Positions 1-64,000 of a DNA stretch of 64,000 bases are shown one piece after another. Both the position numbers and the translations under genes were made by a program. Within the stretch, counting starts at the first letter, position 1; each line of letters starts with the position of its first letter. The notes beneath the pieces are model-generated. The model had not been told where the DNA came from, did no database searches, and saw only the letters and a program-made list of their open reading frames with translations. This DNA is from Caldicellulosiruptor morganii (GTDB lineage Bacteria > Bacillota > Thermoanaerobacteria > Caldicellulosiruptorales > Caldicellulosiruptoraceae). The stretch spans positions 287,001-351,000 of the forward strand of contig NZ_CP113865.1 in assembly GCF_026810225.1 (NCBI RefSeq). Direction: 5' to 3'.

Positions 1-572
1 GAGTTGACATCTTTAAAATAGTCCAGATGGTCGTTGTCGATATTTAAAATTACGCCGATGGTTGGATTGAACATTAAAAAGCTGTCGACATATTCGCATG
101 CCTCAGCAACCATATACTGGTTTGAACCAATACAGAAGTTTCCGCCAAGCTGCTTCACAAATGCTCCAACCAGGATTGTGGGGTTTAAAAGCGCTTTTTT
201 AAGGATGTATCCTATCATTGATGTGGTTGTAGTTTTTCCATGTGTGCCGGCAACTGCAATGACGTTTTTATAATCTTTCATAAGCATTCCCAGAAACTCG
301 GCTCTTTCATAAACTTTAAGCCCCATGCGCCTTGCTTTTACAAGTTCTGGATTGTCTTTTGCCACAGCCGCTGTATATATTACTGTTTCATCACCCTGTA
401 TGTGATTTTCATCATGACCTATATGAACATTAATACCATTTTCTCTCAACATCCTTGTGGTTTTGCTCTCTTGCATATCAGAACCTTCGACAATATGCCC
501 CTGATTTTTAAGAATGAGCGCTATTGCACTCATAGATATTCCACCAATGCCGATCAAAAAGAACTTATCCAT
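1..572 (-). CDS. murC: UDP-N-acetylmuramate--L-alanine ligase, N-terminal part (cut by window edge)
   Basis: Reading leftward from an ATG at 572 gives 190 residues of MurC, the cytoplasmic enzyme that adds L-Ala to UDP-MurNAc in peptidoglycan synthesis. The N-terminal Rossmann-like loop GIGGISMSA (residues 8-16) and the Mur-ligase ATP loop GTHGKTTTT (residues 109-117) are both visible and in frame. A GGAGG ribosome site lies just upstream of the ATG. The gene is divergent from purR. The C-terminal half lies outside the window, so completeness cannot be judged. The overlapping plus-strand frames are shadows. Confidence 0.93.
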   Translation of the reverse strand, partial: MDKFFLIGIGGISMSAIALILKNQGHIVEGSDMQESKTTRMLRENGINVHIGHDENHIQGDETVIYTAAVAKDNPELVKARRMGLKVYERAEFLGMLMKDYKNVIAVAGTHGKTTTTSMIGYILKKALLNPTILVGAFVKQLGGNFCIGSNQYMVAEACEYVDSFLMFNPTIGVILNIDNDHLDYFKDVN

Positions 573-680
573 TCTTCGAAACTTACCTCCAAAAACAAAG
601 ATTTTACTGTCTTGAAATTCCCCTGCTATTTTATATTATACTTCTTTTTTGTTGCAATTGTTAAAATATTTTTAAATTTT

Positions 681-730
681 CGAACGTTCGTATGATTTTT
701 CTTTATATCATTCGATAATTATGATATAAT
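681..730 (+). promoter_or_regulatory. purR promoter region with a PurBox-like palindrome
   Basis: A perfect 10-bp palindrome CGAACGTTCG sits at 681-690 between the divergent murC and purR genes. It contains the CGAAC core of Bacillus PurR boxes, and a partial half-site ATTCGATAAT lies at 709-718. A -10 element TATAAT is at 725-730; its -35 is weak (around 702-707). Autoregulation by PurR is inferred from the motif and its position. Confidence 0.5.
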
Positions 731-776
731 TATTTTCAACATTTGGGCTTTTAATAGTGGAGGGGTGCAATTTACT

Positions 777-1595
777 ATGGAAAAAGCGGGGAAAGCCGAA
801 AGGCTTGTATATATTACAAATATATTAACACAAAATCCAATGAAAGTTTTTAGCTTGAGCTTTTTTTGTGAAAAGCTGAATTGTGCAAAATCAACTTTAA
901 GTGAGGATATTGATCTTATTTCAAAGGTGTTTACTACAGCCGGTCAGGGCAGGCTTGAGACTATAAGCGGTGCTGCGGGCGGCGTTTATTACATTCCAGT
1001 CATGAAAAAAGAGGATGAAATAGAATTTTTACATTTTTTAAAAAATGAGCTTCAAAACCCCGAGAGGATTGTATCCGGCGGTTTTGTTTATATCAATGAC
1101 ATTGTATTTTCTCCTGAGATAATAAAAAAAGCAGCCAGGATTTTTTTGAGGCTTTTTTTAGAAAAGGAAATAGACTATATTGCAACTGTTGAAGCAAAAG
1201 GAATTGCCCTTGCGTCCTATGTTGCACAGTATTTCAATAAGCCTCTGGTTGTTGCACGAAGCGGAAGCAAATTCACAGAAGGCTCCACAGTAAATATTTC
1301 TTACATCTCCGGGACAACCGGCAAGATTGAAACAATGACAATGGCTAAAAAGGCTATAAAAAGGGGTTCAAAGGTTTTGTTTATAGATGATTTTATGCGC
1401 GGTGGAGGGACTGTCCGTGGTATGAAGGACCTGCTCGGTGAGTTTGACTCTTCACTTGTGGGAGTAGGTGTTTTGATTGCAACAAAGGATAAAAAGGGCA
1501 TTGATATAGACTACAAAAGTCTTTTGATTCTGGAAAAGCTTGATGCGGAAAATAGGGAAATAGAGTTTTCTATAAATATGGATGCGATTTTATAA
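777..1595 (+). CDS. purR: Purine operon repressor PurR
   Basis: A 272-residue protein that matches the Bacillus PurR pattern throughout: an N-terminal winged-helix segment (residues about 1-75), then a phosphoribosyltransferase-like domain. The PRPP-binding loop VLFIDDFMRGGG (about residues 200-211) and the NPERI, GG.VY.NDI and EGSTVNISY.SG stretches are all present. In the family the PRT domain senses PRPP and does not catalyse. A GTG at 765 is also in frame, but the GGAGGGG site (about 758-764) abuts it, whereas ATG 777 has a 12-nt spacer, so ATG is preferred. The gene is followed by spoVG, the same neighbourhood as in Bacillus. Confidence 0.95.
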   Translation: MEKAGKAERLVYITNILTQNPMKVFSLSFFCEKLNCAKSTLSEDIDLISKVFTTAGQGRLETISGAAGGVYYIPVMKKEDEIEFLHFLKNELQNPERIVSGGFVYINDIVFSPEIIKKAARIFLRLFLEKEIDYIATVEAKGIALASYVAQYFNKPLVVARSGSKFTEGSTVNISYISGTTGKIETMTMAKKAIKRGSKVLFIDDFMRGGGTVRGMKDLLGEFDSSLVGVGVLIATKDKKGIDIDYKSLLILEKLDAENREIEFSINMDAIL

Positions 1596-1644
1596 AGTTT
1601 ATATAAAATGCAACAAATTTGAAGAAAAATTTGTCTAAAATATT

Positions 1645-1673
1645 AAAGGGAAAGATTGAGAAGTGTAGAATTA
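1645..1673 (+). promoter_or_regulatory. Probable sigma-H promoter of spoVG
   Basis: AAAGGGAAA (1645-1653) and TAGAATTA (1666-1673), separated by 12 nt, fit the sigma-H consensus (RnAGGAwww and RnnGAATww). In Bacillus subtilis spoVG is a classic sigma-H gene. The match is by eye, and a sigma-A promoter in the same AT-rich stretch is not excluded. Confidence 0.55.
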
Positions 1674-1716
1674 TATTAAGTAAATACAGAAAAATTTAAC
1701 ATGGAGGATGGACTTT

Positions 1717-1983
1717 ATGCAGGTGACAGATGTAAGGATTAGAAAGATTACCAATGAGGGGAGAATGAAGGCGATTGTATCTGTGACATTTGATAATTGT
1801 TTTGTTGTGCATGACATTAAGGTTATTGAAGGGCAAAATGGGTTGTTTATTGCAATGCCAAGCAGAAAAACACCTGAGGGAGAATTTAAAGACATTGCGC
1901 ACCCAATTAATCAGGAAACACGTGATATGGTACAAAAGGCGGTAATCGAAAAATATGAAGCTGTGATTTCAGCTGGAGAATAG
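1717..1983 (+). CDS. spoVG: Septation/sporulation regulator SpoVG
   Basis: An 88-residue SpoVG with the conserved blocks [25 protein letters not shown] and [11 protein letters not shown]. SpoVG proteins are small nucleic-acid-binding regulators first found as sporulation genes. An upstream in-frame ATG at 1708 directly abuts the GGAGG site (1703-1707), while ATG 1717 is 9 nt away, so the latter is chosen, giving the usual start MQVTDVR. The gene has its own promoter and a strong terminator, so it looks monocistronic. Confidence 0.95.
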
Positions 1984-2012
1984 ATTATCATAAGGTGAAT
2001 GGAAAGAAAAAG

Positions 2013-2066
2013 AAAAGGTTTCTACCCGTTTTTGATAAGCATAAATGAAAGGTAGAAACCTTTTTT
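2013..2066 (+). terminator. Rho-independent terminator after spoVG (probably bidirectional)
   Basis: The arm AAAAGGTTTCTACC (2013-2026) pairs with GGTAGAAACCTTTT (2051-2064), and a T run follows. The A-rich left flank would also serve the convergent gene that ends at 2070. Confidence 0.9.
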
Positions 2067-2069
2067 ATT

Positions 2070-4283
2070 TTACATAGGAAGTGTGATTATATTAATGCCT
2101 GGCACAAGATTTGTTATTATCCTTTTTTTCTGCCCGTTTTGAGGGAGGATAAAAGTAAAACCTCTTATGTCAAAAGTGTTTTTGTTATCAACAAGTAATG
2201 TTGATTTATCAATTGGAGAAATTATGACATTTTTGAGGGCAAGCTCATAGTCAATAAATTGCTTTACAGTTGGCACCCACAGAAGTTTTTTGGAAGAAAA
2301 ATAAGCAACAAGCCTCAAACTATAGTCAAATTGAGGAGAAATATATACATTTTTATTTTTTGTTATAAAGAACTTATTTTTTTGCATGGGATGAGCAAAG
2401 TAGTCATGGATAATACAAACCCCGTTTTCATAAACAAATTTTTCAAGCTCGGACTTTGTCAGCATTGTAAGTAAATTTCTATATCTGACAGAATTCCACT
2501 GGTACAGAGAATCCCCTTCTCCGAAGTTGTAGTTTTTGAAAAAGATTTGAGGATGTTTGTTTGTCTGGCTGGGCTCAAGCATGTTAAGATGGCTGAGTTT
2601 CATATCAAGGTATGACCAGCAGTATTTATAGCCGTGCTTTAAAAACAGGTCGAATGTGTAATTTTTACTTGTCTTAATAGCACCTTCACTTTTCAAATCT
2701 CCACAGCGGGTGCCATCCGAAATGCTGTGGTCTATCCAGTCATCAAGTTTCAAATATGATGTAGCCTCAAGGGCTTTTTGAATAAGCTCGGGTGTGTTTT
2801 CTTTTGCAACAGGTGATGCAGTGTGCAGGACAACTTCCATTCCTTTTTTAGCAATAGATTCTATTAAACTTTTGTATTCAGGGTTGTCAAAGCCAGGTAT
2901 TCCTTTTGTGGATTTGTAAAAAAATCCCCATGTTACTGGAATATTGTACCCAGCAAATCCTTTTTTCATGTATGAACTGTCTTTTGTATCTGTTGTTCCA
3001 AACATAACCGCTTTTATAATGGAAATCATATTTGAATCAGAATGATTTGAGAACACCAAAATACCTTTTCTGCCATCGGGTGCGCGTGACTTTATAGCAT
3101 AAACAAAGTCGGATGGAAAGATAGAGTAAGCAAAGGACTTTTCAAAGCCTTTTCTAAAAAGCTGTGTTGTTGTCCATATATGTTCTTTATTTTTTCCAAT
3201 GAGGAAATATTTGATATCTTCAGAATTTGAAAAAAACAGGTATACATCTGCTTTGTTTTTGAGATTGTATGTTTCGATAGAATCATAATTGCTGGCATAG
3301 CCAATTGAACAGCTTTCAAGTTTGAGATAAAAATCGGAAAGAGAATCTGTTACATATACAGGGTTTGTAAATTTAGAAAGTGAATAATCACGTTTTAAGA
3401 TAAAAAGTGGCTTTGATTCAAACACAACCAGCGAATATTCCTTGAAAACCTGGTGGTCTATTTTTGCCTTTAAGGTCTCCTCAATATTTATAACATCCTC
3501 TGAAGAGGATAAGAATATTTTCCTGGTCACCTTTTGATAGTCATTTTCAAACTCCTGCTCTATCAGGTTGTTGTACTTTTCAACACGCCTGAGCAGGAAT
3601 GTATACCTTGATGGTTTGATAAAACTTGCCCTGAAGTTTCTGAACTGTGCAGTTTGAATGCCGGTGTCGGTCTGTGAAATTTCGAAAGTTATATATTTTG
3701 CATCAACTGGCAAAGAAAAGGATGTCTTAAATGTTCCCCAGCCGGGCGAAAGCTTTATTTTTTCTGCCAGAGATAGTACTTTTGCTTTGCTTTGATTTAA
3801 AATTGATATTTCAAGATTGATATTTTCTTCTTTGCGATTTGAAGTTTTATAGTCCACTTTATAATCAAACTGCAAAGTGGCAGATTGATATTCGTCTTTT
3901 AAAGAAATATATGGTGAGGTAATTTTATAAAACACATTGATGGTATGAAAGTCAAGCTTTAAAATCCTGTTTTTTCCCTCTGTCAGGAACATAATATCAG
4001 AAGGTTCGCTTTTTTCAAACCTCCACGGTATGGTTTGATTTTCTATAAAGGGTATATCTTTCGTAAAACTTTCTTCTTTTTTAGGTGTGGAGGTATCAAA
4101 AAACTCCGGGGGTAGAATCCTGGCAACAAGCTGATTTCCTCTTGATATTTCAACTTCATTTCCTCTTGCTTCAATTTTGAAATGTGTCTTTTCAAGCTGT
4201 GTTTGCATACCTGCTGAGTATGCTGGCTTTGAAAAAAGTGCTGCCGCAATTACAACAAGCAAAAATTTTGCAAGCTTTCTCAT
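2070..4283 (-). CDS. Exported polysaccharide-deacetylase-like protein
   Basis: A 737-residue protein with a clear signal peptide (residues 1-24, ending AYSAG). Residues about 25-430 look like a beta-rich extracellular region (repeated FDYKVDYK- and TFEIS-type strands) without a motif I recognise. Residues about 440-690 have the look of a NodB/polysaccharide-deacetylase fold: GFAGYNIPVTWGFF, then KGMEVVLHTASP, then IIHDYFAHP. The usual catalytic TFDDG is not evident, so activity is uncertain. It faces spoVG convergently. A broken deacetylase gene and a DUF4129 membrane protein lie upstream on the same strand, suggesting a surface-polysaccharide locus. Function is inferred. Confidence 0.6.
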   Translation of the reverse strand: MRKLAKFLLVVIAAALFSKPAYSAGMQTQLEKTHFKIEARGNEVEISRGNQLVARILPPEFFDTSTPKKEESFTKDIPFIENQTIPWRFEKSEPSDIMFLTEGKNRILKLDFHTINVFYKITSPYISLKDEYQSATLQFDYKVDYKTSNRKEENINLEISILNQSKAKVLSLAEKIKLSPGWGTFKTSFSLPVDAKYITFEISQTDTGIQTAQFRNFRASFIKPSRYTFLLRRVEKYNNLIEQEFENDYQKVTRKIFLSSSEDVINIEETLKAKIDHQVFKEYSLVVFESKPLFILKRDYSLSKFTNPVYVTDSLSDFYLKLESCSIGYASNYDSIETYNLKNKADVYLFFSNSEDIKYFLIGKNKEHIWTTTQLFRKGFEKSFAYSIFPSDFVYAIKSRAPDGRKGILVFSNHSDSNMISIIKAVMFGTTDTKDSSYMKKGFAGYNIPVTWGFFYKSTKGIPGFDNPEYKSLIESIAKKGMEVVLHTASPVAKENTPELIQKALEATSYLKLDDWIDHSISDGTRCGDLKSEGAIKTSKNYTFDLFLKHGYKYCWSYLDMKLSHLNMLEPSQTNKHPQIFFKNYNFGEGDSLYQWNSVRYRNLLTMLTKSELEKFVYENGVCIIHDYFAHPMQKNKFFITKNKNVYISPQFDYSLRLVAYFSSKKLLWVPTVKQFIDYELALKNVIISPIDKSTLLVDNKNTFDIRGFTFILPQNGQKKRIITNLVPGINIITLPM

Positions 4284-4369
4284 CTTTTCTGAAGGTAGCT
4301 CCTTTCTTTTTTACGAAGTAGTTTCTGGATTATTATATGTGATATGTTGACAAAATTCAATTAAAAATC

Positions 4370-4774
4370 TTATTTGTTTTGTTTAATCAATTTGAGAATG
4401 TCAGATACAAACACAAATTTTATATTTTCACTTTGAGCATCTTTCAATGCTTCTTTAAACGCCTCAATGGTTGTAAGTCCACCTTCCTGACCCAAATGTC
4501 CTATTCCCACTGCAAAGCCTTTTTTCTTTGCAAGGTTGAAAAGAAGTTTAAAGCAGCAGTTTTTGGACCTCTTCTTCATCCATTCCTGCATCTTCAAATA
4601 TTAAAGCTACATAGGCGGGGGTGAGGATGAGGTTTCAATTGTTTGTGGTTTTGGATTGTAGAATATATAAACAAGAGCAAGAACAATAAGACAGAATACA
4701 GCAAGCAAAGGGGAAAAAAGCTGGCTCAGCTTTGCTTTTTTGATAACAATAAGAATATGTCTTTTTATTTTCAT
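4370..4774 (-). pseudogene. Remnant of a membrane-anchored divergent polysaccharide deacetylase
   Basis: The frame from ATG 4774 gives a basic N-terminus and one membrane helix (LLAVFCLIVLALVYIFY), then a Pro/Ser linker, and stops. In the next frame YVALIFEDAGMDEEEVQKLL follows, resembling the start of the divergent polysaccharide deacetylase domain (usually ALI.DD). It too stops, and a third segment to 4370 (GFAVGIGHLGQ, then TIEAFKEALK..., FVFVSDILKLI) matches that domain's C-terminal end. The middle of the domain is missing. I read this as one gene broken by frameshifts and an internal deletion. The intact deacetylase-like gene lies immediately downstream. Confidence 0.65.
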
Positions 4775-4844
4775 GATTTTTCAAAAGATGTTGATCTTCT
4801 GATAATAAATTATTCATTTGAACACATTAATATACCGGAGCATT

Positions 4845-6173
4845 TTATTTTAAATTTTCAAAGAACTCTTCGAACTGCCGGGTTGATTCAATGGAATAAT
4901 TTTTGTTGTATCTCACTTTGTTGTATTCCATAACCAGCTTTTCAATGATACTGCCGTTTGCAAATTCACCTTTTTTGATTATCATGCACATTTCAGAAGG
5001 AGTGAGTGTTGGTTTTAAGTTGTAGTTTTTCCTGAAATAGAAGTACTCCATTGCAACTTTAAAAATCATTCTTAGGCGCAGATTCAGATCAGGGATGTTT
5101 CTTATGTTTATCTTTCCAATTTTTTTCTTTTGCAGCCTGGTTTTTGGCGTGCGTTTTGCAAATATAAAGGTTTTGACATCGGTGTAATTTTGACCTCTTT
5201 CTACCATTTTGATGTTTGAAGTGGCTTTTCCCAGAAGAATAAGAAGATTTCTTATAAAATCACCGATTATATTTTTCAAAAGTCCGAGTGCTTTGTAAAT
5301 CAAAAATCCAAGAATTCCAATTGTCAGAAGATGCCCGATTATGTCAAGTATTTGAGAAAGCAAGCTCTTTTTTGTACTCTTCATATTCCTGAGAAATTCA
5401 GAAAGACCATCCGCCGCATTTGATTCGGGCTTGGTTGGGGCAAGCAGTAGACTCAAAAATTCTATTATCTTCTTTATTATCGCAAAGATAAATCTTATTA
5501 TCCTGAGAATGAAATCAACAATATATGGAGTGATTCCTTTGAACCTGAAAAGTAGAAGCAAAATTACAATAAACCCTATGCTCAAGAACATGTTTATAAA
5601 ACTTATGCTTGTTGAAATGCTATTTGTCCTTCTGTATTTGCGGCTCAGTATATTTTCTAAATTTACCCTGTTAGAGAGATACACGCTTGTTATGAGAAAA
5701 ATTATTGAATAGGTAGTGTATTGTTTTATAATATTATCTGGGACATTCATAAATTTTGAGAGTGCTCCAACAATTATGATTGTCCAGAGACCTGCTAAAA
5801 TTGCTCCAAAGGAGATGCTGACTTCTTCCTTTTCGTAAATCAGATATGAGTGAATGTAAAGCCCCATGCAGAATATTTGACCTATGAGCATTTCAAAAAT
5901 ACCATAGGGTTTTAGCACAATCAAAGCATAGCCCTGGGGAATTATTATTATAAAGAGGATATTTAAAGCTTTCTCCCAGAGTCCTGTACTTCTTTTTTTG
6001 ATAAGGTATGGAATTAACAAAAATAGAATGTTCATTACCAGGAATGATATAAATATATCAGATGGTATTCTGACCATAACAAGTGAAGAAAACATCATAA
6101 AAACCGGGAAAATAAGGCTTGTTATAGCAAAAAGATAGATATATTTTGTTATAAACTGGTTTGCATTTTCCAA
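4845..6173 (-). CDS. Multi-pass membrane protein with C-terminal DUF4129 domain
   Basis: A 442-residue protein with about nine hydrophobic segments in residues 1-310 and a soluble basic tail. The tail (about residues 355-442: LRLRMIFKVAMEYFYF, TLTPSEMCMIIKK, VMEYNKVRYNKN) has the layout of DUF4129, a domain often found at the end of membrane-bound transglutaminase-like proteins. No transglutaminase catalytic domain is present here, so it may be a partner subunit. The start codon ATG 6173 is the first plausible one. It is divergent from the tadA-like gene. Function unknown; surface or envelope role inferred from its neighbours. Confidence 0.65.
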   Translation of the reverse strand: MENANQFITKYIYLFAITSLIFPVFMMFSSLVMVRIPSDIFISFLVMNILFLLIPYLIKKRSTGLWEKALNILFIIIIPQGYALIVLKPYGIFEMLIGQIFCMGLYIHSYLIYEKEEVSISFGAILAGLWTIIIVGALSKFMNVPDNIIKQYTTYSIIFLITSVYLSNRVNLENILSRKYRRTNSISTSISFINMFLSIGFIVILLLLFRFKGITPYIVDFILRIIRFIFAIIKKIIEFLSLLLAPTKPESNAADGLSEFLRNMKSTKKSLLSQILDIIGHLLTIGILGFLIYKALGLLKNIIGDFIRNLLILLGKATSNIKMVERGQNYTDVKTFIFAKRTPKTRLQKKKIGKINIRNIPDLNLRLRMIFKVAMEYFYFRKNYNLKPTLTPSEMCMIIKKGEFANGSIIEKLVMEYNKVRYNKNYSIESTRQFEEFFENLK

Positions 6174-6317
6174 TTCAGTTCACTCCATATTTTTTACTGC
6201 TATAAATAATAGTATCACTAAAGACAGACCGAATAAACATGTTTTTTGACCTGCCCTCTGACAAAAAAATTCGAAAAAATTTGTTAAAAATTGATAAAGA
6301 AAAAGGGTGAAAAGTTG

Positions 6318-6755
6318 ATGTATATATATAATGTAATGAGGAAACTGATAGATTATGTGAGTGCTATGGAAGACATTCCCATAGCAGCCGCGGTAATCAA
6401 AGATGGTGAGATAGTTAGTATACAAAAAAATGACAGTAAAAATGCCATATTCCATGCAGAGCTTCTTGCAATACTTGATGCCACATCCAAGCTTTCCACA
6501 AAGGACTTGAGAGGTTGCGAGATGGTTGTGACAAAAGAGCCCTGTCCAATGTGCATGGGTGCGATAGTTCTGAGCAAGATTAGCAGGCTTTATTTTGGAG
6601 CAAGGGACTTTAAGATGGGTGCTGCTGAGTCCTGCTTTAATCTTTCACATAATCCAAATCTGAATCATAAAGTGGAAGTAATAGGAGGAATATGTGAAGA
6701 TGAGTGCAAAAGCCTTCTGAAAAGCTTTTTTGAAAAAAGAAGAGAGAAGGAGTAA
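6318..6755 (+). CDS. tadA: TadA-family nucleoside deaminase (probable tRNA adenosine deaminase)
   Basis: A 145-residue zinc deaminase with the HAE motif (His46-Ala-Glu48) and PCPMC (residues 75-79) that together bind zinc and activate water. Sequences such as DIPIAAAVIKDGE, the PCPMCMGAIV helix, RLYFGARD.KMGA and the end FFEKRREKE fit TadA, which makes inosine at position 34 of tRNA-Arg(ACG). A TTG upstream at 6291 is less likely than ATG 6318, which has AAGGGTG about 8 nt ahead. The usual TadA stretch after HAE is more divergent than normal, so a different deaminase substrate remains possible. Confidence 0.8.
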   Translation: MYIYNVMRKLIDYVSAMEDIPIAAAVIKDGEIVSIQKNDSKNAIFHAELLAILDATSKLSTKDLRGCEMVVTKEPCPMCMGAIVLSKISRLYFGARDFKMGAAESCFNLSHNPNLNHKVEVIGGICEDECKSLLKSFFEKRREKE

Positions 6756-6929
6756 GTTTCGATAGTGAAATGTGTGAAATTTTAGAGTTTTAAGGGTATA
6801 TATTTAGTAGAAGAGATTTTCAGAGGATTGTACAAAGGTTTTTAAAAGGTGTGCAAAAGCAAATTGAAAGTTTGTTAGTGAAAAGCAGGAGCACATATTA
6901 TCAAGAAAAAGAAAGGTTGCGAGGCAGAA

Positions 6930-7391
6930 ATGGAGAATAAGTTCTTACAGCTTGTATTTTCTAGTGATCTTCAACTTATTAAAACAATTGAAAAGGAGAT
7001 TCTTTCATTTTTGATAGCAGAGGCAGACTTGACTTCGGATGAGCTTCTGGAATTTAAACTTATTATAAACGAGCTTTTGATAAATGCTGTTGTCCATGGC
7101 AACAGGGAAGATAGGTCAAAAAGTGTGAGAGTAAAGGTAGGAATTGTTGACAAAAAGCTCAGTTACATTGTTGTTGAGGATGAAGGAGAAGGATTTAATT
7201 TAGAAAATATATTCAGAGAATATACACCTTATGTGGAAGACAATAGGGTGGAAAATTTGTATGAATTTGGACGCGGGCTGATGATTGTCTCCTCTCTCTG
7301 TGAAAGGGTAAAACAAAATCAGAAGGGCAATAAAATTGTTGCTTTGAGGAAGTTGAAAAAAGAGCATGTTATATGTGAAAATGCAAAATAA
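6930..7391 (+). CDS. Anti-sigma-type serine kinase / HATPase_c_2 protein
   Basis: A 153-residue single-domain ATPase of the RsbW/SpoIIAB type. The N box ELLINAVVHGN (residues about 48-58), G1 box VEDEGEGF (about 81-88) and G2 box YEFGRGLMIVSSLCERV are all present. Family members bind a sigma factor or phosphorylate an anti-sigma antagonist; no partner gene is adjacent, so the target is unknown. About 170 nt of untranslated sequence precedes the gene, and a strong terminator follows it. Confidence 0.8.
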   Translation: MENKFLQLVFSSDLQLIKTIEKEILSFLIAEADLTSDELLEFKLIINELLINAVVHGNREDRSKSVRVKVGIVDKKLSYIVVEDEGEGFNLENIFREYTPYVEDNRVENLYEFGRGLMIVSSLCERVKQNQKGNKIVALRKLKKEHVICENAK

Positions 7392-7416
7392 AAAAGTAAT
7401 TGAGAAAAGATTGTTG

Positions 7417-7450
7417 GGGGACCGGGTTAAACAGGTCCCCTGTTTATTTG
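7417..7450 (+). terminator. Rho-independent terminator
   Basis: GGGGACC (7417-7423) pairs with GGTCCCC (7434-7440), followed by TGTTTATTTG. It separates the HATPase gene from the DeoR-led cluster. Confidence 0.85.
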
Positions 7451-7504
7451 AAAATTTTTAAAGGAAGTTATGAAGAATTTTGTGTATTTATTTTGAATTT
7501 GATA

Positions 7505-7533
7505 TTGCAATTCCTCAAAAAATTGAGTAGAAT
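7505..7533 (+). promoter_or_regulatory. Promoter of the KDG/KDPG cluster
   Basis: TTGCAA (7505-7510) and TAGAAT (7528-7533) are 17 nt apart, upstream of the DeoR-type gene. Sigma-A type by pattern only. Confidence 0.5.
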
Positions 7534-7583
7534 AATAGTAAGTTGACACACGAATCCACATAAAAGAATAGGTGATGAAAGAT

Positions 7584-8345
7584 ATGCTCTCTGCAACAAG
7601 AAGGCAGAAAATAAAAGAAATCTTGATGGAAAAAAAGAGTGTAACTGTCACAGAACTGTGTAATATATTCAACGTATCAGACGAGACTATTCGACGTGAT
7701 CTTAAAAAGCTTGAACAGGAAGGGATAATCGAGAAGAATTACGGGGGAGCAATTCTAAAAGAAGGATTTGCAGTTGTTCCACCTATTTCTCAGAGGGCAA
7801 GAGAGTTTATACAGGAGAAAGAAAAGATAGCAAAAGAAGCGATAAAGAGAATTAAAGAAGGTATGATAATAATCTTAGACACGGGTACAACTACCCAGCA
7901 AATAGCAAGAAATTTAAAAACAGCTCAAAATATAACTGTAATTACCAATGGCGTGAACATTATCAATGAACTTGTATCAAACAGCAATATTAATCTTTTC
8001 CTGGTTGGCGGCAAAGTTAAAAATTCTAATTTTTCAACAGTTGGGCCGGAGGCGCAAAAGAGTTTTATGCAATTCAGTGCTGATATAGCATTCATTGGGA
8101 CAAGTGGAATTTCGCTCGAAAAAGGGCTTACTACCTCTGACATATTTGAAGCAGAGGTTAAAAGAGCAATGATTGAAAGCAGTAAAGAGGTAGTAGTTGT
8201 TGCAGACAGCAGTAAGTTTTTAAAAAATGCCATGGTCTCGTTCTGCAGTTTGAACAGGGTTACAGAGATTATAACCTCGGGCGTGATTGACAGTGAACTT
8301 GCTGAAAAGTTTAGACAAAAAGGTGTGAAACTTACTATTGTATAA
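7584..8345 (+). CDS. DeoR-family transcriptional regulator
   Basis: A 253-residue regulator. The N-terminal winged helix (RRQKIKEILMEKKSVTVTEL, then VSDETIRRDLKKLEQEG) is the DeoR signature, and the C-terminal sugar-phosphate-sensing domain has LDTGTTTQQIA and FIGTSGIS. ATG 7584 is chosen over GTG 7572 and ATG 7575 because the AGGTG site at 7570-7574 is 9 nt away and MLSATRRQK is the normal family start. It leads a cluster with a sugar kinase remnant, KDPG aldolase and KDG kinase, so it probably controls ketodeoxygluconate metabolism. Confidence 0.85.
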   Translation: MLSATRRQKIKEILMEKKSVTVTELCNIFNVSDETIRRDLKKLEQEGIIEKNYGGAILKEGFAVVPPISQRAREFIQEKEKIAKEAIKRIKEGMIIILDTGTTTQQIARNLKTAQNITVITNGVNIINELVSNSNINLFLVGGKVKNSNFSTVGPEAQKSFMQFSADIAFIGTSGISLEKGLTTSDIFEAEVKRAMIESSKEVVVVADSSKFLKNAMVSFCSLNRVTEIITSGVIDSELAEKFRQKGVKLTIV

Positions 8346-8382
8346 ACATTTGAGTTTTTCTGAAAGGAGTAAAACAAATTCC

Positions 8383-8640
8383 ATGGATAAAATTCTCACA
8401 ATTGATATTGGGACAACAGCGTGCAAGGTGATAGTTTTTGATTTGCAGGGTAATATTTTAGCAAAGTCAAACAGAGAATATCCCACGTACACGCCACAGA
8501 TTGAATGGGCTGAACAGGTGTGGAATGACTTGTGGGGCGAGTGCGTTGCTGATACAGAGTTGTGGACACAGCCAGAAAAATTTCGTATCGCCTGGGTTAT
8601 GTGGAAGGGAAGGATAAATTTACAAAAGGAGAGGAGTAGA
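8383..8640 (+). pseudogene. N-terminal remnant of an FGGY-family sugar kinase
   Basis: From ATG 8383, MDKILTIDIGTTACKVIVFD and YPTYTPQIEWAEQ are the unmistakable start of an FGGY kinase (gluconokinase/xylulokinase type; DIGTT is the first phosphate loop). Homology stops after about 50 residues (near 8530), and the rest of the roughly 500-residue protein is absent. The frame runs on as unrelated sequence into the eda start. A large internal deletion is the simplest reading. The lost enzyme may have been part of the same sugar-acid pathway. Confidence 0.8.
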
Positions 8641-8642
8641 AA

Positions 8643-9290
8643 ATGGAGAAAGAGCAAGTTTTGCAAAGGATTCACGAGAACGGGCTTGTTGTTGTAGTAA
8701 GAGCAGAGTCAAAGGACAAAGCACTCAGAATCACAGAGGCGTGTATAAAGGGTGGTGCTTCTGCAATTGAGATAACATTTACTGTTCCGGATGCAGACAG
8801 CATTATAAAAACCCTTACCTCAACCTATAGCGAGGATGAAATACTCATCGGTGCAGGGACAGTTCTGGATGCTGAGACAGCAAGGATTGCAATACTTGCC
8901 GGTGCCAAGTTTGTTGTGAGTCCCTATCTGAATGCAGATATGGTGAAACTTTGCAACAGATACAGAATAGCATCCATGCCCGGGGCTATGACCATTAAAG
9001 AGGTGGTTGAAGCATTGGAGTGCGGAGCAGACGTGGTGAAGATTTTCCCCGGTGAGCTTTTTGGACCCAAAATAATAAAGGCATACAGAGGACCAATACC
9101 GCAGGCAAGACTTATGCCAACCGGTGGAGTTGACCTTGATAATGTTGAGGAATGGATTAAAGCAGGGGCTTTTGCAGTTGGTGTTGGTGGAAATATAACA
9201 AAGTATGCGGCAAACGACCAGTACGATAAAGTACAGGAAGTTTGCAAACAGTTTGTTGAGAAAATAAACAGGGCAAAGGGGAAGGTATAG
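8643..9290 (+). CDS. eda: KDPG/KHG aldolase
   Basis: A 215-residue class I aldolase that splits 2-keto-3-deoxy-6-phosphogluconate into pyruvate and glyceraldehyde-3-phosphate. The Schiff-base lysine is Lys133 in VVKIFPGE; the family's Glu43 (AIEITF) and Arg20 (VVVVRAE) are present, as are the GAGTVLD and MPTGGVD phosphate loops. Length matches the family. The start is preceded by a GGAG site inside the kinase remnant. It is followed after 3 nt by the KDG kinase gene, so both are surely cotranscribed. Confidence 0.95.
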   Translation: MEKEQVLQRIHENGLVVVVRAESKDKALRITEACIKGGASAIEITFTVPDADSIIKTLTSTYSEDEILIGAGTVLDAETARIAILAGAKFVVSPYLNADMVKLCNRYRIASMPGAMTIKEVVEALECGADVVKIFPGELFGPKIIKAYRGPIPQARLMPTGGVDLDNVEEWIKAGAFAVGVGGNITKYAANDQYDKVQEVCKQFVEKINRAKGKV

Positions 9291-9293
9291 GAT

Positions 9294-10322
9294 ATGTTTG
9301 ATGTGGTGGCATTTGGCGAGATAATGTTGAGACTATCTCCACCCGGGTATCAGCGAATTGTCCAGGCATCATCTTTTGATATAAATTTTGGCGGTGCTGA
9401 AGCAAATGTGGTTGTTGCCCTCTCCGGGTTGGGTGCAAAAACAGCATATGTTACTCTGCTTCCCCCAAATTCACTTGGCGACGCCACTGTGAATTATCTG
9501 AGGAAATTTGGTGTTGACACAGGTGCTATTGTGAGAAAGGGTAAAAGGCTCGGGATATACTTTCTTGAAAAAGGAGTTGGGCAAAGACCATCTTCTGTTG
9601 TATATGACAGGGCAGGTTCTGCAATAAATGAAGTTCAGACAGGGGATATAGATTGGGAGAGGATTTTATCCGGTACCAGGATATTCTTCTCAACAGGTAT
9701 TACAGCGGCACTGTCTGGAAATGTCCTAAATGAGCTAAAGATTGCTTTCAAGCTCGCAAAACAAATGGGTGTGAAGGTTGCATTTGACATAAACTTCCGT
9801 TCAAAGCTTTGGAGCTATGACAAGGCGCATGAGGTAATCTCGCAGCTTATGCCATATGTTGATATATTGATTACAAATGAAGAGCATGTGAGAAGAGTGC
9901 TGAAGATTGAAGTTGAGCAAGAGTACTTTGAAGGGATTGACCTGAAAGAAGAAGGGCAAAAACTGTTGTTCAAAAGGTTAGAAGATGCATTCCCCGATTT
10001 GAAAAGGATAGTTCTGGCAGCAAGAAGGAGTATATCCTCTTCTAAAAACATATTCTTTGCTTATACAAAAGACACAGGTGGCAACATAGTCTTTTCTTCA
10101 AAGCGTGAGATAGAGATTATTGACAGGGTAGGAGGAGGAGATGCTTTCACTGCAGGTGTGCTTTATGGAATTCTGAATGACTTTTCTGAAAAGGAAATGC
10201 TTGAGCTATCAACGTACATGTGTGCATTGAAGCATACCATTGAAGGTGATGCTGCCTTTGTCACACTTGAAGAGGTAAAACAGGCGCTGTTGCAGGATGG
10301 ACACGGCTTGATGAAAAGATAG
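9294..10322 (+). CDS. kdgK: 2-keto-3-deoxygluconate kinase (PfkB family)
   Basis: A 342-residue ribokinase-type kinase. GGAEANVVVALSGLGA near the N-terminus and DRVGGGDAFTAGV (about residues 277-289, catalytic Asp about 283) are the two PfkB signatures. Together with eda it converts KDG via KDPG to pyruvate and GAP, the end of pectin/uronate breakdown, which is a known trait of plant-polymer degraders. A terminator closes the operon. Confidence 0.9.
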   Translation: MFDVVAFGEIMLRLSPPGYQRIVQASSFDINFGGAEANVVVALSGLGAKTAYVTLLPPNSLGDATVNYLRKFGVDTGAIVRKGKRLGIYFLEKGVGQRPSSVVYDRAGSAINEVQTGDIDWERILSGTRIFFSTGITAALSGNVLNELKIAFKLAKQMGVKVAFDINFRSKLWSYDKAHEVISQLMPYVDILITNEEHVRRVLKIEVEQEYFEGIDLKEEGQKLLFKRLEDAFPDLKRIVLAARRSISSSKNIFFAYTKDTGGNIVFSSKREIEIIDRVGGGDAFTAGVLYGILNDFSEKEMLELSTYMCALKHTIEGDAAFVTLEEVKQALLQDGHGLMKR

Positions 10323-10375
10323 AATTCTTTATTTTCAGGCTGTTTAAGATTCCAATTGATAAATGAAGAAAAACA

Positions 10376-10417
10376 GGGAGCTGCCGATCATCATTTTCGA
10401 CAGCTCCCATTTTTTTT
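10376..10417 (+). terminator. Rho-independent terminator of the kdgK operon
   Basis: GGGAGCTG (10376-10383) pairs with CAGCTCCC (10401-10408), then ATTTTTTTT. It probably also ends the convergent operon from the right. Confidence 0.9.
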
Positions 10418-10424
10418 AAGACTG

Positions 10425-11870
10425 TTAATCTTCCGGTGGTTTGTACTTACCTGCAACAAGGTCTTCCAGATCTTTTAATACCTTTTGAACCTGTTCTTTT
10501 GCAATTACAAAATCAGACTTTCCATTTCGAACAACCATGTAAAAATCGTCGTTGTATGGTATATATTCCACTGTGTCAACTTTTTTATTGACAAGGTAGA
10601 ACTTCATTGTGACTTCGGGTGTGCCTGCGGGGTTTTTGTCGTTTTCACCGTCAATTAGAAGACCAATGATTTCCTGATAGAATTTTTTGAAAGTATCTTC
10701 ATCAATCTTCCTGCCATCCGCTTTAAAATTGTACTGGTATTCGTCGGATTCTTGTTCACTTGTGGCTTTTTTAATAAGCTTTTTGTCAAGTATAAGTGTG
10801 TGCTTCTTTTCTTTTGTAAATATATCAATCTTGTCAACATAATCGATATTTACTATATAGGCAAACTTTTCGATAAGATCAAAAGGCTTTACAGTATTCA
10901 TGAAATCTATCTTGTAAGTTGACATTGTAAATACAACCTTTGAGTCAGCCATTTTACAGTAAACAGTTGAGTCATCTGCATTGTTGCCAACAAAAAGATG
11001 CAGAGTATTTTTATTGTCCTTTACAACAAGCTCTATTCTTGGCGACTGCAGTCCGTACTTGGGATTGTAAACATCATCCCCAACTATATCTTCAGGACTG
11101 AAATTTGGAACATTTTCAATGAACTCTGAAAACTTGTCACTTGCAACCCCAACCGGCTGGCTGTATGGTTGAACCAGAGTCAACAGCCTCACATAATACT
11201 TTGATTCATTGTCTTTTGAATTTGTCTCATCAACCTTTTTGATTTCAATTGTTGGCTGACCTTTCCTCACAAGCTTTACATACATAATATTTTGAGTGTC
11301 AATCTCGGGGATCTTAACGCTCAAAAGCTTCTGAGGTTTTATTGTAAAGTTTTCTGCATGATTTACCCACACAACATAAACCTTGGGATCACCTTTTTTC
11401 ATCAGGTAATAAGCAGAGGATACTGGGGTTTCTGCCCCAAGATAGAATGTAACCTTTTTGCCGTCGCTGAGTGTTGCCTCCACAATGGATTTCGGGTTGT
11501 CAAGACCATATTTTTTGAGGTCTTTTGGGTTGCTATCAGCAATCTTTTCAGCTGACATCTGGGCACACGAAAATGCAATGTCATCAATTTTATCCTGGTC
11601 AAAATAAAGAGGGTTGTTTATTCCATTTACAATCCACTTGTCTTTGATCTTTTCAAGTACAAGGTGGATGCCATCGTGCTTAATATCTATCTTTGTAATC
11701 TTATTTCTATCAAAATTTGTTATGGTGACAGAGGCTGAAGAGGACTTTTTTTCTTCAGCCTCCTGTTTTTTCTTGTTCACATAGCTTACATAAAAGTATG
11801 CGCCAATTACAATAGCCAGAATCAAAAGTGCTGACACAATTGAAAAAAGTCTGTTTTTCTTTTTTCTCAT
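10425..11870 (-). CDS. DUF4340-domain protein of a Gld-type ABC system
   Basis: A 481-residue protein with a basic N-terminus, one membrane helix (about residues 8-30) and a large predicted extracytoplasmic region with repeated DUF4340-like segments (ITKIDIKHDG, W.V, YGLDNP, FYLGAETPVS, Y.LVNK). ATG 11870 is preferred over 11891 because a GAGGAGG site lies 8 nt upstream of it, and it overlaps the preceding stop as ATGA. It is the last gene of an ATPase-permease-GldG-DUF4340 operon. Its molecular role is unknown. Confidence 0.8.
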   Translation of the reverse strand: MRKKKNRLFSIVSALLILAIVIGAYFYVSYVNKKKQEAEEKKSSSASVTITNFDRNKITKIDIKHDGIHLVLEKIKDKWIVNGINNPLYFDQDKIDDIAFSCAQMSAEKIADSNPKDLKKYGLDNPKSIVEATLSDGKKVTFYLGAETPVSSAYYLMKKGDPKVYVVWVNHAENFTIKPQKLLSVKIPEIDTQNIMYVKLVRKGQPTIEIKKVDETNSKDNESKYYVRLLTLVQPYSQPVGVASDKFSEFIENVPNFSPEDIVGDDVYNPKYGLQSPRIELVVKDNKNTLHLFVGNNADDSTVYCKMADSKVVFTMSTYKIDFMNTVKPFDLIEKFAYIVNIDYVDKIDIFTKEKKHTLILDKKLIKKATSEQESDEYQYNFKADGRKIDEDTFKKFYQEIIGLLIDGENDKNPAGTPEVTMKFYLVNKKVDTVEYIPYNDDFYMVVRNGKSDFVIAKEQVQKVLKDLEDLVAGKYKPPED

Positions 11871-13324
11871 AGATGTCTCCTCCTCAGCCATACAGTTAAG
11901 CCCAGTACCAGAATAACAATCGGTATTCCGACCACGGTTATTGCTGCCCAGACCATAGCCTGTGTTGCACTAATGTTGAGTCTGAAGGTTGTAAGATCCT
12001 TTGGTTGAATTTGCAGGGTATCTTTTTTATCCTGTAACCAGTTGAGAGCATTTACTACAAAGTTCAAATTCCCCGGAACATTTTTTGAAAATTGACTGTT
12101 CAGGAAAATGGCACTACCAACTATCACAATCTTTGCATCTCTTGGTCTGAGCTTGGCATTGAGTGCATCTGCCTTGTCAGTAATTGCAACAGCCAAAGTA
12201 AATGGGCCACTTTCATCGCCTTTTTCTTTAGAAAGCGAGGTTGAGTTTAAGTCCTTTCTGAGCCACGAATTTGATGTTGTTGTAAGAAGTTTTTCGATTG
12301 TGATTGTTCTTTTTTTAAACTTTGTCTCAACAATTGGCTGTGCACTTGGTATGAGCATGTACATGTTGTTGAGATCAATTGGGTTTACAATGTCGTGTGG
12401 TTCAAGTTTTGGCAGTATCCATACAGGGCTTCCTGCATTGTAGTTGTTATCTCCTTCCATGACAATTCCATGTTCGAGTCTAACACCTAAGCTCTCAAAC
12501 AGGCTGTTGAAGTTTTTAAGCTCTTCTTTGAGTAAGTCCATCAAAAACATTGCACGCCCGCCACTGTTTATATAGTCTTTTAATTTTTTAAGCTCAATGT
12601 CCGAGATGTCCGTCTTTGGAGAGATTACTATCACAGCTGTTGCATCCTGAGGTACACTCTTTTCAGTAAGAAGATTCAAATCTCTTATCTCATAGTTTGC
12701 AGCCTCAATCTCGCTTGAGATACCAAGCCCGACAAGCGTGTCCTCTCCGTGCCCCTTTAGCTGGTACAGAACAGGGCTTTTGTCAGATGTAACATACAAA
12801 ATTGCAGGTGTCAGTTTTTGCTCTATTGTAAGTCCGGTTACATTTGATTGACCCGTCTGCTCATTGTATGAATAGTCAACCATGTCATATCTGTTTATTA
12901 CTCTAAACTTGTTACCACTTTCAACAATGAGCGAACCTTCGTCAATCCCTGTACCGCTTGTGTCATACTTTTTAACAAACCCTGGATTTTTATATGGGTC
13001 TATGTATTTGATTTTCACATGTGAGGATTTTTCAGCATATTTTTGAATGAATTCAGAAATTACAGGGTTTTCATTGCCAGTCGGGAAAAGGGCGTAGATT
13101 GTCACATCCTTTTTCAGATTTTTCAAAAGGTCAACTGTTGGTTTTGAGAGTGAGTAGAGTCTATTGTGTGTAAGGTCAAGCTTTGCTGGAATTTGACCGA
13201 CAAGCAGGTTTAGAACTATTAAAATAGCCACCACAGAAGCAGTGAGCATAGCGGCGTATCCGCCATACTTAAACTTTCTTGTCTTAAATGAGCTTTTAAT
13301 ACTCTTTAAATCAAACTTCACCAT
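11867..13324 (-). CDS. GldG-like ABC-transport auxiliary membrane protein
   Basis: A 485-residue protein with an N-terminal membrane helix (MLTASVVAILIVLNLLVG), a long extracytoplasmic domain of the GldG/ABC_transp_aux type (LTHNRLYSLSKPTVDLLKNL, VTIYALFPTGNENP, VIVISPKTDISD, GGRAMFLMD) and a C-terminal helix ending in RRRHL. ATG 13324 has GGGGGAAG just upstream and is preferred over 13348. The set with an ABC-2 permease and ATPase resembles the gliding Gld system, though in Firmicutes its substrate is unknown. Confidence 0.8.
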   Translation of the reverse strand: MVKFDLKSIKSSFKTRKFKYGGYAAMLTASVVAILIVLNLLVGQIPAKLDLTHNRLYSLSKPTVDLLKNLKKDVTIYALFPTGNENPVISEFIQKYAEKSSHVKIKYIDPYKNPGFVKKYDTSGTGIDEGSLIVESGNKFRVINRYDMVDYSYNEQTGQSNVTGLTIEQKLTPAILYVTSDKSPVLYQLKGHGEDTLVGLGISSEIEAANYEIRDLNLLTEKSVPQDATAVIVISPKTDISDIELKKLKDYINSGGRAMFLMDLLKEELKNFNSLFESLGVRLEHGIVMEGDNNYNAGSPVWILPKLEPHDIVNPIDLNNMYMLIPSAQPIVETKFKKRTITIEKLLTTTSNSWLRKDLNSTSLSKEKGDESGPFTLAVAITDKADALNAKLRPRDAKIVIVGSAIFLNSQFSKNVPGNLNFVVNALNWLQDKKDTLQIQPKDLTTFRLNISATQAMVWAAITVVGIPIVILVLGLTVWLRRRHL

Positions 13325-13338
13325 TTCTTCCCCCTTTT

Positions 13339-14202
13339 TTAGCTCCATCTTCTTTTCTCAAGTACTCTTATTGTGAGGAATATAAACACAAATATAAAAG
13401 ACAGATAGTAAACTATGGATGATAAATCCAGAAGACCGTTTGTAAATTTCTGGTATCTACTTAAAAGTGAAAACCATTTGAAAAATCTGACTATAGCGTT
13501 GTCGTAGAAATCTGGTTTTAAAATGTACACAGCAATAAATGCTCCTGCTCCTATCACTGCTGAGAATACGCTAATGATTATATTTCTTATGGTAAGGTAA
13601 ATCCAAGCACTAACAAGTCCAACAAGAATAAGAACAAATACAAATCCTGCAACTCTATCTGTTGGAAGAGCACTTTCCAGCCAGTCTATAACCCATGTCA
13701 GAAGCAGGGCAGAAAATGTCACAACAGCTGCAATGAACTGATTGTCTGTCAGTGATGATATAAAAAGACCTATCGAGATAAATGAACAACCCAGCAGGAA
13801 AAATCCTATATATGCACCGAGGGTTTCTGCCACGGGAATATCACCGTAAAAAGAAAGTATTACAGGGTACAGTATGGTAACAGCAATGGTGATGACAAAA
13901 ACACCAACAGCAGCCAAATACTTGCCAAGCACAATCTCGGTAAGTTTCAGTGGTGATGTTAAAAGGAGCTGGTCTGTCTTTGTTCTTGCCTCTTCGCTCA
14001 AAAGTCTCATTGTAAGCACTGGTACAACAACCAGAAATATAAATGTTATATTGCCAAGCACTGATGTATAGTTCGGGCTTGCCGGAAAAAGGTTTGACAC
14101 AGCAAAGAAGAATCCTGAAATCAAAAGGAAAAATCCCATGAAAATATATCCTGTTGGTGTTGAAAAGTATATCTTTAATTCTTTTTTCAAGACTGCACTC
14201 AT
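13339..14202 (-). CDS. ABC-2 type permease (GldF-like)
   Basis: A 287-residue protein with six hydrophobic segments. The start MSAVLKKELKIYFSTPTGYI is typical of GldF-type permeases, and the conserved LSEEARTKTDQLLLTSPL loop is present. An AAGGAGG site precedes ATG 14202, which overlaps the end of the upstream ATPase gene by 4 nt. It should form the membrane pore for that ATPase. Confidence 0.88.
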   Translation of the reverse strand: MSAVLKKELKIYFSTPTGYIFMGFFLLISGFFFAVSNLFPASPNYTSVLGNITFIFLVVVPVLTMRLLSEEARTKTDQLLLTSPLKLTEIVLGKYLAAVGVFVITIAVTILYPVILSFYGDIPVAETLGAYIGFFLLGCSFISIGLFISSLTDNQFIAAVVTFSALLLTWVIDWLESALPTDRVAGFVFVLILVGLVSAWIYLTIRNIIISVFSAVIGAGAFIAVYILKPDFYDNAIVRFFKWFSLLSRYQKFTNGLLDLSSIVYYLSFIFVFIFLTIRVLEKRRWS

Positions 14203-15152
14203 ACAGCTTCAGCCTCCTTTTCTTCGGTTGTGAGCTGCAGGAATATCTCCTCAAGTGTGAGGTCCACTGCTCTCATCATCAAAATAGGAAGTTTTGCCTC
14301 ACTCAGCGCATAGAATATATCTGCTCTTATATCCATGTCGTTTTCTGACTCCACAATAACCTCAACAGTATTTGGTTCTTTTGGTCCGATGAACTCTACA
14401 TATTTTACGCCCGGCACCTTTTCAAGTATCCCATAAACTTTTTGCCTTTGCCCGAGAATTCTTAGCTGAACTTTGCTTCCGTGAACAAGTCTTTTGGACA
14501 AATTTTCTGGAGTGTCGCTTGCAACTATCCTTCCCTTGTTGATTATCAGAACTCTTTCGCAAACAGCACTTACCTCTGGCAGAATATGTGAACTCAGGAT
14601 TATTGTATGTTCACTGCGAAGGTTTTTGATAACTGTCCTTATTTCAATTATCTGTTTCGGGTCAAGACCAATTGTCGGCTCATCCAGAATCAAAACAGGT
14701 GGGTTTCCAATCAAAGCCTGGGCAAGTCCAACTCTCTGCTTATAACCTTTGGAAAGATTTTTTATAAGCCTGTTTCTCACATGGGCAATGCCAACCATTT
14801 CCATTATCCTGTCCATGCTTCTTTTCTTCTCTTTTCTGTCCACCTTTTTGATATCGCTCACAAAATCAAGGTATTCCTGAACAGTCATATCAAGATAAAG
14901 CGGGGGATTTTCTGGCAGATACCCAATTCTTCTTTTAACTTCTTCGGGCTCTTCTAAGATGTCAAATCCATCAACATAGGCTGTTCCTTCTGTGGGTGAT
15001 AAATAACCGGTTATGATGTTCATTGTGGTGGATTTCCCGGCACCGTTTGGTCCCAGAAAACCAACTATTTCCCCCTTTTGTACTTCAAATGAGATGTCGT
15101 GAATTGCATAGTGCTGTCCATATTTTTTTGTTAAGTGTTCAACCTTTATCAA
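14199..15152 (-). CDS. ABC transporter ATPase (GldA/NatA type)
   Basis: A 317-residue ATPase with Walker A GPNGAGKST (residues 34-42), signature LSKGYKQRVG, Walker B LILDEPTIGLD, and a roughly 85-residue C-terminal extension usual for this group. The start is a TTG at 15152 (MIKVEHLTKKYG) with GAGGAGGG about 8 nt upstream; the longer frame to 15233 has no homology before this point. First gene of the four-gene Gld-like operon. Confidence 0.9.
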   Translation of the reverse strand: MIKVEHLTKKYGQHYAIHDISFEVQKGEIVGFLGPNGAGKSTTMNIITGYLSPTEGTAYVDGFDILEEPEEVKRRIGYLPENPPLYLDMTVQEYLDFVSDIKKVDRKEKKRSMDRIMEMVGIAHVRNRLIKNLSKGYKQRVGLAQALIGNPPVLILDEPTIGLDPKQIIEIRTVIKNLRSEHTIILSSHILPEVSAVCERVLIINKGRIVASDTPENLSKRLVHGSKVQLRILGQRQKVYGILEKVPGVKYVEFIGPKEPNTVEVIVESENDMDIRADIFYALSEAKLPILMMRAVDLTLEEIFLQLTTEEKEAEAV

Positions 15153-15199
15153 AAAATATCCCTCCTCAGATTGACAAGTATATGAGTGTACAGTTTTAA

Positions 15200-15217
15200 T
15201 TATAGTATAAACTATAA
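15200..15217. promoter_or_regulatory. Operator-like inverted repeat upstream of the ABC operon
   Basis: TTATAGT-ATAA-ACTATAA is a perfect 7-bp inverted repeat with a 4-bp spacer, 48 nt upstream of the TTG start and overlapping the likely promoter. It resembles operators of GntR-type regulators, but no regulator gene is adjacent. Confidence 0.4.
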
Positions 15218-15275
15218 CATAATGTGTGAACAATTTGTTAAGTCATTTTTTACTTGTATTTTTTTGTTTAAAAAA

Positions 15276-15298
15276 GCTCTCTGCAAATCCCAGAGAGC
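15276..15298 (-). terminator. Rho-independent terminator after the coiled-coil gene
   Basis: GCTCTCTG (15276-15283) pairs with CAGAGAGC (15291-15298). On the minus strand it is followed by TTTTTT. It ends the gene at 15329-15724. Confidence 0.85.
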
Positions 15299-15328
15299 CT
15301 TTTTTGCTCTAAAGCTTCTTATGTACTT

Positions 15329-15724
15329 TTAAATTTTTGCACCTTTTAAAAATGCAATGTCCTGCATGTTTTTACCGCATACAGATTCAATTACTGTCAG
15401 ATCCTTTTCAAGCTTTGCTATTTTTTGAGTATTCTCTTCGGCTTGTTTAAATAAAGCATCATGGTCTTTGCTGTTGTTTGCAATTACAGAGTTAAGTAAA
15501 CCCTCCATCCTTGCAAGCTGATGGGTAAAATTATCATGTTCAGCTTTGTTTACCTGTGAAAGATGCTCTAATGCTTTTAGGATTTGGGTATTTTCTGAAA
15601 CTTGAAGCTCTAACCTCTCAACCCTCTTTTCGAGACTATCAACTCTCTTTTCAAGTCTGTCAATCTTTTGGTCTACCGTTTCAACCTTTTTTAAGATAAG
15701 CTCTAAGATTTCTCTATCACTCAT
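15329..15724 (-). CDS. Small coiled-coil protein of unknown function
   Basis: A 131-residue hydrophilic protein, almost wholly heptad-patterned (ILKKVETVDQKIDRLEKRVD and similar), predicted as a long coiled coil with no signal peptide or membrane segment. ATG 15724 is chosen because GGAG lies about 7 nt upstream. Such short coiled-coil proteins are common in these bacteria and without a known role. It sits alone between two operons and has its own terminator. Confidence 0.75.
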   Translation of the reverse strand: MSDREILELILKKVETVDQKIDRLEKRVDSLEKRVERLELQVSENTQILKALEHLSQVNKAEHDNFTHQLARMEGLLNSVIANNSKDHDALFKQAEENTQKIAKLEKDLTVIESVCGKNMQDIAFLKGAKI

Positions 15725-15806
15725 CTTTATCTCCTCACAAAAGTTAAAATACAACTCTTAGCTATAATTATAACTTACCTGATTGAAAAAATCTATTTAC
15801 AAAAAA

Positions 15807-16820
15807 TTAAAGAAAAACATACCCCAGGAAAATCAAGTATAAAACTCCGCCAAACAAAAGTGCAACCGGGTTTACAGATTTTTTGATTTTAACCCATAAA
15901 AGGTTCAAAAGAGCAGATACAAATGCCAGGATAGCAGAAACCATTGTTATACCTTTTAAATCCCAGGGTGTAAATATTATTCCAAAGACAACCGGGACAG
16001 ATGACTGAAATACCATTGCACCCGTGATATTTCCAAGCGCAAGTGTGTCTTTTTTCTTTCCTATCCATATAACAGAATTTAGCTTCTCAGGAAGTTCTGT
16101 TGCAATAGGTGTTATGATAATTGAAAGTATCAGTGCAGGAACACCAATAATAGTTGCTACTTTCTGGACATAGTCGACAAACAGGTGGGCACCATAAATT
16201 ATTAGAAGCAGTGAAAGAAGAAGCTGAGCCAGTATCCAGAAAAGATTATTAGGAAGTTTTAAGAACTTTGCAAAATAAAGCTCTTCTAATTCTTCTCCTT
16301 CGGTCTCTTCACTTTCGTCTGCAAGAGTCTTTTTGACATATATTATATAGGCTACAAACAAAATGATTGCTATTATTACTCTTATAGCCCTGTGATTGTG
16401 TATAAAAGTTGTCAAAACGGCAATACCATAGACAATGAGAAAATAGGTAAGGTCGCGTTCAAATACGCTCAGGTCGACGTTCATCTTCAAAGTTCTTTTC
16501 TTCAAAAGAGTATAGATTATTGTGGCAAGTCCGGTTATGAAAAATGCCAGTGTTCCGAGCATAAAAGGGGCACCGGCAATTGCACCAATGCCAACCTGAT
16601 GAGAACTTTCCCCTCTGGCAAAAAGGATTGCAATGATGGGTATTATTGTTTCAGGCAAAGCAGTTCCAACAGCTGCCAGGATACTTCCCACCGCACCTTG
16701 ACCCAAGTTCATTCTTTTGCCAAACCATTCAACTGCATTGGTAAAGAAAGTGCAACCAAAAAGTATTATAAATAAAGAAAAAATTAGCTTTATTACATAT
16801 GTTACTGCCACCTTGGTCAT
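15807..16820 (-). CDS. Sodium/calcium exchanger family (CaCA) membrane protein
   Basis: A 337-residue protein with about ten membrane helices in two inverted halves. Both alpha-repeat motifs can be seen: NLGQGAVGSILAAVGTALPETI near the start and LSIIITPIATELPEKLNSV in the second half. They carry the acidic residues that bind the cation. An alternative start at GTG 16811 has better ribosome-site spacing. It follows the riboswitch-controlled P-type ATPase on the same strand, with about 100 nt and its own candidate promoter between, so calcium or manganese export is likely. Confidence 0.85.
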   Translation of the reverse strand: MTKVAVTYVIKLIFSLFIILFGCTFFTNAVEWFGKRMNLGQGAVGSILAAVGTALPETIIPIIAILFARGESSHQVGIGAIAGAPFMLGTLAFFITGLATIIYTLLKKRTLKMNVDLSVFERDLTYFLIVYGIAVLTTFIHNHRAIRVIIAIILFVAYIIYVKKTLADESEETEGEELEELYFAKFLKLPNNLFWILAQLLLSLLLIIYGAHLFVDYVQKVATIIGVPALILSIIITPIATELPEKLNSVIWIGKKKDTLALGNITGAMVFQSSVPVVFGIIFTPWDLKGITMVSAILAFVSALLNLLWVKIKKSVNPVALLFGGVLYLIFLGYVFL

Positions 16821-16860
16821 CCCTTTCTGTATGTTGTTGCTTCAAGTCAATACTTTAATA

Positions 16861-16890
16861 AGAATACTACTTTGACACAAAAAGTGTCAA
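16861..16890 (-). promoter_or_regulatory. Candidate promoter of the CaCA exchanger gene with overlapping inverted repeat
   Basis: On the minus strand TTGACA (16890-16885) and TATTCT (16866-16861) are 18 nt apart. The -35 lies inside a perfect inverted repeat TTGACAC-N5-GTGTCAA (16872-16890), which could be an operator or a weak terminator stem of the upstream ATPase gene. Confidence 0.4.
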
Positions 16891-16921
16891 GTGAAGGCAA
16901 ATTCTTAATCTTATCAAAAAT

Positions 16922-19579
16922 TTATTCCCTATGAAAATGGCGTGTAAAGTATTTTACTACTTCCACAATAGGAATTATAGAAAGTGACGCTAAAATTATG
17001 ATTGTCCACTGCTCAAAATTTAAAGATGTCAGCTTGAATAACTCTCTAAGCGGTGGAACTATTAGCACTACAACCTGAAGCAAGAACGAAGCTATAAAAG
17101 CAAGGTTTAGGTATATGTTAGAAAACACTCCCATTTTAAATAGCGAGTTGATGTTTGAACGCACATTGTATGCATGAGTTAGCTGTATAAGGCTCAATAC
17201 CATGAAAGTCATAGTGATGGCAGTTTTGTGGTCATATAACTTGTTTCCAATAAAGAAGACAAATAATGTTATAAAACCTTTTAAAAAGCCCTGATACAGG
17301 ATTGAAAAGCCAAGGCCACCAGCAAATATATTTTCTGAAGTTTTCTTTGGTTTTCTCTTCATTACGTCACTTTCTGCTTTTTCCATGCCAAGTGCCAAAG
17401 CTGGGAAAGTGTCAGTCACAAGGTTTACCCAGAGAATGTGAATTGGATACAATACTACCCAGTTTAAAAGTGTTGCAAAGAACAGTGTTGCAACTTCTCC
17501 GATATTTGATGAAAGCAAAAATTGAATGGTTTTTCGTATATTGTCATAAATCTTTCTTCCTTCTTCAACAGCAGCAACAATTGTTGCAAAGTTATCATCT
17601 GCTAAGATAACATCAGATACATTCTTTGTTACATCTGTTCCTGTTATTCCCATGCCAATTCCAATATCAGCTGCCTTCAGGGCAGGTGCATCGTTTACTC
17701 CATCACCTGTCATAGCAACTATTTTACCATGACTTTTCCATGCCTTAACAATTCTTAATTTGTGCTCTGGAGACACTCTTGCGTAAACTTTTACCTCTTT
17801 TACTTTTTCCTTTAGTTGCTGGTCATCTAATTTTTCAATTTCACTGCCTGTCAAAACCTGTGAAAGTTCTTCTTTGCTTGTATCAATTATCTTTAATTCT
17901 TTTGCAATTGCTACAGCTGTGTCTTTATGGTCTCCTGTTATCATCACAGGTGTGATACCTGCCTGGTAACATACCTCAACTGCATTGTAGGCTTCTGGGC
18001 GTGGTGGGTCTATCATTCCAACAAGTCCTATGAAGATGAGATTGTCTTCAATAGCGTTTTTGTCCTCTAACTCATTTTTATTGATTTCTTTATATGCAAA
18101 AGCTAAAACTCTAAGTGCATTGGAGGACATTTCTTTGTTTGACTGCAAGATTTTGTTGTGCATATTTTCGTCAAGAGGTAGTATTTCATCATTTACCATT
18201 ATGAATTTACATTTATTGATTATTACATCCACAGCTCCCTTGGAAAGCACAAAAAGTCTTTCGTCATTTCTTATCTCATGCACAGTTGTCATCATTTTCC
18301 TGACAGAATCAAAAGGTATTTCATAAACTCGCTTTAGCAATTTCTCAATTGCATTTTTGTTAAAGCCTTTTTCAAAAGCAAATTTTACCAGAGCAATTTC
18401 AGTAGGGTCGCCAATAAAGTGAGGATGTTTATTAATCAAATCCATTTTCACATCGTTACAAAGTGTCATTATGTGAAGTAAAGTCTTTGTTGTATTATCT
18501 TCATGTTCAAAGTTCTCAACCAGATTATTATTGCAATAAATTTTTACAACATTCATCTTATTTTGAGTTAATGTCCCGGTTTTGTCAGAACAGATAACTT
18601 CTACCCTTCCTAAGGTTTCAATTGAAGATAATCTTCTTATGATAGCATTTCGTTTTGCCATTTTTTGAACGCCAATTGCAAGGACAATTGTCACAACAGC
18701 AGGAAGTCCTTCAGGAATTGCAGCAACAGCTAAAGACACAGCTGTTAAAAACATTTCAAACGTTTCTCTACCATAAAGAAGTCCGGTTACAAAAACAATA
18801 AAGGCAATTGCCAGTATTCCAAATGTGAGATATTTTCCAATTTCTTCTAACTTTTCATGCAAAGGAGTTTTGGTATCAATTGTGGACTGGATATTTACAA
18901 AGTTTGCAATTTTGCCTATCTCTGTTCTCATTCCTGTTGCAACAACCACACCTTTTCCTCGACCATACGTTACAGTTGTTCCCATGAAAGCCATATTAGT
19001 CCTTTCTGCAAGAGGAGTTGACTCATCAAGAACACTATTTGCCTCTTTTTCAACAGGGACAGATTCGCCAGTTAAAGCTGACTCATCAACCTTGAGATTT
19101 GTGCTTTCAATAAGTCTTAAATCTGCAGGGACGATATCCCCCGCTTCAATCTCAATTATATCTCCAACTACTATTTCGTCAGTTCTGATTTGCATCAAAT
19201 GTCCGTCTCTGTAGACTTTTGCATATGGCATATTAAGTTTTTTGAGCGCATCTATTGCTTTTTCAGCTTTCAGCTCTTGCGCGACTCCAAAGACTGCGTT
19301 GATGAGTAAAACTGCTACAATGATTACAGCGTCTGCCGCCTCGCCAAGAAGGATTGATATAATTGCAGCAGCAATGAGTACAAATACCATCACGTTTTTG
19401 AACTGTTCCAAGAAAAGAAGAAATATTGACTTCTTTTTTCCTTCTTCGATTACATTCTTTCCATACACTTTAAGCCTTTGTTCAGCTTCTTCAGTAGAAA
19501 GCCCATTTAAATTGGTTTTAAGATTTTCCAAAATTGTTTCTGTATTCTTTGAGTGAAAATTAAAAATGTTTTGGTTCAA
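16922..19579 (-). CDS. P2-type cation-transporting ATPase (Ca2+/Mn2+ type)
   Basis: An 885-residue SERCA-like P-type ATPase. The phosphorylation motif CSDKTGTLTQNKM (Asp near residue 331), TGES actuator loop, TGDGVNDAPALKAAD hinge and PEGLPA in helix 4 are all intact, with ten helices expected. The helix 4 motif fits Ca2+/Mn2+ pumps, not Na+/K+ or heavy-metal types. The yybP-ykoY riboswitch ahead of it suggests manganese export, as for other P-type ATPases under this RNA; that assignment is inference. Start ATG 19579 has GAGGGGG upstream. Confidence 0.93.
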   Translation of the reverse strand: MNQNIFNFHSKNTETILENLKTNLNGLSTEEAEQRLKVYGKNVIEEGKKKSIFLLFLEQFKNVMVFVLIAAAIISILLGEAADAVIIVAVLLINAVFGVAQELKAEKAIDALKKLNMPYAKVYRDGHLMQIRTDEIVVGDIIEIEAGDIVPADLRLIESTNLKVDESALTGESVPVEKEANSVLDESTPLAERTNMAFMGTTVTYGRGKGVVVATGMRTEIGKIANFVNIQSTIDTKTPLHEKLEEIGKYLTFGILAIAFIVFVTGLLYGRETFEMFLTAVSLAVAAIPEGLPAVVTIVLAIGVQKMAKRNAIIRRLSSIETLGRVEVICSDKTGTLTQNKMNVVKIYCNNNLVENFEHEDNTTKTLLHIMTLCNDVKMDLINKHPHFIGDPTEIALVKFAFEKGFNKNAIEKLLKRVYEIPFDSVRKMMTTVHEIRNDERLFVLSKGAVDVIINKCKFIMVNDEILPLDENMHNKILQSNKEMSSNALRVLAFAYKEINKNELEDKNAIEDNLIFIGLVGMIDPPRPEAYNAVEVCYQAGITPVMITGDHKDTAVAIAKELKIIDTSKEELSQVLTGSEIEKLDDQQLKEKVKEVKVYARVSPEHKLRIVKAWKSHGKIVAMTGDGVNDAPALKAADIGIGMGITGTDVTKNVSDVILADDNFATIVAAVEEGRKIYDNIRKTIQFLLSSNIGEVATLFFATLLNWVVLYPIHILWVNLVTDTFPALALGMEKAESDVMKRKPKKTSENIFAGGLGFSILYQGFLKGFITLFVFFIGNKLYDHKTAITMTFMVLSLIQLTHAYNVRSNINSLFKMGVFSNIYLNLAFIASFLLQVVVLIVPPLRELFKLTSLNFEQWTIIILASLSIIPIVEVVKYFTRHFHRE

Positions 19580-19684
19580 GTTTGAATTCCCCCTCCTCGT
19601 GAGTATTTTATTGGAGTCTTTAGTTTTTAGAAGCTCCCCATCAGAAACTATTTTGGTTTTAAAAATATCTTTTTAGAAGACAAA

Positions 19685-19838
19685 TAAAAAAGACTTTTAA
19701 CATGTGATGTAAATTATCACATGTTAAAAGTCTCGCACACCCTTTTTTTGGGCCCCTATCCCCAGAAAAAGACCTTTATGAAAGTCTTTCCCGAGATTGT
19801 TGAGGACAGGGCTTTATGGTGCTACTCCCTTTTAACAT
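19685..19838 (-). promoter_or_regulatory. yybP-ykoY (Mn2+) riboswitch with terminator
   Basis: On the minus strand the leader begins with TGTTAAAA then GGGAGTAGC (19829-19821), the conserved 5' element of yybP-ykoY aptamers, continues with CCTGTCCTCAACAA, and closes with GCGAGACTTTTAACA, matching the conserved 3' end. The first stem pairs GTTAAAAG with CTTTTAAC. The same 3' strand also forms a perfect 17-bp terminator stem (19692-19708 with 19716-19732) with a T run, so ligand-stabilised P1 would block termination and turn the P-type ATPase on. Known members sense manganese. Confidence 0.85.
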
Positions 19839-20037
19839 AAAGGAAATAGCAATATTTAGTTTCACATTGTATTCTACCCCATGAGAATAAAATTTTCAAG
19901 CCATAGTTTCAGAATTTTAGAAAAAAGCTTATTTAATGCAGTTTGCCGTAAATGAGCTAAAAGCAGTTTTGCGTCAGGTTCAACTCTTAGTGCCAGTTGA
20001 CGGACTGTAAGTGAGGAGATTTACAGGTGCTGCTTTT

Positions 20038-20361
20038 TCACAGTTCATACTGATGTCCTTTTCGCTTTTTGCCCATAAGAGGACTTTCCAGCCAGAACAT
20101 TGTTGTGTCTTCTAAAGCCTCCACAATTTCATGAAAGTCGCCCATCTTTGTCCAGAGCATGTCACCTTTTTCGAGTATGTATTCCCTGTCTTCTGAAATT
20201 ACTTTCAATTTTCCTTCAAGCACAAAGTAGTACTCATCGCAGTCGTGTGTATGTCTCTCTACAATGTTTTTCTGTCCTTTTTTATAATAAGCAATTCCCC
20301 ACGAGGAAAATCCCGGGTCACCAAACAATGATGGCTGACTGCTCATATTTCGCTTTGGCAT
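20038..20361 (-). CDS. Small cupin-domain protein (copy 1)
   Basis: A 107-residue single-cupin protein. The metal-binding pattern H37-x-H39-x3-E43 (HTHDCDEYY) and the second motif's His77 (GDFHEIVEA) are intact, so it can bind a metal. The GDMLW...GDFHE arrangement resembles sensor or small-molecule-binding cupins. Ribosome site GGGGTGA precedes ATG 20361. It is divergent from the glutamate synthase operon with 347 nt between, and may sense a metabolite of that pathway (inference). A second, frameshifted copy is at 55397-55722. Confidence 0.8.
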   Translation of the reverse strand: MPKRNMSSQPSLFGDPGFSSWGIAYYKKGQKNIVERHTHDCDEYYFVLEGKLKVISEDREYILEKGDMLWTKMGDFHEIVEALEDTTMFWLESPLMGKKRKGHQYEL

Positions 20362-20501
20362 TTTCTCACCCCAAAAAATTCATTTTTACTCTCTGATGTG
20401 TTATATTAAATTCCAACCGGTAATCATTGCAATAAGTAAACATTCTAAAAATCCTTCGCTTAAAATTTCCACATATAAAATTTTACAAAGTCTGCATCTG
20501 A

Positions 20502-20531
20502 TTTGCAAGTTTTTTATTTTCAACTTGCAAA
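20502..20531. promoter_or_regulatory. Inverted repeat upstream of the glutamate synthase promoter
   Basis: TTTGCAAGTT (20502-20511) and AACTTGCAAA (20522-20531) form a perfect 10-bp inverted repeat with a 10-nt spacer, ending 27 nt before the -35. It is kept unchanged in copy 2 (55863-55892). Operator is the likeliest role. It could instead be a hairpin, but no transcript enters from the left. Confidence 0.5.
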
Positions 20532-20558
20532 AAGTGAAAAAATTATCTCAAATTATTA

Positions 20559-20587
20559 TTGAAGATTTTAAAAATTGCTGCTATAAT
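20559..20587 (+). promoter_or_regulatory. Promoter of glutamate synthase operon, copy 1
   Basis: TTGAAG (20559-20564) and TATAAT (20582-20587) with a 17-nt spacer. It leaves a leader of about 115 nt before the TTG start, without an obvious riboswitch or T-box. This is the only strong promoter pattern in the 347-nt gap. Confidence 0.7.
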
Positions 20588-20708
20588 TAAACTTAACCCT
20601 ATTGTATACATGTATTAATATTGTTTTTTGCATGCAAGAATTTAACAGAATTTTGTAAAAACTATGATACAGATAAAAATTACAATTAATATACAGGAGG
20701 TATAAAAA

Positions 20709-21803
20709 TTGCTAAGAGAAGGGCAAGTCAGGATTCCGTCGGGTTGTGCTATATCCGGGTTTATTAACAAAAAAGGTGTGAGGATTTCGGGCACAGATAT
20801 CATAAATTCCATTGCCATTATGAAAGAAAGAGGTAATGGGCTTGGCGGTGGGTTTGCAGCATATGGAATCTATCCTGACAGAAAAGACTGGTACGCTTTT
20901 CACCTGTTCTTTGATGACATAAAGGCAAAAGAGGATACAGAGCATTTTCTGAACCAGAACTTTGAGGTTTTGGAAGGTGAAGTGATTCCAACAAGAAAGG
21001 TTTCAAGCATTCAAAACGCTCCGATTGTGTGGCGATACTTTGTAAAGCCTCTTGAGAAAAGGTTGAGAGATACCGAAAAGACAGAAGAGGACTTTGTTGT
21101 TGACAGTGTCATGTTCATAAACAGTCAAATTGAGGGTGCATATGTATTTTCAAGCGGCAAGAACATGGGAGCATTCAAAGGGGTTGGATATCCTGAAGAT
21201 ATAGGAGAGTTTTTCAGGATTGATGAATACAAGGCATATATCTGGACAGCACATTCAAGATTTCCAACAAACACACCTGGCTGGTGGGGCGGTGCACACC
21301 CGTTTACACTGCTTGACTGGTCAATTGTCCACAACGGTGAGATTTCATCATATGGGACAAATTATAGATACTTAGAGATGTTTGGATACAGATGCACACT
21401 CAGAACAGACACAGAGGTCATGGCGTACCTTTTTGACCTGCTTTTAAGAAAGCACAAACTTCCTGTGGAGATTGCAGCAAAAGCACTGGCAGCACCGTTC
21501 TGGAGTGTGATAGACAGGCAAAGCGAAGAGGAAAGAGAAAAACTGAGAGCAATTAGAGCTGTGTATCAATCATGTCTTGTAAACGGACCATTCTCTATCA
21601 TTTTGGGATTTTCAAATGGAATATTGGCATTGAATGATAGGATAAAACTAAGACCACTTGTTGCAGCACAAAAAGGCGACTTTGTTTATGTTGCGTCAGA
21701 AGAGTCGGCTATCAGGGAGATTTGCAAAGACCTTGATAGGGTCTGGATGCCAAAGGGTGGCGAAGCTGTTTATGTTACTCTTGACGAAGGGGTGATAGTA
21801 TGA
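20709..21803 (+). CDS. Glutamate synthase, glutamine amidotransferase (class II) subunit, copy 1
   Basis: A 364-residue class II glutaminase corresponding to the N-terminal domain of GltB (GlxB-like). The start is TTG 20709 with AGGAGG 8 nt upstream. The nucleophile should be Cys13 in the motif PSGCAISGF, so a 12-residue N-terminal stretch must be removed or tolerated. Other family marks are HSRFPTNT, AHPFTLLDWSIVHNGEI and RTDTEVMAY. It hydrolyses glutamine to feed ammonia to the FMN subunit. It overlaps the next gene by 4 nt. Its protein is identical to that of copy 2. Confidence 0.92.
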   Translation: MLREGQVRIPSGCAISGFINKKGVRISGTDIINSIAIMKERGNGLGGGFAAYGIYPDRKDWYAFHLFFDDIKAKEDTEHFLNQNFEVLEGEVIPTRKVSSIQNAPIVWRYFVKPLEKRLRDTEKTEEDFVVDSVMFINSQIEGAYVFSSGKNMGAFKGVGYPEDIGEFFRIDEYKAYIWTAHSRFPTNTPGWWGGAHPFTLLDWSIVHNGEISSYGTNYRYLEMFGYRCTLRTDTEVMAYLFDLLLRKHKLPVEIAAKALAAPFWSVIDRQSEEEREKLRAIRAVYQSCLVNGPFSIILGFSNGILALNDRIKLRPLVAAQKGDFVYVASEESAIREICKDLDRVWMPKGGEAVYVTLDEGVIV

Positions 21804-23308
21804 TTTCGCTGTATGAAAACGAGTTTGAGGTTGTAAGGGATGAGCTAAAGTGCATTCGTTGTAAAGTGTGTGTAAGACAGTGCGCAAACGAAGTTCACGA
21901 ATATGATGAAGAGGAAGACAGGGTTGTTGCAGATTCTTCAAAGTGTGTTGCATGCCACAGATGTGTTGTTATGTGCCCGACAAAAGCTCTTACAATCAAA
22001 AAGACAGAAAATGCATTCAAAGAGAATGCTAACTGGACACCTTCATATATAAATGAGATATACAAACAGGCAGAGACAGGTGGAATACTTTTGACCGGTA
22101 TGGGCAATGACAAGCCAATACCAATTTACTGGGATAGGCTCCTGATAAACGCATCCCAGGTTACAAATCCATCAATTGACCCGCTGAGAGAACCTATGGA
22201 GCTCAAAACCTTCATTGGTAGAAAGCCTGATAAACTTGAGTTCGATGAAAACGGCAACCTTAAAACAAAGCTTCCACCACAGCTTGAATTGGAAGTACCT
22301 ATTATGTTTTCTGCGATGTCATTTGGTTCAATATCGCTCAATGCGTGCGAGTCTCTGGCAGCGGCAGCGGTTGATGTGGGAACATACTGGAATACAGGTG
22401 AAGGTGGACTTCATCAAAAGCTTTACAAATACAAAGAAAGAGCAATAGTTCAGTGCGCATCGGGAAGATTTGGTGTTGATGTTGATTATCTGAACGCAGG
22501 TGCAGCAATTGAGATAAAGATAGGTCAGGGTGCAAAGCCGGGAATTGGCGGACACCTTCCCGGTGAGAAGGTTGGTGAAGAGGTATCAAGAACGAGAATG
22601 ATTCCAGTTGGCTCTGACGCAATCTCACCGGCACCGCACCATGATATTTATTCAATTGAAGACTTAAGACAGCTTATCTTCGCACTGAAAGAAGCCACAA
22701 ACTACACAAAACCGGTTGGTGTCAAGATTGCAGCTGTGCACAACGTTGCAGCCATTGCATCTGGGATTGCAAGGGCAGGGGCTGACTTTATCACAATAGA
22801 CGGTGTAAGGGGCGGAACAGGAGCAGCACCACTTAGAATAAGAGACAATGTTGGTATACCCATTGAGCTGGCACTGGCAGCGGTTGACTCAAGACTTCGA
22901 GAAGAAGGGATCAGAAATCAGGTTTCAATAATTGTTGCAGGTTCAATCAGAAACAGCGCGGATGTTGTAAAGGCTATTGCACTTGGTGCTGATGCAGTTT
23001 ATATTGGAACAGCAGCGCTGATTTCCTTAGGGTGCCATGTTTGCCAGAAGTGCCACACCGGAAAGTGCAACTGGGGTATTGCAACACAGGACCCTGTTCT
23101 GGTAAAAAGGCTAAATCCAGAAATTGGGGCTAAAAGAGCTGCAAATCTGCTCCGTGCATGGTCACATGAGATAAAAGAGATGCTGGGATTGATGGGAATA
23201 AATGCTCTGGAGAGCTTGAGAGGAAATAGACTTATGCTTCGAGCAGTTGGGCTTACAGAAAAAGAGATGGAGATTCTTGGTGTAAAGCATGCAGGAGAGG
23301 GGGTCTAA
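21800..23308 (+). CDS. Glutamate synthase, FMN/iron-sulfur catalytic subunit, copy 1
   Basis: A 502-residue protein. An N-terminal 2x[4Fe-4S] ferredoxin domain (Cys18/21/24/28 and Cys49/52/55/59) is fused to the FMN-binding glutamate synthase barrel: FSAMSFGSIS, GEGGLHQ, KIGQGAKPGIGGHLPG, DGVRGGTGAAP. The 3Fe-4S cluster cysteines lie in GCHVCQKCHTGKC near residue 412. It makes glutamate from 2-oxoglutarate and ammonia with ferredoxin electrons. It lacks the amidotransferase and GXGXG domains, which are separate genes here, an arrangement known in archaea and some anaerobes. Confidence 0.93.
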   Translation: MISLYENEFEVVRDELKCIRCKVCVRQCANEVHEYDEEEDRVVADSSKCVACHRCVVMCPTKALTIKKTENAFKENANWTPSYINEIYKQAETGGILLTGMGNDKPIPIYWDRLLINASQVTNPSIDPLREPMELKTFIGRKPDKLEFDENGNLKTKLPPQLELEVPIMFSAMSFGSISLNACESLAAAAVDVGTYWNTGEGGLHQKLYKYKERAIVQCASGRFGVDVDYLNAGAAIEIKIGQGAKPGIGGHLPGEKVGEEVSRTRMIPVGSDAISPAPHHDIYSIEDLRQLIFALKEATNYTKPVGVKIAAVHNVAAIASGIARAGADFITIDGVRGGTGAAPLRIRDNVGIPIELALAAVDSRLREEGIRNQVSIIVAGSIRNSADVVKAIALGADAVYIGTAALISLGCHVCQKCHTGKCNWGIATQDPVLVKRLNPEIGAKRAANLLRAWSHEIKEMLGLMGINALESLRGNRLMLRAVGLTEKEMEILGVKHAGEGV

Positions 23309-23312
23309 AAAG

Positions 23313-23780
23313 GTGGCAAAGAAGATATTTCCAAAAGAAGAGGTGTGTGTGGGCTGCCATTTGTGCGAGGTCTACTGTGTGTATGCCCATTCTAAATACA
23401 AAAAGCCAACTGTGAAGGCCCATGAGCTTGTAAAACTTTACAACAAGTACAAAGATTCAAAACCAACTCCAAGGATTTTGGTTGAAGAAAAAAGTGGTGA
23501 GTGGACAACATTTGCACTGCAATGCAGACATTGCGACGATGCCCCCTGTACAAAAGCTTGTATCACAGGTGCTATGAAAAAGCTTGAAGACGGAAGAGTC
23601 ATCTGCGATGAGGAAAAGTGTGTCGGGTGCTGGTCATGTATAATGGCATGTCCGCACGGGGCAGTAAGGCGTGGGGAGAACAAAAAAGCAGCATCTAAAT
23701 GTGATTTGTGCTTAGAACTTGGGGAGCCTGCGTGCGTCAAGAACTGCCCGAACGAGGCACTTGTAATCAAAGAGGTGTGA
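23313..23780 (+). CDS. 4Fe-4S ferredoxin-type electron transfer subunit, copy 1
   Basis: A 155-residue polyferredoxin starting at GTG 23313 (MAKKIFPKEE), with GGAGAGGGGG upstream. Cysteine groups CVGCHLCEVYC, CRHCDDAPCTKAC, CVGCWSCIMACP and CDLCLELGEPACVKNCP can hold four clusters, as in HycB/DmsB-type subunits. It probably links the flavoprotein to the FMN subunit. A longer frame from 23289 overlaps the previous gene and is unlikely; the copy 2 gene starts at the same GTG. Confidence 0.9.
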   Translation: MAKKIFPKEEVCVGCHLCEVYCVYAHSKYKKPTVKAHELVKLYNKYKDSKPTPRILVEEKSGEWTTFALQCRHCDDAPCTKACITGAMKKLEDGRVICDEEKCVGCWSCIMACPHGAVRRGENKKAASKCDLCLELGEPACVKNCPNEALVIKEV

Positions 23781-23801
23781 AAAAGGGGGAAATGAAGCAA
23801 G

Positions 23802-25070
23802 ATGAGATATGTTATAATAGGAAACTCTGTTGCGGCCTGTGGCTGTATTGAGGCGATAAGAAAAGTAGATCTCCAAAACCCTATTGTTGTAATCTCAGAT
23901 GAAAAGTACAGGGTGTATTCAAGACCGCTTATTTCATACTATCTTGGTGGAAAAGTTGACGAGAACAAGATGTATATAAGGGATGAGGATTATTACGAAA
24001 AGAACAAGGTAGAAGCAATCCTTGGCAAAAGAGCTGTCTCAGTTGACTTCAAAAACAAAGAGGTTGTGCTTGATGATGGAAGTAAAGTAAAATACGATAA
24101 GCTCCTTATTGCAACAGGTGGGAAGCCTTTCGTGCCACCTACAAAAGGATTTGAACTAAAAAATGTCTTTACATTTATCAAGTTTGACGATGTAAAGGCC
24201 ATAGATGTGGCTATCAAGAATGGTGCAAAAAAGGCAACAGTTATTGGTGCGGGACTTTCTGGTCTTAAAGCAGCAGAGGCGCTTATCAAAAGGGGCTTAG
24301 AGGTTACAGTTGTTGAGCTTGCAAACAGGATTTTGGGCTCTATCTTGGATTTAGAGGCATCAAAGATAGTTCAGGATGAACTGGAAAAACACGGGATTGT
24401 TTTTAAGCTTGAAACATCTGTTGATGAGATAATTGGGGATGGCAAGGTTGAAAAAGTAAAGCTGAAAAATGGTGAGGTTTTAGATACCGACATAGTTGTG
24501 TTTGCCATAGGTGTTGTTCCAAACATTGACTTTTTGAAAGGGACAGAGCTCAAAATCAACCGTGGAATTGTTGTAGATGATCATATGAGGACAAACATTG
24601 AAGATGTATATGCAGCAGGTGACTGCGCAGAGGGGTATGACTGCGTCTATCAGCAGCAAAGAGTAATTCCTATTTGGCCAAATGCGTACAATCAGGGCGA
24701 GACTGCAGGTTATAATATGGCAGGAGTTGAAAAGACATTTGACAGAGGCTTTCCAATGAACTCTATAGGATTTTTTGATGTGCATATGATAACAGCAGGA
24801 ATTGTTATGCCAAACTCAGATGATATAGAGGTTCTTGTAAAGCATGATAAGGAAAAAAATAGCTATAGAAAGATTTACATCAAAAACGGTAGTGTTTTAG
24901 GATTTATGTTTATAAACTCAATTGACAGAGCTGGTATGATAACAAACATGATAAAAGAAGATTTGAATGTAGAAAGCATAAAGCACAGACTCCTTGACGA
25001 TGACTTTGGATACTTAGATTTGCCAAAAGAGCTGAGGCAAGAAAAGATTTTAGGGGGTGCAAAAGCTTAA
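23802..25070 (+). CDS. FAD-dependent NAD(P)H oxidoreductase subunit, copy 1
   Basis: A 422-residue class I pyridine-nucleotide-disulfide-type flavoprotein. The N-terminal FAD fold has IGNSVAACGCIEAI, the NAD(P) fold VIGAGLSGLKAAEAL, and the second FAD motif DVYAAGDCAEGYD. It resembles NAD(P)H:rubredoxin/ferredoxin reductases and the NirB N-terminus. It should pass electrons from NAD(P)H to the ferredoxin subunit of this operon. Start ATG 23802 has GGGGGAA upstream. Confidence 0.9.
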   Translation: MRYVIIGNSVAACGCIEAIRKVDLQNPIVVISDEKYRVYSRPLISYYLGGKVDENKMYIRDEDYYEKNKVEAILGKRAVSVDFKNKEVVLDDGSKVKYDKLLIATGGKPFVPPTKGFELKNVFTFIKFDDVKAIDVAIKNGAKKATVIGAGLSGLKAAEALIKRGLEVTVVELANRILGSILDLEASKIVQDELEKHGIVFKLETSVDEIIGDGKVEKVKLKNGEVLDTDIVVFAIGVVPNIDFLKGTELKINRGIVVDDHMRTNIEDVYAAGDCAEGYDCVYQQQRVIPIWPNAYNQGETAGYNMAGVEKTFDRGFPMNSIGFFDVHMITAGIVMPNSDDIEVLVKHDKEKNSYRKIYIKNGSVLGFMFINSIDRAGMITNMIKEDLNVESIKHRLLDDDFGYLDLPKELRQEKILGGAKA

Positions 25071-25071
25071 A

Positions 25072-25827
25072 ATGGCAGATAAGCAAAAGCTTACTATAGA
25101 TGCGAAGGGAGTACACTACAAAGAACTAAATGAGATGATTGAAAATGCCCTAAATGAGGGGTATAAAGAGATAGATTTGATAAACGTAAACGGGCAGCGC
25201 TATATAGGTGATGGGTTGACTTTCCCAGACAGAAAACTTAACATCTATGGCACCCCTGGCAATGATATGGCTGCATTCATGAACGGGCTTACAATAGAGG
25301 TTTTTGCAAACGGTCAAGATGGTATTGGAAATACCATGAACGCAGGCAAAATCATAGTCCATGGCTCAGCAGGGGATATTATAGGCTATGGTATGCGCGG
25401 TGGCGAGATTTTTATAAAAGGGGATGTTGGCTACAGGGTTGGTATTCATATGAAAGAATACCAAGATAAGATTCCTGTATTAGTTGTTGGTGGTAAGGCA
25501 GGAGATTTCTTAGGGGAGTACATGGCAGGAGGAAGAATTATTGTACTTGGTCTTACTTTAAAGGAAGATGAGGAGATAACAGGGCTTTATTGTGGAACTG
25601 GTATGCACGGTGGAATTATGTATTTAAGAGGTCAACTTCAACCATATCAGCTGGGAAAAGAAGTGAAAATAGTTGATATGGAAGAAGAGGATTATAAGTT
25701 TATAGACAAATACGTAACAGAGTTTGTAAAATACTTTGGCTACAGCAAAGAGTTTATAATGTCAAAGCCGTTTTATAAGCTAATTCCATACAACAAGCGT
25801 CCTTACGGCAAGTTGTATGCTTATTAA
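25072..25827 (+). CDS. Glutamate synthase GXGXG-domain subunit, copy 1
   Basis: A 251-residue protein matching the C-terminal beta-helix (GXGXG) domain of GltB: repeated glycine turns in GQDGIGNTMNAGKIIVHGSA, GYGMRGGEIFIKG, GDFLGEYMAGGRI and GTGMHGGIMYLRG. In full-length GltB this domain structures the ammonia channel. ATG 25072 follows the previous stop by one base. It completes the five-subunit set. Confidence 0.92.
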   Translation: MADKQKLTIDAKGVHYKELNEMIENALNEGYKEIDLINVNGQRYIGDGLTFPDRKLNIYGTPGNDMAAFMNGLTIEVFANGQDGIGNTMNAGKIIVHGSAGDIIGYGMRGGEIFIKGDVGYRVGIHMKEYQDKIPVLVVGGKAGDFLGEYMAGGRIIVLGLTLKEDEEITGLYCGTGMHGGIMYLRGQLQPYQLGKEVKIVDMEEEDYKFIDKYVTEFVKYFGYSKEFIMSKPFYKLIPYNKRPYGKLYAY

Positions 25828-25845
25828 TAAAAAAATTTTTTAGGT

Positions 25846-25877
25846 GGCCAGTGGTAATTTTGTTTTTGCCATTGGCC
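25846..25877 (+). terminator. Hairpin after the glutamate synthase operon, copy 1
   Basis: GGCCAGTGG (25846-25854) pairs with CCATTGGCC (25869-25877), with no strong T run. Copy 2 has the same hairpin with compensating base changes (63099-63125), which supports a selected stem. It may be a weak terminator or mRNA-end stabiliser. Confidence 0.65.
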
Positions 25878-25909
25878 GATTTATATTATTTTTCTCAAAA
25901 TAGGGGGTT

Positions 25910-26404
25910 TTGCTTTTGGATATTGAAAAGATTTTATTTGAAATGATAAAATACTTTAAAGCGGACGTGCGAAGAATAAACCATGCAATAAAGGTATTAT
26001 CATTTGCAAGGCTGATTGGCAAAATGGAAGGGTTAGATGAAAGTAAGCAGCAGATTTTAGAAATAGCAGCTGTGTTGCATGACATTGGCATAAAGGTTTG
26101 TGAACAGAAATATGGTTCTACTGCTGGGCATTTTCAAGAAATAGAAGGTCCAGAGGTTGCAAAAGGTATTTTAGATGGCTTTGATATAGACCAAAAGACA
26201 TTAGAAAGGGTTCTTTTTTTAATTGGAAATCATCATTCATACCACAAGATAGATGACATAGACTTTCAGATTTTGATTGAGGCTGATTTTATTGTAAATA
26301 TCTACGAAGATGGGATATCAAAAGATGCTATAAAGGTAATCAAGGAAAAATACTTTAAGACAAAAACAGGCACAGCGCTTCTTGAAACTATGTTTGAGGT
26401 GTAA
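25910..26404 (+). CDS. HD-domain phosphohydrolase-like protein
   Basis: A 164-residue protein with HD-superfamily motifs: an N-terminal His (RINHAIKVLSFAR), the HD pair in AAVLHDIGI (His-Asp at about residues 58-59), and the HH pair in IGNHHSYH. It is probably a metal-dependent phosphohydrolase on a small substrate, which I cannot name. The start is TTG (25910 or 25916) after AGGGGG. It follows the synthase operon in both copies, but copy 2 keeps only its first 20 codons. Confidence 0.8.
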   Translation: MLLDIEKILFEMIKYFKADVRRINHAIKVLSFARLIGKMEGLDESKQQILEIAAVLHDIGIKVCEQKYGSTAGHFQEIEGPEVAKGILDGFDIDQKTLERVLFLIGNHHSYHKIDDIDFQILIEADFIVNIYEDGISKDAIKVIKEKYFKTKTGTALLETMFEV

Positions 26405-26437
26405 GGAAAAGCCTTAAAGTAGTAAGTTTGGTAGCAC

Positions 26438-26472
26438 GGTCAACAGCTAAAAAAGTGCGTGTTGGCCTTTTT
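26438..26472 (+). terminator. Rho-independent terminator after the HD gene
   Basis: GGTCAACA (26438-26445) pairs with TGTTGGCC (26460-26467), followed by TTTTT. A related stem survives in copy 2 at 63240-63266. Confidence 0.75.
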
Positions 26473-26574
26473 CCCATTTGCTAAGAGGGTATGTGGTTTG
26501 ACAAAATAAACTAAAAAGGAACCCCATACCTAATTTAAGTCAAGAATTTTTTTGGAAAATTTTTAAAGACAAAG

Positions 26575-27018
26575 CATGGTAATTTTAAAAACACCAATTT
26601 TATTATTTTTCACTTTTCTTATTGAGATATTTTTGATAGAATCAGATAGACGTGGGCTTAATAAGATCATTTCCAATCCAATTTTAGAGAAGTAGTGGAA
26701 GGGGATTTTGTGGTAATGCCCTGCTGAATTGTATTACAACTACAAGGGCTGCTGCAAAATCCTTTTTAACTTTTTCAAGCATATCAACAGCTTTTTTAAA
26801 TCTAAAAAACTTTGATATTTAATTTGCACTCGAGCAATTATCTGTCAATAAGATGAGATGATAACCGTTTCGCTGAAGTTTTTAGCAATGGCAAAACCTG
26901 CGATAGGTCTTTCGGTCATTTGTGTTATGCCATTCTTCTTAGGTTGCTAAATTACCATTTTACAATTAGATTTAGTTAGAAGTACTCCATTCTATCCAGA
27001 GGTAAGCAAATAACCTTA
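26575..27018 (-). pseudogene. Degenerate IS110 remnant, including part of its 5' leader
   Basis: Minus-strand translation from ATG 26919 gives MTERPIAGFAIAKNFSETVI, then (after stops and shifts) AGHYHK, and DSIKNISIRKVKNNKIG. These line up with MNLKPIAGIDVAKYFSEMVI, TGHYHK and NSIKNAGVRKVKNDKTD of the intact IS110 transposase at 39166-40458. The flank to about 27018 also aligns with that element's leader (CTTACCTCTGGATAGAATGG against CTTACCTTTGCTCGGAATGG). The catalytic Asp and many codons are lost. This explains the 600-nt gap. Confidence 0.85.
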
Positions 27019-27067
27019 CTCAAAAATAGCCAATGATATAACGAAGTTGGTTCTTTATACAAGCCAT

Positions 27068-27131
27068 TGACACAAAATTCTTTAGAGCGTAAAATATATA
27101 GCATGCAAAATATTCTTATACGAAATATTTT
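27068..27131 (+). promoter_or_regulatory. Promoter and candidate operator of the MarR-led operon
   Basis: TTGACA (27068-27073) and TAAAAT (27091-27096) with a 17-nt spacer. An inverted repeat AAAATATT-N8-AATATTTT (27108-27115 and 27124-27131) lies just downstream of the expected start site, a normal place for autorepression by a MarR protein. Confidence 0.7.
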
Positions 27132-27159
27132 AAAACTAAATGTTGAAAGAGGCGCGAAG

Positions 27160-27603
27160 ATGGATGATATAAGCAAAGGGCTTAAGATAATTGAGCTTGT
27201 AAAGGAAATAATGAAGATAACAAAGAAAATAGCGAGGCACCAGTTTGACCAATTTGACATCACAGCACCTCAGGGGATGCTGTTGGGGCAGCTGATTCGC
27301 CATGGAAAGATGAAGGTGAGCGATTTGAGCAGAAAACTGGGGCTATCGAACAGCACTGTCTCAGGAATAATTGACAGGCTTGAAAAGCAGGGGATGGTTC
27401 AGAGAATAAGGAGTCAAGAAGACAGAAGAGTTGTGTATGTTGATGTCACACCAAAGTTCAAAGATGCTTTTGAGAAAAATTTTAAGGATATGGAGAAGAG
27501 GTTTGAAGAAATACTCAACAGGGCAGACGAAAAAGAGATAGATACAATATTAAATGGCCTTGAAACCTTAAAAAAGGTTTTAGATAGGTATGTGCACAAA
27601 TAA
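27160..27603 (+). CDS. MarR-family transcriptional regulator
   Basis: A 147-residue winged-helix protein: DITAPQGMLLGQLIRHG, then MKVSDLSRKLGLSNSTVSGIIDRLEKQGMVQR (recognition helix) and the wing SQEDRRVVYVDVTPK. ATG 27160 is preferred since AGAGG lies about 7 nt before it and MarR proteins usually start about 35 residues before the helix-turn-helix core. It is followed by a two-gene ABC exporter, so drug-responsive repression of that exporter is likely. Confidence 0.88.
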   Translation: MDDISKGLKIIELVKEIMKITKKIARHQFDQFDITAPQGMLLGQLIRHGKMKVSDLSRKLGLSNSTVSGIIDRLEKQGMVQRIRSQEDRRVVYVDVTPKFKDAFEKNFKDMEKRFEEILNRADEKEIDTILNGLETLKKVLDRYVHK

Positions 27604-27666
27604 ACTTTGTTTACAGCAGCTATTTTAGCTAAAAATCCAAAAACTAAACAAAGAAGGTGAGCTATC

Positions 27667-29895
27667 TTGACAAAACTGGCAAAGTACTTAAAACCGTATG
27701 TCTTCCTGCTCTTTATGGCCATCTTTTTTGTAATTGTTCAGGCAATGAGTGATTTGTCCTTGCCAGACTATATGTCAGATATTGTCAACAAAGGTATCCA
27801 GCAAGGTGGTATAGTAAATGCAGTACCTGAAGCTATAAGAAAGACGCAGATGGATAAACTTTTGCTCTTTGTGTCAGATAAAGACAAGGAAAGAATTTTG
27901 AATGATTACAAACTAATTGATAGATCAAGTAGTGAGTATGAAAAGTATTTGAAGAAATACCCAATTTTATCCAAAGAAGCTGTATATGTATTGAAAAAAG
28001 TTGACAAAAAAGAAATAGATAAGCTAAATATACCCATGGCAAAAGCACTTTTGGCAGTGGCAGGGATTGAAAAGGCAAAAGCAAATGCAAAAAATGGCGT
28101 AATTGAATTTAATGGCAAACAAATACCAGCAAACATAGACATTTTCATGCTTTTGAGCCAGCTTCCAAATGATCAGCTTCTTAAAATCAGAGAAGAGTTA
28201 AACAAAAAGTTTTCCTCTTTAGGCGATAACATGGTGGTGCAGGCAGCAGCTGCTGTGATTAAAGATGAGTATAAAAAGATTGGAATTGACACAGGAGCTC
28301 TTCAGACAAGATATATACTACGCGTAGGGCTTTTGATGCTTCTGATTACTCTTTTGAGTGCGTTTTCTACTGTGATGGTTGCATTTTTTGGCTCAAAGGT
28401 TGCAGCTGGTGTTGCAAGAGACTTAAGGAAAGACCTTTTTACAAAAGTAGAGAGCTTTTCAATTGCTGAATTTGACAAGTTTTCAACAGCTTCTTTGATA
28501 ACAAGAACAACAAACGACATTGCTCAGATACAGATGCTTCTTGTAATTATGATAAGATTGGTATTTTATGCGCCTGTGATGGGGGTTGGAGGAGTATTTA
28601 GAGCACTTAGCAAGAGCCATTCGATGTCGTGGATTATAGCTTTGGCAGTTATAATTCTTTTAGGGCTTATAGCTGTGCTTTACAAAGTTGCAATGCCAAA
28701 GTTTTTGCTTATGCAAAAGTTGATTGACAGGCTAAATTTGGTTGCTCGCGAGAACTTATCTGGCATTATGGTGGTCAGAGCTTTTAATAGCGAAAAGTTT
28801 GAAGAGGAGAGATTTGACAGGGCAAATCAGGACCTTACCAAAGTAGGCCTTTTCGTAAATAGAAGCATGGCAGTTATGTTCCCTACTATGATGCTTGTTT
28901 TGAACGGAGTTACTCTTTTGATTGTATGGGTAGGGGCTCACCAGATTCAAAACTCAAGTATGCAAGTTGGAGACATGCTTGCGTTCATGCAGTACGCTAT
29001 ACAGATTATATTTGCTTTTTTGATGCTATCTGCCCTGTTTATTATGATACCAAGAGCTTCTGTATCTGTACAGCGTATTGCTGAGGTGCTATCAACAGAG
29101 CCTTCTGTAAAAGACCCTGAAAATCCGAAAAGCTTTGATGAAAGCAAAAAAGGCATGATTGAGTTTAGAAATGTTTCTTTCAAATATCCCGGTGCAGAGG
29201 AGTATGTTTTAAAGAACATTAGCTTTACAATTTTACCCGGCCAAACAGTTGGTATCATTGGAAGAACGGGCTCAGGAAAAAGTACACTTGTAAATTTAAT
29301 TTTGAGATTTTATGATGCAACAGAAGGTCAGGTCTTAGTTGATGGAGTAGATGTAAGAGAAGTTAGGCAAGAAGACTTGAGAAAGAGAATAGGATATGTT
29401 CCGCAAAAGAGCTGGCTTTTTAGTGGAACTATAAAATCTAATCTCAAATACGGCAGGGATGACGCAACAGACCAAGAGATTGTAGAGGCAGCAGAGATTG
29501 CACAGGCGCTTGAGTTTATCAATGAAAAGCCCAACAAGTTTGATACTGAAATTGCTCAAGGTGGGACAAATGTCTCAGGTGGACAGAAACAAAGACTTTC
29601 TATTGCAAGAGCTCTTGTTAAAAAACCTGAGATTTACATCTTTGATGAGAGCTTTTCAGCCCTTGACTTTAGAACAGAACTTGCTTTGAGAAGAAAACTC
29701 AGAGAAAAGCTAAAAGACAGTACAGTTATTATGGTTTCGCAAAGGGTTGCAACAATGATGTATGCTGACCAGATAATAGTGTTAGATGATGGTGAGCTTG
29801 TTGGCATAGGAAAGCACGAAGAACTTTTAAAAACTTGTCCAACTTACAGAGAAATAGCACTATCACAGCTGCCAGAGGAGGAATTGTTAGCATGA
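27667..29895 (+). CDS. ABC exporter half-transporter A (multidrug type)
   Basis: A 742-residue fused permease-ATPase beginning at TTG 27667 with AAGGTG ahead. It has six helices and then an ATPase with Walker A GRTGSGKST, signature NVSGGQKQRLS and Walker B YIFDESFSALD. Unusually, about 150 residues (roughly 45-205, lysine- and glutamate-rich) are inserted between helix 1 and helix 2 on the outside face. It overlaps the next gene by 4 nt, and the two should form a heterodimer. Confidence 0.92.
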   Translation: MTKLAKYLKPYVFLLFMAIFFVIVQAMSDLSLPDYMSDIVNKGIQQGGIVNAVPEAIRKTQMDKLLLFVSDKDKERILNDYKLIDRSSSEYEKYLKKYPILSKEAVYVLKKVDKKEIDKLNIPMAKALLAVAGIEKAKANAKNGVIEFNGKQIPANIDIFMLLSQLPNDQLLKIREELNKKFSSLGDNMVVQAAAAVIKDEYKKIGIDTGALQTRYILRVGLLMLLITLLSAFSTVMVAFFGSKVAAGVARDLRKDLFTKVESFSIAEFDKFSTASLITRTTNDIAQIQMLLVIMIRLVFYAPVMGVGGVFRALSKSHSMSWIIALAVIILLGLIAVLYKVAMPKFLLMQKLIDRLNLVARENLSGIMVVRAFNSEKFEEERFDRANQDLTKVGLFVNRSMAVMFPTMMLVLNGVTLLIVWVGAHQIQNSSMQVGDMLAFMQYAIQIIFAFLMLSALFIMIPRASVSVQRIAEVLSTEPSVKDPENPKSFDESKKGMIEFRNVSFKYPGAEEYVLKNISFTILPGQTVGIIGRTGSGKSTLVNLILRFYDATEGQVLVDGVDVREVRQEDLRKRIGYVPQKSWLFSGTIKSNLKYGRDDATDQEIVEAAEIAQALEFINEKPNKFDTEIAQGGTNVSGGQKQRLSIARALVKKPEIYIFDESFSALDFRTELALRRKLREKLKDSTVIMVSQRVATMMYADQIIVLDDGELVGIGKHEELLKTCPTYREIALSQLPEEELLA

Positions 29896-31772
29896 GTGGA
29901 GGCAGAGAAACACAACAAAGAAGTGTGCATGGGATAAGACCTCGAAGGGGTATGGGCCATGGACCGCGTGGTTTTGTCCCCGGTGAGAAAGCAAAAGATT
30001 TTAAGGGGACTATGAAAAAACTTATAAGGTATTTGTCTACCTATAAGATTTCTCTCATAACTGTGCTGGTTTTGGCAATTTTGAGTACCTCATTTTCGAT
30101 TGCAGGACCCAAGATTTTGTCAAAGGCAATTACAAAGATCTTTGAAGGTATAATGAACAGAATAACCGGGCAGGGCAGCGGCATAGATTTTGAATATATT
30201 GGAAAGATTTTAATTATCCTACTTGTACTGTACGGGCTCAGCAGCATTTTTGGGTATTTACAAGGATGGATAATGTCTGGTGTGTCGATGAAAATCACAT
30301 ATAGATTTAGAAAAGAAATTTCAGAGAAGATAAATAGACTCCCTTTGAAGTATTTCGAAAGCACCAACCAAGGCGAGATTTTATCGAGGATTACAAATGA
30401 CGTTGATACAATTACACAAACACTTAATCAGAGCATGACACAGATAATTACCTCTGTGACAATGGTCCTTGGTGTGCTTGTGATGATGATCAGTATTAAC
30501 TGGCTAATGACCTTGGTTGCACTTTTGATCATACCTGCATCTTCAATTATCATTGCCTTTATTATCAAATACTCTCAGAAATATTTTAGACAGCAGCAAG
30601 ATTATTTAGGACATTTAAATGGGCATATAGAGGAAATGTATGGTGGGCATCATATTGTCAAGGCGTTTAATGGCGAGAAAAAGAGTATTGAAAAGTTTGA
30701 TAGCCTTAACAATACATTGTACAATGCTGCTTGGAAGTCGCAGTTTTTGACAGGTGTAATGATGCCGCTTATGAACGTCATAGGCAATTTAGGATATGTA
30801 GTGGTAACCATTTTGGGCAGCTGGCTTGTTATAAAAAATGCAATTGAGATTGGAGATATTCAGGCATTTATACAGTACATCAGGTCATTTACACAGCCGA
30901 TTGCCCAGATTGCAAATATCTCAAACATTTTGCAGCAGACTGCTGCGTGTGCTGAGAGAGTGTTTGAGTTTTTAGAAGAAGAGGAAGAAGTGCCAGATAC
31001 GCCAAAACAGATTGATCTTGAGGATATAAAAGGTGAAATTGAGTTTAGGAACGTCAGGTTTGGCTACAGACCAGACAAGATTGTTATAAACAATTTCTCT
31101 GCAAAGATAAAAGCAGGGCAAAAGGTGGCAATTGTTGGACCAACTGGTGCTGGCAAGACTACCATTGTAAAGCTTCTTATGCGGTTTTACGATGTAAATG
31201 ATGGTGCAATTTTGATTGACGGACATGATATAAGAGAATTTTCGCGAAAAGACCTGCGATCTTTATTTGGTATGGTTTTGCAAGACACATGGCTTTACAA
31301 TGGAACTATTAAAGAGAATATAAAATACGGAAAGCCAGATAGCACAGACGAAGAAGTGATAAGAGCAGCAAAGCTTGCCCACATTGACCACTTTATAAGG
31401 ACACTCCCACAAGGGTACGACACAGTGTTAAATGAGGAGACTACGAATATATCTCAAGGTCAAAAACAGCTTTTGACAATTGCACGTGCTATCTTGAAAA
31501 ATCCAAAAATTCTTATACTTGACGAAGCAACAAGCTCTGTTGACACACTCACAGAAATCCAGATACAAAAGGCCATGGACAATTTAATGAAAGGAAGAAC
31601 ATCCTTTATAATAGCGCACAGGCTCTCTACAATAAGAGATGCTGATTTGATACTTGTCATGGACCATGGCGACATAGTAGAACAAGGTACACACCAGGAG
31701 CTTCTCAAAAAAGGCGGATTTTACGCAAAACTTTACTATAGCCAATTTGAAAAAGAAGAGATGGCAAGTTAA
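29892..31772 (+). CDS. ABC exporter half-transporter B (multidrug type)
   Basis: A 626-residue fused permease-ATPase from ATG 29892 (MSGGRETQQR), with GGAGG 10 nt upstream. The first 40 residues are a basic Gly/Arg-rich tail. Walker A GPTGAGKTT and Walker B LILDEATSSVD are normal; the signature is NISQGQKQ, with Gln replacing the first Gly of SGGQ, so the two ATP sites are not equal. Forms the pair with half A. A strong terminator follows. Confidence 0.92.
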   Translation: MSGGRETQQRSVHGIRPRRGMGHGPRGFVPGEKAKDFKGTMKKLIRYLSTYKISLITVLVLAILSTSFSIAGPKILSKAITKIFEGIMNRITGQGSGIDFEYIGKILIILLVLYGLSSIFGYLQGWIMSGVSMKITYRFRKEISEKINRLPLKYFESTNQGEILSRITNDVDTITQTLNQSMTQIITSVTMVLGVLVMMISINWLMTLVALLIIPASSIIIAFIIKYSQKYFRQQQDYLGHLNGHIEEMYGGHHIVKAFNGEKKSIEKFDSLNNTLYNAAWKSQFLTGVMMPLMNVIGNLGYVVVTILGSWLVIKNAIEIGDIQAFIQYIRSFTQPIAQIANISNILQQTAACAERVFEFLEEEEEVPDTPKQIDLEDIKGEIEFRNVRFGYRPDKIVINNFSAKIKAGQKVAIVGPTGAGKTTIVKLLMRFYDVNDGAILIDGHDIREFSRKDLRSLFGMVLQDTWLYNGTIKENIKYGKPDSTDEEVIRAAKLAHIDHFIRTLPQGYDTVLNEETTNISQGQKQLLTIARAILKNPKILILDEATSSVDTLTEIQIQKAMDNLMKGRTSFIIAHRLSTIRDADLILVMDHGDIVEQGTHQELLKKGGFYAKLYYSQFEKEEMAS

Positions 31773-31792
31773 CAAACAAAAGATGCCTAAAC

Positions 31793-31827
31793 AAAAGTCC
31801 TGGGGGCAGATCCCAGGACTTTTTTCT
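31793..31827 (+). terminator. Rho-independent terminator of the ABC exporter operon
   Basis: AAAAGTCCTGGG (31793-31804) pairs with CCCAGGACTTTT (31812-31823), followed by TT. Probably also serves the convergent AraC gene. Confidence 0.9.
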
Positions 31828-31847
31828 TGATTAGACACTTTTTGCCT

Positions 31848-32675
31848 TCAACTATTTAGAGCTTTTTTGTATAAATTTGGTGTAACTCCAAATTTGTTTT
31901 TAAATTCTTTAATAAAATGAGAAATATTTTCATATCCTATGTCATAACATACATCGGTAACATTTTCAAATTTCAATAACTCTTTTGCTTTATTAAGTTT
32001 TAAATCTTTGATGTATTCTTTTGGAGACTTCCCTGTGAACTTTTTAAAATACCTGGTAAATTCATATTCTTTCATATTAAATTCTTTTGCAATATCTGAG
32101 ATCTTTAATCTGCGCAAATAATTGTTATTTATATAATCCAAGATATGATATATTTCTGAATTTTTATCGTTTATTATCTTCTCAGCACCTCTGTATTTGA
32201 AGATATCATATACAAACTCTTGAGTATATAAATCAAGGAGAAACTCTCTGTTGACCTTTCTGCTGAAGAATGTATCAACAATCTTTTTGTATGTCTGTGT
32301 CAAATCTGGGCTATACTTCCCTACAAAAAATATGTTATTGACATTGCCAAGTTCATAAGGTTCAAACTCTATTTTTAGCTTGCTCAAAACGTGGTTTATT
32401 AAATAGCTGTCTATTTCTATAACCAATGCTTTAGTTTTTTCTTCAATTTCTAATTTAACTCTTGAATAAGGCGGCAATATTACAAAACTGTTACTATCAT
32501 ACTTGAATTTTTCAGACTCATTTATTTCCACATATTTATCTCCTTGTAGAATACTGCAAAATCTCAGATAGTTTTTTGATGAATAACTTGCTCTTATATA
32601 ATTATCGAAATCATAGTAAAATACTCTAACATGTTCTGACTCCAAAACAGATGTTGGTGTTAAGTCACTTACCAT
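31848..32675 (-). CDS. AraC-family transcriptional regulator
   Basis: A 275-residue protein with an N-terminal cupin-like sensor (VILPPYSRVKLEIEEKTKAL) and a C-terminal AraC pair of helix-turn-helix motifs (LKISDIAKEFNMKEYEFTRY and VTDVCYDIGYENISHFIKEF, then GVTPNLYKK). GGGGGT lies before ATG 32675. It is divergent from the iron alcohol dehydrogenase gene 111 nt away, so it probably regulates that gene. Confidence 0.88.
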   Translation of the reverse strand: MVSDLTPTSVLESEHVRVFYYDFDNYIRASYSSKNYLRFCSILQGDKYVEINESEKFKYDSNSFVILPPYSRVKLEIEEKTKALVIEIDSYLINHVLSKLKIEFEPYELGNVNNIFFVGKYSPDLTQTYKKIVDTFFSRKVNREFLLDLYTQEFVYDIFKYRGAEKIINDKNSEIYHILDYINNNYLRRLKISDIAKEFNMKEYEFTRYFKKFTGKSPKEYIKDLKLNKAKELLKFENVTDVCYDIGYENISHFIKEFKNKFGVTPNLYKKALNS

Positions 32676-32786
32676 CTCTGTACCCCCGGCAAAAATGAAA
32701 TATTATTTGCAAAAAAGAATTAGAAGAAGAGAAAAAGTGCATGTTAAAATTATAACAACATTTGCAGCAGATGTGGAGGGGTAAAT

Positions 32787-33937
32787 GTGAAAACATATAG
32801 ATTTTACATGCCACCTATTAGCTTGATGGGAAGAGGATGTTTGAAAGATGTTGGGCAAGAAATCAAAGCTTTAGGTTATAAAAAAGCACTGATTGTAACA
32901 GATAAAGCATTAGTGAAAATTGGTTTGGTTAAAAAAGTTACTGATATGTTAGATGAAGCAAATATAAATTATGTAATATTTGATGAAACAAAACCCAATC
33001 CAACAGTAAAGAATGTTGAAGATGGTTTGAAAATGTTAAAAGATAATAATTGCGACTTTTTAATATCAATTGGAGGCGGTTCACCACATGATTGTGCCAA
33101 AGGTATAGGACTTGTTGCAACTAACGGAGGTTCAATAAAGGACTATGAAGGGGTAAACAAATCACAAAAACCGATGCTTCCTCTTGTTGCTATCAATACA
33201 ACTGCAGGAACAGGCAGTGAAGTGACAAGGTTTGCAATTATCACTGATGAGGATAGACATGTAAAGATGGCAATAGTTGACTGGCATGTGACACCGCTAA
33301 TTGCTGTAAATGACCCAGAGCTTATGATTGAAATGCCAAAGTCGCTGACTGCTGCAACTGGAATGGATGCGTTAACGCATGCAATCGAAGCGTATCTATC
33401 CACAGATGCAACACCGGTTACAGATGCTTCAGCCTTGATGGCAATTGAATTGATTTTCAAATATCTGAAGAAAGCTGTTGAAAATGGCAATGATATTGAA
33501 GCAAGCGAAAAAATGCCTATGCTGAGTATTTGGCAGGAGTTGCATTTAACAATGCGGGTTTGGGCTATGTTCATGCAATGGCACATCAATTAGGAGGATT
33601 TTATGATTTGCCACATGGAGTGTGCAATGCAGTATTATTACCACATGTTTTGGCATACAACTTAAAGGTAGTTCCACATAGATTTATTGACATTGCAAAA
33701 GCAATGGGGATTGATGTGCAAGGAGCTTCGGCTGAGAAAGCCGGTGAAATGGTAATTGAGAGCATTAAGGCTTTGTCAAAAGAAATAGGTATACCGTCAG
33801 GTTTGAAGGAATTGGGTGTAAAAGATGAAGATATAAGGATTTTAGCTGAAAATGCTTTAAAAGATGCTTGTGGTTTGACAAATCCAAGGCAAGCTACTGT
33901 AGAAGAGATAATGGAAATTTATAAATCGGCATTTTAA
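32787..33937 (+). pseudogene. Iron-containing alcohol dehydrogenase (frameshifted)
   Basis: Two frames (32787-about 33513 and 33515-33937) together give a complete group III alcohol dehydrogenase close to 1,3-propanediol dehydrogenase (DhaT): [39 protein letters not shown], and in the second frame [19 protein letters not shown], which supplies the iron-binding histidines. The break is at an A6 run (33508-33513): one more A would restore [16 protein letters not shown]. The cause could be mutation, transcriptional slippage or a sequencing error. GTG 32787 has GGAGGGGT upstream. Regulated probably by the divergent AraC gene. Confidence 0.85.
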
Positions 33938-34040
33938 AAAATTTTACCAAAACTAAGAGGCTCTCTCAAAATAGTAATTTTCAATGGCCAAAATCAAGCA
34001 TTTGATAGTATTAAATGGCAATATTAAGCTATGCAGTAAA

Positions 34041-34078
34041 AAACAAGAGGGTTGGCTGACAATTTTGCCCCAACCCTC
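34041..34078 (-). terminator. Terminator inside the IS1182-like remnant
   Basis: GAGGGTTGG (34047-34055) pairs with CCAACCCTC (34070-34078). On the minus strand a TGTTTTTT tract follows, so it ends the transposase transcript. Confidence 0.7.
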
Positions 34079-34129
34079 TATTATTATCTTCGCTAACCTT
34101 TCTATGTTATAGGCAATACAAACCAAACT

Positions 34130-35621
34130 CTACTTTAGCTTCACACCCTTCAAGCCACTGAGCAGGAAACTCCTAAATCCCTTATTATTCTTTATTATCC
34201 CAAATACTGTCTCAACTTCTATCTTCCTTCTGCTGTAAATCTCTTTGCCCACTTCGCTCAAAAGTCTTTCTCTTACTTCATTCTTTAACTTCTCCAATCT
34301 TGGCCTTATCCTAAATCTCTTCTTCCATCTCTTGCCTCTGTAACATTTATCTCTGTACTCACATCCATTGCATATATCCTCACATTGATATATCTTCTCC
34401 CAACTTACAAATCCCCTCTCATTTACATCTACCCTCGGATATAAGTATTTTACCTTCTTACCAGCAGGACAAATATATGCATCTTCAGAGGCAATATACT
34501 CCCAATTCCTGCTATTGAACTTGTCCTTCTTAAATTTCCTTGGCTGCTCTAAGTTAAATGTGTTATACTTAAATAGAACTATTGATGCCACGTTTTTTCA
34601 AATGAAGGTAGTTTCAATCAAGCCCATAGCCACTGTCTGCTACAATGTTCTTTGGCTTGTGAGCTGTTATCTTTTCCACAAGCTCAAGATGTTCTTTTAA
34701 ACACATGTAGCCGTGGGGCTTTGGTGGATGCTAAAACCTATGACAAATCGGTTCTGTGTGCCGATTTGTACATTATACCCGGCTTTTAATTCCCGTTTTT
34801 CATACGGTCATCCTTCAGCCTCATAAACGTGGCATCATTGTCTGTTTTAGAAAAACTGTTCCTGCCATTTAAAATTGCCTCATTAATTTTCATACTTTTT
34901 GAGCCTGAAAACACAATCATTTTTCAATACCTTTACCAGCTTCTTTACTCTTTTTTCTTTTCTCTTGCTTTTAAACTCAGCCTACTCAAGTTTTTGGTTT
35001 ATTTGCTCAATCTTTTCTTCTAACTGCTTGCTATCATAGTAAATTTCTAACTTTACACCCAAATCTCTCAATGCTTTGTCTTCCTTTTCATTTATTTTTT
35101 CAATCTCTTCAATTATGTTTTTCACTTTCTCTCTTAACTTCTTTTCGAAAGTTCTTGTACTTTTAGCCCAAACAAATGAATACTTGTTTGCATTAGCTTC
35201 AGGTTTTGTCCTATCAAGATAGTAATAATCGAAGTTTACATACCCTAACTGTACAAGAAGTTTAACCACCTGAGCAAAAATATTTTCAATTGTCTCTCCT
35301 AAAATTTCTTTTTTAAATCTGTTGATAGTTCTAAAATCAGGGACTTGATACTTTGAGAGCCACATAAAAGTAATATTTTCTTGTAAAGCCTGAGCTATTT
35401 TTCTTGATGAATAAATACCTTGTATGTAAAGCGTATATTAAAACTTTTAATAACATTAGTGGATGGTAACTACTTGTACCACCGCCTTTGTACCTTTCTA
35501 TTATGGTGGATATATCTATGATTTTATCAATTACTCTGACCAGATGATTTTGAGGTATAAAAGCTTCTGGGTCGATAGGCGTCAAATTATGGGCTGTAAT
35601 TTTTGAAGACAACTTTATCAT
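34130..35621 (-). pseudogene. IS1182-family transposase, broken into at least three frames
   Basis: Fragments in order on the minus strand: 35621-35337 (N-terminus, TPIDPEAFIPQNHLVRVID and YHPLMLLKVLIYA), 35365-34982 (VPDFRTINRFKKEI, then YYLDRTKPEANANKYSFVW), and 34591-34130 (YICPAGK, CNGCEYRDKCY, RKIEVETVFGIIKNNKGFR). This is the usual IS1182 DDE transposase order including the Cys-rich insert, with the middle (about 34590-34980) strongly decayed. Not functional. Confidence 0.85.
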
Positions 35622-35921
35622 GTTTACGAGCCAAGGGTTATCACCTCACATTATTATTTATGGTATATTACATCATAAATATATCGTATTGTAAAAATAT
35701 CAAAATTAAAAGGAGCTGCCCAATTATCATTTTGGACAGCCCCTTATTTTTTTTAACTCTGGTTCATATAAAGTTAAGTTTGGACTTAAATCCTACGATA
35801 GTAGCAACTTTGTCTTATTCTAAACTCAAGAAAATCAAAGCAATTTTAAGCTATTTTAAGAAAAACGTAATTTTAGCTCAAAAATTGGCGAAATATCGTC
35901 TAAAAAAAGGAAAAAACGTGA

Positions 35922-35951
35922 TTGACAGTGTGAAAAAGTATAAGATAAAAT
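35922..35951 (+). promoter_or_regulatory. Promoter for the C39-ABC exporter gene
   Basis: TTGACA (35922-35927) and TAAAAT (35946-35951) with an 18-nt spacer, about 110 nt before the exporter start. The rest of the 318-nt gap (35745-36062) holds nothing else I can recognise. Confidence 0.6.
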
Positions 35952-36062
35952 TTGCATAAAAATTCCAAGAAGAAGTTTACAGAAAATATAGTTTGCGCAT
36001 AAGACACACTAAATAAGATAATAAAGAAACGATCACACTAAAAAATCAAGTGGGATGAAGAA

Positions 36063-37430
36063 ATGAGAAGTAGATACTATTGTGTAAAGCAGCATGATAT
36101 AACGGACTGTGCGGCAGCAAGTCTTGCGACAATTTGTTTGCAATATGGGAAAGAGGTATCAATAGCCAAAATAAGGGAAATAGCAGGGACAGACAGGTTT
36201 GGGACAACGGCATATGGAGTTGTAAAGGCGGCAAAGGAGCTTGGATTTGAAGCAAAAGCAGTTCGGGCAGAAACTAAAGAAGCAATATTTGAGAAAATAC
36301 CACTTCAGTGCATAGCGCATGTGCTGGTAGATGGTAAGTTGTTTCATTATGTTGTAATACATGAAATTGGTAAAGAAAAGATAGTGATAGCAGACCCGGC
36401 GAAAGGGATTGTGAAGTTAAAGCCTGAGGAGTTTTTTGAGATATGGACAGGCATTTTGATACTTCTTGTACCAAATGAGAGGTTCAAGAAAGGAAAACAA
36501 GAAGGAGTTTTGAAAAAGTTTTTTAAGCTATTAAGTCCGCAGAAGGGCTTGATATTGAATATTTTTGCAGTATCTATTGTATATACCTTACTTGGGATAG
36601 GGGCAGCGTTTTATTACAAGTTTTTGATGGATGATGTAATACCAAATCTGTTGAAGAATACTCTTCATGTTATAGCAGCAGGTGCAATACTGATTACGAT
36701 ATTTAAGGTGATATTAGGAGCATTCAGGGTAAGGCTTTTGATACATTTGAGCCAAAGATTGGATATTAGATTAATGCTGGGGTATTATGAACATGTAATT
36801 AAGCTTCTGATGAGTTTTTTTGGTAGCAGAAAGATAGGAGAGATAATTTCGAGGTTTATGGATGCGTCAAAGATAAGGGATGCGGTATCAGGTGCAACGC
36901 TAACACTTATGATAGACAGCGCAATGGCGGTGGCAGGCGCAACTGTTTTGTATTTGCAAAATTCCACGCTGTTTTTCATAGCCTTTGTAATGGTTTTGTT
37001 ATATGCAGCAGTAGTGCTTGGATTTAACAGGGCATTGAGGGAAGCGAACAGGCAGGAGATGGAAGACAATGCAATTTTGACGTCATATTTGGTAGAGTCA
37101 CTGAATGGGATAGAGGTAGTAAAGGCATTTAATATAGAAGAGGATGTGAATTTTAAGACAGAGAGCAAGTTTGTAAAGCTTTTAAAGGATGTTTTCAAGG
37201 TAGCGAACCTAAACAATTTGCAAAGTAATATAAGCAGTGGAATAGCAGCGGTAGGTGTTATGGTAATACTGTGGGCAGGAGCACACAAAGTAATAAATGG
37301 GCAGATGAGCATAGGAGAGTTATTTACATTCAATGCACTGCTTGCATACTTTGTAGACCCGATAAAGAACTTGATAGGATTGCAGCCAATGCTGCAGACG
37401 GCGATAGTTGCAGCCGAAAGGCTTAGTGGA
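36063..37430 (+). pseudogene. C39 peptidase-ABC exporter, truncated by an IS256 end
   Basis: About 456 residues of a peptidase-containing bacteriocin exporter. The N-terminal C39 domain has the full triad: Cys16 (Q10...DITDC16AAAS), His95 (GKLFH95YVVIH) and Asp111 (IAD111PAKG), so it could cut double-glycine leaders. Six membrane helices follow (about residues 155-430). The sequence reaches MLQTAIVAAERLS, just where the ATPase linker begins, and is then interrupted at 37431 by an IS256 terminus. The ATPase domain is missing from the window. A short read-through tail runs to 37544. No precursor is adjacent. Confidence 0.88.
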
Positions 37431-38680
37431 GACTTGTCAAGAATTTTGTGTTTCCAATTTATAACGCAAGTAGTAAAGTTGGGTTATATTATTGATGCAT
37501 TTTTTAATAGTGGGAACTCCATTTTTCCATTTTGTGCATTGTAAGTTCTCTCGCTGCAAGTAAATATTAATTTCTAAGACTTCAACAGACTGAAAGTATC
37601 CACCTGAATTTTCTTCTAGCCTTCTCAATCATGCTGTTTACACATAAAGCGGCGTTTGTGGTAAGAATATGCTTCCTTAATTCTTCAGGGTATTTCATAT
37701 GGGCAAGATAAAACTCTGCTTTTTCTGATATTGCAGCAATAAAATCGAGGATATTTTGAAAGATACTCGTTGCAAAGTTCTTTAAATTTAAATACTTATC
37801 AATCGAAATCAGAAGTTTAGAATTTTGATTTTGTCTAAACTCTTATTAAAAGTTGGAGCGTCTTCTTTTGTCATATGTTTTCTGATATTACGTTGTAGGT
37901 GGACAAAAGCAAACTTAAGATCAGCAAGAGGGTAAGCAAGTTTGACAGCATCTATAATACCAGGGAAGTCATCACTTATGACAATTAGAATCTCTTTTAG
38001 TCCTATTGTAATTAAGTCGTCAAATACTTTCATCCAATCAGCCTTGTTTTCTTTGCCGAAGAAAGAACAGAATACCAAAGATATTTTTTTACTTTTCTTG
38101 AGTCAATACCGAGGACAACATAACAAGTAACATATTTGCCCTTAGAATTATCCTTAACTTCACTTCTGAATAACCGTCGATGATTAAGAACAAAAGCACA
38201 TGTAGAGAATTTTCTTTGTTTAAATAATTGAAGTTCATTTTTAAGGTCTTCTTTAATTTTTAGGATTTCGTTTTTGTAATCAAGAAGATTTAAATTTTTC
38301 AAAGTTTGAACAAGAGAATACTCAAGAGTACCCGTTGACGTACTCATGACATAAGAAGGTAAGTAGATGAACTATCAACTCTTTTGTAGCGGTCAGGGAG
38401 GATAGAAGGGCAAAAATTCAAAAGTAACGTGTGCGAGGGACAGAAATTTCAAGACTGCCTACAGGTGTTGCAAGTTTTACTTCAATAAAAACCATTGCCT
38501 TTGTCATTGTCATTTTTAGCAAGGGCTACTTATTTTTCGATAACAAAAGGCAATCGAGCAGGTTTTACTTTTAGCTGTTTTAAAGCTGGGCGGTTAGGCT
38601 CGTCGCAAGAAACAATACATATTTAATACTTGTTCTACAGCTATATTTTTAGCAGTTTCGTAAATTTCGTTTTTATTCAT
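37431..38680 (-). pseudogene. Decayed IS256-family transposase (copy 1)
   Basis: The left terminus GACTTGTCAAGAATTTTGTG (from 37431) equals that of the intact element at 49189. Reading leftward from ATG 38680, MNKNEIYETAKNIAVEQVLN is the transposase start. Later fragments (38347-38030, 38078-37809, 37628-37437) align along the intact 409-residue protein but are separated by frameshifts and stops. The right end diverges after about 38710, where IS110-type leader DNA begins. Confidence 0.85.
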
Positions 38681-38819
38681 TTTCATGCCCCCTTGTATAA
38701 TTATTTTCGTAAGACACATCAAAAAAATTCTAATAAAATAACAACCAAAGTTTCGGTTAACATAAGATTTTGAGTCTCATCCTTAAAATAACATCTCAAA
38801 TACTACCTCTTTGAGAGGA

Positions 38820-39118
38820 AAGCAGCGCAAAGTCTCTTCCTGCTGCTTGTGGCTTCTAATCTTTAGCCACTTTAACGCTGGCCTCTTGCCAGCCATTCTA
38901 ACTTTGATATAATTCTTTCTATCTGGGCATGGAATTTACCTGTACGCGCCCCCTGGGAACGGAACTTCTTTCCGTATACCCGTGAAAAAGATTATTATTC
39001 CATTCCAGGTAAGTCTAAACTATTTGGCTGGTTGAGGCCAGCTTAGATCCTAATCAAAGCTGGTTCCTCGCATCACGTGCAAGGTTGTATACTTACCTTT
39101 GCTCGGAATGGAAAACTC
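38820..39118 (+). ncRNA. Candidate IS110 bridge RNA (element 1)
   Basis: The leader is full of perfect stems: GTGGCT/AGCCAC (38849-38869), GCTGGC/GCCAGC (38877-38893), ACGGAA/TTCCGT (about 38959-38975), and a long-range pair CCATTCC-A-GGTAAGT (about 39000-39014) with ACTTACC-N7-GGAATGG (about 39091-39111) that leaves a one-sided loop. IS110-type leaders are known to encode bridge RNAs whose internal loops pair with target and donor DNA. Part of this block is conserved in the IS110 remnant near 26990-27016. Exact ends and guide loops are not established. Confidence 0.6.
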
Positions 39119-39165
39119 ATGCCCTAATTCAATTTCAAAATCACTTGCAGGGAGGTTTAATTGCT

Positions 39166-40458
39166 ATGAATCTAAAACCTATTGCCGGGATTGATGTAGC
39201 CAAGTATTTCAGCGAAATGGTGATTATATCTCCTACAAATGAAATAATTGCCCGCTTGACTATCCGTCACAATAATCCCTCTGATTTTGATAGGGCTATT
39301 GAAATCCTTAAAAAAGTTGAAGAGGATTTCGCAGCACGCCCTATCATCGTCATGGAAGCCACAGGGCATTACCACAAAATCCTCTCCCGCTTCTTTACTT
39401 CTAATGGCTGGGATGTTTCAATTATCAATCCCATCCAATCTAATTCTATCAAAAATGCGGGAGTTAGAAAAGTAAAAAATGATAAAACCGATGCCCTGTG
39501 GATTGCATTAACTTTTAGACTTACTGACTCTACTGTAGTACAACCTTCATCTGAAATCCTCGACTGCTTGAAAAACCTATGCCGCCAGTATTACAACCTC
39601 AGTGATGAACTAACCTCTTACAAATACAGACTTACTTCTGTCGTCGATCAAATTATGCTCAATTTCAAAGAGGTCTTCCCTGACATTTGTTCTAAAACAT
39701 CCTTGGCTATACTTGAAAACTACCCAACTCCAACCGATATCTTAGGCGCTGACAGCGAAAAACTTATTTCCATCATTCAGCTAACCTCTAAAAAAAGCTA
39801 TCAATGGGCCAAAGAAAAATATGAATTACTTGTCGCAAAAGCTAAACAGTTTCAACCTTTTTCTATATCAGACTTAGCAACTGTTACTATGCTTAAAGTC
39901 TATATTAACATGGTCCTGAATTTACAGCAGAATATCGACAAAATTTTTGAAGCCATAAATCAACTTGTTCAGCAATCTTCGCAATCTCAGCCTTCACTCA
40001 TGGAAAATATTAACCTCCTTCAATCTATCCCCGGCATAGGTTTTCTATCCGCTGCAACTATCCTTGCTGAAATAGGTGATTTCGAAAAATTTTCAAAACC
40101 CAACAAGCTTGTTGCTTTCTTTGGTGTAGATCCTTCCGTAAATCAATCGGGGCAATTTGTTGGCACAAAAAATAAAATGTCTAAACGTGGTTCTAAAATC
40201 TTGCGAAGAATCTTATTTACAATTGCTCTTGCCAATATCAGAACAAAAAGAAATTCTAAACCTTGTAATCCTGTATTATTCGAATACTATCAGAAAAAGT
40301 GCCAACAAAAGCCCAAAAAAGTTGCATTAGGTGCTGTTATGAGAAAAATTATTTGTATTATCTTTGCTGTTATGCGCGATAAAAAACCTTTTGAACTTAG
40401 AACTCCAGAAGAACATATTCAAAAATACTTTAATAAAACTGCAGTTTGTAGTGCATAA
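39166..40458 (+). CDS. IS110-family transposase (element 1)
   Basis: A 430-residue DEDD transposase. The RuvC-like N-domain has Asp10 (IAGID10VAK), Glu64 (VMEATG), Asp106 and Asp109 (KNDKTDA). The C-terminal Tnp domain has LLQSIPGIGFLSAATILAEIGD and the serine-bearing MSKRGSKILRR. The start ATG 39166 has GGAGG (39151-39155) upstream; the longer frame to 39085 overlaps the structured leader. The reading frame is intact, so the element may be active. Confidence 0.93.
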   Translation: MNLKPIAGIDVAKYFSEMVIISPTNEIIARLTIRHNNPSDFDRAIEILKKVEEDFAARPIIVMEATGHYHKILSRFFTSNGWDVSIINPIQSNSIKNAGVRKVKNDKTDALWIALTFRLTDSTVVQPSSEILDCLKNLCRQYYNLSDELTSYKYRLTSVVDQIMLNFKEVFPDICSKTSLAILENYPTPTDILGADSEKLISIIQLTSKKSYQWAKEKYELLVAKAKQFQPFSISDLATVTMLKVYINMVLNLQQNIDKIFEAINQLVQQSSQSQPSLMENINLLQSIPGIGFLSAATILAEIGDFEKFSKPNKLVAFFGVDPSVNQSGQFVGTKNKMSKRGSKILRRILFTIALANIRTKRNSKPCNPVLFEYYQKKCQQKPKKVALGAVMRKIICIIFAVMRDKKPFELRTPEEHIQKYFNKTAVCSA

Positions 40459-40630
40459 ACAATTGTTCTGTTTACGAAACATTAGTTAACAATAACACTA
40501 CTCAGCCTCCATATGTTATGTCAACTTCTAATGGATGGCTTACCTTTTTGCGCCCTCTTTAAAGAATCTTATACCATAAAATGGTGTCAAAATTTTTTAA
40601 AAAAACTCTTGACTTTAATTAGCTGGTCTT

Positions 40631-40680
40631 TGATGATTGTTTCAATACTAATTATACAGTGGGCACAATTTTATTTTAAC
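40631..40680 (-). repeat. IS256 right-end remnant
   Basis: TTTCAATACTAATTATACAG and CACAATTTTATTTTAAC match the right end of the intact IS256 (50450-50491) with few changes. It abuts an ISL3 transposase fragment. No 8-bp target duplication joins it to the left end at 37431. Confidence 0.8.
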
Positions 40681-41262
40681 CCCCTCAAGAGAAGTAGGAA
40701 ATTAATTCTTAAAAGATATAAGAAGCTTAAGCCTGAGCAGAGAGAAGAATTAGAAGTAATGTTTTTATATGCACCGGAATTAAGGATAGCTCACAGATTG
40801 AAGGAAGAATTTAACGAAGTATTAGGAAGTAAGACATGTGATGAAGTAAAGGAGAAGCTCAAGAAATGGATAGAGATAGTAGAGGCAAGTAATTTAGAAG
40901 AATTCCAAAGATGTGTACAGGTATTTAGAAATTGGTTTTCAGAAATAGTGGAATCATTTGATGTGCCGTATACAAATAGTTTGACAGAAGGATTTAACAA
41001 CAAGATAAAGGTGTTAAAGAGGAAGGCATATGGATTTAGGAATTTTGAAAGGTTTAGGAAGAGGATACTGTATTGTTGTACAGACTAAGAATATGGTAGA
41101 GGTAAATATTTAAAAGTTTCCATTTTTAATAAGCGATAGAAGTTGTTGATGAGTTTTTACAATCAAATAGTTATAATTGTTATTGATGTAATTAAATGCA
41201 TGCTTAATTAAACTGAAAGGTGAGCATTCAGAACACCCACCCCAACTCTTGACAAAGGGCCT
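40681..41262 (+). pseudogene. ISL3-family transposase C-terminal fragment and right end
   Basis: The frame to 41088 gives about 135 residues typical of the ISL3 (IS204/IS1001/IS1096/IS1165) C-terminus: PELRIAHRLKEEF, FRNWFSEIVESFDVPYTN, SLTEGFNNKIKVLKRKAYGF and RFRKRIL. The N-terminal DDE part is missing, cut by the IS256 end at 40680. Beyond the stop, GAACACCCACCCC followed by AACTCTTGACAAAGGGCC (to about 41262) looks like the element's terminal repeat. Confidence 0.85.
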
Positions 41263-41625
41263 AAATTTTAGAAATTATGGTATTAACTGTTTTAGTTTTT
41301 GTCGAAATTTATTTATGATTCAAATCATTAAAATTAGCTTTCATAACTAATTTTGATATAGCTTAATAAACTAATTCTCTGAAAACTGAGCTTAAATACT
41401 TAGATATTATTATACAATGCTTTAAACAAATAGCTCTAAAATGTTCCATAAATAACAATAAAATACATATGATTCTAATCTTAAAAATATATAACAGTTA
41501 ATAGTAACAAGTGTTGAACTCAAAAATATAAGCGGTAAATGAACTGCGTCTAATAATAAAGATTTAAAAAAAATGTGGCCTGGACTGAACCCTTTTATTT
41601 CAAAAACATCGGAGGTGATAAATGA
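41263..41625 (+). other. AT-rich leader region of the RiPP cluster
   Basis: About 360 nt without a credible gene. It should hold the promoter of the RiPP operon, but no clear -35/-10 pair stands out; several TATAAT-like strings occur. The GGAGGTG ribosome site of the precursor gene ends it (41610-41616). Confidence 0.4.
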
Positions 41626-41826
41626 ATGAATAGTAAAATTTTTATTAATCCTATACCTATTACCATGGATGAGGTCTACAATGCTTCTTTATCACATTTG
41701 GAAATGGAGTCACCGTCTCATGTGGGTGGAGGAATAATTGCAATAGCAATTGTTGCATGCGGTGGTAAATTGGGTTCGGCCACAATAGTTACTGCAGGTA
41801 CTACTATAGTAACAGTTGCTGCCTAA
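41626..41826 (+). CDS. Putative RiPP precursor peptide
   Basis: A 66-residue peptide with a strong GGAGGTG site. Residues 1-33 are leader-like: polar, acidic (TMDEVYNASLSHLEMESPS). A HVGGG motif (residues 32-36) is a good double-glycine cleavage site for the C39-like protease downstream. The remaining 30-31 residues form a very hydrophobic core with a single cysteine (Cys45, in VACGGKLG) and many Ile/Val/Ala/Thr, ending TIVTVAA. It directly precedes a PqqD-radical SAM gene. I do not recognise the core family. A role as bacteriocin or signal is inferred from context. Confidence 0.8.
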   Translation: MNSKIFINPIPITMDEVYNASLSHLEMESPSHVGGGIIAIAIVACGGKLGSATIVTAGTTIVTVAA

Positions 41827-41937
41827 TTATATTGTAATCTTTATTGAAATCTTTTTACTCTATGTATTTATTTTTATAATTTAGGTTTTATGAAGGTTCA
41901 GTCCAGGTCTGAATTTAAAGAAGTGAGGGGAGAAACT

Positions 41938-43401
41938 ATGAGTAAAGAACAAATCATAAAATATAAATATGCCGAAGAGAAAAAAATAATACCACTTCCA
42001 AACGACGATATTATTATTTTAGATGTTTCATCGCCCAACTGGTTAAAAACATCAATTACAGGAAAATATTTATTAGAAGAAATGAAAGAACCTAAAACAA
42101 TAGATGAATTAACTGCTAAAATATCTCAGGTTTACGGCTTACCAATAGACGTAGTTAAGCCTATTATTCGTGAGACTGTAGAAAAATTTTATGAAACAGG
42201 TGTTGTTATAAGGATAGATAAAGACAACAAATTTACTTCGAGGGAAAAGCAGAAAATTGAATCATTAGGACTACAACAAATATGGATTAATGTAACATAT
42301 GCCTGTAATTTAAATTGTTCTCATTGTTTTGCACGTATGAAAGGAGATACAGGCTTTATACCTGCTAATGATTTAATTCGTATATTTAAAGAAGCTCAAA
42401 GCTTGGGAGTTCAGGAGATAGTGATATCTGGGGGCGAACCAACACTCCATCCTGAATTAGAAAATATATTAAGAGAAGCAAGAAAAATAGGTGATTGGAA
42501 GATTAAGTTGATAACTAATGGATACTTATCTGGTAATCCTGAAAATGAAAGAAAAATAAAATCTCTTTGTAACTACGTTGATGATATCCAGGTTTCTTTT
42601 GATGGGATAAAACCTGAAACTCATGATGCTATTAGAGGGAAAGGTTCTTTTGAAAAAGCGTATCGATTTATGTTTTTATTGTCAGAAGTTGAAAGCATTA
42701 AAACAGGTATTTCATTTACGCCATTACCAAAAAATATAAATGAGATTCCAAAATTATTTAATTTTGCAATTCAAGTTAAAGCAACTTATATACACTTAAA
42801 TCGGCCTAAGTATCCCCTTAATACTTTGGCTTTTCCGTCATTAGACTTATTCATGTCACAACAATTTGCTGAAGAAGCTTTTACTGCTTATGATAAACTT
42901 GTACAAGAATTCTATAAATCCTTCGAGGATATGAGAAATCTTAATGTTAGACTTCCAATTATCGATACAAGTTTTGATCCAGCTTCTGAATTACTAAGCC
43001 CACTTAAAAAAGAAAGGTGTAGTGCTGGTATATTGACAATTGCAATTGATCCAAAGGGAGATGTATTTCCTTGTGCTGCCTTAATGAGAAGAGAAATGTT
43101 ATATTTTGGCAATGTTTTTGAGGAAGGACTTGAAAAGATTTATAAAAGAGGACGCGATAAAATGATAGAGTTATTTTCAGTTGAAAAAAATGATAAATGC
43201 AAAGAATGTTTGTTTCGATATTTCTGTGGTGGTGGATGTAGAGCAACTGCCAAGGATTTGAAGGAATGTGATTATTTATGTGATATATTCCAAAAGCGCT
43301 TTATAGATTTTTGGAAAAGGATTTCTCTGCCTGTAATAAGAACTTATGCAAATAAGATTTACGAAACAAGAGAAGGAGGTATAAAAAGATTGACATGTTA
43401 G
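41938..43401 (+). CDS. PqqD-fused radical SAM/SPASM peptide maturase
   Basis: A 487-residue protein. Residues about 1-100 are a PqqD-like leader-binding domain (GKYLLEEMKEPKTIDELT, then YGLPIDVVKPIIRETV). The radical SAM core carries Cys123-x3-Cys127-x2-Cys130 (CNLNCSHC) and ISGGEPTLHPEL. The C-terminal SPASM domain binds two more clusters: CSAG, DPKGDVFPCAAL, CKECLFRYFCGGGC and CDYLC. The layout is that of AlbA-type sactipeptide/ranthipeptide maturases, which link Cys sulfur or carbons in the core. With one Cys in the partner core the product type is open. ATG 41938 has GAGGGGAG upstream. Confidence 0.92.
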   Translation: MSKEQIIKYKYAEEKKIIPLPNDDIIILDVSSPNWLKTSITGKYLLEEMKEPKTIDELTAKISQVYGLPIDVVKPIIRETVEKFYETGVVIRIDKDNKFTSREKQKIESLGLQQIWINVTYACNLNCSHCFARMKGDTGFIPANDLIRIFKEAQSLGVQEIVISGGEPTLHPELENILREARKIGDWKIKLITNGYLSGNPENERKIKSLCNYVDDIQVSFDGIKPETHDAIRGKGSFEKAYRFMFLLSEVESIKTGISFTPLPKNINEIPKLFNFAIQVKATYIHLNRPKYPLNTLAFPSLDLFMSQQFAEEAFTAYDKLVQEFYKSFEDMRNLNVRLPIIDTSFDPASELLSPLKKERCSAGILTIAIDPKGDVFPCAALMRREMLYFGNVFEEGLEKIYKRGRDKMIELFSVEKNDKCKECLFRYFCGGGCRATAKDLKECDYLCDIFQKRFIDFWKRISLPVIRTYANKIYETREGGIKRLTC

Positions 43402-43670
43402 AAAAAAGACAATTAATTATGCAAAATATTACAACAGAACAACCGCTGAACGGCTGTATTAGAATAGTTAACAGTGAATATGAAATTTATCTTGGTACTC
43501 TCCAGGGATTGATTTGGAGAAAAATAAGTGAAAATGGACAATTGACAATAGGAGAACTTTATCAACTATTAATTTCAGAAAACATTAATATCAGCTATGA
43601 TGAATTAGTAGAAGTAGTATCTGTGTTTTTGCGTTATGGTTTGGTTGTAATACGAGATGAATTATGGTAA
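43395..43670 (+). CDS. PqqD-like RiPP recognition protein
   Basis: A 91-residue protein overlapping the end of the radical SAM gene by 7 nt. Its pattern (GCIRIVNSEYEIYLGTLQGLIWRKISENGQLTIGELYQLL..., then VEVVSVFLRYGLVVI) is the three-helix, short-strand pattern of stand-alone PqqD-family recognition elements. It could deliver the leader peptide to the second, cobalamin-type radical SAM enzyme that follows. An alternative start is ATG 43419. Confidence 0.75.
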   Translation: MLEKRQLIMQNITTEQPLNGCIRIVNSEYEIYLGTLQGLIWRKISENGQLTIGELYQLLISENINISYDELVEVVSVFLRYGLVVIRDELW

Positions 43671-43686
43671 TATGGGGGGAAGAATA

Positions 43687-45139
43687 ATGACGCGGTCACA
43701 TGTTATATTAATTCAAGCCTGCAAATTCTCATTAATTACTGAAAAGTACAAAGAAAGGTATCCTTATCCACCTTTTGGATTGATTTGCCTTGCTAATATA
43801 TTGAAGATGAATGGATATGATGTAACTATTATAGACTTATACTTAGAGCCACTAAGCAAAAGAGAATTTGTTAAAAAACTTACACAAAGTAAAAGACCAT
43901 TATTAATCGGTATATCAAGCTATACTGATTCTATTCTAGATGCTTATAAAATAGCTGAAACTGCCAAAGAAATTTATTATGATGTTCCAATAATTATGGG
44001 CGGTCCCCATGTTAGTTTTATGTTTGAAGAAGTTATGAAAGATTGCTATGCTGTAGACTTTTGTTGCTTAGGAGAAGGTGAACCTGTTTTAGTTGAATTA
44101 TTAGAGTATCTACAGTATGGAGTTCCAAATTTAAAAGATATATATGGACTTGTGTACCGTAACAGTTTAGGACAATGTATTGCTAATCCTAAAAGAGGCT
44201 TTATAGATTCTCTTGATATTATGCCTTTTCCATGGTTTTCTGAAAAGGTCCAATCTATAATTAGAGAAGGAGAAGGTTTTGTTTTTGTATCCAGCCGAGG
44301 GTGTCCTGGAGAATGTATTTTTTGTGCTTCGAGAGCTCTATCGGGTCCAAAATATCGCTGCCACTCAGCTGAGTGGTTAGCAAGTCTTATCTATTACTAT
44401 TACAAACTTTTATCCTTTAAAATGTTTGGACCTTTAGATGATACTTTTACAGCTAATCGAATAAGGTTGAAAAAGTTTTTAAGTTATTTAAAAATTTTAG
44501 AAATTAACATTCCTTGGTCGTGTAAGAGTAGAGTTGATGTTATTGATGGAGAATTGGTGGAGATATTGTATAAATCAAAATGCATATCTGTTCATATTGG
44601 TGTAGAAAGTGGCGATGATGAAGTTCTTAAATCTATTGAAAAAAGGATAACTGTAGAAAAAGTATTAAAAGCAATTACACTATTAGCTTCAAAAGGTATT
44701 CGTGCAGAATGTTCTTTTATTATTGGTCATCCAAGTGATACATTAGAATCTATTGAAAGAACCCTTATTTTAGCTGACAAATTTAGATAAATGTGGTGTA
44801 GCAATATCTGTGATGGGAATTTGCACTCCTTTTCCTGGTACGAAAATATGGAATAGACTTAAACTGTATGAACTACAATATGGATTGAAAATTCATACAT
44901 ATAATTGGCGTTTATATGATTTAGGAACGCCTATCTTCAGTACTAATAATTTTACATTAGATGATTTAAGGAGGGCATTTTTTTATTTTAACTATTTAAG
45001 AAAAACAGGACAAATATTACCATTGTTGACTAAGTACAATCATAGTAACTACATTAAAATGATTGATGATTATTTAAGTATAATCCATAAAATTAGAAGT
45101 ACAAATGAAGATGAGGTGAATCAGAAAAATGATGTATGA
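43687..45139 (+). pseudogene. Cobalamin-binding-type radical SAM enzyme, frameshifted
   Basis: From ATG 43687 (GGGGGG upstream) the first about 367 residues contain a B12-binding-like domain (FGLICLANILKMNGYDVTII, IMGGPHVSF, CCLGEGEPVLVELL) and a radical SAM core with Cys206-x3-Cys210-x2-Cys213 (SRGCPGECIFCAS). The frame stops at 44790, but the next frame continues the family pattern (DKCGVAISVMGICTPFPGTK) to 45139. Removing one A near 44785 restores a protein of about 483 residues. Class B radical SAM enzymes often methylate carbons. The break may be real or a read error. Confidence 0.85.
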
Positions 45140-45323
45140 GTTTCTTGTTGGCTTTCGTGTTGTTTTAAGATGTCAAAACAATTTAACATTTGCAGGTATA
45201 TTAAAAGATATTATTGTAAAGGACGATAAAAAATATGTTTGGATAGTAACCGATGAGATATCACAATTTGGGATTCTTTGCCCTGTAGACTTTATTTATG
45301 AAATGATAAAAGTACCTATTTAA
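45129..45323 (+). CDS. Small protein of unknown function in the RiPP cluster
   Basis: A 64-residue, soluble, beta-rich-looking protein (VGFRVVLRCQNNLTFAGILK, WIVTDEI) that overlaps the upstream frame by 11 nt and has GAGGTG 9 nt ahead. The strand pattern recalls small Sm/SH3-like barrels, but this is only an impression. It could be a cofactor, a regulator or an immunity factor. Confidence 0.6.
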   Translation: MMYEFLVGFRVVLRCQNNLTFAGILKDIIVKDDKKYVWIVTDEISQFGILCPVDFIYEMIKVPI

Positions 45324-45349
45324 ATCTTTTTAAAGGAGAAAAGGAAAAC

Positions 45350-46021
45350 ATGATAGAATATTTATATTATGTGATTATTATATTATCTCTATGGGCTGTA
45401 TTACCCCTATTGTTTATGTTGTTGATTTCTATGTTAGCATATTTTTTCAAGAAAAATGATTTTATAATTAGACGTATTATGAAAATTGGATTAGGTCTTG
45501 GAAAGGAAAATGATGATGGAATCCAGATGCAAGTGAAGCATTTTGATTGTGGAAAGGCAGTTTTAAGCCAGATTTTAATGGATTTTGAGCTTTTTCATGC
45601 TGATTTATCATTGCCAGAACCTAGTTCAATGAAAGATATTGTTGAAGTTGCCTCAAAGCATGGTTGCTTAGCTTACGGTTATAGTGAAGCAACACTCACG
45701 CTAATTGAAGAGAGTATTAAAAGGAATGGCAAAGTTATGACACTTTTAAAAATTTATTATCCATTTGAGGGGTGGTGGGTAAAACCTACCAAATTAATGT
45801 TAAAAGTGCTATGTGGGAAAGAAGATTTGTATCATTGGGTTATGATAGAGAAAATACACGAGAAATATATTTACATTATTGATCCTTATTTCGGTAAAAT
45901 AAAATTGTCAAGATATTCTTTTGAAGATTGTTGGACAAAAAAAGTTATTTTTATTTATAATCCACTTACTCGTAGCAAAACTATTGCAAAAAGAGGGGAG
46001 GATAACATATGTATCCCATAG
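45350..46021 (+). CDS. Membrane-anchored C39-like leader peptidase
   Basis: A 223-residue protein with an N-terminal membrane helix (about residues 5-33) followed by a C39-type cysteine protease domain: oxyanion Gln62 and nucleophile Cys67 (MQVKHFDCGKAVL), His162 (YHWVM) and Asp178 (IIDPYFGKI). Unlike classic exporters the protease is not fused to an ABC subunit but is encoded just before separate ABC genes. It should cut the precursor after its Gly-Gly on export. It overlaps the ATPase gene by 13 nt. Confidence 0.8.
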   Translation: MIEYLYYVIIILSLWAVLPLLFMLLISMLAYFFKKNDFIIRRIMKIGLGLGKENDDGIQMQVKHFDCGKAVLSQILMDFELFHADLSLPEPSSMKDIVEVASKHGCLAYGYSEATLTLIEESIKRNGKVMTLLKIYYPFEGWWVKPTKLMLKVLCGKEDLYHWVMIEKIHEKYIYIIDPYFGKIKLSRYSFEDCWTKKVIFIYNPLTRSKTIAKRGEDNICIP

Positions 46022-46749
46022 AAACTATAGAGCTTACAAAGATTTATCGCAAAACTTCTCAAGGGATTGAAGGAATAGAAAAGATAAGTCTTAAGCTTTC
46101 AGAGGGACAGATACTGTCGTTGTTAGGACCTAATGGTGCAGGAAAAACTACTTTCATTAAAATAATTACTTCACAAATATTACCTGACAGTGGTGAAGTA
46201 TTTATTTATGGAAATCCACTTTGCAAAATAATTAAAGAATCTCAAATTTTAATTCGACAACAAATTGGATATTTGCCAGAAACGCCGTTTTTCTACGCCA
46301 AATTAACAGGTTGGGAATTTGCAAGATTTATGGAGAGTATATATAATTGTCCTTTAGAAGAAGGTGGTAGTTTAAGTTTTCATAGTATCGCAGACGCTTT
46401 TAATTTGACTTCTCACTTAAATAAATTAATAGCTTCTTATTCGCAAGGCATGTTACGTAAACTTGTTCTTTGTTTTGCAATAACTTTTGGCAAAAAAATT
46501 ATTATTCTTGATGAACCTTCAAACGGTTTAGATCCTGATAGTTATTTGACATTAAAAGATATCTTGCGCGAATGTAGAGCTCAGAAAAGAGCTATTTTGC
46601 TTTCTACACATCATTTATCTTTAGCCCAAGAGATTGCAGATGAAATTGCAATATTTCATCAGGGGCATATAAAATGTAAAGTAAAAAACGATGGTTCAGT
46701 AGAAGTATTATACAAAAAAATAATTCACGAGGTGAAAAATATAGAATGA
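46009..46749 (+). CDS. ABC transporter ATPase of the RiPP cluster
   Basis: A 246-residue ATPase: Walker A GPNGAGKTT, signature SYSQGMLRKL (variant of LSGGQ), Walker B IIILDEPSNGLD, and the switch His in LSTHH. ATG 46009 lies after GGGGAGG. It overlaps the permease gene by 4 nt and should drive export or provide self-immunity. Confidence 0.9.
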   Translation: MYPIETIELTKIYRKTSQGIEGIEKISLKLSEGQILSLLGPNGAGKTTFIKIITSQILPDSGEVFIYGNPLCKIIKESQILIRQQIGYLPETPFFYAKLTGWEFARFMESIYNCPLEEGGSLSFHSIADAFNLTSHLNKLIASYSQGMLRKLVLCFAITFGKKIIILDEPSNGLDPDSYLTLKDILRECRAQKRAILLSTHHLSLAQEIADEIAIFHQGHIKCKVKNDGSVEVLYKKIIHEVKNIE

Positions 46750-48206
46750 AGCTATATAAAGCTTTTTTTTCTTCTGCTTTTATACGCGCTGTTCGAACAA
46801 TAGGTATACCATTAAATTGTGAGTGTTCTAAAAAAAGAATCTTACTGAGTATTTTTACTTTGGCTTTAGGGATACTATTTTTTATTTTGAGTTTACATTA
46901 CGTGCCAGAGTCTTTTAAAATTTATCTTCCTTCTTTATTGATTGAAAAGTGGCTTGCTATTGTAATTTTTACTATTGGAGTTGGTAACTTAATTGGTCTT
47001 TTAAAATTTGAGTATGGAGAACGAGAAGAAATCATGTTTATGCTATCGTTACCTATATCACGTCAGTTCATTGTTAATTGGAAAATAACAACTCAGATAC
47101 TAGAATTTTGTATAATTATGCTAATACTGCTGTTATTTGTTGTTCCATGGGGCAGTGAGGCTATAAAGTGGGAAATTTTTTGTGTCCAATGGTTTGTTCT
47201 TTTTCTTCTTACGATAGCTAGTCTAATGTGGGGCATGGTAGTTTCTGCATTAATAGCTAAAAAAATAACCAATGAACTATTGCGAAAAGTAGTAACTTAT
47301 GGATTAGTGTTATTTTTCTTTGTGATGTCGATAATAGCAGTTTTACACATTGATACAAGTTTTATTTTTAAGCTATACAATAATGCGTGGTATTGGATAG
47401 CAACTACTAATCTTCTATTAGTGTTGGTAGCATTATCGATAAAGGCGACATGTACTTACTTTTCTGCATTTTTTGAAATTTTAAATATTTCTAATAGTCG
47501 CACAGAAACTAGAAATTATGGTAAAAATAAATGGGGCAGTTTTATGACTGCAACAGCTAAAAAGGATTGTCTTTACTACTTAAGAGAAATAGATCAATTA
47601 ATTCAAATGTTAATTATATTTGTTATTATAATAATTTCATTATCGAAATTCTCTTGGTTTGAAAAATATAGCATTTTGCTTATATTGTTGTGTCTTCCAT
47701 ACAGTTTTTCCGGGATAATTACATTACATTTGATTGGCAGAGATGGGGTAGCTTTAAACTTAATTAAGATGCTGAGAGGTACATTAAAAAATTATTATTT
47801 AATGCGAACTGTACTGTCTTATATTTTCGTCTTAATACCGACGTTGATATCCTATATTTTTCTATCAATTCTTTTCTATAAAGAAGGATTTTATATCCAA
47901 AATATATTGTTGATATTATTATTTAGTTTTATTTTTGTTATGTTAGCAATGGGTATCTCAGTTCTATTTCTACAAAAGAAAAATGGAAATATATACCTTC
48001 AAAAAAGAGGTGTTTCTGTGTTAGGGGAAATTTTTTATTGGGTTGTAGGAATTGTTTTGCCTATAGCATTAACTCGATGGGCAAACAATGGATATAAGAT
48101 AAGTAATGTTCCATTGGGGTTTATTGTGATAGCAATAGTTACCATAGTTACAATAATTAGTATTTTTATAGTTGGTTATCTCTACATTGATAAGGTAAAT
48201 GATTAA
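46746..48206 (+). CDS. ABC-2-like permease of the RiPP cluster
   Basis: A 486-residue integral membrane protein with about twelve hydrophobic segments and no other domain. The ATGA overlap with the ATPase gene shows the two are partners. Large permeases like this are found with bacteriocin export or immunity systems. It is the last gene of the cluster; no clear terminator follows, and IS debris begins after about 80 nt. Confidence 0.8.
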   Translation: MKLYKAFFSSAFIRAVRTIGIPLNCECSKKRILLSIFTLALGILFFILSLHYVPESFKIYLPSLLIEKWLAIVIFTIGVGNLIGLLKFEYGEREEIMFMLSLPISRQFIVNWKITTQILEFCIIMLILLLFVVPWGSEAIKWEIFCVQWFVLFLLTIASLMWGMVVSALIAKKITNELLRKVVTYGLVLFFFVMSIIAVLHIDTSFIFKLYNNAWYWIATTNLLLVLVALSIKATCTYFSAFFEILNISNSRTETRNYGKNKWGSFMTATAKKDCLYYLREIDQLIQMLIIFVIIIISLSKFSWFEKYSILLILLCLPYSFSGIITLHLIGRDGVALNLIKMLRGTLKNYYLMRTVLSYIFVLIPTLISYIFLSILFYKEGFYIQNILLILLFSFIFVMLAMGISVLFLQKKNGNIYLQKRGVSVLGEIFYWVVGIVLPIALTRWANNGYKISNVPLGFIVIAIVTIVTIISIFIVGYLYIDKVND

Positions 48207-48289
48207 TTGTAGGACAACTCGCTGTAATTTTATATGAGCGTTCTTGCAATGAACGAAAATAATTGAAAATGAAGTGTAATTCAGATTTG

Positions 48290-48460
48290 CATGAAGGAGA
48301 TACCTCCTGATAAAATTCAGAATGTAAGTTGGACAACTTATGACAAAATACAACAAAGGAGGTACCCTCGTCATTGTGATTCTTAGCAAGGTAGTTTGAC
48401 CTTTTCAATAACGCATAGCAACTGAGCACGGTTTTCTAAAAGTTGTTTCAAAACTAATTA
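48290..48460 (-). pseudogene. IS256 transposase N-terminal scrap
   Basis: The stretch around TTCTTAGCAAGGTAGTTTG and AGCACGGTTTTCTAAAAG aligns with the region of the intact IS256 transposase gene near 50255-50330 that encodes LLENLLDCFMLSERTVYLAKN. It is short and full of changes. Confidence 0.65.
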
Positions 48461-48469
48461 GGATGAGTT

Positions 48470-48899
48470 AAAGACCAACAGGATGAAGTGAACAGAAAGC
48501 TGAAGTGATGGTAAGGCTATTGAGCTTGAAATATAACGGTGTAAATTTGAAATTTGAAAGAAGCATATAAAAAAATTTGTAGCAATGGAAGGAAATAATA
48601 TAAAATATTGGACGAAATTGTAAAAAAACGTAAAGATGATAAAAAAGCAAATTAAGGAAACATGGGATAATGTACCAATTTTAGCAAGAGGAAAAGTTAA
48701 TTTGACGTTTGGAATACTAAAAGGTTTAAGCATTGGGAGATTTCTTAAATGCAGTCTTATTTTTGTAAAAAATTTCTCTACAAACACTTGACACTATCAA
48801 AAAGCTCCCTCCTCTTGGTAGAAGAGAAAAAATGATGTAGAATATAAGGTTGAAAAAACTAAAAAAGAAAAGGAAAAACAAACCAAAGGAGGGAGCAAA
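48470..48899 (+). other. Transposon debris and ISLre2 leader
   Basis: No intact gene. Around 48660-48790 one frame reads WDNVPILARGKVNLTFGILK then GLSIGRFLKC, which looks like the tail of a decayed transposase (family not certain, perhaps ISLre2). The last 110 nt, with TTGACACTATCAAAAAGC, are the likely left end and leader of the ISLre2 fragment. Confidence 0.4.
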
Positions 48900-49188
48900 A
48901 TGACTAAAAATATTGTATCAAAAATAGAAGAACTTTTAAAGACTTTTGAGGACGGATTAGAGAAGATAGTGCGAAGGGAGAAAGATTTAACAGAATATTC
49001 AATTGAGCTCAAGAAGCAATTGGACCAGATAGGTAAGGAGATGATAGAGGAGGCATGTAAATTTATAGAGGAATCAGCAAAAGAAAACGAAGAGAGGAAG
49101 AAGAGGTATGAGGTTGTAAGGAAAGACAAGAGAAGTTTAAAGACAATATTTGGGGATATTGAATATGAGAGGACGTATTATAAGGAGA
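48900..49188 (+). pseudogene. ISLre2-family (UPF0236) transposase, N-terminal fragment
   Basis: About 96 residues: IEELLKTFEDGLEKIVRREK, then VRKDKRSLKTIFGDIEYERTYY, the standard UPF0236/ISLre2 start. It has a GGAGGG ribosome site (48890s). Interrupted at 49189 by the left end of IS256 copy 2. The remainder of ISLre2 does not reappear on the other side. Confidence 0.85.
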
Positions 49189-50491
49189 GACTTGTCAAGA
49201 ATTTTGTGTTTCCATTTCATAGCGTATATTGTAGAGCTGTAATATATTGTAACTACATTTTTTAAGAATAGGTACTCCGTTTTTCCACTTGCCCCGACGC
49301 AAGTTTTCTCTTTGTAAATATATGTTTATCTCTAAAACTTCTACAGATTGAAAATAACCACCGGAGTTTATTCTTATCTTTTCAATCATACTGTTTACGC
49401 TTTCTACAGCATTAGTAGTATAAATGTACTTTCTTAAATCTTCAGGATACCTCATATGTGCAAGATAGAACTCTGCTTTTTCGCAAATACCTTTTATGAA
49501 TCGAGGATATTTTGAGGAGTATTGCTCACAAAGAAGTTTGAACTTTGAAATAGCTTCGTCAAAATCAGCAGAGGAAGTTCTTAGTTTATCAAGCTCTTTG
49601 TTGAAAACGGAAGCATCATCTTTTGCCATATGTTTTCTGACATTGCGTTGAAGGTGAACAAAACATAGTTGATGGTCGGCAAGGGGATAAGCGAGTCTAA
49701 CAGCATCGATAATGCCTGGAAAATCATCGCTTACAACTATTAAGACTTTTTTAAGACCTCTTGTAATTAAGTCGTCAAAGACTCTCATCCAATCGGCTTT
49801 GTTTTCTTTGCCGAAGAAAGTGTAGATACCGAAGATATCTTTTTTGCCTTCTAAATCAATGCCAAGCACGACATAGCAAGTAGCTTGTTTAACTTTTGAG
49901 TTATCTTTAATTTCGCAATGGTAACCGTCAATGATAAGAGCAAAAGCACTTTCAGGAAGTTCTCTTTGTTTGAAAAGTTGAAGCTCGTTTTTAAGATCGT
50001 TTTTGATTTTTTCGATTTCGTCTTCAGAATAAGGCAGATTCATGCTTTTAAGAGTTTGGACAAGAGAACTTTCTGAGTAACCATTGGCGACTAAAGACAT
50101 GAGCAGGTCAGTGTATGAGCTGTCAACCCTTTTGTAGCGGTCAGGGAGAATGGAAGGTCGAAAGTTACCAGAGCGTGTGCGAGGAACAGAAATTTCAAGG
50201 CTGCCAACAGGTGTTGCAAGTTTTCTGCCGTAAAAACCATTGCCTTTATCGTTTTCGTTTTTAGCAAGGTAAACAGTTCTTTCTGATAACATAAAGCAAT
50301 CGAGCAAGTTTTCCAAAAGCTGTTTTAAAGCTGGGCGAGTAGGATCATCTTTGGAGCAATACATATTTAATACTTGCTCGATAGCCATATTTTTAGCGGT
50401 TTCAAAAATTTCATTTTTCTCCATAATCGTGAGCCCCCCTTTGGTGATTATTTCAACACTAATTATACAGTGGACACAATTTTATTTTAAC
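49189..50491 (-). mobile_element. Complete IS256-family element (copy 2)
   Basis: A 1,303-bp element with ends GACTTGTCAAGAATTTTGTG and (reversed) GTTAAAATAAAATTGTGTCC, imperfect inverted repeats sharing AATTTTGTGT / AAAATTGTGT. The flanking 8-mers TAAGGAGA and TCCCAGAG differ, so there is no target duplication, and the two flanks belong to different genes. This points to a deletion or recombination event after insertion. Confidence 0.85.
49195..50424 (-). CDS. IS256-family (Mutator-type) transposase
   Basis: A 409-residue intact transposase. Conserved parts: VPRTRSGNFRPSILPDRYKR, the first catalytic Asp in FALIIDGYHC, the second in VVSDDFPGIIDAV, and the Glu region YTTNAVESVNSMIEKIR, with HLQRNVRKH between them. 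The start ATG 50424 has a GGGGGG tract upstream. Likely active in principle; a decayed relative is at 37431-38680. Confidence 0.93.
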   Translation of the reverse strand: MEKNEIFETAKNMAIEQVLNMYCSKDDPTRPALKQLLENLLDCFMLSERTVYLAKNENDKGNGFYGRKLATPVGSLEISVPRTRSGNFRPSILPDRYKRVDSSYTDLLMSLVANGYSESSLVQTLKSMNLPYSEDEIEKIKNDLKNELQLFKQRELPESAFALIIDGYHCEIKDNSKVKQATCYVVLGIDLEGKKDIFGIYTFFGKENKADWMRVFDDLITRGLKKVLIVVSDDFPGIIDAVRLAYPLADHQLCFVHLQRNVRKHMAKDDASVFNKELDKLRTSSADFDEAISKFKLLCEQYSSKYPRFIKGICEKAEFYLAHMRYPEDLRKYIYTTNAVESVNSMIEKIRINSGGYFQSVEVLEINIYLQRENLRRGKWKNGVPILKKCSYNILQLYNIRYEMETQNS

Positions 50492-50852
50492 TCCCAGAGC
50501 AACCAAAAGAGAGTTAGAGACAGCTCACTGGTTTACAATTGCTTCTGCCATTGATATGGACTACAGAAAGCTTTTGATTGCACTTTTAGACCAAGGCACA
50601 GAGCTATTCTCTTCAATCTTTATAAAGAACCTCAAAGCTGGGAATAACAGAGAAGCTTCTCAGTGTTTAAGAACTCTTATCTTGCTTGAGTACTTAAAAG
50701 AGTGTATACACAATGAAGGTATTGAGAATCTGGTAGAGCTCAGATATCCACCATTGGAGGAAGAACTCAAGTTTTGGCAGGACAAAGGATTCACAATTCC
50801 AAAGGACATATTTCTAAAATCTAAGTCAGAAAGCGAGGCGGTTTATCAATGA
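50492..50852 (+). pseudogene. 5'-truncated phage- or plasmid-type gene
   Basis: The open frame starts directly at the IS256 end with RATKRELETAHWFTIASAID and continues to 50852; ATG 50556 could restart a 98-residue protein. The coding sense upstream of that ATG shows that the natural 5' end was removed. The product is soluble and helix-rich; I do not recognise a family. The next gene overlaps it as ATGA, so it belongs to that small operon. Confidence 0.65.
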
Positions 50853-51151
50853 TAACAATTGAGAAAACTCAAACAAATGATGTATTTGAAAAAGTCTTTT
50901 CACAGCTAACAGTTGACCTTGTAAGCTATAGGTCTAATGAAATTTTAAAAGACCAAGAGTATTTGAAGACAACAGGACAAATTGATATCCTTGAGGCAAA
51001 GCTCAAAGAACTGATGAGTGATGAAGCAAAGAAAATTTATGAAGAGATTGAAGAGCTCCAGAGCTATTTATGTGCCATCTATGAACTTCACGGTTATAAG
51101 CAAGGGCTCAAAGATGGTGCAAAGCTGACAGTAAAGCTTTTGGCAGAATGA
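50849..51151 (+). CDS. Small helical protein (phage/plasmid type, unknown)
   Basis: A 100-residue acidic, heptad-rich protein (QIDILEAKLKELMSDEAKKI, YEEIEELQSYLCAIYELHGY, KQGLKDGAKLTVKLL). The end LHGYKQGLKDGA is often seen in small proteins of Firmicute prophages and conjugative elements. It overlaps the preceding frame by 4 nt. Function unknown. Confidence 0.7.
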   Translation: MITIEKTQTNDVFEKVFSQLTVDLVSYRSNEILKDQEYLKTTGQIDILEAKLKELMSDEAKKIYEEIEELQSYLCAIYELHGYKQGLKDGAKLTVKLLAE

Positions 51152-51165
51152 AACAGCAGATTCAT

Positions 51166-51194
51166 GAGCCGATAGGTTTTCAGCCTGTCGGCTC
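51166..51194 (+). terminator. Hairpin after the small operon
   Basis: GAGCCGATAGG (51166-51176) pairs with CCTGTCGGCTC (51184-51194), but no T run follows. It may be a processing or pausing hairpin instead of a terminator. Confidence 0.45.
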
Positions 51195-51235
51195 TAAGGT
51201 ATAAAATTTAGCCGTGTTAAGGAGGATTAAAGGCA

Positions 51236-51877
51236 ATGAAAGTTAATCCTGTTTTGTACCTTAAAGCTGCCAAGAGATTGAGCTCAAACTTTGTGCGTGG
51301 CAATCAATTAGGCTTAATACCTGAAGAAGAAATTAAAGAAATCTCACCAAAGATTGCATATTATCTTTTGAAGTATGTAATTACTAAACCAGAACCTGAG
51401 TTTATAACAAAAGGAGAGGTTAACGCTGAACTTTCGCTCCATTGGACTATACTACAATTCTTTTCTCAGATGACACCAGGGCAGTTTATGAATATTTTCC
51501 CTATCAAGAAATTTTACAAAGGTCACAAATATGGCATTAAAGACTACTACACAACAAAAGCAATGCTCAGCAAAGTTGATATGAACAGTCCTATTGGTGA
51601 CAAGGTTATTGATTTTTTATGGGATTATGTCAACGACGACATAGAAGAATTTCTTGTAAGATACATGGTCACAATCAGCAATTTAAGAAGATTTGAAGGC
51701 AAACCAACTATTGCCGAGGAGATAGCAAAAGAGCTTGGAGTTAAAACTTATAGGTTATATCAAGACAGCCAAGGCAAAAAGTTTTTATTTGACGAACAAA
51801 CAGGTAAAACAATAAGAGTAAGGGAAAGGCCAAAACATTTGAAAATTATCAAAGGCAGACGGTATGGGGATGTTTAA
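51236..51877 (+). CDS. Unknown protein of the mobile-element region
   Basis: A 213-residue soluble protein with a good AAGGAGG site. No motif I recognise; residues 70-150 (LHWTILQFFSQMTPGQFMNI, FPIKKFYKGHKYGIKDYYTT) are mixed helical and aromatic. Its place before a helix-turn-helix gene and a sigma-like gene suggests a phage or plasmid accessory role. Confidence 0.65.
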   Translation: MKVNPVLYLKAAKRLSSNFVRGNQLGLIPEEEIKEISPKIAYYLLKYVITKPEPEFITKGEVNAELSLHWTILQFFSQMTPGQFMNIFPIKKFYKGHKYGIKDYYTTKAMLSKVDMNSPIGDKVIDFLWDYVNDDIEEFLVRYMVTISNLRRFEGKPTIAEEIAKELGVKTYRLYQDSQGKKFLFDEQTGKTIRVRERPKHLKIIKGRRYGDV

Positions 51878-51949
51878 AATTTTGCTCAAGTTTAACAGAC
51901 CGTGCGGGCCAGCTTTGCGCATGCAAACTTCCCTTTATTTCGCAAAAGG

Positions 51950-51977
51950 GGTATCCTTATTTGGGGATACCTTTTTT
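51950..51977 (+). terminator. Rho-independent terminator
   Basis: GGTATCC (51950-51956) pairs with GGATACC (51965-51971), followed by TTTTTT. It ends the gene at 51236-51877. Confidence 0.9.
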
Positions 51978-52030
51978 GTTGCAAACACATAGCAAGACTA
52001 TGACAAAATTCGACATAAAAGCTTTGCAGA

Positions 52031-52039
52031 TGGTATAAT
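52031..52039 (+). promoter_or_regulatory. Extended -10 promoter
   Basis: TGGTATAAT carries the TGn extension of a -10 element. The -35 (TCGACA, 18 nt upstream) is weak, as is usual for extended -10 promoters. It precedes the next two genes. Confidence 0.6.
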
Positions 52040-52073
52040 CATTGTAGGAACATAAGTTTGAGGTGATTTCAAA

Positions 52074-52559
52074 ATGCCATACTATGACTGGGAAAGTTTA
52101 AAACGTGAGTTTATGCTTGGGGAGTTTAAGACTCTCAAAGAGTTTGCAGAAGCCAAAAATATAAGCTATGGATTTTTGAGAAACAGAGCAAAAGGTTGGA
52201 CTCAGGAGAAAAGACAACTTAGCAAAACCAAGAATCAGCTTGTGGTTGAAAAAACTCTACAAAAGCAAATAGAAAAAGCAAGCGACTACAATACTTTGCA
52301 CGTTAAGTTTTGGGACAGACTTCTTGATTTGGTGTGGCAGGCTTTGCATGATGAGAAAACCATCAAAACCAAGGATGGCAAAATAAACATTTATGCACTT
52401 GAAAAACTGGCTTTGGTGGTTGAGAGGGTGCAGAAAGGACAGAGGCTTGCTCTTGGACTTGATGATAAAAAGGACACTGGCAACGAGGAACTACTCCAGA
52501 GGATGAGAGAGATTGTTCAAGCAATTAATGAGGTAAATGACGTTACTGTTTTGAACTAA
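52074..52559 (+). CDS. Helix-turn-helix protein (possible small terminase-like)
   Basis: A 161-residue protein. The N-terminus (FMLGEFKTLKEFAEAKNISY, GFLRNRAKGWTQEKRQ) reads like a small helix-turn-helix as in phage small terminase or PBSX-type proteins; a helical region follows. No large terminase gene follows, so the phage label is weak. AGGTGA lies before ATG 52074. Confidence 0.6.
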   Translation: MPYYDWESLKREFMLGEFKTLKEFAEAKNISYGFLRNRAKGWTQEKRQLSKTKNQLVVEKTLQKQIEKASDYNTLHVKFWDRLLDLVWQALHDEKTIKTKDGKINIYALEKLALVVERVQKGQRLALGLDDKKDTGNEELLQRMREIVQAINEVNDVTVLN

Positions 52560-52583
52560 GCTGCAAAGGAGTGATTACAACAA

Positions 52584-53516
52584 ATGCAGCAAACAGCTTT
52601 ACCGCAGCTTACAGAATCCCAGAGACAGCTTCTAATTGTCGACAACTTAAAGCTTGTGTATCATGTTGCAAATAAATTTATGCCATGTCCAAAAGGCTAT
52701 TACTATGAAGTGGAGGACCTTGTCAGTGAAGGCTATATTGGTCTTGTTGTTGCAGCAAAGAACTATGACCCTACCAAAGGCAGTTTTTCTACTTATGCTT
52801 GTAAGGTGATTGAGAGCAAGATAAAAAGAAGCTTGCCAAAATACAAGTTATCTTGTGCCATCTCTTTGGACAGTCCAGTATCAAAAGAACCAGAAGAAGA
52901 TACATCTACAGTTGCAGATACAATATCAGATGGTTATTCAGTTGAAAAAGAAGTAATTAGAAAAGACACTATTGATAAACTGCAAAGGTATTTTGATACC
53001 TTGACTGATGAGGAAAAAGAGAGGGTTTTATATTACATCTCCACAGGAAAGAATCCACCTGCAAGTGATAAGGTGTTCAAAAAAGCAAGAAGAAAGATAA
53101 TAGCCAAGATGAGACAAGAACAGTTTGAGGCAGACCTTGACGACTTGACAGTGTTTATATCCTGCCCAGCTGTGCACATAGCAAGTGGTAGTAATTTTGG
53201 CTATTCACCAGTTGAGGCAACTGTTATTGATAGAGAGGAGAAAAGAAAACAGCTTGAGGTTTTGTCTACAATACCACAGCTCAGCAAGCTTAGGGTTTTA
53301 AAACAACAAGGTGAACAGGACAGAATCAAACTTCTTGCTGCCAAGTGGGAAGTAGAAGAGTTTATTGAACGCAACTGGGATAATCTCACAGTCTATAATG
53401 TAAGACTTCTTAAAGATTACTTTGTATTTTGTCTTTCACATCTTTCGATGGTACAAAAGTATGGCAGCAAGTACAGAGAACAATTAAAAAGAGTGGTCAA
53501 AAAGTTAGCTTTGTAA
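52584..53516 (+). CDS. Sigma-70-like protein with an extra C-terminal region
   Basis: A 310-residue protein. Residues about 15-90 are a sigma-70 region 2 (NLKLVYHVANKF, EDLVSEGYIGLVVAAKNYDP, TKGSFSTYACKVIESKIKR), which binds core polymerase and the -10 element. Residues about 120-180 may be a region 4-like helix set (LTDEEKERVLYYIS). The last about 130 residues, with ERNWDNLTVYNVRLLKDYFV, are not part of standard sigma factors. Could be an element-encoded late-gene activator. AAAGGAG precedes the ATG. Confidence 0.75.
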   Translation: MQQTALPQLTESQRQLLIVDNLKLVYHVANKFMPCPKGYYYEVEDLVSEGYIGLVVAAKNYDPTKGSFSTYACKVIESKIKRSLPKYKLSCAISLDSPVSKEPEEDTSTVADTISDGYSVEKEVIRKDTIDKLQRYFDTLTDEEKERVLYYISTGKNPPASDKVFKKARRKIIAKMRQEQFEADLDDLTVFISCPAVHIASGSNFGYSPVEATVIDREEKRKQLEVLSTIPQLSKLRVLKQQGEQDRIKLLAAKWEVEEFIERNWDNLTVYNVRLLKDYFVFCLSHLSMVQKYGSKYREQLKRVVKKLAL

Positions 53517-53527
53517 AAATTTTTCTT

Positions 53528-53678
53528 GCGAAAAAAGCGAAAAAAGTCTTGAGAATAGGAATATCAAGGTTTTTAGTATACCTACTTTTTTCGCAGCTAT
53601 TGCGAAAAAAGTCCAGAAAAAACCTAAAAACCTTGTGGCGACTGAATTACAACCTTGCGAAAAAAGTGCGAAAAAAGT
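53528..53678. repeat. GCGAAAAAAG repeat cluster (iteron-like)
   Basis: Five direct copies of GCGAAAAAAG (starting at 53528, 53537, 53602, 53657 and 53669) and one inverted copy (53585-53594) fall within 150 nt, mostly followed by TCC or TCT. A palindrome ATACCC-TATA-GGGGGTAT follows at about 53684-53701. The cluster starts just after the sigma-like gene's stop. Iterons of a replication origin or binding sites of a regulator are possible. Confidence 0.55.
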
Positions 53679-53701
53679 CCATATACCCTATAGGGGGTAT
53701 A

Positions 53702-55117
53702 TAAGCTTCTGTATATCCCCCCACCTTGACAAGTAGGCAAGCCATCTTGAGACCGGCGGGCCCAGCTTCAAAAACCTGCACTCCACACGCACACGAGGGG
53801 GGTTAAACAAAAAGGGCTAAAAACAAACAAAGTTTTGTATTTTGGCTTAAAAAGTCTAAAATAATTTTAAAATTGCTTAAAAACAAATAAATCAGCAAAT
53901 GCAAAATGGCTAAAATATTTAAATATGATAAGCAAAAACTTTTGTAAGATTACAAAAGGAAATGTCCCATTTTGACACATTTTAACCACCCTCTAAAGAC
54001 CAGCAAAGCGTTGTAAACTCTAACGTGGAAGGTATTTAGGACTTTAAGAGTGTGACATTTGGTGAGGTGTACCCTATTTTGTGGTGCCTTGCAAGGGTGC
54101 AGCAAATTACTGCATCACAAACATTGACTGCATTTCCATTTTTACCGTGGCTTATAAGCCATATCTGAGTGGCAGGTCGTACTTTTATCCCTCACGTCTC
54201 TTTTGCGTGTTGTAGAAGCTTTTAAAATGCTTTGAGAAGGTTGTCAAACGTGTCAAATGCAAAGTTTAGCGTGACAGGTTGACAAATTAACAGAGCTGAT
54301 TTTGACCGCAGCGGTTAAAGTGTAACAAGCTTAACAACCAGCAAGAAAAGATTAACAGGTTAACAGTTTTAAATTGTCAAGAAGTGTCAAATTATTTTGT
54401 AAACGCTGTCTTGTGTTAAGAAATGTCAAACTAAGCTACAGCTTTGACCTCTCTTTAAAGCTTATCAACCTTGGCACATCTCAAAATGGCAGTTATTCAA
54501 GTTTAACAGCCGATGAAATTCGTTGTCTGTTTTCTGCCAAGCAGACGAAATTTGTATATTTGGACATGCTAACAAATGCTAACCTTTGGAGAACACTCTA
54601 CAAAAGGTATTCTAACTTTGAACATCATAAATACAGGGCGAACTATTCGGAGATTTCGGAGTCCCTAAAAAAAGAACAACATAACAAATTGCAGTTTTTG
54701 CAGACCATTAAATGGTGACTTCCTAACTTGGAAAGCCACTTTAAAAGGGTAGGGTATTATAAATCTCTGCAGTTTTTCAGTCAGGACCAGCGCGCTGGGC
54801 TTTGCATATGCAACCGCAAGTTTTCAATGTTTTTTGGAGCTTGTCTGTTCTTTGCAGGCTTGAGTTTGAACTCCAGAATCTTGAGAAAAAGCTACTTAGT
54901 AAAACTTAAGGTTTGTTAAGGTTTTGAATTTGATAAAACTTGAGAAAGCTTGAGGTTCACAAATTATTGGTCAAGATTTTACTACAGCTACACTACAGCT
55001 ACCGGAATAAAAAAATGTATTTTTTATTGAGCTGGAATAAATTTTCAAAGTCTTGTAATTAAGACGTATCAAGTTGTTTGAGATTTGTTAAAGTTTGTAA
55101 AATGATATCTCCTCAAT
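53702..55117. other. Long stretch without a credible gene
   Basis: About 1.4 kb. The few open frames (for example from TTG 54374) have no ribosome site or recognisable protein. Visible items are a GC-rich segment at 53745-53800, AAAAAC-rich DNA at 53820-53960, a run of TGTCAA/TTGACA motifs at 54240-54430, and a GC-rich segment near 54785-54815 related to those at 51897 and 53750. It looks like decayed or regulatory DNA of an integrated element. Confidence 0.4.
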
Positions 55118-55162
55118 CTTCTAATCCGTAGGTCAGGGGTTCGAATCCTCTTGGGCGCGCCA
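55118..55162 (+). tRNA. 3' portion of tRNA-Arg(UCU), candidate attachment site
   Basis: From CTTCTAA (anticodon loop, anticodon TCT) through the variable arm, the T arm (AGGGG-TTCGAAT-CCTCT) and the acceptor strand GGGCGC to the encoded CCA, this is the last 45 nt of tRNA-Arg. The 5' part is not upstream: the preceding bases do not pair with the acceptor or anticodon strands. Such 3' fragments are the usual footprint of a tyrosine-recombinase element integrated into the tRNA gene. No integrase is in the window. Confidence 0.85.
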
Positions 55163-55253
55163 TTTGTTTTTGAGAGTTTTGATGGTTGGAATAGTATTAT
55201 AAACATTTTATTTGATGATTATCTTTCAGCTATCTAAGAGACTGCAAAAATTT

Positions 55254-55295
55254 AGGGTAACTGCTCTGCTATCGTAGGTGCAGTTACCCTTTATA
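55254..55295 (+). terminator. Terminator downstream of the tRNA fragment
   Basis: AGGGTAACTGC (55254-55264) pairs with GCAGTTACCCT (55280-55290), then TTATATTTT. It may be the original tRNA-Arg terminator. Confidence 0.8.
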
Positions 55296-55396
55296 TTTTG
55301 TTTGCTAAAATACGTGATTTAATTTACAGCATTATAATAAACTTAAACGAAAATGAAATATTTATACCTCTTTAGTTGTGGCAGCCCATGTTTTTT

Positions 55397-55722
55397 TCAT
55401 AGCTCATACTGATGGCCTTTTCGCTTTTTGCCCATAAGAGGACCTTCCAGCCAGAACATTGTTGTGTCTTCTAAAGCCTCCACAATTTCATGAAAGTCGC
55501 CCATCTTTGTCCAGAGCATGTCACCTTTTTCGAGTATGTATTCCCTGTCTTCTGAAATTACTTTCAATTTTCCTTCAAGCACAAAGTAGTACTCATCGCA
55601 GTCGTGTGTGTGTGTCTTTCTACAATGTTCTTCTGTCCTTTTTTATAACAGGCCATTCCCCACGAGGAAAATCCCGGGTCACCAAACAATGATGGCTGAC
55701 TGCTCATATTTCGCTTTGGCAT
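55397..55722 (-). pseudogene. Cupin protein, copy 2, frameshifted at a GT repeat
   Basis: The gene matches copy 1 but has a longer (GT)n run near 55603-55613: two extra bases, placed in the codons for HTHDCDE. The frame from ATG 55722 is thus lost before the cupin core. Only a 61-residue open frame from MLEGKLKV remains, without the first metal motif. The intact copy is at 20038-20361. Confidence 0.85.
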
Positions 55723-55862
55723 TTTCTCACCCCAAAAAATTCATTTTTACTCTCTGATGTGTTATATTAAATTCCAACCGGTAATCATTGCAATAAGTAA
55801 ACATTCTAAAAATCCTTCGCTTAAAATTTCCACATATAAAATTTTACAAAGTCTGCATCTGA

Positions 55863-55948
55863 TTTGCAAGTTTTTTATTTTCAACTTGCAAAAAGTGAAA
55901 AAATTATCTCAAATTATTATTGAAGATTTTAAAAATTGCTGCTATAAT
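55863..55948 (+). promoter_or_regulatory. Operator-like repeat and promoter of glutamate synthase copy 2
   Basis: The inverted repeat (55863-55892) and the promoter TTGAAG/TATAAT (55920-55925 and 55943-55948) are identical to those of copy 1, so both operons should respond to the same signals. Confidence 0.7.
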
Positions 55949-56069
55949 TAAACTTAACCCTATTGTATACATGTATTAATATTGTTTTTTGCATGCAAGA
56001 ATTTAACAGAATTTTGTAAAAACTATGATACAGATAAAAATTACAATTAATATACAGGAGGTATAAAAA

Positions 56070-57164
56070 TTGCTAAGAGAAGGGCAAGTCAGGATTCCGT
56101 CGGGTTGTGCTATATCCGGGTTTATTAACAAAAAAGGTGTGAGGATTTCGGGCACAGATATCATAAATTCCATTGCCATTATGAAAGAAAGAGGTAATGG
56201 GCTTGGCGGTGGGTTTGCAGCATATGGAATCTATCCTGACAGAAAAGACTGGTACGCTTTTCACCTGTTCTTTGATGACATAAAGGCAAAAGAGGATACA
56301 GAGCATTTTCTGAACCAGAACTTTGAGGTTTTGGAAGGTGAAGTGATTCCAACAAGAAAGGTTTCAAGCATTCAAAACGCTCCGATTGTGTGGCGATACT
56401 TTGTAAAGCCTCTTGAGAAAAGGTTGAGAGATACCGAAAAGACAGAAGAGGACTTTGTTGTTGACAGTGTCATGTTCATAAACAGTCAAATTGAGGGTGC
56501 ATATGTATTTTCAAGCGGCAAGAACATGGGAGCATTCAAAGGGGTTGGATATCCTGAAGATATAGGAGAGTTTTTCAGGATTGATGAATACAAGGCATAT
56601 ATCTGGACAGCACATTCAAGATTTCCAACAAACACACCTGGCTGGTGGGGCGGTGCACACCCGTTTACACTGCTTGACTGGTCAATTGTCCACAACGGTG
56701 AGATTTCATCATATGGGACAAATTATAGATACTTAGAGATGTTTGGATACAGATGCACACTCAGAACAGACACAGAGGTCATGGCATACCTTTTTGATCT
56801 GCTTTTAAGAAAGCACAAACTTCCTGTTGAGATTGCAGCAAAAGCACTGGCAGCACCGTTCTGGAGTGTGATAGACAGGCAAAGCGAAGAGGAAAGAGAA
56901 AAACTGAGAGCAATTAGAGCTGTGTATCAATCATGCCTTGTAAACGGTCCATTTTCTATCATTTTGGGATTTTCAAATGGAATATTGGCATTGAATGATA
57001 GGATAAAGCTAAGACCACTTGTTGCAGCACAAAAAGGCGACTTTGTTTATGTTGCATCAGAGGAGTCGGCTATCAGGGAGATTTGCAAAGACCTTGATAG
57101 GGTCTGGATGCCCAAGGGTGGCGAAGCTGTTTATGTTACTCTTGATGAAGGGGTGATAGTATGA
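56070..57164 (+). CDS. Glutamate synthase, glutamine amidotransferase subunit, copy 2
   Basis: The 364-residue protein is identical to that of copy 1, including the TTG start and Cys13 nucleophile in PSGCAISGF. The nucleotide sequence is the same for about the first 715 nt of the gene and then shows scattered third-position changes. It overlaps the FMN gene by 4 nt. Function as for copy 1. Confidence 0.92.
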   Translation: MLREGQVRIPSGCAISGFINKKGVRISGTDIINSIAIMKERGNGLGGGFAAYGIYPDRKDWYAFHLFFDDIKAKEDTEHFLNQNFEVLEGEVIPTRKVSSIQNAPIVWRYFVKPLEKRLRDTEKTEEDFVVDSVMFINSQIEGAYVFSSGKNMGAFKGVGYPEDIGEFFRIDEYKAYIWTAHSRFPTNTPGWWGGAHPFTLLDWSIVHNGEISSYGTNYRYLEMFGYRCTLRTDTEVMAYLFDLLLRKHKLPVEIAAKALAAPFWSVIDRQSEEEREKLRAIRAVYQSCLVNGPFSIILGFSNGILALNDRIKLRPLVAAQKGDFVYVASEESAIREICKDLDRVWMPKGGEAVYVTLDEGVIV

Positions 57165-58705
57165 TTTCGCTATATGAAAACGAATTTGAGGTCGTAAGGG
57201 ACGAGCTAAAGTGTATTCGCTGTAAAGTATGTGTGAGACAGTGCGCAAACGAAGTTCATGAATATGATGAAGAGGAAGACAGGGTTGTTGCAGATTCTTC
57301 AAAGTGTGTTGCATGCCACAGATGTGTTGTTATGTGCCCGACAAAAGCACTTACAATCAAAAAGACAGAAAATGCATTCAAGGAGAATGCTAACTGGACA
57401 GCAGCTTATATAAATGAAATCTACAAACAGGCAGAGACAGGTGGAATACTTTTGACCGGTATGGGCAATGACAAGCCAATACCAATTTACTGGGATAGGC
57501 TCCTGATAAACGCATCCCAGGTTACAAATCCATCAATTGACCCGCTGAGAGAGCCAATGGAGCTCAAAACCTTTATTGGTAGAAAGCCTGATAAGCTTGA
57601 GTTCGATGAAAACGGCAACCTTAAAACAAAGCTTCCACCACAGCTTGAATTAGAGGTACCTATTATGTTTTCTGCGATGTCATTTGGTTCAATATCGCTC
57701 AATGCTTGCGAGTCTTTGGCAGCGGCAGCAGTTGAGGTAGGGACATACTGGAATACAGGTGAAGGTGGACTTCATCAAAAGCTTTACAAATACAAAGAAA
57801 GAGCAATAGTTCAGTGCGCATCGGGAAGATTTGGTGTTGATGTTGACTATCTGAACGCAGGTGCAGCAATTGAGATAAAGATAGGTCAGGGTGCAAAGCC
57901 GGGAATTGGCGGGCACCTTCCTGGTGAGAAGGTTGGTGAAGAGGTATCAAGAACGAGAATGATTCCAGTTGGCTCTGACGCAATCTCACCGGCACCGCAC
58001 CATGATATTTATTCAATTGAAGACTTAAGACAGCTCATTTTTGCTCTAAAAGAGGCGACAAACTACACAAAACCGGTTGGTGTCAAGATTGCAGCTGTGC
58101 ACAACGTTGCAGCCATTGCATCTGGGATTGCAAGAGCAGGGGCTGACTTTATCACAATAGACGGTGTAAGGGGCGGAACAGGAGCAGCACCGCTTAGAAT
58201 AAGAGACAATGTTGGTATACCTATTGAGCTGGCACTGGCAGCGGTTGACTCAAGACTTCGAGAAGAAGGGATCAGGAATCAGGTTTCAATAATTGTTGCA
58301 GGTTCAATCAGAAACAGCGCGGATGTTGTAAAGGCTATTGCACTTGGTGCCGATGCAGTCTATATTGGAACAGCAGCGCTGATTTCCTTAGGGTGCCATG
58401 TTTGCCAGAAGTGCCACACCGGAAAGTGCAACTGGGGTATTGCAACACAGGACCCTGTTCTGGTAAAAAGGCTAAATCCAGAAATTGGGGCTAAAAGAGC
58501 TGCAAACCTGCTCCGTGCATGGTCACATGAGATAAAAGAGATGCTGGGATTGATGGGAATAAATGCTCTGGAGAGCTTGAGAGGAAATAGACTTATGCTT
58601 CGAGCAGTTGGGCTTACAGAAAAAGAGATGGAGATTCTTGGTGTAAAGCATGCAGGAGAGACAAACGGTAAAATGTCAAGAGGGTTTTTAAGAAAAATTT
58701 TTTAG
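57161..58705 (+). CDS. Glutamate synthase, FMN/iron-sulfur subunit, copy 2 (altered C-terminus)
   Basis: A 514-residue protein that differs from copy 1 by only a few residues (NWTAAY for NWTPSY, VEVGTYW for VDVGTYW) up to KHAGE. There the IS110 insertion replaces the last two codons (GV) with the 14-residue tail TNGKMSRGFLRKIF read from IS110 DNA. All ferredoxin, FMN and 3Fe-4S residues are kept, so activity is probably preserved. Downstream genes are now 1.86 kb away and likely uncoupled. Confidence 0.92.
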   Translation: MISLYENEFEVVRDELKCIRCKVCVRQCANEVHEYDEEEDRVVADSSKCVACHRCVVMCPTKALTIKKTENAFKENANWTAAYINEIYKQAETGGILLTGMGNDKPIPIYWDRLLINASQVTNPSIDPLREPMELKTFIGRKPDKLEFDENGNLKTKLPPQLELEVPIMFSAMSFGSISLNACESLAAAAVEVGTYWNTGEGGLHQKLYKYKERAIVQCASGRFGVDVDYLNAGAAIEIKIGQGAKPGIGGHLPGEKVGEEVSRTRMIPVGSDAISPAPHHDIYSIEDLRQLIFALKEATNYTKPVGVKIAAVHNVAAIASGIARAGADFITIDGVRGGTGAAPLRIRDNVGIPIELALAAVDSRLREEGIRNQVSIIVAGSIRNSADVVKAIALGADAVYIGTAALISLGCHVCQKCHTGKCNWGIATQDPVLVKRLNPEIGAKRAANLLRAWSHEIKEMLGLMGINALESLRGNRLMLRAVGLTEKEMEILGVKHAGETNGKMSRGFLRKIF

Positions 58706-58810
58706 ATTATTAGGCGAAAAAAGGCAATAAAATACCTGGCCGCACAGCATGGTAAAATTTAACTGGCAGCTTGTTCAGAGAAAATTATTAAACTAAAAAT
58801 TTGAGATTAA

Positions 58811-60055
58811 CTAAGTATTGTAAACATCACCTCTTTCTTGATATATTTGACCTTTGCTGAGCATTGCAAAGATCAGAGGAATTAAGCGTCTTGCGGTGAG
58901 GACGAGGGCACGTTTATGCTGGTGTTTGGTAACCTCTGAGAACTTCTTGTTGTAGAAAGCTTTGTAGCGTACTGTGTGCACCCTTACACAGTTAGCAGCT
59001 TCAACAAGATAGTATCTCAGGTATTGGTTACCACACTTAGCTAATGAGACATCTTGGGCATTGAAATTGCCTGACTGATATTGAGTCCAAACCAGGCCAG
59101 AGTATTTAGCTAAAGCAGCTTCATTTTTGAAGCGCTTGATATCACCGATTTCAGCGATGATGCCGGCTGCGAGAACGTCACCTATGCCAGGAACGGTTGT
59201 TAATGTTTGAGAGAAAGCTTTAAGAAGTTTTGAGATTTCTTTGTCAAGTTTTTTGAGTTGTTCTTGCATAAATCTAATGTTTTCAAGTGTCATAGACAAA
59301 GCTAAATCATTTGCCTCAGCCAACAGAGGATGTAATCTAAAGGAGCGATTAGCAGCAGTTTTAAGTATTTCAGCAATTTTATTAACATCTGAGAGTCTAT
59401 TGTTGCCGTTATCGGATACGAATTTAATTAAGTCTTCTAAAGGCATAGAAGCGATATCATCAGGTGTAAAGTTTTCGATGATAGCGCAAGATGCCTTACC
59501 GAAGATATCTGAAAATGGGCACTCTTGAGAATAAGTAGAGAATTTAAGGTATATGAGATTGAGAGCTCTGTTTTTTTCGCGAGTTAGATTATGAACAAGG
59601 TGGTAGCGCATTCTGGTAAGGCGTTGCAGTGCAGCAAATTTAAAATCTGGCAAAGGTGTTGGATTTAGTTTACTGAACCTGACACATTCAGCAATAACGA
59701 TAGCGTCAATATTATCTGTCTTAGGCAAGAAAGTGTAGATTTTTTTAAATCCTTTGACGATGCTTGGGTTAAGTACGTAGAAGGTTGGTTTGTAAGGTAG
59801 TAGTTCAGAAGAAGAAGCAAGATGAAGGTGAAGATGCCATGTGTAATGTGAAGTTGCTTCCATGCCAAACTTAATACAGGATAGATTATACTGGCTGAGA
59901 CAATCAATAACTCTTTTGATTAATTCGTTAGCGCCTTCTTGATTGTTAGGCAAGGAAAAAGGTTTTTTAATCAAGTGATTACCGGCATCATCGATGAAGA
60001 AGATAGAATTTGACTGACTACTGATATCAATGCCCACGATTAATGTATTAGGCAA
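58811..60055 (-). CDS. IS110-family transposase (element 2)
   Basis: A 414-residue DEDD transposase only distantly similar to element 1. Asp10 (LIVGID), Glu66 (FGMEATSHYTW), Asp114 and Asp117 (PKTDNIDA) form the RuvC-like site. The C-domain has TLTTVPGIGDVLAAGIIAEI and SLAKCGNQYLRYYL, where Cys replaces the usual Arg before Gly-Asn. ATG 60055 has GGAGGC upstream. Intact and possibly active. Confidence 0.92.
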   Translation of the reverse strand: MPNTLIVGIDISSQSNSIFFIDDAGNHLIKKPFSLPNNQEGANELIKRVIDCLSQYNLSCIKFGMEATSHYTWHLHLHLASSSELLPYKPTFYVLNPSIVKGFKKIYTFLPKTDNIDAIVIAECVRFSKLNPTPLPDFKFAALQRLTRMRYHLVHNLTREKNRALNLIYLKFSTYSQECPFSDIFGKASCAIIENFTPDDIASMPLEDLIKFVSDNGNNRLSDVNKIAEILKTAANRSFRLHPLLAEANDLALSMTLENIRFMQEQLKKLDKEISKLLKAFSQTLTTVPGIGDVLAAGIIAEIGDIKRFKNEAALAKYSGLVWTQYQSGNFNAQDVSLAKCGNQYLRYYLVEAANCVRVHTVRYKAFYNKKFSEVTKHQHKRALVLTARRLIPLIFAMLSKGQIYQERGDVYNT

Positions 60056-60105
60056 TTTAAAAGCCTCCTTTCTAAAGTGTGGTGTTAGGAAAAGAGTTAA
60101 GCCCT

Positions 60106-60260
60106 TTATCCCTGGGGATTACATGTAATGCAGCCTCGCCGATATTAGAGCTACGGAGCAGTTTACAGGGTGCACACATCTGATATGCTCAAATCAGATG
60201 TGGTAAACTGACCATGCACAGCAAACGAGTAAACATTACTCATGTAATCCTTTGGGGTTC
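60106..60260 (-). ncRNA. Candidate IS110 bridge RNA (element 2)
   Basis: In the 5' leader of the transposase three nested perfect stems occur: GGATTACATG with CATGTAATCC (60116-60125 and 60241-60250), CAGTTTAC with GTAAACTG (60159-60166 and 60203-60210), and CACATCTGAT with ATCAGATGTG (60175-60184 and 60193-60202). An outer CCC/GGG pair leaves an internal loop beside the first stem. This is the stem-internal-loop layout expected of bridge RNA. Its ends and guide bases are not proven. Confidence 0.6.
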
Positions 60261-60261
60261 A

Positions 60262-60547
60262 GTCTCTCACAAGCTGTGGCGTGCAGTTATCAAAGCACGT
60301 CCAGCAGGGGGTGACAAAAAATATCCAACAAACTAAAATCAGGCTTAACTTTTTTCTGATTTTAGTTTACCAAAGATAAAGGGCAAATTTAAGCTGTAGC
60401 AGTCAATTTTAATATTCAATTTTTAAGAAGTGAGTGTTTTAAGAATGGGAATTTATTTTAATGAATTTCCAGTAATCAATTGGTACTAATAATTTAATGT
60501 ACCAATTGAGATATGAATTTTTTATTGATTTGATAATCATATTATAC
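60262..60547. other. Non-coding right part of IS110 element 2
   Basis: No gene. Two perfect hairpins are present: CTAAAATCAG/CTGATTTTAG (about 60332-60364) and CAATTGGTAC/GTACCAATTG (about 60477-60509). An AT-rich stretch just before 60547 could give a new promoter for the ferredoxin gene, but no good -35/-10 pair is seen. Confidence 0.4.
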
Positions 60548-60563
60548 GAGGGGGTTTAAAGAG

Positions 60564-61031
60564 GTGGCAAAGAAGATATTCCCGAAAGAAGAGGTATGTG
60601 TGGGCTGCCATTTATGTGAGGTTTACTGCGTTTATGCCCACTCAAAGTACAAAAAACCAACAGCCAAAGCGCATGAGCTTGTAAAACTTTATAACAAACA
60701 CAAGGATACAAAACCAACTCCGAGGATTTTGGTTGAAGAAAAGAGTGGAGAGTGGACCACGTTTGCACTGCAGTGCAGACATTGCGACGATGCCCCCTGT
60801 ACAAAAGCTTGTATCACAGGTGCTATGAAAAAGCTTGAAGATGGAAGAGTCATCTGCGATGAAGAAAAGTGCGTGGGGTGCTGGTCATGTATAATGGCAT
60901 GTCCGCACGGGGCAGTAAGGCGCGGGGAGAACAAAAAGGCTGCATCCAAGTGTGATTTGTGCTTAGAGCTTGGAGAGCCTGCATGTGTCAAAAACTGCCC
61001 GAACGATGCGCTTGTAATCAAAGAGGTGTAA
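60564..61031 (+). CDS. 4Fe-4S ferredoxin-type subunit, copy 2
   Basis: A 155-residue protein from GTG 60564 with all the cluster cysteines of copy 1 and a few conservative changes (PTAKAHE, NKHKDTKPT, PNDALV). Many third-position differences from copy 1 show older divergence than in the first part of the operon. The GAGGGGG site survives at the IS110 junction. Its expression may depend on a promoter in or behind the IS. Confidence 0.9.
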   Translation: MAKKIFPKEEVCVGCHLCEVYCVYAHSKYKKPTAKAHELVKLYNKHKDTKPTPRILVEEKSGEWTTFALQCRHCDDAPCTKACITGAMKKLEDGRVICDEEKCVGCWSCIMACPHGAVRRGENKKAASKCDLCLELGEPACVKNCPNDALVIKEV

Positions 61032-61053
61032 AAAAAGGGGGAAATGGGACAGG

Positions 61054-62322
61054 ATGAGATACGTTATAATAGGAAATTCTGTTGCAGCCTGTGGCTGTAT
61101 TGAGGCAATAAGAAAGGTTGATACTCAAAATCCGATTGTTGTGATTTCGGATGAGAGGTACAGGGTATATTCAAGACCGCTCATTTCGTATTATCTTGCT
61201 GGAAAAGTTGATGAAAGCAAGATGTATATAAGAGATGAGGATTATTATGAAAAGCACAAGGTAGAAACACTGCTTGGCAAAAGAGCAATCTCGGTGGACT
61301 TTAAGAATAAAGAAGTTATACTTGATGATGAAAGCAAGATAAAGTACGACAGGCTCCTTATCGCAACAGGTGGAAAGCCTTTTGTGCCGCCGACAAAAGG
61401 GTTTGAACTCAAAAATGTGTTCACGTTTATAAAGTTTGACGATGTCAAAGCTATTGATGAGGCAATAAAAGGTGGAGCAAAAAAGGCTGTGGTCATTGGT
61501 GCAGGTCTTTCGGGACTCAAGGCAGCAGAAGCACTTGTCAAAAGGGGTTTAGAGGTTACTGTTGTTGAACTTGCCAACAGGATTTTGGGCTCTATCCTGG
61601 ATTTGGAAGCATCGAAGATAGTTCAGGCAGAGCTTGAAAAGCATGGAATTGTTTTTAAGCTTGAGACATCTGTTGATGAGATAATGGGTGCTGACAGGGT
61701 GGAAAGGGTAAGGCTAAAAAACGGTGAGGTTCTGGATAGTGACATTGTTGTGTTTGCCATAGGTGTTGTACCAAACATAGACTTTTTGAAAGGGACAGAG
61801 CTTAAAATCAACCGTGGAATTGTGGTGGATGATCATATGAGGACAAATATCGAGGATGTGTATGCAGCAGGTGACTGCGCAGAAGGGTATGACTTTGTGT
61901 TTGAGCAGCAAAGGGTAATTCCTATCTGGTCAAATGCGTACAATCAGGGCGAGACAGCAGGCTATAACATGGCAGGGGTTGAAAAGACCTTTGACAGAGG
62001 CTTTCCAATGAATTCTATAGGGTTTTTTGATGTGCACATGATAACAGCAGGAATTGTCATGCCAAACTCGGATGATATAGAGGTTCTTGTAAAGCATGAT
62101 AGGGAGAAGAATGCTTATAGAAAGATTTATATCAAAAACGGTCGTGTTTTGGGATTTATGTTTATAAACTCAATTGACAGAGCAGGCATGATAACAAACA
62201 TGATAAAAGAAGGTTTGAATGTTGAAAGTATAAAGCACAGACTGCTTGACGAAGACTTTGGATATCTGGACCTGCCAAAAGAACTCAGACAGGAGAAGAT
62301 TTCAGGGGGTGCAAAAGCTTAA
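61054..62322 (+). CDS. FAD-dependent NAD(P)H oxidoreductase subunit, copy 2
   Basis: A 422-residue protein, same length as copy 1, with the FAD and NAD(P) motifs kept (IGNSVAACGC, VIGAGLSGLKAAEAL, DVYAAGDCAEGYD). About twenty-five residues differ, mostly conservative. Among them CVYQQQ becomes FVFEQQ after the GDCAEGYD motif. Confidence 0.9.
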   Translation: MRYVIIGNSVAACGCIEAIRKVDTQNPIVVISDERYRVYSRPLISYYLAGKVDESKMYIRDEDYYEKHKVETLLGKRAISVDFKNKEVILDDESKIKYDRLLIATGGKPFVPPTKGFELKNVFTFIKFDDVKAIDEAIKGGAKKAVVIGAGLSGLKAAEALVKRGLEVTVVELANRILGSILDLEASKIVQAELEKHGIVFKLETSVDEIMGADRVERVRLKNGEVLDSDIVVFAIGVVPNIDFLKGTELKINRGIVVDDHMRTNIEDVYAAGDCAEGYDFVFEQQRVIPIWSNAYNQGETAGYNMAGVEKTFDRGFPMNSIGFFDVHMITAGIVMPNSDDIEVLVKHDREKNAYRKIYIKNGRVLGFMFINSIDRAGMITNMIKEGLNVESIKHRLLDEDFGYLDLPKELRQEKISGGAKA

Positions 62323-62323
62323 A

Positions 62324-63079
62324 ATGGGAGCAAAACAAAAGCTTACAATAGATGCAAAAGGCATACATTACAAAGAGCTAAATGAGATGATTGAAAATGC
62401 GCTGAATGAGGGGTATAAAGAGATTGATTTGATAAATGTAAACGGTCAGCGCTATATAGGTGATGGGCTGACATTCCCGGATAGAAAACTCAATATCTAT
62501 GGCACCCCGGGCAATGATATGGCAGCTTTTATGAACGGGCTTACAATAGAGGTTTTTGCCAATGGTCAGGACGGTATAGGAAATACAATGAATGCAGGGA
62601 AAATCATAGTCCACGGCTCGGCGGGTGACATTCTGGGCTATGGTATGCGCGGTGGCGAGATATTTATCAAAGGCGATGTTGGCTACAGAGTGGGCATTCA
62701 CATGAAGGAGTATATGGATAAAATACCTGTGCTTGTTGTTGGTGGCAAGGCAGGCGACTTTTTGGGTGAGTATATGGCGGGTGGAAGAATTATTGTTCTT
62801 GGGCTGACCTTGAAAGAGGATGAGGAGATAACAGGGCTTTACTGTGGCACCGGCATGCACGGTGGAATTATGTATTTGAGAGGAAAGCTCGAGACATATC
62901 AGCTTGGGAAAGAGGTTAAGATAGTTGATATGGAAGAGGAGGATTACAAGTTTATTGACAGATATGTAACAGAATTTGTTAAATACTTTGGTTACAGCAA
63001 AGAGTTTATAATGTCAAAGCCGTTTTACAAGCTAATTCCGTACAACAAACGCCCCTATGGAAAACTTTATGCTTATTAA
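62324..63079 (+). CDS. Glutamate synthase GXGXG-domain subunit, copy 2
   Basis: A 251-residue protein from ATG 62324 (MGAKQKLTID), very close to copy 1, with all the glycine turns kept. The longer frame from 62246 overlaps the flavoprotein gene and is not likely. A hairpin follows, as in copy 1. Confidence 0.92.
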   Translation: MGAKQKLTIDAKGIHYKELNEMIENALNEGYKEIDLINVNGQRYIGDGLTFPDRKLNIYGTPGNDMAAFMNGLTIEVFANGQDGIGNTMNAGKIIVHGSAGDILGYGMRGGEIFIKGDVGYRVGIHMKEYMDKIPVLVVGGKAGDFLGEYMAGGRIIVLGLTLKEDEEITGLYCGTGMHGGIMYLRGKLETYQLGKEVKIVDMEEEDYKFIDRYVTEFVKYFGYSKEFIMSKPFYKLIPYNKRPYGKLYAY

Positions 63080-63098
63080 TTTAAAGGGATTGGAAAGT

Positions 63099-63125
63099 GG
63101 TCAGTGGTAAAGTCTACCATTGACC
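63099..63125 (+). terminator. Hairpin after the glutamate synthase operon, copy 2
   Basis: GGTCAGTGGTA (63099-63109) pairs with TACCATTGACC (63115-63125), then a T-rich stretch. Relative to copy 1 the GGCC...GGCC ends became GGTC...GACC, a compensating pair change. Confidence 0.7.
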
Positions 63126-63159
63126 GCTTTATATTATTTTTTTCAAAAAGAGGGGGGTT

Positions 63160-63222
63160 TTGCTTCTGGATATTGAAAGGGTTTTGTTTGAAATGATAAA
63201 ATACTTTAAAACAGATTTTTGA
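63160..63222 (+). pseudogene. HD-domain gene remnant, copy 2
   Basis: Starts as in copy 1 (LLDIERVLFEMIKYFKTDF) and stops after 20 codons. The next bases match the region after the copy 1 stop (GGTCAACAGC...GTGCGTGTTG), so about 420 nt were deleted. Confidence 0.85.
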
Positions 63223-63239
63223 TAGCAGTTTGGCAGCAT

Positions 63240-63266
63240 GGTCAACAGCAAAAGTGCGTGTTGACC
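63240..63266 (+). terminator. Hairpin after the HD remnant
   Basis: GGTCAACA (63240-63247) pairs with TGTTGACC (63259-63266). It corresponds to the copy 1 terminator at 26438-26472 but has lost its T run. Confidence 0.6.
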
Positions 63267-63310
63267 CTGAAAAAAATAAAATAATGTAGTATGGTAGGAG
63301 GGAAGTAGAT

Positions 63311-64000
63311 ATGGACTTTTTACTGAGTATTTTGCCAATTTTACTTGTCCTTGTGCTTCTTGTCTTTATGAAAAAGACTGCAGACTTTGCAGGGCTTGTT
63401 GGATGGCTTGCAACTGCCATCATTGCAATCTTTTATTTTCACACCTCATTTGATGTTGTTTTAAAATCTTCCATTATGGAATTTCTGGCAGCACTTCCTG
63501 TGTCTCTGGTTGTTGTCACTTCAATTTTGCAGCTAAATGTCATGGAATCTGCCGGTGCTATGAAAAGAATTATTGTGTTTATAAAAGGGCTTGCTAAGGA
63601 TGACAGGGTATTTCAGGCGCTTATTTTAAACGTCGGTTTTGGGACATTTCTGGCAGCAACCGGTGCAATACCAGTGACAGTGCTTCCACCCATTTTGATT
63701 GGGCTCGGGTATTCGACGTTTGCTGCAATTGCCCTGTCTGCAGTCGGATTTGATGCGCTCTGTACATATGCGCTGCTTGGCACACCGCTTGTTGTGTTTT
63801 CTCAAATTGCAAATGTTGATTTGATAACAGCGGCAAGGTATTTTCTGCCATTTGTTGGAGTGGTGTCATTTACAATCTCGCTTGCAATGCTTTTTATAAT
63901 CGGCAATAGCAGGTTTGTCAAAAGAGGTTTTATCCCTGCTATAATAGTGGGTCTGACATCGTATGCAGCTGCAGAGCTTGCAATTCTGGTAAAAGCACCG
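63311..64000 (+). CDS. Lactate permease family transporter, N-terminal part (cut by window edge)
   Basis: 230 residues, open to the window end, with seven or so membrane helices. VGFGTFLAATGAIPVTVLPP and the helix LALSAVGFDALCTYALLGTP-like stretch fit the LctP/L-lactate permease family (about 500 residues when complete). GGAGGG lies 8 nt before ATG 63311. Substrate (lactate, glycolate or another acid) cannot be set from sequence. It is native to the right flank of copy 2. Confidence 0.8.
   Translation, partial: MDFLLSILPILLVLVLLVFMKKTADFAGLVGWLATAIIAIFYFHTSFDVVLKSSIMEFLAALPVSLVVVTSILQLNVMESAGAMKRIIVFIKGLAKDDRVFQALILNVGFGTFLAATGAIPVTVLPPILIGLGYSTFAAIALSAVGFDALCTYALLGTPLVVFSQIANVDLITAARYFLPFVGVVSFTISLAMLFIIGNSRFVKRGFIPAIIVGLTSYAAAELAILVKAP

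Follow-up and report, generated by a model that had tools for sequence, protein, structure and literature searches.

An undescribed radical-SAM RiPP family encoded by a probably mobile operon of Caldicellulosiruptor morganii

We analysed a 64,000-nt stretch of contig NZ_CP113865.1 of Caldicellulosiruptor morganii (hereafter the window) and found that positions 41626–48206 of its plus strand carry an eight-gene RiPP array in which most genes overlap. Since we found no described family with this gene set, we regard the array as an undescribed family within the radical-SAM RiPPs and not as a new type of system. Taken as a whole, the scheme of a mobile operon in which a RiPP recognition element (RRE), a radical-SAM/SPASM enzyme, a cobalamin-binding radical-SAM enzyme, a C39 protease and an ABC exporter act on one precursor is very probably right. 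A preliminary description of this DNA had listed a precursor, a PqqD–SPASM enzyme, a stand-alone PqqD-like protein, a cobalamin radical-SAM enzyme, a 64-residue protein, a C39-like protease and a two-gene ABC exporter, nearly all overlapping. All of these parts are present, and the radical-SAM RiPP cluster is real, the precursor being kept beside homologous maturases in other lineages.

The precursor gene (41626–41826, plus strand, 66 aa) is preceded by a GGAGG ribosome-binding site (RBS) at 41612–41616 and recurs in two other lineages, those of the metagenome-assembled genomes (MAGs) G343 and UBA5509. Its leader ends in SHVGG(G), and its core, (G)IIAIAIVACGGKLGSATIVTAGTTIVTVAA, is a run of I, V, A, T and G with a lone cysteine, Cys45, and no aromatic residue; a core of 30–31 residues would result if the leader is cut after G35 or G36. 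Alignment of the three precursors revealed invariant PxP..MD, M..P..VGG and CGGKLG.AT.VT.GT...TV elements, and the cysteine and CGGKLG of the invariant CGGKLG-x-AT motif are the best-conserved part of the core. The window's precursor is 61% identical to that of G343 and 53% identical to that of UBA5509, each encoded beside an orthologous SPASM gene. Differences between the window and G343 copies are distributed 16/10/32 over the three codon positions (NG86 dN 0.25, dS 0.90). Because the precursor recurs beside an orthologous SPASM gene and differs mostly at third codon positions, its conservation goes beyond chance, and we infer from these substitutions that it is under purifying selection. 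The preliminary description had staked its reading on conservation of the 66-residue frame next to homologous maturases; as the frame is conserved there, the reading passed this test. The leader (35–36 residues) had no match in Pfam or NCBIfam and is neither nitrile-hydratase-like nor Nif11-like. Nor does it follow the classical C39 leader rule of hydrophobic residues at −4, −7 and −12 (PMC10885120): cleavage after residue 36 would put Val at −4, the one position of the three that fits, and Pro at −7 in all three precursors.

A search of 101 related genomes detected the SPASM protein in a sister genome (G008, 100%) and in the MAG Firmicutes bacterium UBA5509 (G045, 50%), as well as the precursor in G008 (100%) and UBA5509 (53%); both proteins are identical between the window and G008. 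The preliminary description had suggested looking in other thermophiles for the same gene order with similar cores, and that order was found again in UBA5509. In UBA5509 (locus L009), all eight genes are present in identical order, with identities of 49% for the SPASM enzyme, 40% for the RRE, 53% for the 64-aa protein, 37% for the C39 protease, 33% for the permease and 57% for the ATPase. A profile search added G343, where the precursor lies upstream of a SPASM gene that is interrupted by the contig end. Conservation thus spans three lineages, one of them a MAG with eight genes and another a MAG contig ending within the SPASM gene. The family is rare: at E 1e-30, the SPASM profile matched 6 of 398 genomes of the phylum (the window's genome, UBA5509, G343 and three that score far lower, at 115–119 bits), and the precursor was found in 2 of 397 genomes in a second draw (the window's genome and UBA5509). 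A plasmid collection yielded only distant radical-SAM matches (∼25% identity), and viral contigs yielded no match to the cluster.

The SPASM maturase (41938–43401, plus strand, 487 aa) probably starts at 41938 rather than at 41890, where the open reading frame opens, since an RBS precedes 41938 and the relatives align from there. Its Radical_SAM (1.1e-26) and SPASM (2.8e-08) domains were recognised by Pfam as expected from the preliminary description, whereas the proposed N-terminal PqqD domain was matched weakly (3.7e-04). Both full-length copies contain the motifs CX3CX2C, CX12GX4C and CX2CX5CX3C, and the auxiliary-cluster cysteines of a sactipeptide maturase are present; the window's enzyme also has a C-terminal Cys. 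In NCBIfam, neither maturase of the cluster reached any model's cut-off; among the curated sactipeptide maturase families, StsB came nearest to the SPASM enzyme (117.1 bits versus 625).

The SPASM enzyme would modify the hydrophobic core. As this has a lone cysteine and no aromatic residue, thioether, epimerisation or aliphatic C–C chemistry remain, and cyclophane, streptide (K–W) and biaryl chemistries are ruled out. Our leading guess, held at a little under even confidence, is a single intramolecular thioether formed by the lone, invariant Cys of CGGKLG. A lone cysteine allows one thioether at most, so the sactipeptide reading hangs on a single residue. Known epimerised cores are aliphatic runs like the I, V, A, T and G core seen here. 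This resemblance, in a core free of aromatics, and the cobalamin radical-SAM partner would suit a proteusin- or epipeptide-like pathway, with the SPASM enzyme making D-amino acids at beta-branched residues, the cobalamin enzyme C-methylating, and a beta-helical pore peptide as product in which the cysteine is incidental. We regard this as unlikely: the cysteine and CGGKLG are the most conserved part of the core, the leader is short and not nitrile-hydratase-like, and no epimerase family is among the best 25 NCBIfam matches. Proteusins of the polytheonamide type also combine an aliphatic core with a cobalamin radical-SAM enzyme and a cysteine protease, but they have a long nitrile-hydratase-like leader where this cluster has a short GG leader and a SPASM enzyme, and a C1A protease where it has a C39 protease. 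Comparably doubtful is that the SPASM enzyme makes a C–C or aliphatic-ring change instead of the thioether, such as the cyclopropylglycine that TvgB forms from Val/Ile. The core is Val/Ile-rich, and two of the three precursors contain VTVGT, which is similar to the TVGG repeat of TvgA (PMC9062424), but in the window's precursor TAG stands in place of TVG and there is no repeat, and TvgB's dioxygenase partner is absent here.

A stand-alone PqqD-like protein, as described before, was borne out by structure prediction. The 91-aa product of the next gene (43395–43670, plus strand) gave an AlphaFold model with pLDDT 86, whose best structural matches (VIA Z) were TigE (10.5), TbiB1 (10.0), TbtB (9.8), MibB (9.4) and PbtF (8.9), all RiPP recognition domains. 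Judged by its model, it is a predicted leader-binding RRE of the PqqD-type fold. It would bind the leader (PxPxxMD...M[DE][TS]P[SN][HQ]VGG), possibly helped by the SPASM enzyme's own degenerate PqqD domain at its N terminus. The top match, the N-terminal domain of TigE, links the cluster to the TvgB/TigE cyclopropylglycine pathways, which likewise pair a SPASM enzyme with a Val/Ile-rich substrate; unlike in those pathways, the core here has no repeat motif and the partner genes differ. TigE was absent among the SPASM enzyme's sequence matches at E 1e-5.

The cobalamin enzyme (43657–45139, plus strand) has the expected B12-binding and Radical_SAM domains (Pfam), but what had been described as one gene is split into two frames, an N-terminal part of 377 aa (43657–44790) and a C-terminal part of 109 aa in a different frame (44810–45139). 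The cause is one extra T (∼44780–44788) inside the gene, AAATTTAGA in the window versus AAATTAGA in G008. A single intact frame with both domains is found in G008 (493 aa) and UBA5509 (478 aa), but not in this genome. The UBA5509 enzyme is 63% identical to the sister's intact copy, and 62% and 59% identical to the two parts present in the window. Because the window's copy ends ∼110 residues early and lacks the TPFPGT part of the barrel, the enzyme is probably inactive in this genome, unless the extra base is a sequencing error. The frameshift may be a sequencing or assembly error or a very recent insertion; programmed frameshifting is less likely, as the gene is read through without interruption in both intact relatives.

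There is an appreciable chance, slightly below that given to the thioether, that this genome's copy of the cluster is in decay: with a broken cobalamin enzyme, it would make a half-modified peptide at most, or none. The one-base insertion is missing from the sister copy, IS elements and transposase fragments lie on both sides, and a C39–ABC transporter at 36063–37544 is truncated, all of which fit decay. Every other frame is open, though, the precursor and SPASM proteins are the same as the sister's, and the extra base could have arisen very recently or stem from the assembly.

Where intact, the cobalamin enzyme would carry out a further modification, for which C-methylation of an aliphatic residue is the likeliest candidate. 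That such enzymes often methylate had been noted in the preliminary description, but methylation is not obligatory, as PbsB, a B12 radical-SAM RiPP enzyme, makes a C–C crosslink (PMC12257519). Among the best NCBIfam matches of the cluster's enzyme, none of which comes near its cut-off, are the non-methylases BchE and HpnJ: BchE reached 135 bits (cut-off 481), followed by ApyD as second-best match with 127 bits (cut-off 750). Biphenomycin-type (PbsB) and ApyD clusters resemble this one in having a cobalamin radical-SAM enzyme in a RiPP cluster; they differ in that no MNIO is annotated here and in that the core is without aromatics, which makes aryl crosslinking impossible. The earlier expectation of at least two kinds of modification thus holds for the family, but is not safely supported in this organism, as the cobalamin enzyme is frameshifted in the assembly.

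Downstream, the membrane-anchored C39-like protease and the two-gene ABC exporter were both confirmed. The protease (45350–46021, plus strand) has a Pfam Peptidase_C39 match (1e-10), an N-terminal membrane segment and no fused ABC transporter; its catalytic Cys67, His162 and Asp178 are invariant. It would cleave near VGG(G), and the ABC pair, an ATPase (46009–46749; Pfam ABC_tran) and a multi-pass membrane permease (46746–48206), both on the plus strand, would export the product. The permease matched no Pfam or NCBIfam family above cut-off. Given its hydrophobicity, the product is probably a membrane-active bacteriocin. Between the cobalamin and protease genes, a 64-aa protein (45129–45323, plus strand) was modelled as an Sm-like beta barrel (pLDDT 90) resembling Rof/YaeO (Z 10.0, rmsd 2.0 over 61 residues) and Hfq (Z 9.6, rmsd 1.4 over 54). 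A fold predicted to be common with Rof and Hfq is not the same as a common function. The pI of 5.1 (6.0 in the UBA5509 orthologue) does not suggest an RNA-binder, although Rof itself acts on Rho, not RNA.

The precursor gene is enclosed by an inverted repeat on the plus strand: GGCCTGGACTGAACC (41577–41591) pairs with GGTTCAGTCCAGGTC (41895–41909), the latter just upstream of the SPASM gene's RBS, and the genome contains no further copy of the 13-base arm core. UBA5509 (TGAATTGGCCAGGCC / GGCCTGGCCAATTCA) and G343 (GGCCGGATTG / CAATCCGGCC) have arms in the same places, which differ between the three lineages, yet are matched within each. By eye, the arms have GGCC-N-GG in common, with changes matched on both sides. 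The Watson–Crick stem was matched in 5, 0 and 47 of 2000 shuffled flanks for the window, UBA5509 and G343, respectively, and combining the 5′ flank of one lineage with the 3′ flank of another paired ≤11 bases, in an AT-rich stretch. With G–U pairs allowed, the numbers rose to 35, 1 and 1187 of 2000, so that only the window and UBA5509 were exceptional. In all three lineages, the stem closes the minimum-energy fold (z −2.3, −4.7 and −2.6). No known RNA family in Rfam matched 40500–48900, and a search for an intrinsic terminator between the precursor and SPASM genes found none. On the evidence of these alignments and folds, the repeat probably forms a long-range RNA stem that sets the precursor message apart, and may serve as a processing or stability element. 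It is conceivable, albeit improbable, that the stem, lying before the precursor and SPASM RBSs, and the Sm/Hfq/Rof-like protein, acting on RNA (or on Rho or RNA polymerase), together set the precursor:enzyme ratio.

Several observations concern the origin of the cluster. Its GC content is 30.6%, compared to 36.5% for the window, with third-position GC of 20–26% versus 35–48% in four control genes. It is present in 2 of 12 species of the genus. Over 10,761 bases, 40628–51388 differs from G008 by one substitution and one indel (99.98% identity), whereas the neighbouring DNA is 87–94% identical; the position of the cluster is collinear. The cluster is surrounded by an IS110 copy (39085–40458), which G008 lacks, an IS256 copy, and fragments of ISL3 and UPF0236. 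Recent horizontal spread is suggested by the low GC, the presence in two of twelve species and the contrast in identity with nearby DNA, and recent transfer of the region between species is the simplest reading. The acquisition proposed earlier from the flanking IS elements, which do lie on both sides, is supported accordingly.

The claim that no described family has this exact set has also stood: we found no curated maturase family that matched above cut-off and no description of such a cluster in the searched literature, where the string CGGKLG occurred only in an unrelated fungal paper. Sactipeptide and ranthipeptide clusters (subtilosin, thuricin CD, SKF, streptosactin) likewise place a SPASM maturase by a small cysteine-bearing precursor, a protease and an ABC exporter, and StsB is the SPASM enzyme's best NCBIfam match; however, this cluster has a lone cysteine, scores 117 bits against the 625 required for StsB, and adds a cobalamin enzyme, a discrete RRE and an Sm-like protein. 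Other Caldicellulosiruptor loci appear in surveys of anaerobe RiPPs and of thuricin-like clusters, but, to judge from the text of these surveys, the present one does not. The thuricin-CD-like cluster of Caldicellulosiruptor kristjanssonii (Calkr_0222), reported from one species only (PMC3132745, PMC4289311), is also a radical-SAM RiPP cluster of this genus; the present locus differs in occurring in two of twelve species and in having a cobalamin enzyme; the word cobalamin does not occur in PMC3132745.

The cluster thus extends the radical-SAM RiPPs by a rare family, with a precursor and a SPASM gene that are common to three lineages of the phylum. The stem and the Sm-like protein suggest how a RiPP operon might make much precursor and little enzyme and, if true, would amount to a module for RNA-level control within the RiPP cluster itself. 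Coming from a thermophile, the enzymes are likely to be stable in vitro, and since two relatives have an intact second enzyme while that of this genome is broken, the two chemical steps should be experimentally separable.

Within the window, the IS110-family element at 38707-40627 is a recent insertion. The matching locus in the genome of a sister species of the same genus is otherwise near-identical to that of the window but lacks this element, and the sister genome shows an empty site for it. The same genome matched window positions 20034-29000 twice, at 606159-615132 (94%) and, over most of the stretch, at 640914-647348 (91%). Two pyridine-nucleotide oxidoreductase genes similar to each other were also observed within the window itself (23802-25070 and 61054-62322). 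The iron-containing alcohol dehydrogenase gene at 32787-33937 is split into two overlapping frames, and since the sister alignment is gap-free across it, the gene is split there too.

The C39-ABC transporter of the bacteriocin exporter type at 36063-37544, which stops short of its ATPase domain, is a second, decayed peptide exporter; it adjoins IS256-type transposase remnants.

The last residue of the radical-SAM/SPASM maturase (41938-43401) is a cysteine in both full-length copies (..RLTC and ..QQRC). Upstream, the precursor gene is flanked on both sides by the arms of an inverted repeat (41577-41591 and 41895-41909), whose sequences differ between the three lineages yet are matched within each. 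These arms are predicted to form a long-range mRNA stem.

Follow-up and report, generated by a model that had tools for sequence, protein, structure and literature searches.

A rare single-cysteine RiPP cassette of Caldicellulosiruptor morganii with a putative RNA stem around the precursor gene

The 64,000-nucleotide stretch of Caldicellulosiruptor morganii DNA analysed here (NZ_CP113865.1, positions 287,001 to 351,000; hereafter the window) contains a gene cassette that is rarely found. The best explanation, which we consider rather probable, is that the cassette makes a hydrophobic RiPP that probably acts on membranes, combining a one-bridge sactipeptide-like product, B12-dependent modification, C39 cleavage, ABC export or protection, and a looped precursor mRNA. 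The product is most likely a secreted, membrane-active, single-thioether, sactipeptide-like RiPP by its predicted chemistry, and is probably a bacteriocin. The most unusual feature of the cassette is the putative RNA stem beside an Sm-like protein.

Precursor peptide and cassette genes

The features of the cassette are as follows.

41577..41591, + strand: 5' arm of the putative stem (GGCCTGGACTGAACC), ahead of the precursor RBS and complementary to 41895-41909
41611..41619, + strand: strong Shine-Dalgarno sequence of the precursor, GGAGGTGAT, as read from the letters
41626..41826, + strand: RiPP precursor, 66 aa, with leader 1-35, core 36-66 (GIIAIAIVACGGKLGSATIVTAGTTIVTVAA) and invariant Cys45
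41895..41909, + strand: 3' arm of the stem (GGTTCAGTCCAGGTC), immediately before the radical-SAM gene
41938..43401, + strand: radical-SAM/SPASM peptide maturase, 487 aa, with N-terminal PqqD-like (RRE) domain (Pfam Radical_SAM 1.1e-26, SPASM 2.7e-8, PqqD 3.6e-4)
43395..43670, + strand: stand-alone RRE protein, 91 aa (AlphaFold pLDDT 85.5; structure matches Z 10.2 to the TigE N-terminus, 10.1 to TbiB1, 9.3 to the PbtF RRE)
43687..45139, + strand: B12-binding radical-SAM enzyme, interrupted by a frameshift (B12-binding 5.6e-22, Radical_SAM 2.1e-18)
45129..45323, + strand: Sm-like protein of Hfq/Rof-like fold, 64 aa (AlphaFold pLDDT 89.6; Z 10.0 to YaeO/Rof, 9.6 with rmsd 1.4 to M. jannaschii Hfq)
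45350..46021, + strand: membrane-anchored C39 (double-glycine) peptidase with Cys67, His162 and Asp178 (Pfam C39 1e-10)
46009..46749, + strand: ABC ATPase of drrA / lantibiotic-protection type
46746..48206, + strand: multi-TM ABC permease without a Pfam family, 33% identical to its UBA5509 counterpart

The precursor ORF starts with ATG and encodes an acidic leader with a Gly-Gly site at VGG (residues 33-35). Compared with the classical LSxxELxxIxGG motif, the leader residues L22-S23..E26-M27 are present but lie two residues farther from the Gly-Gly. The 31-residue core after VGG has a GRAVY of +1.69, contains no Asp or Glu, and has Cys45 as its sole cysteine. Hence, the very hydrophobic, single-Cys core of the original prediction stands, as does its limit of at most one thioether. 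It notes several Cys as usual for sactipeptides, which holds as a rule, yet SKF has just one sactionine, Cys4-Met12, together with a disulfide (PMC8172795). Membrane insertion of the core is plausible from its composition. The window has T at 41623 where its sister genome, a species of the same genus (G008), has G. With this T, an additional ATG arises out of frame, 4 nt ahead of the precursor's own start, and could weaken precursor translation in the window strain.

Profile search revealed two distinct precursor homologues besides that of the window, one in the MAG UBA5509 (loci L005 and L004; 53% identity) and the other in G343 (loci L022 and L010; 61% identity). L004 was inside the profile, while G343 was outside it and was found with an E-value of 1.8e-31. 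These three are the only distinct precursor sequences across about 2000 genome look-ups, many of which repeated the same genomes, and the precursor peptide of G008 is identical to that of the window. Weak matches at L011-L019 were judged to be chance because of their E-values of 0.005-0.05 (15-18 bits) and their mostly long host ORFs. As peptides of this type recur in two independent homologues, the precursor ORF is a real gene beyond chance. Between the window and UBA5509, synonymous changes are saturated while dN of the core is 0.17-0.24, which places the peptide under strong purifying selection.

In the alignment, residues M14, D15, P30, and V33-G34-G35-G36 are invariant in all three precursors, the Gly-Gly region reading VGGG, VGGA, and VGGG. 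Further invariant core residues are C45 G46 G47 K48 L49 G50, A52 T53, V55 T56, G58 T59, and T63 V64, and the longest invariant block is Cys45 with its GGKLG context. The proposal that Cys45 and the two following glycines would be invariant is thus borne out in three of three distinct precursors, and homologues lacking the Cys, which would have spoken against it, are not found among the two divergent ones. GGAGGTG, the counterpart of the window's Shine-Dalgarno sequence, is present at L005 and L022. The radical-SAM/SPASM gene follows the precursor in the UBA5509 and G343 loci too, although the L022 contig stops within it, and this agrees with the predicted pairing of precursor and SPASM enzyme. 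Likewise, the predicted Gly-Gly leader finds its VGG site together with an intact C39 peptidase in the cassette. Upstream of the L022 precursor, positions 3217-5571 hold another radical-SAM gene, which looks B12-type, along with a methyltransferase-like gene.

The cassette runs in the order precursor, SPASM maturase, free RRE, B12-radical-SAM enzyme, Sm-like protein, C39 peptidase, ABC ATPase, and ABC permease. UBA5509 (L005) has the eight genes in the same order, with aligned pairs being 33-53% identical, and is the sole true relative in the genome contigs searched; L006 was dismissed as a generic radical-SAM match. No precursor relative was found in viral contigs, and no maturase relative in plasmid and phage records at 1e-25 / 1e-20. 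The SPASM match of the maturase is above the Pfam cut-off. Its cysteines C123/127/130 (CX3CX2C), C361, C379, C421, C424, C430, C434, and C448 are kept in a 49%-identical homologue. Its nearest solved relatives are CteB (the best), PqqE, and SkfB, and its similarity to sactisynthases is generic, with NCBIfam matches far below the cut-offs.

The two small proteins were compared by structure, scoring their AlphaFold models as VIA Z. The 91-aa RRE protein belongs to no Pfam family. The 64-aa protein, which has no Pfam family match above cut-off, is modelled as an N-terminal helix followed by a five-stranded Sm barrel, with Z of 8.5-10 against Rof and many Hfq chains; this modelled fold alone would be insufficient to show RNA binding. 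The catalytic Cys, His, and Asp of the C39 peptidase are intact when aligned to a solved double-glycine protease (PDB 6mpz) and are conserved in L005. In the window, an additional T within the TTT at 44782-44784 splits the B12-radical-SAM gene, which is intact in G008 and L005. Because of this extra T, the window strain may lack the B12-dependent modification, unless the T is a sequencing error. The B12 enzyme with its frameshift, the second RRE, the Sm-like protein, and the putative stem around the ORF go beyond the original prediction.

A putative long-range stem around the precursor ORF

In three of three loci, an inverted-repeat search found a pair of complementary arms on either side of the precursor's RBS and ORF, with 13-15 bp in two and 10 bp in the third. 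The arms lie at 8559-8573/8963-8977 in L005 and at 6382-6391/6695-6704 in L022. Dinucleotide shuffles of the same flanks reached the observed score in 0/2000 cases for the window, 1/2000 for L005, and 36/2000 for L022. Among natural sequences with this spacing, only one further site in the 64 kb of the window (near 52.4 kb) matches the window's arm pair, and 0.2% and 3.5% of placements reach the score in L005 and L022, respectively, true sites included. Arm scores within a locus are 37.5, 39.5, and 27 for window, L005, and L022, versus 12.5-19.5 between loci. Each locus preserves complementarity between its own two arms, while arms from different loci complement each other at background level; pairing is kept and sequence is not. 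This pattern speaks for selection on the pairing, strongly for two loci and modestly for the third, L022, with the weakest stem. In three unrelated lineages, the stem, with differing arm sequences, thus seems to close the precursor mRNA into a loop.

According to ViennaRNA, the arms pair with a probability of about 1 at 37 C; at 75 C, where part of the loop structure is lost, the probability is still 0.94-0.97 (0.94 for the window). The stem leaves the precursor Shine-Dalgarno sequence unmasked, and translation of the loop need not break the arms because these sit in untranslated RNA. Eighteen SCIFF precursor loci, placed by script with approximate start codons while 12 others were left unplaced, score 15.5-26 for flanking complementarity; in the lack of a comparable stem at these 18 loci, the stem was dismissed as a general trait of radical-SAM precursors. 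Rfam gave no match, and in open-literature searches no description of such a stem came up, which is weak evidence of novelty. The closest likeness is to the type I toxin mRNAs hok and AapA (PMC6733600), in which the 5' and 3' regions of a small toxic-peptide mRNA pair; unlike these, the stem here spares the Shine-Dalgarno sequence, lies within an operon, and has no known antisense RNA. Between the precursor and maturase of L005, a local hairpin (GCACCACAG/CTGTGGTGC, 8891-8915) is seen that the other loci do not show.

The flanking inverted repeats might instead be DNA elements, namely an invertible segment, paired operators, or the terminal inverted repeats of a mobile unit. Recombination and operator sites, too, typically have inverted repeats of 13-15 bp, and the 5' arms have a short GGCC-containing motif in common. 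However, cross-complementarity between arms of different loci is at background, unlike a shared protein site; no target duplication is seen beside the arms and no recombinase gene in the cassette; the orientation is the same in all loci; and the window's arm pair includes a G-U. We therefore regard the DNA-element explanation as rather unlikely, and that of a transcription factor site was judged weak because the arms fail to cross-match between loci. In the preferred RNA stem, the 5' UTR would pair with the intergenic stretch that precedes the radical-SAM gene. The resulting loop may then govern how stable the precursor message is, or how it is processed, compared with the messages of the enzymes, and the Sm-like protein could take part in this. 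A more specific idea, which we put forward as doubtful, is that stem and dedicated Sm-like protein form the cassette's own RNA control, acting by processing, stabilisation, or antitermination to give much precursor and little enzyme. We know of no such RNA control module described for RiPPs. A stem whose arms stay complementary as their sequence changes offers a testable idea for the precursor-to-enzyme ratio in RiPP operons.

Proposed pathway, class, and alternatives

Two RREs would bind the leader, a free one and one that is part of the SPASM enzyme. The SPASM radical-SAM enzyme would then form a one-bridge hairpin, linking the sulfur of Cys45 to a single residue on the far side of the Gly-rich turn. 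The acceptor is predicted to be most likely the invariant Thr53, since an i,i+8 bridge across GGKLGSA matches the spacing of SKF, ruminococcin C, and thuricin CD. Inner bridges of i,i+8 spacing are common, being found in SKF (Cys4-Met12) and RumC2, a ruminococcin C (Cys45-Arg53) (PMC8172795), and thuricin CD has Cys13 and the modified residue 21 (PMC3132745). The B12-radical-SAM enzyme would add a further modification such as C-methylation, impaired here by the frameshift. Cleavage at the Gly-Gly site by the stand-alone C39 peptidase would release the leader, and export of the peptide and/or protection of the producer would fall to the ABC pair. Coming from thermophiles, a C-modified peptide with one bridge could show unusual stability, and one invariant Cys provides the simplest substrate for asking whether a SPASM enzyme forms a thioether or attacks aliphatic carbons.

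A short leader-core precursor adjoining modifying enzymes and an RRE places the cassette among RiPPs, and Gly-Gly or Gly-Ala before the core along with a C39 peptidase having conserved Cys/His/Asp places it among double-glycine systems. It has both a conserved donor Cys in the core and a SPASM maturase with auxiliary-cluster cysteines, as sactipeptides do, their linkage in the product being predicted. Like sactipeptides (SKF/SkfB, thuricin CD/TrnCD, subtilosin A/AlbA), it combines a hydrophobic, hairpin-prone core behind a leader, a PqqD-like domain with a SPASM radical-SAM enzyme, protection ABC genes, and a Cys in the N-terminal half with a Gly-rich turn and a candidate acceptor 8 residues on. 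Unlike them, it has a single Cys, an extra free RRE, a B12-radical-SAM enzyme, an Sm-like protein, a stand-alone C39 peptidase, an only distantly related maturase, and a stem enclosing the precursor ORF. The precursor matches no Pfam or NCBIfam entry, including the NHLP or Nif11 leaders of proteusins and polytheonamide. The sactibiotic-like cluster known from published Caldicellulosiruptor minings, Calkr_0222/0223 (PMC3132745), is a different system, with a GGEPLL motif, two maturases, and three-Cys precursors of CX3CX3C-like spacing.

Two other chemistries and one other role were weighed against this product. It is unlikely that the SPASM enzyme modifies aliphatic or hydroxyl side chains of the core, leaving Cys45 for a disulfide or for modification by the B12 enzyme. 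Chemistry on aliphatic carbons, already raised in the original prediction, is in keeping with the B12-radical-SAM enzyme of the cassette. The core is dominated by Ile, Val, and Thr, with T53, V55, T56, T59, T63, and V64 invariant; the radical-SAM RiPP enzyme TvgB acts on Val, making cyclopropylglycine from it (PMC9062424); and the free RRE is structurally nearest to the TigE N-terminus. The cassette thus resembles TvgB/TigE cyclopropylglycine-type RiPPs in having a radical-SAM enzyme with RRE and an aliphatic core. Yet the tandem TVGG-type motif of TvgA-type precursors (PMC9062424) is not found in the precursor, TigE is missing from the sequence matches of the maturase, and the longest invariant block is centred on a conserved Cys. 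We consider it quite improbable that the single thioether is of the ranthipeptide type, at a beta- or gamma-carbon instead of an alpha-carbon. CteB, the best solved relative, is the maturase of a SCIFF peptide, and a SPASM maturase with possible thioether chemistry is common to ranthipeptide/SCIFF systems (CteB, PapB). In contrast, the precursor has one Cys instead of the six Cys in 45 residues of SCIFF peptides, no NCBIfam precursor match, and no Cys-Asp repeats, and SCIFF precursors of relatives have no stem; the acceptors of freyrasin are Asp in a Cys-rich precursor (PMC8172795), while the core here lacks Asp and Glu, with Thr as a possible acceptor. That the product is a signalling peptide or cell-surface component rather than a bacteriocin is somewhat unlikely: core conservation seems above expectation for a bacteriocin, but the ABC ATPase resembles the lantibiotic-protection type, and the ABC pair is kept without the precursor in another congener, G004.

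Island, sister genome, and relic

The cassette lies in an island that is rich in IS elements (34373-54900). From 34373 to about 54.9 kb, G008 is 99-100% identical to the window, while the flanks are about 87-96% identical, and this difference suggests recent gene flow of the island between the two species. An IS110-like element at 38695-40627 is present in the window and absent from G008.

G004 has a relic of the cassette (L037, 6434-9505) containing the Sm-like, C39, ATPase, and permease genes only, with the precursor and biosynthetic genes gone. The relic directly adjoins an IS end, is cut exactly there, and shows 95.5% identity. Its dN/dS values of 0.49 (Sm-like), 0.21 (C39), 0.16 (ATPase), and 0.36 (permease) indicate purifying selection. 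Because G004 keeps the ABC/C39 part without the peptide, retention of these last four genes is as would be expected for self-protection, and the relic provides ready-made candidate self-protection genes.

The window holds other rearranged genes. A C39-containing ABC exporter at 36063-37544 stops after the membrane domain, lacking its ATPase domain, and adjoins transposase fragments. On either side of the island lies a close duplicate of a glutamate-synthase-like gene set (20709-25827 and 56070-63079), whose members are an amidotransferase, an FMN domain, a ferredoxin, an oxidoreductase, and an alpha domain. The second copy (56070-63079) is broken by a transposase gene at 58811-60055.
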